Below, one piece after another: positions 1 through 39,583 of a stretch of 39,583 nucleotides of DNA. Origin of the DNA: Syncephalis plumigaleata (Eukaryota > Zoopagomycota > Zoopagomycetes > Zoopagales > Piptocephalidaceae); assembly GCA_025201365.1 (NCBI GenBank), contig JAIXMF010000103.1:1-39583 (forward strand), read 5' to 3'. Within the stretch, counting starts at the first letter, position 1, and each line of letters begins with the position of its first letter. A program made the position numbers and the translations under genes. The notes under the pieces were generated by a model, which saw only the letters and a program-made list of their open reading frames with translations, made no database searches and was not told the origin of the DNA.

Positions 1-986
1 CAAAACATGTACACGGCTACTACCGTGTTTACATTCAATGTTTAGTATATGACTAAGCGGTGATTATTCTCCTATTGTCCTAGCTAAATATTATTGGCAC
101 ATGAGCTACCATGAAGATATCATTGGCCCGATTCTGTTTCTGTTATAGTTAGTTTTATTCAAACAAACACACATACACCATCATCATCATCATCATCGCC
201 ATCATCGCCATCATCATCATCAATAGCAGTAATACCTAGTTCATCTTGTTCGGATCTCGATACATAGCTCTATTCGGTTAGTACTGCTTTTTAGTCATTG
301 GCTACTCCCATTTCTGGATCATCACCATCACCACCACCATCATCATCATCATTAGTATCGGTATATAGGTATATATATATATTCATGACGATATACATTT
401 GCCATTTATCGACCGTGAATCTATCGATCTTGCACGCATCTTCGCCCCTTTACGGGCACTTGTTAGCTATTTAAGCGTGCTTTATTCCATTGTAGTGTAC
501 TGTCTTCACTCTAGCATCATCGCCATCATCGCCATTATCGCCATTCCTATCATGTAGCACACCAGCGTTATATCATCATTCATGTCATTATCTTTTGCAT
601 AGCCAGTTAAAAAAAATGCCATTTTCCAGCTCATTTCCCTTCTTCGTATACAGCTTTCATATTGTTTAACTTTATACACTGGTCTCAAAGCACCAATTCA
701 CTCTTCATCTCTCTCTTCCTTCCTTTCTATCTCTCTCCATTATTATTATTTACTAATGTTGCTTTCATTTCATACTAGCAACATCATCATCACTATCATC
801 GTACTATTTCACTGATGCGCTTCAGTTCATCAGAAGCACACCATGCCAGGTCACTTGTTGTTGTTTTTTATAACAAGAAAAACAACTAATATTGATTATA
901 TAAATATATAAATATTATATATATATATATGTGCTTGTTTGTTCATAATAGAAATGTAATGCAATGGATTGTAATAAGTGTTCATT
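1..986. other. Intergenic, microsatellite-rich DNA
   Basis: I see no supportable gene here. The stretch carries CAT/ATC-type trinucleotide runs (about 176-224, 306-352 and 513-546), a TA run near 901-930 and CT-rich patches (about 705-740). The part next to 986 is presumably the 3' untranslated region of the JMJD6-like gene on the minus strand. The short open frames here are low-complexity translations of the repeats and look non-coding. Confidence 0.6.
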
Positions 987-3070
987 TTATGGTGGAGTTG
1001 GTTTTACACGACACCGATAACATCGACACCCGATACGTTGTTGTACACCATTGGGTAATGTTATCATATGAGGATAGATCGACGAACTATTCTGTTGCTG
1101 TTGCTGTTGCTGCTGTTGATAATTACTGTTATCCACGATTGCTGTAATAGAATTAGTGGCGGCTATTGAAGATGAAGATGATACTATGTTGTTATATCGC
1201 ATTCGTTTCGATGGTGAAGACGATGGCGATGAAGATCTAGAGTCTACACTACTGCCACTACCCCATAGACCTCCTGCTGTAGCACTCGCAGATCCACTAC
1301 TATGTCGACTGTCATTATCGCTTTGTTGTTGATCACTGTAGCAACTACTACTATTGCTGCTACTGTCATTGTCGCTACTGTCATCGCTACTTGGCGGTAG
1401 ACGTGGAATGGTTTGCAATCGTGCAATACGTAAACGAAGTCCTGCATACCAAATGGATGTACCATCCGTGCCGTGCATGGCCATTCTATTCAATTCACGT
1501 ACAAATCGTTGCGCCATACGTGGTCGGCTGTGACGTGCACGTAAATACACGTATTCAACGTTGGTGGAGGAACAAAAGTTCTGCGTAATAGCAATGGTCA
1601 AATCTATTTCCACATTCCCATTTCACCGAGGAATAATAATAATAATAATAATGATCATCATCATTCAAATGATTAATCTACACTATAGAAATGCAAACTA
1701 TGACGAATATATTGATGCACTCACCAAGATTCATTACTACGTGGGCCCAACCACCAGGTACGAATACTGTTTCTTTCGGATGTTGCAACATCTCCACCAT
1801 ACCGTAATACTCTGCGGCACTCTTACCGCCATATTCTTCCGATGGTTTAATTAATCGTGGATAGACATGTGTAAACCAGGCGACTCCTTCATGATCGTAC
1901 GGTTTCATAGGAGGATCGTATACACTCTCGGGTGTACCAGGCGGGAACATTGCCCATCTACGTGATATATATATTTAATAACAAAAACTATGATTACAAT
2001 GATTATCTTACCGTTTATGTCCTACTAATAGTGTATTCCATGCACTGGTACCTTATATTCATCAAATGTTAACTATTAAGTGATAACAGCTTAGTCTTTA
2101 TAGTAGGAAATTACCTAATGGATCAATATGAATACTAATAAACAATACGTTTAGTCAATATTGATGTTGTTGTTATTCTCAAGGTACTTACCCAGTACCA
2201 CTACGTGCACCACCCATAACGAACCAGCGATATGGTGGACGACGACTACCTGTCAGCTTGAATAAATCCTCGGAGAAATAGGAAGGTGACGTATAATCAC
2301 CGAGTAACGAACGCTTTGTAGGACGCGTGATTGATGTAGATGTAGATGTAGATTCTATTTCCGTTGTCTTGTGATACTTCGTCGATGGCTCACGGAATGA
2401 ACTCTCGAATATGTAGAGGGGCGAGTCATCTATTTGACCGGCTTCAGAGTTTAAGTAACGCATAAAATATTTGAACTTTACACGCACGGGATCACCCTCA
2501 TCATCCTCGCCTATTTTGAATGGACTTTCCGCGTAATCCTCGAGTAAACGCTAAACCATTCATATTGTGATAATATAAGATATATAAATAATATGGTGAG
2601 CTCATCATTCAATACTACTAGTTGATGACGATACCACTTGCTATAGTGCTTACCTCTGGAGTCCAATTGGTCTCGGCCGACCAGTGACGAGTACAACCAA
2701 GGATAACCACGGGCTTTCTCGGTTGCTCGTATAGTGAGACAAAATCTAATTTAGATACAAGAGCGCAGTCAATACGCGGTACGCGGTCACTATCCTTTGC
2801 CGGCCAATAATTGTTGTAGCGATAGCCCCAACGATGCCAGTCATTAATATCAAGCTCTAATAACGGTAGGATGATAGACAGATATTATTCGTATTATATA
2901 TACACTGCTACTGGTCAATACATGCTGTTATGCTTACCAGGTCGGCATTTGACTTTAGCTCGTAGTATACGACGCTCATACCGATGAGGATCGTAGCGCT
3001 TTCGTTTCCCACTATCACTAGTCATTTTTACGTGTGATCCTTCTAATGAAGCAGTAGAAGTGTCAGCCAT
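987..3070 (-). CDS. JMJD6: JMJD6-like JmjC 2-oxoglutarate/Fe(II) oxygenase
   Basis: Seven exons join exactly in frame to 534 residues: 3070-2938, 2856-2654, 2550-2192, 2134-2115, 2051-2012, 1957-1725, 1603-987. The JMJD6 family hydroxylates lysines (and was proposed to demethylate arginines) of nuclear RNA-processing proteins. Visible family signatures are YEQPRKPVVILG, DDSPLYIFESSF, RRPPYRWFVMGGARSGTG, then IHIDPLGTSAWN, GHKRW, TVFVPGGWAHVVMNL and LTIAITQNF. The iron ligands would be H234, D236 and H324 and the 2OG-binding lysine K251; the spacings match human H187, D189, H273 and K204. The N-terminus has a basic KRKRYDPHRYERR stretch, likely nuclear targeting. The C-terminal ~150 residues are Ser-rich with a Gln run and look disordered. 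The HxD pair lies on a 20-nt micro-exon (2134-2115). It is divergent from the small gene at 3334, with 263 bp between the two starts. Family assignment is strong; substrate is unknown. Confidence 0.93.
2115..2134 (-). other. JMJD6: 20-nt micro-exon with the JMJD6 HxD iron-binding motif
   Basis: The upstream exon ends ...ACT GG at 2192 with donor gtaagt. The downstream exon begins GT ACC AGT at 2051 after an ag. Between them only TATTCATATTGATCCATTAG, flanked by ttattag and gtaatttc, restores the family sequence GIHIDPLGT in phase (2 to 1). Its flanking introns are 57 and 63 nt. Skipping it shifts the frame and removes both iron ligands, so its inclusion decides whether the product is active. 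Confidence 0.9.
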
Positions 3071-3333
3071 AGCTAAGATAGTTGTCTAGTTTGTTAAAGA
3101 ATGAATTGGAATATAAAGGATAAAATGCATATGTATGTGTATTCCTTTTTATCTTAAGGAAGGAAAAAAGCGGGATCTTGTCTATAGGATGATGTGATGG
3201 AGTTTTTTTTTGTTTTCATTTCATTATGCTCATTAATCCGACAGTTAACTCTTATTAGCTTTTGTTTACCATTGTGATTCCTTTCCTCACATTGCCAACT
3301 TGACCTCGTTATATTCCATTTTAACACGTTACA

Positions 3334-3654
3334 ATGACTGCTACAATACCACAACCACAACCGCAACATTTGCAATCTGAAGAACAGGTAAATAGAGATA
3401 TATGGCATTTATTAATAGGTTCAAGTATATACTGATGGAAATGACAGACGATTATAGCCTTCAGTGATGCGCACATAGCGGAGATTGAGGCAGCAGACTG
3501 GGTCGGTATTGACATATCCGCGGCTCAACTGGATGAATTGCGTACCGCTTTAAATGAAGTACGTGATAATGCACAAGCACTACAAGCTAGCGAGGCTATC
3601 ACTACCCATCTTGCCGGTATGGAAAGCGCGCTATGTCAAGCGGATAATGAATAG
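3334..3654 (+). CDS. Small acidic protein, 86 aa, unrecognised
   Basis: Two exons (3334-3387 and 3448-3654) give 86 residues. The first exon is a Gln/Pro-rich leader (MTATIPQPQPQHLQSEEQ). The second is a helix-prone acidic segment, with EIEAADWVGIDI then ALNEVRDNAQALQ and a terminal QADNE. The intron begins gtaaat and ends gacag. I see no signal peptide, membrane segment or known motif. The helical Leu/Ala pattern would fit a small coiled-coil subunit of a complex, but that is only an inference. It is divergent from the JMJD6-like gene, so the two may share the 3071-3333 promoter. The exon pair is credible because frame and splice sites agree; function is unknown. Confidence 0.6.
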
Positions 3655-4361
3655 GTAGCATTGTTAGTATGAAGCATGTTCCTGGAATTCTTCCTTCATG
3701 TCTGCTCCTAGATGGACATCCAATGTTGCTGAAATAGATATGGCTCATGTGGTTAGCTGTATGTTGTTATTACATGCTAGCACTTGTTCATATCATGAAT
3801 TAATGATTTGATTGTTAATATCGGAGAAGCTAAGCAATAAAGCTGAACTGCTGTAACATCAAACGCTCATTAATGATAGTGTGAATAAAATCGTCCTTCA
3901 ACATAATGCACTTATTCAAAGAATAGCCAAGTTTATTAGGAGATTATTACAGCTATTCTCGACTATTACTAGAATAAACAGTTTGCTTTTGTGTTTGATC
4001 TAATGACTTCATACTAGTTATACACACGTCGTATCGTTCTTGTTTCCCAGATGATTATTATTATTGTGCTATCAATGTAAACGCACTTCAATATTACTTA
4101 CGTTTATTGAATATATTCATGATGCTTTAGCTATGAATGTAAGCAAGCAACTACTCGATAATAATCACTAAGCAGGAGACATGAGTACAGATAACATCAT
4201 CTATGGCATTGCTCAAACATTCCTGAAAGACAGACACATTTTTATTTTATCAACAATGATACAGATATATCCTTACTAATTAGCATCAACCGAATAACAC
4301 GTGTATCCATTAGTAGTTACTGCTTCAAACAAACGATGCTAATTACCAGATAGGAGACAAC
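3655..4361. other. Intergenic, no gene seen
   Basis: AT-rich DNA with many short stops in all frames. A short open frame from an ATG at about 4190 ends quickly and has no splice partner that I could find. It presumably holds the 3' end of the gene at 3334 and the promoter of the gene at 4362. Confidence 0.5.
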
Positions 4362-4758
4362 ATGCTAAATGATTATAAAGCCATTAGATCATATTCACCA
4401 TACGAGAACATCCAGCCTAATGTCGCATATCCCAATATACTTTTGATTGATTATTCCGACGATACATTCGCGCCATACTGGGGTGAGTATGATCAATCAG
4501 CCTACTGATTAATTCGTACTAACTAATGCCACTTACGATAGATGGTGCTCGAAATGCAAAGAGCAGCACTGATCCACGTACGATTGTTATGGAAGTGCGT
4601 GATGCTAGCGATCAAAGTAAGCAATTGCAACGTAGCATATGTATGCTGTATACTAACAAGTCATTCTAGATGATTCATACCTTGATCAAAATGCCGCTAC
4701 ATTAGCATACGCTATTGGCAAGCTAGGAAAGGCGGTCAAACCGTTGAATTCTGCTTAA
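4362..4758 (+). CDS. Small spliced protein, 94 aa, unrecognised
   Basis: Three exons (4362-4482, 4542-4616, 4670-4758) close in frame to 94 residues. Both introns are textbook for this genome: gtgagt ... tactaac ... gatag, and gtaagc ... tactaac ... tctag. That makes the gene model convincing even though no similarity is recognised. The protein begins MLNDYKAIRSYSPYENI, has a hydrophobic/acidic centre (YPNILLIDYSDDTFAPYW) and ends in a helix-prone LAYAIGKLGKAVKPLNSA. It has no cysteines, signal peptide or transmembrane segment. An in-frame stop lies upstream, so the ATG is the likely start. It sits just upstream of the first copy of the ~190 bp direct repeat, inside the island that holds the single-codon-exon gene. 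I do not know its function. Confidence 0.65.
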
Positions 4759-6342
4759 TACATGAATTATTTGTTGATCAATAGGAGTAAAGCTTACTTT
4801 TCTATTCTGTTCTTACATTGTTGAACATGCATACATTAGAATGATAATGTCAAAAGTATCTCATTTGATTTACATGTAGCGAACGTGTATGTGTGTGAGG
4901 GAATGATACTTGAACGATGGTCATATGAATAGGATGAATGTCGTATCGCATTATAGATACCATCGAGTATGTTCATGTCCATATGATTGTGGGATCATTC
5001 GATGACATGTCGTGATGCATTGCAATCAGTATCGATCACGTCAAATTGACAATGGAACGAGCAATGATAAATTACGTACGAATGAACATGTCATGTAGAT
5101 GTCATGATAATGAATGACATTTGTATGGATGTGACAATCAAGTCAGAATAATAATTACATGCACGCTCTATTATTGGAAGCTATCGTGTATTGTTCGTAA
5201 TTCGCACGTATTTCTATGCTAAAAGAGCATAATATCGGCTATTCAACTTGATTTGCCATCACTGTCCAACTAGGCAGACATGCTTCCTATTCTTACCTAT
5301 CCACTTCTTAATCGACTTCATCGCACAGTCGACTATCCTCACCACACATGCATGTAATACGCATAACAATCCGAGCATAGCATAATGTCTAGTGTTAGTG
5401 AAATGCGGGACTAAGGAGTTAAAACAAGTGATGATGGAAATGAGTGGCTTTATTGGCCGAAAAGAATGATGTCGAACAAATAAGTGGATGTAAACGAGCA
5501 ACGTCAGTTCCTAGACTAATGATAGTTGCATTCGATAATTCAAAGCAAGTAAACACTCACTCCTTCGGCAAATACTCATATTCCCCAGCTTGCTTACATT
5601 GGACTAACCAATCCGATCACTTTGAAAGCAACGGACATCATGAAACACTCGTGCATTGTTGTATGCTTGCATTTGTGCCATTGTATTGCAGCTGACGGCT
5701 ACTTCACTCCTTGTTAGATGGTTGGTTATTCTAATGACTTAGCACAGACTTCTATTCGAAAATGAAATGGCTGTAATACGCTCTGTTGAACAGGTATGTT
5801 TTACTCGAACTGAGGTTAGCTGTATAACCCTTGACCAGCAAATGGTCATACAGTTCCCTCATATGTGGTTGGCAAAACGTATGAACAAAGCCCATGGTGA
5901 TGGACATTCCGGTTTTCTTCTTACAAAAACCGGTTTATTTGAATACGTCCTGCTATTTTTGGACAATGGCGACTTCTATCACACCACCACCAAAGTAATC
6001 CCAATACGAATGTTTCTCCGTGGAACTAGCAGGGAAAGGAGAAGTGGAAGTGACGAGTATGGAGGAAATAGTGGATAGCAGCATAGGATTGGTTACAAGA
6101 TCCTGTGAAAAAGAATCCCAGGTGAAGGAAATGAGGAGAGAAGGCCTTCTTGGTGCTAAAACAATGTAGTAAAATGCGCGATGCGGCGTTACAACATATC
6201 GGCATATGGAGTAGATGCTTAGGGGAATTACTCGCGTGTATCATGAATGGCACCACGATAGCCATCATCATGCTTTCCACCTAAATATTTAGCATCATCT
6301 CGGCTACAAATAAGACGCTGTTGATAGACACTCGACTTGCCA
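4759..6342. other. Intergenic region of the accessory island
   Basis: Apart from the direct repeat at 4941-5127 I find no convincing gene. Open frames at 5444-5695 (83 codons) and 5767-6078 (103 codons), both plus strand, are the longest. They show no family motif, no nearby TACTAAC intron and no low-complexity bias either way, so they may be chance. Confidence 0.4.
4941..5127 (+). repeat. Dispersed direct repeat, copy 1
   Basis: About 190 bp that recurs in the same orientation at 10371-10567. Matching blocks include TACCATCGAGTATG, ATTCGATGACATGTCGTG, GCATTGCAATCAGTATCGAT and, at the end, ATGTCAT-GATAATGA-ATGACAT, a perfect 7-bp inverted repeat with an 8-nt loop, followed by TTGTATG. Similarity stops abruptly on both sides in both copies. 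No open frame is shared between the copies. It could be a small non-autonomous mobile element or a duplicated 3' flank: copy 1 follows the gene ending at 4758 and copy 2 follows the single-codon-exon gene. Confidence 0.8.
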
Positions 6343-6420
6343 TCATCATACTCTCTCTTCTACTCTACTCTACTCTCTTCTACTCTCTCTCTCTCTCTCT
6401 CTACTTTCTACTTTCTTTCT
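6343..6420 (+). promoter_or_regulatory. CT-rich tract upstream of the single-codon-exon gene
   Basis: A nearly pure pyrimidine tract (CTCTCTTCTACTCTACTC and similar, ending in CTACTTTCTTTCT) ends about 40 bp before the ATG at 6460. Pyrimidine tracts just upstream of the start are typical of strongly transcribed fungal genes; its role here is inferred. Confidence 0.5.
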
Positions 6421-6459
6421 AGTCAGCTGAGCTATCTATTCCACTAGGTCAATATCAAC

Positions 6460-9400
6460 ATGAAGTTCTCTGCTGTTACCGCTATTGCCGTCGCCGTTGT
6501 CGCTGTCGCCAGTCTGGTCGCCGTTGAAGCTAGTCCCGCCTTGGAACGTCGTGGTATGTCTGGCCGTGACCCTATCAATTGATGTACTAATCGTAGCCTA
6601 TTGTTTCATTGTCTACCGATGATTAGCGAAAAATCGTAAGTTCATGTATATTAAATGGTTGTTTTAACATACTAATCACATCATAATATTTACTCCTTCT
6701 ATTAATTTGTTAATAACAGCTCGTAAGCTAGTGTATTGGCCATAACAAGTACTATGCTAATCATATCATAATGGTTATTTCATATATTGATTTATTAGCT
6801 TCAGGCAGTAAGCTATTCTATTAACTACAACAAGTACTATACTAATAGTAGTATGAATTAAAATCATGTGTGATGTCCTTTACAAGAATCCGTAAGTTAT
6901 CATTCTGATCGTAATGAACTGATTACTAATGACAATCTGGCACACAACCCATATACTTGTCCATCACAGTGCGTAGGTTATCATTTTGATTGCAATCTAT
7001 GAATGTACTAATCACGCTATGACGCATGATCCACTTATACTCCTGTATAATAGCATGTAAGTAATCATCCTGAACGTAATGAATGAGATACTGACTATGA
7101 TATGGCACACGATTAACATATGACTGTGTACGATAGACGGTGAGTAATCATTCTGACTGTAATAAATGAGGTACTAATCACGCTATGGCACATGCTCCAC
7201 AAACCTTTGTATACAATAGGACGTAAGTTATCATTCTAGCTGTAGTGAATAAATGTACTAATTGTAACGTGGCACATGATTCGCATGCGTTCCCGTATGA
7301 TAGCAAGTAAGTTATCATTCTGATGGCAATAAATAGCGTACTAATCCTAATATCGCACGCGATCCACACCTGTTCCCGTATAACAGGCTGTAAGTTACCA
7401 TTTTGGCTGTAACCTATGAGGTACTAATTATACTATGGCACGCGATTTCCTTACGTTCCCGTATAACAGCCTGTAAGTTATCATTTTGACCGTAATGAAT
7501 GAGGTACTAACTACATTGTGGCATGTGATTCGCATGTATTTCTATCTGATAGCATGTAAGTTACCATTTTGACCACAATGAATGGATGTACTAATCACGC
7601 TATGGCATACGATTTGCATACGTTCTTGTATGATAGTATGTAAGTAATCATTCTCACTACAGTGTATGGATGTACTAATCACGCTATGACGCATAATCCG
7701 CACATATTCTTGTATGATAGCAAGTAAGTCATCATTCTGATCGTAATAAATGAGGTACTAATTATGGTATGGCACACGATTAACACATGGCTGCGTATGC
7801 TAGTGGGCAAGTAAACATTTCGGTTACAACCTATAGTATGCTAACCTTAGTATGACACATGATCCATTTATATTCCTAAATGGTAGTATGTAAGTAATCA
7901 TTCTGACTGTAACGTATGCGATACTAATGATAATGTGACACACGATCCACGTATGTTTCTGTATGACAGTCTGTAAGTCATTATTATGACCGTAATGAAC
8001 GAGATACTAATTGCATATGACACATGATCCACGGATGTTTCTGTATGATAGTGGGTAAGTTATCGTTTTGATCATAATATATGGATGAGTACTAACTACA
8101 GTATGTCTTACAATCCTCGTATGCTCCTATATAATAGAGAGTAAGTCATTATTCCGATCGTAATGAACGAGATACTAATTGCAATACGATCCATAATCAA
8201 TACGTGTTTTCGTATGATAGGATGTGAGTTATAATTCTGATCGTAATCTATGAATGTACTAATCATGTTATGACACACGATCCACATACGTTCTTGTATG
8301 ATAGGAAGTAAGTCATTATTTTTATTATAATGTAAGCCATACTAATCACGCTATGGCACACAATCCATACGTATGTCCCGGTATAACAGTGTGTAAGTTA
8401 TCATTCCATTTATAATCTATGGTGTATTAATTATGATTGCCACTCTATCCATACGTATATCTACCTATCACAGTGCGTAGGTTGCCATTATGATCGTAAT
8501 GAATGGATGTACTAACTATGATATCGCACATGATCCACATATGTTCCCGTATGATAGATCGTAAGTCATCATTCTGATCATAATATCAGGTGTACTAATC
8601 ACATATACCATATCATTCACGTCTGCTTGTGTATGATAGAGCGTAAGTAACCATTTTGACTGCAACCAATGAATGAGTACTAACTACAATGACACCAATC
8701 CACGTATGTTCGTGTATGATAGAACGTAAGTAATCACTCTAACTGCAATGAATGAGGTACTAATCATAGCGTGGCACAATTATCACATGTCTGTGTATGA
8801 TAGGGCGTAAGTAATCTTTCTGGCTGCAACCTATGAATGTACTAACCACAGTTTGACATATGATCCACGTATGTTTCTGTACGATAGAAAGTAAGTTACC
8901 ACTCTGATTGCAATGAATGAGGTACTAACTACGATATGACACACGATCCACACATGTTATCGTATGATAGTGGGTAAATTACTATTCTGATTGTAATGAA
9001 TGAATGAGTACTAATCATGCTACAACACATGATCCACGTATGTTATCGTATGGTAGTGGGTAAGTTACCATTCTGATTATAATGAATGAACGAGGTACTA
9101 ATTATGCTACGGCACATGATTCACGTATGTTTTTGTATACCAGCCTGTAAGTTATCATTCTAACTGTAACCTATGAATGGGTACTAATCACTCTATGACG
9201 CATGATTCACGTATATTCCTGTATGATAGGACGTAAGTCATTATTCTGACTACAATGAATGAATGTACTAACTACGATAACATTAATCCACATATGCTCG
9301 CGTATGATAGAACGTAAGTAATCATTCTGATGGCAATGAATGAGGTGCTAACTACAATGTGACACATGATCCACGTATGTTCCCGTATGATAGAAAGTAA

Positions 9401-10059
9401 GTAATCATTCTGGTAGCAACCTATGAGGTACTAATGATAAAATGCCACATGATCCATATATGTTCGTGTATGAAAGCTCGTAAGTTACCGCATGACTGTA
9501 ATGAGTGATGCACTGACTATAATATGGCACATGGCCAACATACATTTGTGTATAATAGGAAGTAAGTTATTATTCTGGTTATAATGAATGAGATACTAAT
9601 GATAACGTGGCACATGATTTCCATACATTTGTGGATAACAGTGCGTAAGTTACTATTCCCAATGATAACATATGGGTGTATTGATACTAATACGGCGTAT
9701 GATCCATGTATGCTCTCGTACGATAGAAAGTAAGTGAATATCGCCGACCCTAATGTATGAATGAGTACTAACTACAGTATGGCACATGATCCACCTATGT
9801 TTCTGTATTATAGCAAGTAAGTTACCATTCTGATTGTAATGAATGAGCAAGGTACTAATTGTACTATGGCACGCGATCCACGTATGCTCCTGTATATCAG
9901 CCTGTAAGTCATTATTCTGACCGTAACTAATGGGGTACTAATACCAATATGTCATATAATTCACATATGCCTGTGTATGCTAGTGGGTAAGTTAATATTC
10001 TGACCGTAATGAATGAGGCACTAATCACGATACAATTTACATCATCTAAACGATAGTAA
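6460..10059 (+). CDS. Secreted Cys/Trp-rich miniprotein built from 37 single-codon exons
   Basis: Exon 1 (6460-6553) encodes a signal peptide, MKFSAVTAIAVAVVAVAS then LVAVEA, followed by SPALERR with a Kex2-like RR. Small exons follow: 6627-6635 (9 nt), 6720-6722, 6805-6807 and 6887-6891 (5 nt, which moves the phase from 1 to 0). Then come 37 exons of exactly 3 nt, each lying between a consensus ...AG and GTAAGT. In phase 0 they contain no stop and encode Cys at 6970, 8390, 8474 and 9642, Trp at 7804, 8052, 8971, 9057 and 9984, and a core DECCISNGKWWPDN from 8221 onward. The next acceptor (10056) is followed at once by TAA (10057-10059), giving 75 residues from about 3.6 kb with 42 introns. 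An alternative last exon lies at 10118-10297. Four cysteines after a signal peptide suit a disulphide-bonded secreted peptide, perhaps an effector-type or defensive protein, which is inference. I recognise no family. One intron has a GC donor (7807) and one acceptor is AAG (9476). Confidence 0.75.
6892..10056 (+). repeat. Tandem array of 38 similar introns, period about 83 bp
   Basis: Each unit reads GTAAGTTATCATTCTG, a short GTAATGAATGAGG-like block, TACTAAT/C, then GGCACATGATCCACGTATG, and ends TGTATGATAG. Exactly three variable bases separate one AG from the next GTAAG. Those 3-nt exons start at 6970, 7054, 7137, 7220, 7304, 7387, 7470, 7553, 7637, 7721, 7804, 7887, 7970, 8052, 8138, 8221, 8305, 8390, 8474, 8558, 8640, 8723, 8804, 8888, 8971, 9057, 9144, 9230, 9311, 9394, 9477, 9559, 9642, 9727, 9814, 9901 and 9984. 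Spacing is 81-87 bp. Donor, branch point and acceptor are the best conserved parts, whereas the three exon bases differ from unit to unit. That is the opposite of what a plain minisatellite would show. The introns upstream (6554-6886) are diverged relatives with the same layout. Confidence 0.92.
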
Positions 10060-10117
10060 TAAGCGGTTAGTAATAATCCACAATCATCATACCCATACTA
10101 ATCCATTATGATTACAG

Positions 10118-10297
10118 AGCAAGACAAGGACATCATCAAGTAGATATTATAGGTATTCAAGTCAAGAATGTATTGGTGCAAGACCCTTTAGTGTCCATGC
10201 TACTCACGTCATTATTCCTTGGTACAACAACAACAAGTATATCTACAAGTCCCTTACGTCTATTCATCCATGGTCCTATTACATAAATATTAAATAA
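10118..10297 (+). other. Alternative terminal exon of the miniprotein gene
   Basis: A strong 3' splice site (catactaatcc ... attacag) ends at 10117. In phase 0, the phase delivered by the codon array, the following 59 codons are open up to TAA at 10295-10297. If used instead of the acceptor at 10056 it would extend the protein to 134 residues with a Ser/Tyr/Asn-rich tail and a fifth cysteine. An odd cysteine count and the array-like acceptor ending cgatag at 10056 make me prefer the short form slightly, but I cannot decide between them. Confidence 0.45.
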
Positions 10298-10315
10298 TGG
10301 CTGGTTCATTGATTG

Positions 10316-10321
10316 AATAAA
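10316..10321 (+). terminator. AATAAA poly(A) signal
   Basis: AATAAA lies about 20 bp beyond the alternative stop at 10297 and about 260 bp beyond the TAA at 10057. It precedes the second direct-repeat copy. It is the plausible 3' end signal of the single-codon-exon gene. Confidence 0.5.
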
Positions 10322-10370
10322 TATGTAATGCTATAGGGCATTCTTTTATCTTACTGGTCGGATATGCGCG

Positions 10371-10567
10371 TCGTATCACGTTATTGCTACCATCGAGTAT
10401 GCTCAGGCTTCATTGACACGTCCATATGGTCGTGAGAGCATTCGATGACATGTCGTGCTGCATTGCAATCAGTATCGATCATGTCAAATGACAATGGAAT
10501 GAGCAATGATAGATGACATACAATCGAACATGCCATGGATGTCATGATAATGAATGACATTTGTATG
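10371..10567 (+). repeat. Dispersed direct repeat, copy 2
   Basis: Second copy of the element at 4941-5127, same orientation, diverged by scattered substitutions and small indels (for example an insertion near 10400, CTCAGGCTTCATTGAC). The terminal ATGTCAT/ATGACAT inverted repeat is intact. Together the two copies bracket the single-codon-exon gene. The rest of 10060-10839 shows no further gene. Confidence 0.8.
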
Positions 10568-10839
10568 ATCATTCTAATTCCAATGTAAAAACAACAATAA
10601 ACATGGTCAAGCAATGTCATATAATTACAATGACAATATTAGTAACACGTATCCAGACTACTTTTTCAAATGATACAACGTAATCATAGAATTGAATGGT
10701 ACTCCATAATGATGAACATCTACGATTATTGATTTGTTTTTTTTCTTTTTTTCCATCAACACAAGGTTCTTTCCTTCACTGAATCTCTAACTAATCTTTT
10801 CTACTTTTATACATTTCCCCTTCTAAATCACAAACAAGT

Positions 10840-12030
10840 ATGGGTAAACGAAAGACTGACGATCGTATGGAAGGTATGGAGAATGACAGTGAAGAGAACG
10901 TCGCTCAGTCACCGTCAGAGCAAGATGATTCCATGGATGTAAGTAGAGGACGCTTTATCACTACGCTATAACGATAAACTTTAACATATCAATAGGAGGA
11001 TATGGCCGATTTGAATGTGGACGAGAACGGTATGGTCAATGTGGATTTCGAGTTCTTCGATCCACGTCCCAGTGATTTCCACGTCGTTAAACGGTTTTTA
11101 ACGCAACTCTTTGGACCGGACCAGGAGTTACTCGCGTTGTCGGCACTCGCCGATATGACTGTCGAGCAGCGTCTACTCGGCACCTGCATCAAAGTCGATG
11201 GTAGCGAGTCAGATCCATACGCCCTATTGAGTGTATTGAACCTTACCGAGCATAAGGAGCAGTCGCATGTACGTGGTCTCATCGATTACTTGCTTGATCG
11301 GTGTCGTAAGAATGAGCAAGCCACACAAGTGTTGCAGGGATCGCTCGAACGACGTACGGGCACTGTCACCGATGTGGCATTCCTCGTTAATGAACGTCTA
11401 ATTAATATGCCGGCTCAAGTGGTACCACCCATGTTTAAAATGTTAGCCGAAGAAATTGAATGGGCCATCGAGGATGTAAGTGACATGAACATATTACTTA
11501 TATGTATATAGTGTCGATAGAGTGTATAAACTAACGAATATACATGTCATTGTAGAAAGAACCCTATCAATTTGCATGGTATATCCTACTTTCCAAAACT
11601 TATCGCGAAGTAGCCCCAGTTGCCGATGATGATCTACCAGATGCACCATTGCCACAAGGAAAGAAAAAGAAGAATAAGGCAAGTGTTTGTATACGTAGAT
11701 AATAACAGCAATAGCAATACTAATATTCATTAATAAACTAGTCTACTGAACCTGCTATCTTCCATTATCATCCTGAAGATGAGATTATTGAACAGGTAGG
11801 ATATACATTGTATCAATCATGTAGACACACACTCTTATTTATTAACATGATTGATTATATAGTTTGCCGATATTAAGCATGACTTCAACTTCCGTAAACC
11901 ACCACCAGTAGCAGATGCTATGCGAGCATTCCAAGAAACAGGCATTGCACCAGCACGTCGTCTTTATTTCATTCGTCAAGAGAAAATGTCACAACTTATA
12001 TCAGCATTAGAAATGGCAATTCAAGCCTAG
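10840..12030 (+). CDS. BCP1: BCP1/BCCIP-family protein
   Basis: Five exons (10840-10938, 10996-11475, 11556-11678, 11742-11795, 11863-12030) give 307 residues. The family (yeast Bcp1, human BCCIP) is nuclear; in yeast Bcp1 escorts the ribosomal protein Rpl23 and promotes nuclear export of Mss4. Visible features are a basic then acidic N-terminus (MGKRKTDDRMEGMENDSEEN), the conserved VDFEFFDPRPSDFHVVKRFL, LLDRCRKNEQ, FLVNERLINMPAQVVPPM, then YQFAWYILLSK, a lysine run (GKKKKNK) and FFHPED-like FHYHPEDEII, ending RLYFIRQEKMSQLI. Length matches the family. Intron 3 has a GC donor (AAG|gcaagt). It is convergent with SEC15, with 191 bp between the two stops. Confidence 0.92.
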
Positions 12031-12221
12031 ATGAGCACACGACACTATTGTAAGGATTAACAGGAATGATATCAAATAAGAGTAAAGCACGATTATCTAT
12101 CTATTATATATCTTTATTGCAATTGAATAATACAATAGTAATCGGTATTATTATGAACGGAATCTATACAATATTATTAGATTAACTAGTTAATTGATAT
12201 ACATGTATATATCTACAAGAC

Positions 12222-15200
12222 TTACTTCTCAAATAGGGCCATTACCATAGCCGGCTTAAGACGAGAGTATTTACGATTACGTATTTGTATATCGAGATAC
12301 TCATCTTGACTATCCAATGAGAACAGAGTAATCACCTAATAACAACAATAATCATCATCATTTAGTAACCCTAATCATCATCATCATAATCAATTTACCT
12401 GTCGTAATTCAATGAATGAATCCAATAACATAGGATCACCGAGATCATCGAGGAATCGTTCCAAATACTTTACATCAATATCCATATTAGCAACGAAATT
12501 ACCATTGAATTTCTTCATCTTGGATCCCAATAGTAATTCCTAATCATTATCATCAACATCATTAGTAATAGTAGTAGTAGTAATAGTAGTCATTCACATA
12601 CATTCATGGAAGTAGCCAAATGATCCATAGCTTCAAAGGTGACAAGTGATTTGATATTCGCCGGTAGATGTGTAAGTACCGTGGTAAACATTTCCTTCAA
12701 GTAGCCAACCAATTCTATAGGGAATAGTTACATGTTATCATTCTATTATTACTACAAGTAGTCACACGCTTTAATCTTACCAACCAAATAGTTCGCCGGT
12801 TGTGTACGCACTTTCTTGGGTGTCCTAATACATTAATGACATTGAGTATTTCTGTAGATCATGCTCGATGCATACTAACCAATCATAATCGGATGTGACC
12901 AAGAATGAGTCCAATTTACTGTTAATCAATTCGAATATACGTTTCTCCGCTTGTTTCCTAATATCCTCGAATGCATCGCGTGCCTTTAACTTGATCTTAC
13001 TATTGTCAGTGGGTTGAATAGCCCTAGATAATACTCGCTAGTCAGTCAAATGCCTTGATTCTTTCTAGTCATTATCTCTACTTACCGACGTTCAGTAAGG
13101 AACTTTTCAAATTCACCGCAAACATGATCGAAATGCTCGACATTGGCATTCAACTGGACTACTTGCATCATGGACGTGGTCTTCAACTCTAGTCGAAGTA
13201 CATCAGGTACTGTTTTACTTAGAAAACCATCTACCGCCTAGTATACAATAGAATCAAATAATGTAAGCTATCACGTTCAGTTATCTTTAAGCATAATACT
13301 TACATTTTGAACAATGCTATCTACTTGTGGCACTACCGGTTGACCTGATTCATTCACTGCAAAACTATAGAATTGATCGACACTTCGCTTAATATCAGCA
13401 CAAATAAGCGGGATAACACTGCCAAATGGAAGTGTACGAGGGAATCTAATCACAATCATCATTAGAATGATATATATGATATACATAAGACATTAATACA
13501 ATCAATGATATTACCCTTGTTTACGTGCATCAGGCTCTTCAGGAAACTTGTACAGACCACGTAACACTTTATACTCTTTCTCATCTCGAATAGTCATCGG
13601 TTGGAATCCCTTATCAGCCACTCGCTAATCATAATCATTACTACTAGATCATCATATATATATATAGATATAAGTACCTCTTTGAATTGACTACCACAAT
13701 TAGAAAGGGTTAGAGCGGCACAACGTTCAATGAGTATTTGTGTTAATTCGCGTGGTTTTCTCGTGTCAAACATGTAATGCTACCATTCATGAATGTCAGT
13801 CTAGTTCATTACTATTCAATCATGACAATCATAGTAAACTCACCTCTAATGCCGGTACAAACAAAGTAGTCGATTGTTTTACTTGATTAAGTGCATCAAT
13901 GTCAGAACACTGTCTAATTGTATCAGATATCATACGTGTAATACGTTCAGCCACCATTGTCCATAATACTTCCACCTATATCGATGTAATAAATGTCTAT
14001 TAATATTATAGAGTAGTTAAATAGACATTGTCTTACTCTAGCTTTAGATCGGAATTCTCGTGTTGTATGAGCAATTCGATGTTCTATAATAAAGAATCCC
14101 AATATCTCTTGTAGCATATCACCAAGTGCTTTCTTTCCCTCTGGTGTTGCATCAATCTTTGCCTTTAGAATCAGATCTACTTGAGCCTAGATATATATAT
14201 GTATACTATTAGTTGTTGACTATAATGACATGTATTCTACTCTATTCTATTTCTTGTTTGTCTATAACTCACCTGTCGATCCTCTTCATAATGTTTTTTG
14301 AATTCATTTTTACGTCCCAATTTCTCGTAAATATGAATGCATTGATACAGTGGTTTGAAATCAATAGTAACACGTTTATCCTCGAGTAGATCAGCTAGAT
14401 TCATCTATTAGTTATCTATAGAGCTTTATCCTCTTATTGTCTCACTTACTATCATTCTCTTCATCTAATACTAGTTCTAATGCCGTGTCTACCGTCTCTC
14501 CTTTGGGTGATCTAGCCTGTAGATCACTTGCTTCTTGCATGGCTAGTTCACCGACCATACGTGATTGTTCACGTAGACTATTCGATATATTATAGATTAG
14601 CATTATACTATGTATGCATTAATCAATTACTCACTTGAATAGCCATTCCTTTAGATCGGACATGACTGAACTTTTAATATTCTCTTTCATTAGAGGAATC
14701 CACTTTTCTAATAATAACATCATGTTTAGATATGAATATAGATTAATATATAGATATATAGATATATAGATTACTCACCCATATGCTTAGCAAATTCATA
14801 TTTGGCCACTTTACGCAAATGAACATCCTCCAATTCTTCAAGTGTCTATATTCATTCATCTATAAGTAACTATCCTGTATAATAATGATATATTAATCAA
14901 CTTACCCGTAATCCAGTATAGTAGTTACGATGTTCCAATTGTATACGCACTTTATTCGCTAATTTGAGTACATGTAGACAGCGTTGTAATTGATCAATGC
15001 CTAGTTGTATATTCTCGCGAATACGTTGAGCTGCATATAATTTTGCTCGCTAATTCACGTAGTAAGCATTTATCCACTCACTATTATCACTATCATCATT
15101 ATCCTTACCTTGGCTACTAGATCTTCACCGGATACTTGTAGTTCACCATTCAATTGTAAGACATCTTCTTTCAATGCTACAGTGCCTTGACGTACAAGTA

Positions 15201-15714
15201 ATAGTTCTTCTACAGCTTTAATGAAATCCTATAGATATATCAATATACATCAATATATGCATGCTACTTCTAGATGATAATGGCGTATGCTTGTATGACT
15301 CCTTACCTGATAATGCATATTGCATAGACGTTCAATCTCACCCTCCTTTCGTTCGACGAATCCCGCCACCTCACCGATAAACGCTTGTTCACGACCAGTC
15401 TGACATATGGCTTGAATGGCCGGTCCCATTTGGTCTAGCGAGTCGAATTCAGTGCCGGCATCTGATAATAATGTAAACTCGCGTGACGGTGACTTCAACC
15501 CGGCAGATACTGTTCCAGCAGAGGCTGTAGTATTTACAGATAAATGACGTGGATTGTTACGAGGTCCGCCTAGACCAGGTGACTTGACAGAAGGTGGTGC
15601 AAGTGCTTGATTATGTCCATGACCACTATTAAGCGAAGTACGATGAGATTCGCGTGTGTTATGCGAACTAGGAAGTGTAGACTGTCCATGGGCATCAGCA
15701 GATGATGGCGACAT
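12222..15714 (-). CDS. SEC15: Exocyst complex subunit Sec15
   Basis: Eighteen exons join exactly to 801 residues: 15714-15307, 15228-15109, 15049-14906, 14845-14779, 14707-14635, 14577-14450, 14394-14273, 14186-14037, 13975-13844, 13779-13678, 13624-13515, 13445-13304, 13237-13086, 13023-12880, 12824-12781, 12714-12602, 12539-12399, 12335-12222. Sec15 is the exocyst subunit that binds the Rab GTPase Sec4 on secretory vesicles and helps tether them at sites of growth. The first ~80 residues are Ser/Pro/Asn-rich and poorly conserved. A helical rod follows (FIKAVEELLLVRQG, LRTLEELEDVHL, ATPEGKKALGDMLQEILGFF). The C-terminal part has the diagnostic NYLVELVGYLKEMFTTVL, FEAMDHLATSMNELLLG and FNGNFVANMDIDVKYLERF. 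Length is normal for the family. The exon at 14394 needs the acceptor aatctag rather than the nearer aatag to avoid a stop. Confidence 0.93.
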
Positions 15715-15984
15715 GTTGAACGGGATAACAAGTAAATAACAATAATGAATAGAGAGAGAGAGAGAGAGGTAGTAATAGTAAGGGTAAACAGAATAAGTGA
15801 CAGCGATATCACTTCATTAATTATTATGTGTTATTTCAACAATTTATTAATGTAGTATCATCCTCACACTTGTGCATTACTCGTAATGATAATGCATTAT
15901 ATGTACCTACTAATCTACTACTAGTACTAATAGTAATGTAGTAGCATGTTAATATGAATGATATCCAATGATTTTATACTGATT
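15715..15984. other. Spacer with GA microsatellite
   Basis: Promoter-side spacer of SEC15 and end of the mannosyltransferase gene's neighbourhood, with an AG run at about 15750-15769. No gene seen. Confidence 0.5.
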
Positions 15985-18647
15985 CTATAGAGAGTTTGGA
16001 CATTCCCACTTCCATCGGGATAGTAGACGAGCCCGTTCACAATAGGATGTGGTTACAGGTAAGCCATAGATCCAAGGGGAATAAATCCAGAATGCGGCTA
16101 CTATGCCTACACTTAGTATGACCAGTAATGCATGTGATATCGCACTTGATGCTGATCGATCCAAGTAACGGAAGGCAATATCGAATAGAACACAGCTTAA
16201 AAGTACTGAAAAGTAGAAGGCAGGCAAATACTCGGTGATGAATAATGGTCGTTCCATAGTAAAGTAAGGAATGTAGTGAGCAAGCCATCCAGTCACTAAG
16301 AATCCAGCCATATTCATGATAGGGAATCGATAACCTAATCATTCATCGTTACTTTGCTATTACTCTTAGTAGTAGTAGTACAATAGAAACTTACCATGCC
16401 AGTTATCAGTATAACCTCGTTGATCACGTAGAACAAGTACTAATTGTAATAGGGCCCATACAGCAATGGATAAGGCAGAGCATAACCATACAGGGATATT
16501 ACCAATAACAAGTATGCTATAGTTGGGGGATTCAACAAGTGGAACACCCTTCTTAAATAGAGGCCACCAAGCAGTGGGACGAGAGGCAGCAGGATGAAGT
16601 TTATCCACAAGATTACGCTTTACCGTTTGAATGGCTTTATACGTTTCCTTGAGTTTCGACCAGAAACTCGGTGAAACAATCGTGGACATTGGCGCATCTA
16701 TCGGCATGGTGGGATGTTGATGCGCGGTAATACGCCATAGTAAATTATCGGGATTACCATCTCGAATACAGGTCACTTCATTCTGTCCGAATGCCCATGA
16801 AGGTAATACGGCATTATGCGATGATAGATAGCAGCCTAGATTGGCATGACGCAAACGGAAATACGTGTAGAGTGCCATGATTTGATGCTTTGACTGAGGA
16901 ATATCACGATTATAATCGATGACATCAATAATCCAGTCATCATTGGCATCACCGGGGAAATCAGGAAATCCATAAGCACTATTAGATACAGAAAGGAGAT
17001 ACATCAATGAATAAGTGAATCAATTAGTTATCATACGCAACATACCTCACTTCTTTGTGATGTTCATTCTCTGTTAATGGCGCCTTATGATCATGACTAT
17101 GTAAACGACAATTGGTCATGGTGTGCATGAGACGAATACGCTCGCCGTTATAGATGGGTGCCGGTGGTTCCTTATCATAGGCTACATCCGGTCTGTCGAA
17201 TCGTTCTACACGCCATGTATTGAATATATCTTCATGTTGGTAGAGTGTCACTTGTTGCTGACGACTACCACCCGGATAGTAGTGCTTGTGAGAGTGTAGG
17301 AAGCTGTGCGATTTAACATGTTCTATGGTTATTTCCGAACCAAACGAGATATTCTGTGGCATGGCCGGGGTAACAATTCCATTTGACAGGGTGGAACGAT
17401 ACTCTAGCGACATCAATTGAGCTGAATGTGTGTGCTGATTTAACACGCTAAAATGAATGGCGAAACAGGCTAGATAAACGACAGTAGGAATGGCAACTAG
17501 TGTAATAGCACGCGCTACAGCATGATGAGCCAATGCACACTAATGATTAATTGATTGATTAGTACATGAACAATAAGGCAGAGCAGTATAGTCATAAGCG
17601 GGATATTTACCAGACTAACACGACGATCGCCTAATAATCGATAGAATTCCACGAGGGTAGCCATACCAATAGTACCTAGAAGGAATATGCCCGATTGCTT
17701 TGTACTAATGGTAAGGGCTAAACTCAAACCGGTAGCACCAAGCCACGACCACCAAGTGGTAGTGAATGCCTGTTCATCGTAACGTCTAAACATCGTATAG
17801 CTTAATACAGTGGCACCCGTAAAGAATAGCAATATAGGATCAATGGAGATATAACGGGAATTTGTAATAAAAGCATGCTCTATAATATCATCATTATTAG
17901 TAAATTAATTAATTAGTAATAGCTATGTCTGCTTACCAAATAATACCATAATTGCTGCGAGTAAGGATGCCGTTGATGATTGATAGGCTGCTTTCATGGT
18001 TATATACGCCATGGTTGAGAGTAGTGCACCTAATATCGCGGAGAAGATACGTAACTCGATAAATGGCATGTTGAATCCAATAAAAGAACTTGAAACAAAT
18101 GCGTATCATAGATTAGCAACACTTAATATACTTTCTTTTATAGATCGATTACTTACGCGGCAATATTCGTAAAATCATATTCGCCATCGTAGCCAAACAG
18201 ACGAGCTATTCCTGCCAACAGTAACTTGCCAAATGGTGGTTCCACATCAATAAAAAAGGTGCCCTTAATATATTGCGACAGGTAATCACCAGTGGGTATT
18301 TCATCAAATACTGCTTGATGTGGATGCGATATATAGAATGTGCGCACTATCAATGCAATAAGCGTGACACCGATAACCGAACGAATATCCGTGCTAGTAA
18401 GTAGTGGAGCAGAAGTAGATGGCAGATCCCGACGAGGATGACTGGTTATCGTCTTTGCCACCGAGGTAGACACCGTGCTATCCTGACTGATATGACGCGT
18501 CTCAATAGTGTTATCACTAGTAGTAGTATCGCCACTACCGCTACTACTACGCGTGGTGATAGTAGTAGTAGTCGTGGTCTCTGTAGTGGTCTCCTCTACA
18601 ATAGCTACGTATTTCGACGACTCGCTCTTTTCAGATGGAGTCGCCAT
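15985..18647 (-). CDS. Protein O-mannosyltransferase (PMT family)
   Basis: Six exons (18647-18157, 18088-17937, 17879-17611, 17539-17046, 16978-16395, 16334-15985) give 779 residues. PMTs are ER membrane enzymes that move mannose from dolichol-phosphate-mannose to Ser/Thr of secreted proteins. After a Ser/Thr-rich cytosolic tail (~95 residues) come the first membrane helix, the luminal acidic pair in VFDEIPTGDY, FFIDVEPPFGKLLLAG and GYDGEYDF, then several helices. The MIR region follows (HSHKHYYPGGSRQQQVTLY, LHSHDHKAPLTENEHHKEVSAYG), and C-terminal helices with HYIPYFTMERPLFITEYLPA. The DE pair thought to be catalytic is kept, but the usual DVHPP reads DVEPP and the usual DExHFG region reads DEIPTG. 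Features mix those of PMT2 and PMT4, so I leave the subfamily open. It is divergent from the AP-3 sigma gene, with 250 bp between the starts. Confidence 0.9.
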
Positions 18648-18897
18648 ATTTTGACCAGAAGAACAGGAACTAGCTGTGTACTATAGTGTAAAGATAAGAA
18701 AGAATGAAATAGAGATAGAGATAGAGAGAGTGAACAACAGGCGAGAGAAAGAGAGTAATAAGAGGAGAGACAAAGGGCGCATACAAGTTGTTGTATTATA
18801 CGAGAATGAGTGTGTCGTCATCAATGTTCGTCATAAATAGAAATAAGTTACTCCTCTCCCTTTATTCTATCCATCCCTTTACTTTCTTGTCTATACA

Positions 18898-19593
18898 ATG
18901 ATCAAGTCTATTCTTATATTCAATAATCAGGGTAAACCACGTCTTACCAAGTTCTATCAGCAAGTAGTACGTTACAATAAATATAAATTTAGTCATTGTC
19001 TTTCTATTTCTTATCAAACAAACTTATCACTATTATTAGGATACAGTTGCACAACAACACATCTTACAAGAGATTCACCAGCTACTAGTGCAACGACCAG
19101 AAACCGACTGCAACTTTCTCGAAGGGACACGTCTAGTAGGTGGCGAGGATACACGCGTAATCTATCGTCACTATGCAACCCTATACTTTGTATTTGTAGT
19201 CGATAGAGCAGAAAGTGAACTAGGCATCTTGGATCTGATTCATGTAAGAGAGGATATACAATCTAGTCAGTATTAGTATTCACTGTGATGTATCTCTGTC
19301 ATTAGACGTTTGTCGAGTGTCTAGATCGCTGTTTCGAGAATGTCTGTGAACTCGATCTAATATTCCACTTTGATCAAGTACATAATATACTGGCAGAAAT
19401 GGTTTGTGGTGGCATGGTAAGTCTACCTAGTGTATATACAATTATATATCTTGTTAATCTATCTATTTATTTATATTAGGTATTGGAAACGAATGTTAAC
19501 GAGATTACCAGTGCAGCCAAACAAACCAATAAACCTAACAATCGACGTGCATCAACATTACATACACCAGTAGTAGGATTAGGTCGTCGTTAA
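18898..19593 (+). CDS. APS3: AP-3 adaptor complex sigma subunit
   Basis: Four exons (18898-18966, 19040-19243, 19306-19416, 19480-19593) give 165 residues, the usual length for a small adaptin chain. It begins MIKSILIFNNQGKPRLTKFY, the AP-3 sigma signature (AP-1 and AP-2 sigma start differently). It continues with CNFLEGTRLVGGEDTRVIYR, HYATLYFVFVVDRAESELG and ILDLIHTFVECLDRCFENVC, then ELDLIFHFDQVHNILAEMV and GGMVLETNVNEI. The AP-3 complex buds vesicles from Golgi/endosomes toward the vacuole. Exon 1 uses donor gtacgt, chosen because it keeps the conserved Val. The gene is convergent with the carrier gene, whose stop is 72 bp away. Confidence 0.95.
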
Positions 19594-19665
19594 TCATCAT
19601 TATTCATCAATGTAATAAATACTACATATCAATATCATTATAGGATAGTTTACTTTCATGTATTT

Positions 19666-20929
19666 CTACGACAATTCCTTGATTGCTTTTTCGTAAACAC
19701 CTAGAAATATGGCACCGCCAATACTAATCCATAATACACGCGGTACCACGCCTTTAAGTAGAACTTGCGGTCCTTCCTCGCGTACCATTCGACGTAATAA
19801 ACTTATTGAACTACATTGCTACTCATCATATACATTGATTATCACTGATGTCATTGCTTCATTTCCCTTGTTTCCTTGCTACTCACCTCATCTGATAACA
19901 TTTTACGCGTTTTAAGTACGTCTAATGGTGTGGTTAGAGCGGCAGCACATCCACCTGCCACTACACCACATAGAGCAGCACGCCATGGAGTAAGCGATGT
20001 TTGATCCCGTTGATGAGCCCATAGTTGCTAGTGTCATCATCGATTACTAAACCAATTCATTATTATTCTTCAAGCCTACTTACTTTTAGATATTCATAGA
20101 GTGGGAATTGTATACACGTAAATGGAATCTATAATACAAATGTTGATCTATCCTATCCAGTAGAGAAAACACATAATAATCACTTACTTCTCGCATGATA
20201 GTAGTACCAAATCCTCGGTAGAACTCACGTAGTCCATCTCGTTGCCATAGTTTAATAGCCACTGATAATGAGCTTAATGATCGTGTACGATGTTGATGAT
20301 GATGATGCTGTTGTTGTTGATGTGGTATCTGATTGTTTTGTGTTTGTGCTCGTTGTTTAACCACTTCAACTGGGACACGTATTAAACAAGCAGCCTAGTT
20401 ATCTTATTAGTTTACTAATTCATACTAATAGTAGTTATATTACCATTTCAGCGGTAGATGCAGCCAACATATGATACCATGCTGCTTGTCGACTATTCGA
20501 TGCTGTGCCGAACCATTGTTTTAATTGATCGTAAACACAAAAGAAAATGGCCGCTAATCAATGATGACACCATTATATTACTACTACTATAAGTACTCTG
20601 TTATTACGAAGCAACAAGCAAGTAACTCACCATTGGGTGCTGATCCTAATAAGACAGATGGCATACCACGATAAATACCGCGAAAACCACCCGATTGACG
20701 AAATCCTTCTTTAGCTTGTAAGCGTGTTTTTAACGTATCCAATGGATATAAACTTAAATCAACTGTCATACCCGCTACTGCACCTGCCTATGAATAACAT
20801 ATAAGTGTCGGTGATTATATTGACATACCGTTGACTTGCCACTAATGAATGCTTAAATGTCGGTGACACATTTGATAGAACGCGTGTATTACTACTAGTA
20901 GTAGTAGTTGAGTCACGTATATCATTCAT
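19666..20929 (-). CDS. PET8: Mitochondrial S-adenosylmethionine carrier (SLC25A26/Pet8-like)
   Basis: Seven exons (20929-20840, 20787-20631, 20553-20444, 20394-20188, 20128-20084, 20027-19887, 19818-19666) give 300 residues. Mitochondrial carriers have three repeats with PxD/ExxK/R motifs; here [26 protein letters not shown] and [11 protein letters not shown] are all present. The closest pattern I know is the SAM carrier, which exchanges SAM for S-adenosylhomocysteine across the inner membrane: [40 protein letters not shown] and [20 protein letters not shown] Gln/His run ([11 protein letters not shown]) is inserted in the matrix loop of repeat 2. Intron 1 must use a GC donor (GTG|gcaagt) to keep the frame. 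The family is certain; the substrate is inferred from sequence pattern. Confidence 0.87.
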
Positions 20930-21312
20930 TATAAATAGCCTATGACTTTTATTCTTTATCTCGTTATTAAGAAGAGATTAGTAAAGGTAAAGGTCAAATG
21001 TGAAGAAAAGAGAGAGAAGAAACTATTATTGTGATCATACAGGGTTTTTCCAACCGATTAACACTGCCAGCTATTAAATGTTGCTGTTTATTAATAAATA
21101 GATTTGCACAATTGTTAACACCATTATTGCATTGCTATTATTATTGAGTAGTTGTCATGATCCTAGCAGTTGAGAGAGATGTTAATGGCCGCGATATCAT
21201 ATATTACAACTAGTGATAATAAATAATAACTATTCCTTGTTATTAGTTAATAGAAACATATTGCTCGCTCTAATGGGATCAATAACAATATAGTATGATT
21301 TATTGATGTTTG

Positions 21313-22941
21313 TTATAGTTCACCGTATTCTTGTATAATTTCCATACCACTGCCATAAGACCTACGTATCATACCAACCATTGTATATCTATCCAAGTTA
21401 AAGACCCTATTTGGCATTTCCAATTTACGTATTGTTTCTTTTGTATTGGTGGCTACAAGCAAGCGACTGTATCCAGCATTATTCGCTTCTGTAATAAACA
21501 TATAAAGATCTCCAATAATATGTCTGACGTCTGTTATCTCCGGTAAATGTAATACTTGATCGTCATAGTAGGATAAGTCTGTCCATACTTTTCCTAGTCT
21601 GGAACTAGACATCCCATGATTGTATCCAGCCCTTAACAATGAGATAGGTGCTTGATGCCTAGACATCTCGTAGCAATTACGTGGAATATGGCTTTGACCA
21701 CTGGATGCTACACTATGGATTATGCATGAATAATAAGCAGGATAACCATCTAATTGGATGATTACGTGCGAGTCGTATGAACTAAATATTTCCAACCCCA
21801 CACTCGGTACCCTCTCAGGTAGATGAAACCAGCCACTTTGCAATTGTTCAACATGATTATTGCTCGAGAACTGATATAATGCCCATTCAAGACGGCCCAC
21901 ATCCTCTTTGACTTTGACTAGTCTTGCCGTGTATACTATTGCTGTATTATTGGTTGTTTTGTAGAAACATCTCGCATTCCATGTATCATCAATGCTTCCT
22001 GGACACATAATACTATCTTCTATATCGAATACCATTGCATTGACTAAATCCATTAATGATTAGTACTAGTTAGATTACATTATTGTACTATTACTACACT
22101 TACAAATTGGCGAAAACATGTATTGCAGATATCCCTTGTTCACTAATAATACCCATTTCCCCTGAATTGTCTTCACTTCATATGGTGCTGGAATGGCAGA
22201 TGTGGTGATAACACCACCATGTTTGCGAGAGAGCATTCTTACATAATAGTCGGTGTCGCTCTCGATTACAAAAGGAAAAACAACTATGTAATGGTCGCCC
22301 GTAGCATATTTACACCATTTTTCATTACCGTTATCCAGTGAAAGAACATTTGGCGATGTGGAGAATGTGCTGTTATACACAGTATTGTTACTTGATCTCA
22401 GATTTGGATGTGGCAAATATTCTAGAGTATAATTATGAATTGGTGTTTCGTCTGAACGATCATGCTGCTTAATAAATATCCGATTATCATAACCATATCT
22501 ACGGTACCATACTCCATCCTTATCAGCTTTCATATCGATATTTGTGATATTACATCGTCCATATCGCCAATTATTCTCGGTGCTCACTCGTCGACGATAT
22601 GTGTTGTACCAGTCCACATTCTCTAGTAGATCGGCTCGTTTATTCGATGTACATGGATTGTTGACATCCGTGCGTATACACCATAATACGAAATCCATTT
22701 CTTTAACGTAATATGCTCCCGATAGGAAATCCCTATGGTATAGTGCTTGCCATAATGCTCTATCATTTCGAATACTGTTTCTTAACGAGCGACAACATGC
22801 TGATAAACGCACTAAATCGATATGACCAAGTAGACTACGGAAGGCACGCTGGTCATGAAATGGAAGACTATTCAGACAAACTAGTAATCTACAAGACGAG
22901 TTGGAATTACTCGATATTTCAGTAGTAGTAGTAGTAGACAT
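21313..22941 (-). CDS. F-box protein
   Basis: Two exons (22941-22104 and 22043-21313) give 522 residues. The intron has gtaagt, tactaat and a tttag acceptor. Residues ~22-75 read as an F-box: LNSLPFHDQRAFRSLLGHID, LVRLSACCRSLRNSIRND and LWQALYHRDF. This segment would bind Skp1 of an SCF ubiquitin ligase. It is followed by WYNTYRRRVSTENNWRYGR, a linker common in F-box proteins. The remaining ~370 residues have repeated beta-type segments that may form a propeller-like substrate-binding region, but I see no clear WD or Kelch motif. The substrate is unknown. Confidence 0.75.
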
Positions 22942-23028
22942 AGTGGAATGGAATAAGAAAGGCGATATGGGGTAGAGAAATACGATGACGTTATTTTAAT
23001 CAAGAATACACAAATAAATCATATACAA

Positions 23029-23361
23029 GTGTGGATAACAATGAAGCATGGTGTTCAAGTATTTCTAATTGACGAGATATCCTACTGTCACTTGTCATGC
23101 CTTCTTAATATGAGTACAATCTATAGCAATATACTAATTCATTATTCTATTAGATGCACACATCAGAATTGTAAAGATGACATGAATGGTAAAGGATTCG
23201 AGTATCGTGTATGGAATCGGGATATGGCAGCATGTCTGACCTTTATTCAGATTATTCTCAGTCTTCGCAATGGAAATGGTGTTCCAACACAACTACATCC
23301 AAGTGTCATTACTTCTAAACGTTCAAGAAATGAAGGACAACAAATAAGAACTTATCCGTGA
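23029..23361 (+). pseudogene. C-terminal remnant of a Fanzor/TnpB-like RuvC nuclease
   Basis: One open frame of about 110 codons, with an in-frame ATG at 23041 and a stop at 23359-23361. In order it contains VFLIDE followed by CHLSC, then CTHQNC, then RVWNRDMAACLTFIQIIL and LRNGNGVPTQLHP. This order matches the end of OrfB/TnpB/Fanzor proteins: the RuvC-II Glu in a (V/I)DE motif, a four-cysteine zinc ribbon, and the RuvC-III Asp in (W)NRDxNAAxNI. The upstream RuvC-I domain and any full-length coding sequence are missing, so it is probably a decayed transposon end. The match is from memory of the family pattern. It lies 87 bp from the divergent F-box gene start. It could also be an unrelated small gene. 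Confidence 0.45.
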
Positions 23362-24173
23362 TGGTTATCGCTGCTCATATCTAAATACGTATTAACGTGA
23401 CTATTTATTCGTAAAAACGAAAGGGTAACACCGTTAATCAAAAGGAAAAGTCCAGTAATCACACCTATTCTTTAATAATAATAAAAACATCTTCATTTAT
23501 TTGATGGTATATGTGTATGATGCTTTGTACTTGATGGAACAAGATAGTACAATTAGAGTAGCACACATATACCATAGATGCGGGTCAGAAATAAAAGCAA
23601 TTAAAACAAAAGAGGAGCAAAAGAAAACTGTATGATAAGTGAAAGGGGAACAAGAAGATGGCATCTCTCGTGTATTATTCCAAAGTTATACGATTCAATG
23701 ATTCTTTCCATTCATTATAAAGATAACTAATGAAATGACACTTCAACAATATCACGTATCATGACAGTGATTGGAATGTTCTAATAGTGTATGAGTGCCT
23801 TCATATAGTAGTATAATGGCGCAAAAAGAATGGAAATGAACTCGACTATTGTGTTGAAACAATATAAGAAAGAAAAAGTAATACGATAGATGATAAAAGC
23901 AAGAGAACAGTTGCTTCTAAAGAGAAGTAAGTGTAAGAGAGAGAGATACGCAAATAAGAAAAAGAGACTCAAAACTAAATATCAATAGAGGGACAATATT
24001 GATAAGTAAAAGAAAAGAGATAATCGCTACTCTATATGTATATATATATGTTTGTAAGGAAACCACCCGCATCGTTATATGATAGTTATAATAATAATGA
24101 AGATGTATATCGTAGATGTTGTTGATAATATCATGTAATCGTAACTACTATTCTCAATCAATCAAGTATCATT
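23362..24173. other. Intergenic, no gene seen
   Basis: AT- and purine-rich DNA without coding signals. The part next to 24174 is presumably the 3' untranslated region of the four-RRM gene; a TA run lies near 24037-24050. Confidence 0.5.
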
Positions 24174-27100
24174 TTACCATAGACGACCTGCTAGACGAGA
24201 TTCCAATGAAGATTGACGTTTCCATGGATTAGCAGTGTTGATCATTGCATCGGTTGATGTTGATGAAGTGATGGCAGCCATTGTAGTTGAAGTAGTAGCG
24301 GTAGCAGTGCTTCCACAAATAGTAGGTGACATAATTGGTGACACAATAGAATCACTACTATGATTATTACTATTGCTTATGAATAATTCTTGATAATTAT
24401 TACTACTACCAGTAGCAGTAGTAGTAGCAGTAGCAGTAGCATGACGCTCTGCTCCTACAGCCATGGAACGAGGACCACGCGTGCCCCATGAGAACAATGA
24501 GACATCCATGGTATTCTGTGGCATACACGTATCAAGTGGTGGAAATATTTCCAATTGTGACTGATGTGCAGTATTAGCAGCAGTGGTAGTAGTAGTAAGA
24601 ATCATATCAGGATCCATTGACATTTGTGATGAGAATAGTGCTTCAGTCATCCATTGTGATGATGATGCAGATGCAGATGATGCAGGCATTGATGATACTA
24701 ATGAACCTACAACATTATTAGATGCAATAGGTGGTGATTGAGCTGGTTCACCTGTAGCATCTACCACATCTATAACCTTATGATTTGTCGTAGTAGTTGT
24801 CGTAGCAGTCGATGATGATTGATCGAACATCCTAGTTAATGATGCGCTTAGACCATTATGGCTACTCATAACAGGAGATGATGCAGATGATAATAATTCG
24901 CCACTTCCCAAGGCAGGTGGAAGTGGTGATGACGATTGGTAAAGTGTCTCATCCGATAGATTATTAGACCATGCATCACTAATGGGTAACACGTTGGGTG
25001 ACATGGCAGGTGATCCAACCGAGCCTGCATTGGCATCCAACTCGGGACGAGGCGGATTGGCACATCGATCCTTGCCGAAATTAACGCGAACCCGCTCGTA
25101 GCCAGGTTTACCACGAATGGCATCAACTGCTTTCACGGCAGCGGCCACACTTGTAAAGTTAACGAATGCACACTGACGTTCGGGTAGCGTGTTAACAAGT
25201 TCAATCTCGCCGTATTCAGCGAAATCATCACGAAGTCGTTCGACGGTGAACACGCGTGCATCGTCTAGACCGCCTAGGTAAACATTACGACTGGCACCTA
25301 CACTGACTGCACGCATAACCTCGGCGGGCAATGGACGTGGTCTTCCCCAGCCAGGTCGTAAACGCTGATGCTTCACGACTAATCCCGGGTGAAGTGCACG
25401 TCGATAAAAGTCGGCTGCAGAATCGGCAGTAATGAAACTAACAAAGGCAATTCGTTTCTCGGGAATCAATCGAATTCGTTCTAATGCACCGCCACGAATA
25501 ACATTGCATAAATCTTCCACGGTAGTGCTACGCTTAAGATTGCCCAAATAGACGGTACGATGATCGGGTGATGGTGGTACCATGGGTTGATCAAGCATCA
25601 TCATGGCAGTGGGTGATCCAGGATTGGACAGAATGGTGGTAGCACCTGTATTCGCACCAGTTGGCGTGTTACAATTGCTATCGTTGCCATTCATGCCGAC
25701 TAGTATCATTGAATCATTATTTAATGTCGAGGGTGATTGTACTGCCGCTAATGGTGGTGAACAAACAACCGATTGAATGTTGGTCGGTGGTAGTGTTTGC
25801 TGTTGTGCTTGTACAAATAGATTTGTATTGGGACCATTAATGATAGTATTACCAGTGGAATGGTTGACATGATGATTATGGTTGTGATTATTAGGAGCAG
25901 AATTGGCTTGCATCCATGATATCGATGATAAAATTGAATTGGGACCTTGTTGTTGTTGTTGCTGTTGTTGTTGTTGCTGGTCTAATGTTACAGCAGCCAA
26001 TTCTGGTGACATGGTCATGGCTCTACCATTTGTCGTACTAGCGCTAGGATGATTGTAATTGGCATTAGGTAACATGGCCGTGTTAGATGATAGTGTCGCA
26101 GATATTTGAGCTGAAATCGACTGTCCAGCAGCATTGGCATTAGCATTAGGTGACACTCCAAATGCCATTGGATTGTGTACTGGTGGCAGTTGTGCATCAT
26201 TGGAAATAACATTACCAAATGAATCAGTACGATTACGTGCAGCTGCCGCGTAGGCCATGGCAGCTACTGCATTCGGTGGATAAATAATAGTATTCGTATT
26301 AGTATTCGTAGTATTGTTATTATTACTATTGTTATTACTATTACTATTATTATTATTGTTGCTGCTGTTATTGTTAATGAGACCTTGTGCATTCATGGCC
26401 ATCATCGTTTGTTGATGCTGTTGTAGCAGTTGTTGTTGTACACGCTGCTGTTGCTGTGCCTGCTGTTGCTGTTGCTGTTGATGCGCCAATTGTTGATGCG
26501 CTTGTTGCGATACCGCGCCACGTCCCAGATCCATACGATCGAGTTGCGATAGACCGGTGGATGGTCCATCCGGTTGTAGTGCACCATTAACAAGCACACA
26601 TCGATCTCGTCCGTATCCAACTTGTCTACCAAGCCATTGATCGGATGATGATCTGAACCATGCCACGCAACGAATGGCATCGGCAATCGACGTGAAATGC
26701 ACGAACGCAATACGTCGATCGGGGAACCAGCGTAAGGTTTCCACTTCACCGAATTGCTCGCAAGCATCTCGTACACGTGGCTCGGTGTCCTCGGGAACGA
26801 GTGCACTGATGAAGACAGCACGTGTGGCGCCGTCTTCTTCGGCTGCGCGTAAAACGTGGAGCGGCACTGGTGATGGCTTGCCCCAGCTAACCTTGATCTC
26901 TTGCCCGTTGACGATAAGCGAACGACGAGTAAGATGATTGGTAGTGGCACCATTGACGGGACTCGACACGCCACCGTTACTACCACCATTCGAACCGGCA
27001 TAGTCATTATGGAATGCGGACGCAGCAGCAGCACTAAGGAAACTGATAAAGGCACAGCCACGCTCGGGTAACATACGAATGGATTCGATAACGCCATGAG

Positions 27101-28229
27101 CACGAATCTGCTCCAAGATATCACGCGCGTCGGTATTCGCGGGTAGACCGCCCAGGTAAATGGTACGACATGGCTGACGCATTGGTGATTGATTCGGCGT
27201 AAGAGATCCGGATAGTGGCGTAGAAGGTAGGGGAACACGCTGCGAGCCACCATTACTATTTGTTTTACTTGGATCCATGGCCACTGATTGTGGAGGAGGG
27301 AATGGAAGTATCGTCACCGGGAATGCCGGCGATAACGGCGACATTGGTGACATGGGCGTATCGTAAGGCATGGCAGTTGACGTCGAAGCGGGTGACATGA
27401 TTGGCGTGCGTGGTAGACTCGCGTACATGTCTTCAATATTGTTGCCGTGGTGGTTGCTGTTGTGATTGACCTGACCACCTGTCACGTAATTGCCGGAGGG
27501 ATTGAATCCATTCTGATTGATGGATGTCGCCGATTGAGTTGCCATAGCCGTCAATGAAAGTGTGCTATGATTGGGCGACCATACACCGCCAAAGTTAAGA
27601 CCGGCGGGTGATGCGGGCATATGCCTAGTTGGCGATAGACCCGATTGATCCATCGCGTGAATGGAGATGTACGGCGATGATGATCCAGAAAGTGTACCAG
27701 CAGCGGCAGCGGCAGCAGCAGCAGCAGCAGCAGATGAAGGCAGCGACATGCCTGTCGCATGAGATGAACGACGAATAGTAGTCATGTTGGCCTCTTGAAC
27801 AGCGGCATAACGACCACCATCATCGAATATACTCTCTAGTTGACGCGCTTTATTATCATCATTGCCGGACAGCATTGACGCGTTAAAGGCATGTCCATTT
27901 AATCCGACATTGATATTGTTATTATAGCCGTTACTACTAGGAGGGTTGGACAACGATATGCCAGCCACAGGGAGCGATGATGCAGACAATGTATCGCATG
28001 ACTCCATAATTGTGTTACCACCATGACTGTTTGAAGGGGACATTGCCACTGCTTGCAAGGAAGGGTTGGTCCAAGAGGTAGCAGCAGCACTGGTTGACAT
28101 GGGTGGTAGAAACATCGCGGCAGACGAGAATGGATCCGCGTACCTTAGACGCTTACTTGTATCGCCAGGTGGTTCTACACCACGTTTCATGTTAGTTGTT
28201 GAGACAGCAACGGTTGTGGCATTCGCCAC
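24174..28229 (-). CDS. Four-RRM RNA-binding protein, Nrd1/MRN1 type
   Basis: A single exon of 1351 codons, striking beside its intron-rich neighbours. Four RRMs lie in two pairs: about 353-450 (RTIYLGGLPANTDARD, RGCAFISFLSA), about 469-550 (RAVFISALVPEDTEPRV, RIAFVHFTS, GYGRDRC), about 889-965 (RTVYLGNLKRSTTVEDL, KRIAFVSFITA, GWGRP) and about 980-1065 (RNVYLGGLDDARVFTVERL, RQCAFVNFTS, NFGKDRCANPPR). This paired layout matches fission yeast Nrd1 and budding yeast Mrn1, which bind mRNA and control differentiation or stress transcripts. Between and around the RRMs lie long Ser/Asn/Gln-rich low-complexity stretches with poly-Ala (~165-178), poly-Gln and poly-Asn, suited to granule formation. SP motifs are frequent and could be MAP-kinase sites. 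A large (283-codon) frame overlaps it but is a shadow. Confidence 0.92.
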   Translation of the reverse strand: MANATTVAVSTTNMKRGVEPPGDTSKRLRYADPFSSAAMFLPPMSTSAAATSWTNPSLQAVAMSPSNSHGGNTIMESCDTLSASSLPVAGISLSNPPSSNGYNNNINVGLNGHAFNASMLSGNDDNKARQLESIFDDGGRYAAVQEANMTTIRRSSHATGMSLPSSAAAAAAAAAAAGTLSGSSSPYISIHAMDQSGLSPTRHMPASPAGLNFGGVWSPNHSTLSLTAMATQSATSINQNGFNPSGNYVTGGQVNHNSNHHGNNIEDMYASLPRTPIMSPASTSTAMPYDTPMSPMSPLSPAFPVTILPFPPPQSVAMDPSKTNSNGGSQRVPLPSTPLSGSLTPNQSPMRQPCRTIYLGGLPANTDARDILEQIRAHGVIESIRMLPERGCAFISFLSAAAASAFHNDYAGSNGGSNGGVSSPVNGATTNHLTRRSLIVNGQEIKVSWGKPSPVPLHVLRAAEEDGATRAVFISALVPEDTEPRVRDACEQFGEVETLRWFPDRRIAFVHFTSIADAIRCVAWFRSSSDQWLGRQVGYGRDRCVLVNGALQPDGPSTGLSQLDRMDLGRGAVSQQAHQQLAHQQQQQQQAQQQQRVQQQLLQQHQQTMMAMNAQGLINNNSSNNNNNSNSNNNSNNNNTTNTNTNTIIYPPNAVAAMAYAAAARNRTDSFGNVISNDAQLPPVHNPMAFGVSPNANANAAGQSISAQISATLSSNTAMLPNANYNHPSASTTNGRAMTMSPELAAVTLDQQQQQQQQQQQGPNSILSSISWMQANSAPNNHNHNHHVNHSTGNTIINGPNTNLFVQAQQQTLPPTNIQSVVCSPPLAAVQSPSTLNNDSMILVGMNGNDSNCNTPTGANTGATTILSNPGSPTAMMMLDQPMVPPSPDHRTVYLGNLKRSTTVEDLCNVIRGGALERIRLIPEKRIAFVSFITADSAADFYRRALHPGLVVKHQRLRPGWGRPRPLPAEVMRAVSVGASRNVYLGGLDDARVFTVERLRDDFAEYGEIELVNTLPERQCAFVNFTSVAAAVKAVDAIRGKPGYERVRVNFGKDRCANPPRPELDANAGSVGSPAMSPNVLPISDAWSNNLSDETLYQSSSPLPPALGSGELLSSASSPVMSSHNGLSASLTRMFDQSSSTATTTTTTNHKVIDVVDATGEPAQSPPIASNNVVGSLVSSMPASSASASSSQWMTEALFSSQMSMDPDMILTTTTTAANTAHQSQLEIFPPLDTCMPQNTMDVSLFSWGTRGPRSMAVGAERHATATATTTATGSSNNYQELFISNSNNHSSDSIVSPIMSPTICGSTATATTSTTMAAITSSTSTDAMINTANPWKRQSSLESRLAGRLW

Positions 28230-31200
28230 ACCGTGCGTCGTTACGTTTATCGCGGCCGTGGTGACGATTGTGGTGGGTGTCGCTCCAATATGGCGACGAA
28301 TATTGCTATTATTAATGGATGAATTTGCCGAGTTAACGGTTGTTGTTGTTCGAGTAGTAGTAGTAGTAGAGGTAGTAGAAGAAGGTAGTGGTAAATGAGT
28401 TGAATGCGGAATTTTTATGTAAACGCGCTAAGCGCCTCCTACAAATGATTGCCTTTTTGTATGTACCGTCTTCTACCTTCAAACAAAAAATACGACAAAC
28501 AACACAAGTATGCGAAGCTAATTAACGTGCAAAATTTAAAAGCTAGCCTATAATACATAGATATACACATACATGATGTTAGTATTTCTAATTCATTTAT
28601 CATAGTAATTCATCATCATCAAGCATATGATAATGATAATGATAATGACGATGACGATTCATGACGTAATAGTGCATCAATAAAATAGTCATATTTCATT
28701 ACTTACCTCACAAATAAATCACAGTGATAATAGCGTAAGAAAACAATAACGGTAGTACAATAATGAACCACCGACACAAAAAACAAAAAAGAATCAACAA
28801 TAGAATGACGAAAAGAAAAGAGAGAAGTGATTAATTTTTGTTGACGACAAGTCGTTGAACGTTATCGCCAGCAAAGAGAATAGAATGTCGATAATGGTAC
28901 TAATAAAGAAGATGGTAATAATAATAATAATAATAATAGACTAATACTATTTAAAGTAGTTACGGGTTTTAGACAAGTTAAATGAACGAGAAAATCAAAG
29001 AAAAACGAATGAAGTAGGTCAGAGAGTGAGAAAGACCGTTAACAATGCAGATAATGCTGGAGATGTCTTTTTTTTGGTCGGTTGATTGGTTGTCAATAAT
29101 AGTAATATATAGTAGAGCGTAAAAGAGGAAACGAAATAATCTCAATGACTATAATGTGGAGGAGGAATAGCACGCGCGCACACACACACACACGCACCAA
29201 CACTCACTAAGAAAATATGTATATAATAGAAATGACTAGATAGAATGTGGACGGGCTCTAAGGATCAAAAGCCTGCCACCAAAAAGTGCAATAATGAAAG
29301 AACACAGAAGTAGTAAAAAGGTAGTCAATGAAAAAAAGAGGAAAGAATAAAACGGTTCCGAAAACAAATGAGATGTTGCGGTGGTGGTGGTATATATTGC
29401 TTGACCGTGTTACGGGTCTCCTTACTTTTTTGAAGCAAGCGGAACCAAAAGAAAGAAAACAAATACGAATGACGTGGTTACTGTGATACTAGTAGTAATA
29501 GTAGTGATAATAGTAGTGATAATAGTAGTGATAATAGTAGTAGTAGAGAGTTACGAATGAATGATGAAGGGAAAGACGTTTGTCGGAAAGAACAGAAAGT
29601 GAATGAAAGGAGAAAGAGATGTAGAATGTAGCAATGAATGTGTGTGTGTGCAATATATATAGTCAAATAGCAATATGTGTGTTCCGTTATATGCAAGTAG
29701 TATAAGCAAGGGTATATAGACGTATGAAATCAAACTATCAACGACGTGTTATCAAAGAAACTAGTAGCACGAGTCTATCACTTACAATTACTGACTCGAG
29801 ACTAGTTGAATAACCTATACTAATACTAATAATAATAATGACAACGTAGGGCAAGGAATGGAGTAGCACACGAACGATCTATCAAAAGGCAAAGATCAGG
29901 TGTATGTATGTGTGTATGTATGCGTAGTTATTCTGTTATGGTAGAGACACTAGCATATATGCATATACACACGCAGTACAGGTATAACCACCGTTATTGC
30001 CACACTAGTAACAACAAGCCCAAACAACGCAAGCCCAAACGATGAGAAGGAAAGATGAGTAAGAGGTAGGACGGGAAAAATAGGTAGTGCGAGTGAGAAA
30101 GGTAACAAGGTAACAAGGTAGCGAGGTGGAACGAGAAAGAAAGAGCGAGAGAGAGAGAGAGAAGGCGTAACCGACGAGAAGAAGAGGATAGAATAGGAAG
30201 AAGAAGGAAGAGGAGAGAGTGCGATCACAAATGGTAGGCGTAGAAAGAGACAAGTAACAGTAGTGAATAAACGAGTACTACTACTACTACCAATGCAAAT
30301 GATGTATTAGCATACAGCGTATAATAGGAATAGGAACGCTGCCAGGTAAGCAAAAGCTAATTCACCGTATTACCGTCTTGACGTAGACTGTCCAATGACG
30401 CTGATTGCAATACTAATAGTAATAAGGATAGGAATAAGAATAATAGGAAACCTAGAGAGCAGCATACACCCACCAACCACACGTATAGAACACGACGTTA
30501 GATGAGAGTGAGAGTGAGAGAGGAGCGTATTCGAATCCTACAGTAGCAATCACTGTATATATGCTCTACTACCAAAAAACAACTGCTTGTCAATCAGCCA
30601 CAACTACTCAGTACAACAAATAAGAGACGTGAACCGAGTAGAACGAGGATGATGTAGACAAGTAGAATGACAGCGGAATAGTAAAAAAAAGTTATGATAG
30701 GCGAGATAGAAGAAAAGGCAATGTAGGAAAACAAGCAATATCAATGTGTGTGTGTGTGTGTGTGTGTTACGAGTGACCACGGATGGAATAGCGTGGTAGT
30801 AGTAGTAGTAGCAGTAGTAGCAATGACGATATGGTAGGAGATGCCATGTCCTACAACATTCACACTACTAGGATAACATGACTCAGTTGTGTAGCAAGTC
30901 GCCATTGTATTGATAACTCTATCCTATCTTCACTCTTCACTCTTCTCTTCTAACCGGTGTGGCTGGATCAGACGCATTCAGTAGGGAATGGCATGCCATT
31001 CTCCTTTGATGTCCTCACATTGTAATTGTCAGAGAATGGAAGGAATAGACACACGTACATTCATAGTGACGATGATACTAGTCCACGTGAACAGAAAATA
31101 TAGGCAGCATGCCAAGAATAAATAGAAAAGCGACACGGCATTCCGTTTGAGAATCCGACGAAACCGGAATAATAATGGAACGGATTCAAAGTCCGTAGGA

Positions 31201-31339
31201 TATGTTCATTGTTATTCACCATTGCTAGCATGCATGTATATTGTTCAAGCTTGTCTAGTACTGCTTCTATCATTGTTGTTGTTGTTCATATTGCTATTTA
31301 GATAGGTTGAATAGCAGGTGCGAATTTATTACGTTACGC
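28230..31339. other. Long low-complexity region upstream of the four-RRM gene
   Basis: About 3.1 kb with no supportable gene. Open frames here are low-complexity translations of simple repeats. Microsatellites: AAT (about 28915-28937), CA (29168-29194), a GTAGTGATAATA-type array (about 29492-29548), GA (about 30144-30162), TG (30744-30767) and GTA (about 30796-30822). Most of it is probably promoter and 5' leader of the 24174-28229 gene, and the right end is the 3' flank of the gene at 31340. Long complex leaders are usual for regulators like this, but I see no splice-anchored exons. Confidence 0.5.
31325..31330 (-). terminator. AATAAA poly(A) signal (minus strand)
   Basis: TTTATT on the plus strand reads AATAAA on the minus strand, 10 nt after the stop codon of the coiled-coil gene at 31340-31342. 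This is close to the stop but in the expected orientation. Confidence 0.4.
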
Positions 31340-32058
31340 CTAAATACGTTGTGCCTTTTTTAAAAGCATATTGACATCCTTTTCCAATTCAACAATACGA
31401 CCTCGCCAAGCATACTGGCTTTCCTCGCTGGCATCCTATATGAAACATGAATACATAGTTATTAGACTATTGGAACATGTATCCTTTCCACTAGTGAAAA
31501 TACTTGCCATCATGGTACGTAATTCCTTACGCATATCCTCGAATGTAGCCTGAGTAATCGCTTGTTCCTCTAGACGACGTAGTGTCGATTCAACCTTCTC
31601 AATCTTACGAGCATAGTCGCGCACCTATTTCACCACGACATTAATGGAAAAGCATAAAGTAGCTCTCTTCTCTATTTTATTTACCTTTCGAGTGGATGAC
31701 TCAAGGTCTTCAACGGATTCAAGTAGGGTTCGTGAAGCATACATGTAATCATCTAGGAAACCATACCAGCCTAGTGCACCAGTTAACGTGGCACCCATAA
31801 AGAATCCCAATAGACTACAATTGATCAAAAAATACAAGGATCAGTATAAAGCTATTCGTGTTCTACGAGTGTAACCACTTACGTTGCTCCTACACGAGAA
31901 CGACTCTTGACATACTGTTTTACAACAGGAGGTGTAGTCGTTGCTGATTGCGCTGACGGCGTAGTGGATGCCGTGCTTACCGACACATTACGTCGCCAGG
32001 TGGTAGGTAGCGATAGTCGTCGCACAGTCAGAGGTAATACACGACCTGATAGTAGCAT
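31340..32058 (-). CDS. Membrane-anchored coiled-coil protein, probably mitochondrial
   Basis: Four exons (32058-31883, 31814-31685, 31624-31508, 31435-31340) give 172 residues. The N-terminus MLLSGRVLPLTVRRLSLPTT followed by WRRNVSVSTA is Arg/Ser-rich with no acidic residues, a typical matrix presequence. One membrane helix (LLGFFMGATLTGALGWYGFL) follows a basic KSRSRVGAT segment. The rest is helical heptad-like: LLESVEDLESSTRKVRDYA, KIEKVESTLRRLEEQA and IVELEKDVNMLLKKAQ. This layout suits an inner-membrane protein with a coiled coil in the intermembrane space, but I do not recognise a named family. The last intron uses a GC donor (ATG|gcaagt). It is divergent from the Stb6-like gene, with 324 bp between the starts. 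Confidence 0.7.
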
Positions 32059-32382
32059 ATTAGCGTAATGATCAACGAGGAAATAACAAAAATAAACCAA
32101 TGAGCAAATGGATCTGGCGTTGGAAGGTGGCGTAAAAAAGCAACACGTATTTGTGGCATTGATAAATAAATATCATTTCTAAATCAGATTCATGTCAACA
32201 TCATTGTTATCTACTATTGTTTACACAATAGATCATCAAGCATGATAGCTAGTATTGGATCTTTCTTTAATTGTGACAACGAAATAGATAAACAAGGAGA
32301 GCGTGTGTGCGTGGCTCATTATTGTCACTACTACTTCACGCTTCTTTCCCTTTGATTACCGTTATTATATAAACTATTACCG

Positions 32383-35300
32383 ATGACTACTGCCACTAGT
32401 CCACCTACTTCTAGTCATGGCGCTATACAAACTACGCCAGCAGTCAATTTCGCTTTTGCCGAACGAGCAAGATACGAATACTTGTGTTTACAACAACCGG
32501 ATCGTTTCTCGTATCTTACACTTGATGCCACACTACCAGGTTATCAAGTGTATTTAGTAGAGCAATGGTAATTGGAAGTAGTAACGAGGCATACACAACA
32601 CGTAACATTGAGCAATATTCATCATTACTTCATATAGGGCACTAGACCGACAACGTTTCTGTAAATCAGTATCTGTATTTACAGGAGACCAACAGCATCA
32701 GGTAATAGATAGACGAGTGCGCGTGATGGCTGTACTCCTTGACCATCATCATCATCATCCACTATCAAGCTAATAATAAATGCATGAATGCACGCTTACA
32801 GGTCAAGGTGTGTGTGGGTCGTACACAATTAAATGAAGACTACGAACGACTATGTATTCAATCGTCAGAACATGAAATATTCCGTACCAAAGAGGTGGAG
32901 CACATATATATATATATATATATATATGAGTATACACTAACTAACTAATCGAATATTCAATAGACATCATTAGGTCGATTTGCTTTTGCCATCAATGTTA
33001 ATCGTCTTAACACATCATTGAATCTATTACCCGTGCCTGATGGCGATGTTGACGTGGCATTCGGTCGTTTCGGTCTTAATGTCAATCTACGTCGTTTCGG
33101 CTGCAGTGGACGAGGCTCATTGTCATTAAAAATGCCAAGGTAATTCATTCATCTAATCAATATGAATCATAATATACACACATCATCTCATGTCGTGAAC
33201 AGTGAAGCAATCGAAGACTCATTCGAGAATCTATACCATATTGCCGATAATATATCAGTCTATTACGCGGTATGGGAATTGGGACGACTCATACAAATGT
33301 CACTTTATCTTTTGGGATTGACTAGCACCTATTTCGTGGATGGTCTAATATGCGATACAACATTGGCAGCTGCAAAACAGTTCACCATTGAATACGGTGT
33401 GAATGAACGAGAGGTAATGCATGATGATAGTGTCAATGATTATATAGTTATAGATAACTAGTTGTAACACATCATGTTCACTGTCATCATAGACCGGTGA
33501 AGGACCATTGAATCCATCGAATGTCGCACTACTATTGAGTAAAGTGGTTAGTGCTAGAAACAAGTTGTATCTACTGGGATATCAAGTAGGTAAGGATCCA
33601 TTTGATGATCCTGCCGCTTTACTACTTGGTGTTACGGCATTTCAGGCAAGTAGAACAAAGAGAAAATGACTGTAATGTAAACTAGATTTACTTATCTATT
33701 CTATTCTATTCTATCTCATTGCTAGAAAGCAACAGATAGCACGTTAACCGGCCGTCTTGATCGATCCACCTGTCGTCTACTGGACAATGCCTTTCTACAA
33801 CGGGGTACTCAAACGCTAAAAGTACATCGGGTAGGTGATACTAAGAGTAGCATGCATGCAACATGCTAATAAATGCAATCAAGATGTTAAAATCGAAAAT
33901 AGACGAAAGAAAAGGTACCTAGCATGATGATGTGTATACAGTAGAAACAATGTGACACGACACTAATTACTATTGTATTCAGGACATACACATGCCCTTG
34001 ATGTGGAAACTAGGGATCTCGAACGATTTGCCGCTACAGTTCACGGCGTGGATCGATTGAAATATCTTTGGCGGGGTAAAGGACGTCCATATAATCTACC
34101 GGAAGGAATTCCCGCCAGTATTGGCATAGGAGAGTTGGAGTATTACTTGGATCATATGTTCATGCAAACACCATCACCGAAAGTGAGTTCAATCCTCTGT
34201 CGAATATGTGTAATGCATCTACTTATCCTCTACAATAACCATTAGCCTACAACGGGTACTACTAGTAGAAGGGGCGATTTTGCACGTCCAGCTCGTCGAC
34301 TAGGCATTAAAATGTACGTAGAATGATGATGATCATCGTAGACTGAACGATAGCTTACGCGATGAATACTCTATATTAGTACGGGGAATAAGGCATCGTC
34401 CATGCCTGTACACCAGCAGAGTGGTCAAATGTCACCAACAGGTCTTGGTTTATCGCTTGCCTCTGGACCGGCAACAGCAGCGGAAATCGGTCTCTCACTA
34501 CTCAAACTGGCACGAGCACAGTAAGTTTACTATTTGCCATTCATCATAATTATATCCAACTAATTTGATGACTGTGTATATGTGTATATGTATATATAGC
34601 ACAGCTGAGAATAAGGGAAAACAAGCACATGCAGGTGGTCGATTTGAACGAATACGTAAAAGTATGCTGGTCAAAGTGTATCTACGTAGAATGTAGATAT
34701 TAACAATATGGTTCGTATTACATTAGATCGTAATAATAGGAAAGCCACAGAGGTGAAATCGACACATCAGCCGGTGGACACGTCGAATCAGCGTAAACAT
34801 CATACATTGACATTGCAAAAGTCATTCGATTGCTTGCCCGCATTATATGATCGTGAACGTGCCACGGTTGAGGCTCAACAATTACGACGTGTACGATCTG
34901 CGTCACCTGACACTTTCACGAGTATCACACCAATGTAGGAATTATGTGTAGTGTATACTAGTATAAATAGCAGTACCGACTAACTAGATATGATCATTAG
35001 CGAACGTTTACGTATGGATTTCCGTGTCTATGCTCGTTATGAAGAGTATTTAGATTATGAGAATCAATTATTGGCAGAAATTAACCAGTTAGAGGTAATT
35101 TCATTTCTATTGATTGTCATCTATTTGTATTTACGTAAATGTCACTATCCATAGACACTCTCTGCCAATATTGATGGTCAAATTGATCATTTGGATAATG
35201 TGATTGCCACTCGATCCCAATCTATTGCTGTAAGTTGTTGTTGTTGTTGCTTACCATTCTTTGTACGTTGACTAATAGTTGTCTTGATAAAGGAAATGCA

Positions 35301-35640
35301 CAAAGTAGCTCAAGAAGCATTGCAGAAACATCAAATGGTCGGTGAAAAGGTGCAATCATCGATGGTGGAAGGATCTAAACTGCAATATGAACTGGGTGTA
35401 CTCGAGGAGCGTGTCAAGGAGGCCGACGACTTTATGGATGACTTTGAACAAAAGGCGAGTATTATTGATCTATAATAACAATATCAACTAACGCGTATAT
35501 GTATATGTATATATGTATAGACACATCGCTTACAATCTCGACTACCTAATGTCGATAATCATTCACCACCAATGCGTTTACGAATACTACAACAAATCGC
35601 GGGTAGAGGACGAGTCAAGCATGAAGGTGAACAGCAATGA
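32383..35640 (+). CDS. Stb2/Stb6-like Sin3-binding protein
   Basis: Sixteen exons close in frame to 704 residues: 32383-32567, 32638-32701, 32802-32894, 32964-33139, 33203-33413, 33493-33645, 33726-33834, 33983-34182, 34246-34313, 34380-34520, 34600-34655, 34727-34934, 35001-35094, 35155-35229, 35293-35454, 35521-35640. The N-terminal half has the Stb6-like domain pattern: LPGYQVYLVEQWALDRQR, VFTGD, LGRFAFAINVNRL, PVPDGDV and LNVNLRRFGCSGRG. Yeast Stb2 and Stb6 bind the Sin3 histone-deacetylase scaffold. The C-terminal ~150 residues form a coiled coil (LLAEINQLETLSANIDGQ, LGVLEERVKEADDF). If the intron 34656-34726 is retained the protein stops at 34694-34696 (498 residues). A new ATG at 34708 then opens the rest, so this could be mistaken for two genes. 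Introns at 33646 and 35455 have GC donors. Confidence 0.8.
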
Positions 35641-35728
35641 ATAACGATATCAGCAAGATCAACAACATGATAAATTGGCATAATAATTATAAGCATTTAT
35701 AATGTATGTGTACACAAATAGATGTATC

Positions 35729-35734
35729 AATAAA
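35729..35734 (+). terminator. AATAAA poly(A) signal of the Stb6-like gene
   Basis: AATAAA lies 89 nt after the stop at 35638-35640 in the expected orientation. Beyond it, 35641-36013 holds a GATA run (about 35766-35786) and a TATG/GTT run (about 35949-35986), and the convergent end of the RhoGEF gene. Confidence 0.5.
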
Positions 35735-36013
35735 AAGAATCAGTTAATTCATAATTGAATGGTATATAGATAGATAGATAGATAGAGGGGTATGAGTGTA
35801 TATGTAGGGGTGTAGTAGCGTATGTATAACGTATAAAATAATTCGTGTGCCTATTTAATAGAAAGCAATTTGGTTAATGTGCATAAGATGAAGAAGTATA
35901 ATAAAGCCTGATGGAATAAAGTAATGAAGATGAAGTTATGGGTTGATATGTATGTATGTATGTATGTATGTTGTTGTTGTTGTTGTTATTCATAGTCAAT
36001 AGACATGAGAGAT

Positions 36014-39000
36014 TTAGGCAAAGGATAGGGTTCCTAACGCTCCGGTAACTAGAATGGAATAGAAGGAATACATGAATAACGATTAGTATAATGTGATCAA
36101 GTAAGTATTATTGCTTTATACTTACAGCCGGTACCAGTGGATCGCATCACAGTACGGAAGCATTGCATCCAGTAGTTGTGTTGATCCGCATTCTCAGCTT
36201 GTAGATAAAACTTCTTGCCGGAGTCGCAGGCGATAACAATAACGCCATGCATCTCTTGAACAGTGGCTGTTCTAGTGTCAATACGATGTTGGAGGACACG
36301 ACGTCCCTCCGCCTGTTCCTTAGCGAGCACAAGGAGATCGTCAAATAGAAAGGCGATACGTGGCTCGAATTTGTCCCAGGACTTTTCGCCCTGATAGAGC
36401 GATCCCTGGTGGATGAGGCGTCGGGTCGACGAGACAAACTTGTCGTCAAGACCATTGAGCGAGCTTTGCACTTGGATGACCGATTCACGTTGTTGAACAA
36501 ATAGAAGCCTGTGCATAGGTGCGTGTATATCGGTATGATGATTAGTTATGCCATCTGGAATGTGGGATAGTTTGCATCTACTTACATTAAAGAGCATTCC
36601 TTGTCCATACGCTCGAGGTCATCGGCACATAGCTTGATCGTCATGTAGTCTGGGTCTTCCGGCTGGTATAGGTCCAATAGTTGAAGGATAAAGGCATTAT
36701 ACTGGTGGACACGTCCCTTTGGTGCAGCGAGGAGGGCGCGTACATTAACGAAACCAGCATTGGCGGTACATGTCTATTAGCGAGATAACAATAGCAATGA
36801 GATGATTGTTAGCCATGCGTGTGTATCTATAAACGTGTTACTCGAATTTTGATTGCTTACCTTCAAGGTACGACGGAAATGAGTGCTACGCTTCTGCAAT
36901 TGAACCAAGTCAAAGAGCATTTGTGGATATTGGCGCAAATAGTCCATGTGGAGACGAAGCCAGCGGCACTATTCATCATAGAATACATGCATAATAGTAA
37001 TGATACGTTAGTCACATGTTGAATAGAACAATAACGACATTTTTCTTTATATTATTATAGTCGATTATGGCTATAAACTGATACTTACATTTTGTGTAAA
37101 AGCAGCGATGGCATTCTCCATGATACCTGTTTGCTTACGATCCAATGCACTAATAGATAATAATGAGTAACTATTACATGAACAGTATGGATGATAGCTT
37201 ACCTTTGCTCTAGATCACGTAGCAACTTTTCGTGACGTGGCAAGAGTTGTTCGATAGATCCGAAAATGTTGGTAATTTCATCCTTGGTGTATGAGCGATG
37301 AATGAACCGATTCGACTTGGCAGCATTAAGACGCAATGGCTCGATGAACGCATTACGCATCAATTGCAGCGCACGAACAAACTTCTTTTCCGAGGCAATC
37401 AAGCTGTAGAGTGCCTTGAGACGTTCCTCTTCCAAATGCTCGAGTTCTACGTATGCAATGATATAATTAGTAACAGTGTATATATACACATATGTATATC
37501 TATGTCGCTTACCTTCTTCTTCCTCACCTAGCCAGGCATCACGGTAGTCGCAGAAAACATCGACGAATGTGCTGTAGCCTGAACCGGACTCTACGGTCGG
37601 TGAGCGTTGCATATTTATAATGCTTTGCTGGCGTGATTGCACGGATTTCGCCGATCGTCTACGTCCCAACGATGCCTGACTGCTATGGGTGGTAGGGCTA
37701 GGTGGCTGGCTACCCATCTGATTCTGTAGGTGCGATAGCGAGGTAAGAAGCTGTGTGGCTCGGGATGGTTTCGGTGGCAGGCTACCGCTTGAACGACGAC
37801 CGCCTAGCTCGTGTAGCTCTAGCGCGGCCATCTCGGGAATTGGATTGCTACCGCTGGTGTTGCCACTATGAATACTGCTCGTTTCAACGTGTGTCGGCAA
37901 CGCGGAACAACCATCCTGCTGGCTAGGACTATCCTCCTTCTGGTAGCTCTCGATAATACGGTAGACCGAGGCGATGGTCTCCTTCGACACGTAGCGACGT
38001 AGTCTCGTGGGTGGTGGCATCAACTCGTTGCTATTCGCGTTGTGCTCACCGTTAATGAACGCGGTCATACGTGCCGACTCTTCGTCGTCGTCGTCATCGA
38101 CTTCTTCATCCTCCTCGGCAATGGTGTAATTATTGAGCTCGGGCATATCGCCAGTCTCAGTGGGACCGCTAATCTTCAATAGTGGACTGTGGCGGTTCAC
38201 CACTTCATGGGGTAATTCACTATTTTGAGTATTTACACTGTATCTGTTCAGATCGTAAGCTTCGTCTTCATCACCGTAGAGCTCATCAAAGTTCATCGCA
38301 TGATGCTCGGTGGAGGAGCCTAGACCAAGATGGAAGTCATGATCGAGGTACTGATCTTCCTCGGCATCTCCCTTGGATCGGAAGATGGCGCCATTGACCT
38401 TGCGAACAAGTCCGGTGAATCCGTTAAGCGTGGATCGCTTACTCTTGCCGGACTCGCGTTGCAAACCCTTTGGCGATGGTGGTGCCATCATGAAATCGAT
38501 TACTTGTTCGCTCTCGTGAGGATGGGCCGACATGGTCTATTCACACACACACACATGCACATATTATTCATTATTAATTGAATGATAAATCATTAAACTT
38601 GGTAAACTTACCTGAATGTCACGTTCTTCTTCTAAATTAGCATTCGTACGACCAGAGTATAGAACCCATTTGGCGAAATGAGGATCAGACATGGACATAT
38701 CCGTGTGGTTCAGACCGTATTCCTGGCGCATTCTCGAAGCGATGGCAGACTCGGATTTCTTGTCGGAAACGACCGAGCTTCGTCGCGAGTTATCACGCGA
38801 TCTCTGTGAGGATCCAACGGACTCCTGATCGTAGCCGATGTTCTGGGCAACTTTGGCCGATTGCTGACGTACATTCTGAGCATTTCTATTAATTACAGTT
38901 CTAGGGGATTTGGGATTAAGTAATTTGGGGGACATCATGGCGGATTTGGGATCTGCCATCATTCGTGCGTGATCCATACTACTATTACTACCATTATTAT

Positions 39001-39304
39001 GGATGGCTAGACCACGTGCAGCTGCGTCATTAATCATCACGGTTGGTGAGTGTGGCGAGTATTTGCTCATAGGCTGCTGCTGCTGCTGTTGATGATGCTG
39101 ATGCCAGTCATCCATGATGGATGATCCGGGCGAATCAGGCGACAACGACGTGGGTGTTGGTAGATCAAAGGTATGATCACTTCGCATAGTGCTGGATGTC
39201 ATAACGGAGAGTCGCTTCCTTAGCATGGGTGAATCGGGTGAACGGTACATGGTGGGCGATGGTGGTACCATGTAATTGGCAGCCGCCGCCCCATTAGCCG
39301 ACAT
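36014..39304 (-). CDS. Rho guanine-nucleotide exchange factor with DH and PH domains
   Basis: Exons 39304-38612, 38536-37513, 37446-37203, 37149-37089, 36968-36861, 36773-36586, 36508-36126 and 36048-36014 join in frame to 911 residues from the ATG at 39304. The first ~540 residues are Ser/Pro-rich and disordered, with many SP sites (VPPSPTMYRSPDSP, SLSPDSPGSS) and an acidic EEDEEVDDDDDEE. Then comes a DH domain (LKALYSLIASEKKFVRALQL, LPRHEKLLRDLEQR, GFVNVRALLAAPKGRVHQY), which would load GTP onto a Rho or Cdc42-type GTPase. A PH domain follows (LIHQGSLYQGEKSWDKFEP, RIAFLFDDLLVLAKEQ, YLQAENADQHNYWMQCFRTV). An upstream coding-looking frame (39468 down to about 39330) suggests more N-terminal residues, but it is in another frame. 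The SP-rich region may be cyclin-dependent kinase regulated (inferred). Confidence 0.85.
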
Positions 39305-39468
39305 GCCATGCGTGGGACTGCTAAGTTATTAGCAGCACCGGGCGTGTCGTAATACACGGAAATGGCCGAGGGACGATGGCGTGGATACACCAAATCTGGC
39401 ATAGCACCACCGCTGGCATCTCGTGCACCGTTGCTGTTGTTATTTTCAACCCGCTTCCAGGCAAACAT
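39305..39468 (-). CDS. Probable N-terminal extension of the RhoGEF, in a different frame
   Basis: From ATG 39466-39468 the frame encodes MFAWKRVENNNSNGARD and then MPDLVYPRHRPSAISVYYD TPGAANN, similar in style to the Ser/Pro/Asn-rich RhoGEF N-terminus. The coding character then passes to another frame, reading SSPTHGMSANGAAAANYM, at about 39330-39318. The change needs a -1 (or +2) shift. I found no GT or GC donor in the right phase, so an assembly indel, an intron I missed, or two alternative starts are all possible. Confidence 0.45.
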
Positions 39469-39583
39469 GATAGAAAAGGATGATAATTATCTAGGGTATA
39501 AACGAACGGATTAAAGACAATATAAGGGAGTTATGATGGACTATGGCGGATAATATTGTGGTCAATAACTGGGCGTTGTAGTT

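Follow-up and report, generated by a model that had tools for sequence, protein, structure and literature searches.

Predicted codon-by-codon splicing in a family of putative secreted peptide genes of Syncephalis plumigaleata

A gene of the fungus Syncephalis plumigaleata is very probably a functional protein-coding member of a gene family whose mature peptides would be spliced together codon by codon. The family products are best read, from their predicted sequences, as secreted, hypervariable and partly Cys-rich peptides. The gene is found in a window of 39,583 nt, i.e., the whole stretch of DNA analysed (assembly GCA_025201365.1, contig JAIXMF010000103.1). Its architecture, family, reading phase and Cys conservation can be read directly from the DNA. 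If transcripts confirm the splicing, no split-gene structure known to us would be more extreme, with dozens of consecutive one-codon exons in a large family.

Predicted exon-intron layout of the window gene

The exon chain in Table 1 comes from a splice model that is blind to reading frame and whose weights were set by hand. The predicted mRNA has about 42 introns removed and displays a 228-nt reading frame of 76 codons. The product of exon 1 has a hydrophobic leader followed by a pro-region with a dibasic RR site at its end, which reads as a putative signal peptide with a putative Kex2 cleavage site. The intron 1 motif TATCAATTGATGTACTAATC has 113 genomic matches with at most 2 mismatches, vs 2 for the reversed control.

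Table 1. Predicted features of the window gene.
Feature	Position	Strand	Description
Exon 1	6460..6553	+	94 nt; ATG at 6460; encodes MKFSAVTAIAVAVVAVASLVAVEASPALERR plus 1 nt; followed by GTATGT
Intron 1	6554..6626	+	GTATGT ... TACTAAT ... TAG; conserved across the family
Exon 2	6627..6635	+	9 nt, frame-blind splice model
Exon 3	6720..6722	+	3 nt, CTC, phase 1
Exon 4	6799..6807	+	9 nt under the first-AG rule
Exon 5	6887..6891	+	5 nt; shifts the frame to phase 0
Run of 36 single-codon 3-nt exons with GT donors	6970..9986	+	introns of about 80 nt between them
37th triplet, TGG	7804-7806	+	GCAAGT donor (GC donor at 7807)
Adjacent Cys codons	8390..8476	+	TGT 8390-8392 and TGC 8474-8476; CC of the C..CC..C pattern
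Other Cys codons	6970-6972, 9642-9644	+	spliced model
Stop exon	10057..10065	+	TAATAAGCG; TAA at 10057-10059
Shared 3′ UTR exon	10118..10249	+	AGCAAGACAAGGACATCATC..., after the last intron; 3′ end provisional; 40 matches scored among 211 candidates

The original prediction described 37 consecutive triplet exons; the frame-blind model gives 36, all with GT donors, and the TGG triplet with its GCAAGT donor brings the count to 37. The branch motif, said to recur in nearly every unit, is found as TACTAAY in 35/41 modelled introns, and the reverse strand over the array has none. A TAA was expected after the next acceptor and is present there. The lead-in exons had been given as 94, 9, 3, 3 and 5 nt; the 94-, 9-, 3- and 5-nt exons and the phase stand, but the fourth exon is 9 nt long by the first-AG rule. 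An inner AG (CTTCAG before GCA) would reduce it to 3 nt, 6805-6807, with the phase unchanged.

In many paralogues the stop exon carries NNNTAAGC(A/G) instead of the TAATAAGCG of the window. The start of the 3′ UTR exon, after the CAG at 10117, was chosen by comparison with intronless paralogues, the splice model having taken a later AG, 10124. In the intronless paralogues L038 and L047 this UTR exon is contiguous with the stop.

Splice signals, reading phase and gene family

One point against codon-by-codon splicing is that an exon of 3 nt is sterically hard for known spliceosomes. The longest exon chain in the window array has 42 donors. The opposite strand of the same array gives 15, three control stretches (the forward strand of 1-6300 and each strand of 10400-39583) give 4 to 6, and 200 mononucleotide shuffles average 4.8 with a maximum of 13. 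TRF calls the array an 83-bp tandem repeat of 36.4 copies with 67% matches. The units are therefore homologs of one another and cannot be counted as 37 independent observations of spacing. Weightier than the window array alone is the genome-wide excess of the pattern branchpoint-YAG-k-GTAAGY at k=3, with 2233 matches vs 85 for the reversed-pattern control; the corresponding counts are 78 and 104 at k=2, 66 and 127 at k=4, and 160 and 93 at k=6.

Frame-blind models of 35 array loci contain 766 short exons. A length of exactly 3 nt is displayed by 649 of these, and 727 are 0 mod 3, while the introns number 286, 243 and 237 in the three length classes, with a median of 80 nt. The donor is GTAAGT in 593/766 introns. 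Triplets that end in CA or TA make up 3/649 in the arrays vs 14/224 codons in five intronless paralogues, and CAG does not occur (0). A triplet with such an end, together with the G of the donor, would create a YAG acceptor. The set of 35 omits L033 (model and exon lengths the same as those of L032), the intronless L038, L042 and L047, and the 3-kb loci L001-L017 and L019-L027; the latter are the same genes in shorter extracts, intronless members and the chain-less L027, and in L025 and L026 a second leader lies close to the end.

The proposal of an intron between nearly every codon, in phase 0, in a gene for a secreted Cys/Trp-rich peptide, is supported across the family by phase, by the Cys codons, by the intronless paralogues and by the deposited models treated below. 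The main run begins in phase 0 in 31/35 loci, after the 94 nt and one 5-nt, sometimes 2-nt, exon, and 561/649 three-base exons are in phase 0. Phase-correcting exons of 5 nt number 28 among the 35 loci, and 2-nt exons take this role in L028, L029, L057 and L060. In 23/35 loci it is the last modelled exon that contains the first in-frame stop, and in L059 the penultimate one. The other 11 loci have no clean ending: a mid-run 2-nt exon is present in L031 and L051; no phase-correcting exon is seen in L035, L043 and L061 (L035 and L043 being without an AG before the expected donor); under the first-AG rule L053 reaches a stop at codon 34; L036 shows an interruption; L063 and L018 are cut short; and L045 and L046 are mis-ended by the splice model. 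Some of these may be decayed copies.

No stop is found among the 649 triplets, vs 17.8 expected from position composition. Genome-wide, the triplets include 0 TAA/TAG and 1 TGA vs 1373 matches to the parent pattern (reversed control 37); the mirror control, for TAA/TAG only, gives 64 AAT/GAT. In the concatenated runs there are 0/604 stops in phase 0, 3/565 in phase 1, 59/565 in phase 2 and 0 in the reverse complement. Stop-freeness as the sole argument for coding was set aside, both because phase 1 is nearly and the reverse complement wholly stop-free and because TAA, TAG and TGA immediately after AG make competing donors, whose avoidance may partly account for their absence. The worry in the original prediction, over chance stop-freeness and a second open phase, is answered by the family evidence and not by stops. 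In phase 0, codon usage of the triplets correlates with that of the intronless members (r 0.67 for the runs, 0.55 for all 649), vs -0.48 in phase 1 and -0.22 in phase 2. There is no correlation with the codon usage of ordinary window genes (0.03; phase-0 runs 0.07, phase 2 0.11).

A search with window exon 1 gives 150 leader matches in the S. plumigaleata assembly, a number to which small contigs may contribute redundant copies. The two family protein searches return 18 proteins named S. plumigaleata and, beyond this species, unnamed proteins only; if transcripts confirm the structure, it would suggest why such genes escape annotation, as this count beside that of the leaders illustrates. Related leaders also occur in the metagenome and ENA proteins P0052, P0054-P0056 and P0059-P0061. 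The genome also holds a second array type.

The intronless paralogues L038, L042, L047, L023 and L025 have the same leader. Both L038 and L047 read unbroken through TAAGCAAACAAGACAAGGACATC, which is nearly what splicing would yield in the window. AP stands at the beginning of 3/5 intronless paralogues and of 16/35 spliced array genes. Stretches of three deposited models match predicted spliced paralogues with 0 mismatches, the identities numbering 40 in P0036, 26 in P0048 and 24 in P0039. In these stretches the same triplets are read as codons. Outside the matching stretches the three models depart from the predicted splices, and codons are omitted: by our reading P0036 is without 6/47 short exons of L040 and has a different end, past a donor, and P0048 is without two codons inside the aligned stretch. 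Because of these differences and omissions, the deposited models may be computed predictions.

Codon evolution and alternative readings

Cys codons were compared in phase-0 reciprocal-best unit pairs, with the identity of the flanking introns averaged and L046, L036, L064, L029 and L018 left out; unit pairs and genes are mutually related, and the counts are not independent. Where the flanks are at least 75% alike, 101 pairs are Cys/Cys and 6 are Cys/other, vs a mean of 6.7 and a maximum of 23 Cys/Cys pairs in 500 within-gene shuffles. TGC/TGT swaps account for 19 of the 101. At the same flank identity, non-Cys residues are identical in 48/438. Cys conservation is weaker at flank identity 0.70-0.75 (42 Cys/Cys vs 45 Cys/other).

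Outside the Cys codons, purifying selection has left no sign. A test on codon differences of one base found no synonymous excess: binned by flank identity, there were 35/151 synonymous pairs at 0.75-0.80 (29.1 expected), 54/195 at 0.80-0.90 (56.3 expected) and 1/14 above 0.90 (4.1 expected). Of four close gene pairs, three have exons no more alike than their introns: L036/L037 (92.7 vs 92.8%), L028/L029 (96.0 vs 98.5%) and L035/L043 (76.2 vs 94.9%). The pair of the window gene and L046 has 96.9% identical exons vs 92.4% for introns. Per-site codon identity is 0.49 at flank identity 0.75-0.80 and 0.31 at 0.70-0.75, with random pairs at 0.27; codons thus diverge faster than introns. Triplet hypermutation or a special mutator is not claimed, since splice signals constrain the introns. 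Block exchange, as suggested by whole-codon replacements (ACT/GTC), was also set aside; only 3/45 of the closest unit pairs, with both flanks at 0.95 or above, differ.

The predicted spliced mature peptide gave three matches in the PDB at E up to 10; the best, at E 0.0042, spans 16 residues and contains no passing stretch, and the matches were put down to chance. A Pfam search with 12 members gave 15 weak families, each with one member, the best being FlgK_D1 at 0.00064; these were likewise judged to be chance.

A tandem repeat reported by TRF could be a non-coding 83-bp minisatellite within one large intron, or a series of recursive-splicing ratchet points, to whose sites the AG..GT junctions of the array are similar; the triplets would then be removed untranslated. 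The lack of synonymous excess in non-Cys codons would fit. Such a reading is highly improbable, since Cys is kept as an amino acid through TGC/TGT swaps while neighbouring codons saturate, exon lengths are held to multiples of three with intron lengths unconstrained, the leader phase and the 5- or 2-nt exon lead to phase 0, and a stop lies within the last two modelled exons in 24/35 loci. The codons read by stretches of the three deposited models also argue against it. Nor do the retained Cys codons and the stop-free triplets favour most array genes being pseudogenes or relics of one or few expressed ancestors, with the intronless paralogues as the working genes. That intronless members exist, that some copies have mid-run 2-nt exons or a missing acceptor, and that exon conservation does not exceed intron conservation in most close pairs are points in its favour; the pair of the window gene and L046 goes the other way, and we consider it very unlikely.

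The triplets may also be real exons of variable inclusion, with each mRNA carrying a frame-preserving subset of the codons and many isoforms produced. Skipping of any 3-nt exon causes no frameshift, and splice sites are weaker in part of the units, as with the GC donor at 7807. The prevalence of GTAAGT favours constitutive use, however, and the omissions in P0036 and P0048, which variable inclusion would explain, can be modelling errors, P0036 also overrunning a donor at its end. On balance we consider variable inclusion unlikely.

Proposed mechanism and comparison with known systems

In the preferred reading, of a functional gene spliced codon by codon, the 94-nt exon would supply a nearly invariant secretory leader with a terminal RR site, and the mature peptide would come from tandem units of intron plus codon, with introns of about 80 nt, near-consensus GTAAGT donors, TACTAAY and YAG. 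An early 5-nt or 2-nt exon would correct the phase, and a late exon would bring the TAA, followed by the shared 3′ UTR exon. We infer the splicing itself, its order, the processing and the role. The introns would be recognised singly (intron definition) and removed probably 5′ to 3′, which would place each donor at the 3′ edge of an exon that is being extended. The leader would be cleaved off in the ER, a Kex2-type protease would act at the RR site, and the mature peptide, C..CC..C in the window, would be active extracellularly, with other fungi as its most likely target. The peptides may change by duplication of intron-plus-codon units and by codon substitutions, with the cysteines retained.

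Conotoxin precursors have an invariant leader and a hypervariable mature peptide with conserved Cys codons and patterns of the C..CC..C type. The S. plumigaleata family is similar in its mode of evolution, with Cys codons kept and other mature codons hypervariable (101 vs 6; 48/438), but differs in gene structure, and the Pfam Conotoxin family matches only 1/12 members, at E 0.012, which is not a convincing match. Introner elements are families of introns alike in sequence at many genomic sites; here the similar introns are instead in tandem, each carrying its codon.

Schistosome micro-exon genes (MEGs) encode secreted proteins with a conserved N-terminal signal, belong to diversifying parasite families and have tiny exons, mostly multiples of three (PMC10526429). 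The exons number 10 to 20; most measure 15 bp and the smallest are put at 6 bp, or at 3 bp in the abstract, and the introns are 0.1 to 5 kb (PMC10526429). Predicted secreted products, many tiny exons of 3n length and a diversifying family are common to both, and in the broad sense of genes with most of the mature coding sequence in very short symmetric exons the present family would be a micro-exon gene family. It differs in its runs of single-codon exons, in its short introns (about 80 nt) that form a homologous tandem array, and in belonging to a fungus; its 3-nt exons and its median intron length place it outside the MEG size ranges.

Aphid bicycle genes encode secreted effector-like proteins, are fast-evolving, are recognised by gene structure and have many one-phase microexons, about 17 exons on average with internal exons almost all in phase 2 (PMC9168663). 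Putative effector-like secreted products and many microexons sharing one phase are again similar. Unlike in the bicycle genes, the exons here are single codons predominantly in phase 0, and the introns are tandem repeats. Since one megacycle gene has >100 microexons (PMC9168663), exon number alone makes the window gene no record. In Drosophila homothorax a single alternative 3-bp microexon can be spliced (PMC7392893), whereas here there are runs of dozens of 3-nt exons. Among the matches listed in a literature search, with subscription papers and preprints outside its scope, there was no report of such Syncephalis genes or of single-codon-exon runs.

If true, codon-by-codon splicing would set a lower limit to exon size on the strength of many exons and not of a lone curiosity, and offer a natural test of the minimal exon. 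It would raise testable questions for the spliceosome, namely intron definition without exons, the order of removal, and a donor 3 bases past an acceptor, and it would be a route to evolving secreted peptides residue by residue. Similar genes in other fungi could be missed by ordinary RNA mappers and gene predictors.

A tentative extension, somewhat doubtful as it stands, is that each intron-plus-codon unit serves as a one-residue cassette, giving peptide diversity at codon resolution behind an invariant secretory leader. Homologous introns would let units duplicate, drop out or swap within and between paralogues with the frame intact, and units would possibly be skipped in splicing too. The cassette idea is in keeping with near-random codons between introns about 70% alike, and with what look like duplicated blocks within genes, codons included: units 4-9 and 11-16 of L059 read DNGNPC and DNGSPC, and units 13-15 and 24-26 of L050 read LDD and IDD.

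Reconstruction of the array gene

For the rebuilding of the gene, the splice model used donors, branchpoints and the first downstream AG with hand-set weights, and was blind to frame and stop codons. The model recovers the gene that the original prediction placed at 6460-10059, with its leader, short exons, three-base run and closing exon. The 37 three-base exons claimed there are also found, as 36 exons with GT donors plus one TGG triplet. The donor of that unit is GC, versus GT donors, mostly GTAAGT, in the modelled units. With the TGG unit omitted, the spliced product of the window gene is MKFSAVTAIAVAVVAVASLVAVEASPALERR followed by AKNPPSGKSCHTDQAPHYQYSWRDECCISNGKWWPDNKLECKQPW.

Features of the window and how each was recognised
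Feature	Position	Strand	Basis
Leader exon 1	from ATG 6460, 94 nt	+	frame-blind splice model
Early exons after leader	9, 3, 9, 5 nt	+	frame-blind splice model
Main run, 36 exons of exactly 3 nt	6970-9986	+	frame-blind splice model
Extra triplet TGG, GC donor (TGG/GCAAGT)	7804-7806 (unit site 7804-7812)	+	outside splice model's chain
Exon TAATAAGCG	10057-10065	+	frame-blind splice model
BCCIP family gene	10996-11511	+	domain search
Protein O-mannosyltransferase (PMT, MIR, PMT_4TMC)	16366-18680	-	domain search
Long open frame, RRM domains and long Q/N tracts	24174-28427	-	domain/protein searches
RhoGEF with PH domain	36097-38536	-	domain search

The BCCIP, O-mannosyltransferase and RhoGEF genes are ordinary neighbours of the array gene. 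The long open frame with RRM domains shows 33-41% identity to fungal RRM proteins over the searched part, and some of these relatives are named Negative regulator of differentiation 1.

The longest exon chain in the array has 42 donors. In 200 shuffles the longest chain never exceeds 13, the reverse strand of the array gives 15, and the other parts of the window that were tested give 4 to 6. However, the array units repeat one another in tandem, so that regular spacing alone is weak proof. The family-wide evidence does more than the spacing within the window array.

The gene family and its independent readings

Syncephalis plumigaleata is a mycoparasitic fungus belonging to the Zoopagales, and its deposited proteins carry the prefix BDF22DRAFT. 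The leader exon has at least 150 matches in the assembly (150 of 170 candidates scored), though redundancy among small contigs may account for some of them. The intron-1 motif occurs 113 times at two or fewer mismatches, versus 2 for the reversed control. The pattern branchpoint-YAG-k bases-GTAAGY is found 2233 times at k=3, versus 78, 66 and 160 times at k=2, 4 and 6; the reversed patterns give 85, 104, 127 and 93 for k=3, 2, 4 and 6.

Three deposited gene models, possibly computed predictions, agree with the modelled splicing in their aligned stretches and depart from it outside them. P0036 and spliced locus L040 share 40 identities with no mismatch, 5 residues being missing inside the aligned stretch; P0048 and L039 share 26 with no mismatch and 2 residues missing; P0039 and L063 share 24 in a row with no mismatch. 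Intronless paralogues with the same leader are also present (L038, L042, L047, L023 and L025). Straight after the leader these read APNTQ, GLQLG, APQEH, APQFG or ASTPE, and 16 of the 35 modelled array loci, once spliced, start their mature part with AP, 10 of them with APQ. In L038 and L047 the sequence runs on uninterrupted from the stop as TAAGCAAACAAGACAAGGACATCATCAAG, while L042 differs at that point; the window gene spliced after the CAG at 10117 gives TAAGCG joined to AGCAAGACAAGGACATCATCAAG. A related leader is found in the metagenome/ENA proteins P0052, P0054-P0056 and P0059-P0061, some of which seemingly read into an intron start resembling that of intron 1.

Variant arrays were also seen. 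In a second array type at G000:C1:1411705-1417526 (-), outside the window, several three-base exon units lie about 82 bp apart, with a different intron sequence (CTAATTGTAAATCG...) and donors often GTAAGC, as known from pattern-match strings; no leader match at this place is among those listed for the assembly. Two arrays, G000:C58:10437-12722 and C223:612325-614608 (-), have stretches in which successive exons are 6 nt (two codons) long while the units keep their ordinary spacing. In L045 (C113:155800-163803), 9- and 12-nt exons precede the 3-nt run, giving longer codon blocks per intron. L036 (C193:1-6327) is a near-copy of L037 in which about 2 kb of extra DNA breaks the array after the ATG codon unit. 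Some units seem duplicated in blocks, codons included (DNGNPC then DNGSPC in L059, LDD then IDD in L050).

Phase, stops and selection on the triplets

In the 35 modelled array loci, window included, 649 of the 766 short exons are 3 nt long, 28 are 5 nt and 727 are multiples of three. The introns have a median of 80 nt and length classes mod 3 of 286/243/237. As exon 1 is 94 nt long, the main run is in phase 0 only with a preceding exon of 2 mod 3. Such an exon lies ahead of it in 31 of the 35 loci, and 561 of the 649 triplets are in phase 0, which upholds the phase proposed originally. The 68 phase-1 triplets are in part (25) those of L035, L043 and L061, which have no 2 mod 3 exon, the remainder lying near gene starts; the 20 phase-2 triplets belong to L031 and L051, where they come after an exon of 2 nt.

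None of the 649 triplets is a stop, versus 17.8 expected from position composition. Genome-wide, the pattern holds no TAA or TAG and one TGA, versus 1373 parent-pattern matches and 64 for the mirror control AAT/GAT. However, a TAA, TAG or TGA right after AG makes a second donor, and thus stops are disfavoured by splicing itself. The concatenated runs have 3 stops of 565 in phase 1, 59 of 565 in phase 2 and none in the reverse complement. Stop-freeness is to be read with caution, since phase 1 and the reverse complement are also nearly stop-free. In 23 of the 35 loci the first in-frame stop falls in the last modelled exon, and in L059 in the penultimate one; the 11 others lack a clean end.

Pairs were formed between units of different genes according to how alike the introns on both sides are. 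At a mean flank identity of at least 0.75, in phase 0 and with near-duplicate genes removed, there are 101 Cys/Cys pairs, including 19 TGC/TGT swaps, and 6 Cys/other pairs, counts in which the unit pairs are mutually dependent; 500 within-gene codon shuffles give a Cys/Cys mean of 6.7 and a maximum of 23. Non-Cys residues are kept in 48 of 438 pairs. At 0.70-0.75 the contrast is weaker (Cys/Cys 42, Cys/other 45, others kept 59 of 911). Such pairs could also come from units spreading as Cys cassettes, but synonymous Cys swaps alongside such rare replacements are the pattern that translation predicts.

No purifying selection on non-Cys codons was found in single-base codon differences, where 54 of 195 (56.3 expected) and 35 of 151 (29.1 expected) are synonymous. 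This lack of a synonymous excess lends a little weight to a reading of the array as a non-coding minisatellite in one large intron, with triplets never translated, as do three close gene pairs whose exon identity is no higher than their intron identity. The window and L046 are 96.9% identical in exons and 92.4% in introns, and three distant pairs have introns 76-80% and exons 24-47% identical. Triplets NCA/NTA, whose last two bases would make a YAG acceptor together with the leading G of the donor, number 3 of 649 versus 14 of 224 codons in the intronless paralogues, and CAG is absent; this scarcity is a mark of working splice sites. Codon usage in phase 0 correlates with that of intronless family members at 0.67 (other phases -0.48 and -0.22), and does not match that of the window's ordinary genes (0.07; phase 2, 0.11). 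We consider the minisatellite very improbable; the array is in all probability a real protein-coding gene of a large family, spliced codon by codon.

Predicted product and relation to known micro-exon genes

Exon 1 terminates at an RR site. Fungal secretion employs signal peptidase and a Kex2-type protease, and these two would free the array-encoded peptide. The mature parts are short and diverse. Four Cys including a CC pair are found in 8 of the 35 loci (window, L034, L037, L041, L046, L050, L057 and L058), and in L051 four are present only if the fourth, beyond a frame shift, is counted; the mature parts of L032, L028, L044 and L048 are Pro-, Gly-, His- or Lys-rich. Pfam and PDB searches with family peptides gave no convincing relative. 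The likeliest role may be that of an arsenal of secreted peptides against fungal hosts or competitors. The reading of each intron and codon as a one-residue cassette would, if shown, make the arrays a novel type of diversity generator.

Schistosome MEGs and aphid bicycle genes have in common with the predicted array genes the scheme of fast-evolving secreted proteins encoded in many tiny exons. However, passages of PMC10526429 describe long introns for MEGs and exons of mostly 15 bp, the minimum being 6 bp (its abstract gives 3), unlike the 3-nt exons and short introns here. Likewise, in passages of PMC9168663 bicycle exons, about 17 per gene, are nearly all phase 2, in contrast to the predominant phase 0 of the triplets. 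Passages of a 2024 paper (PMC11121469) present filamentous fungi as without described functional microexons and note tests in fission yeast. Among the papers listed in the literature searches, none was seen to describe consecutive exons of one codon each, and we file the arrays as micro-exon genes, far beyond the described range that was found.
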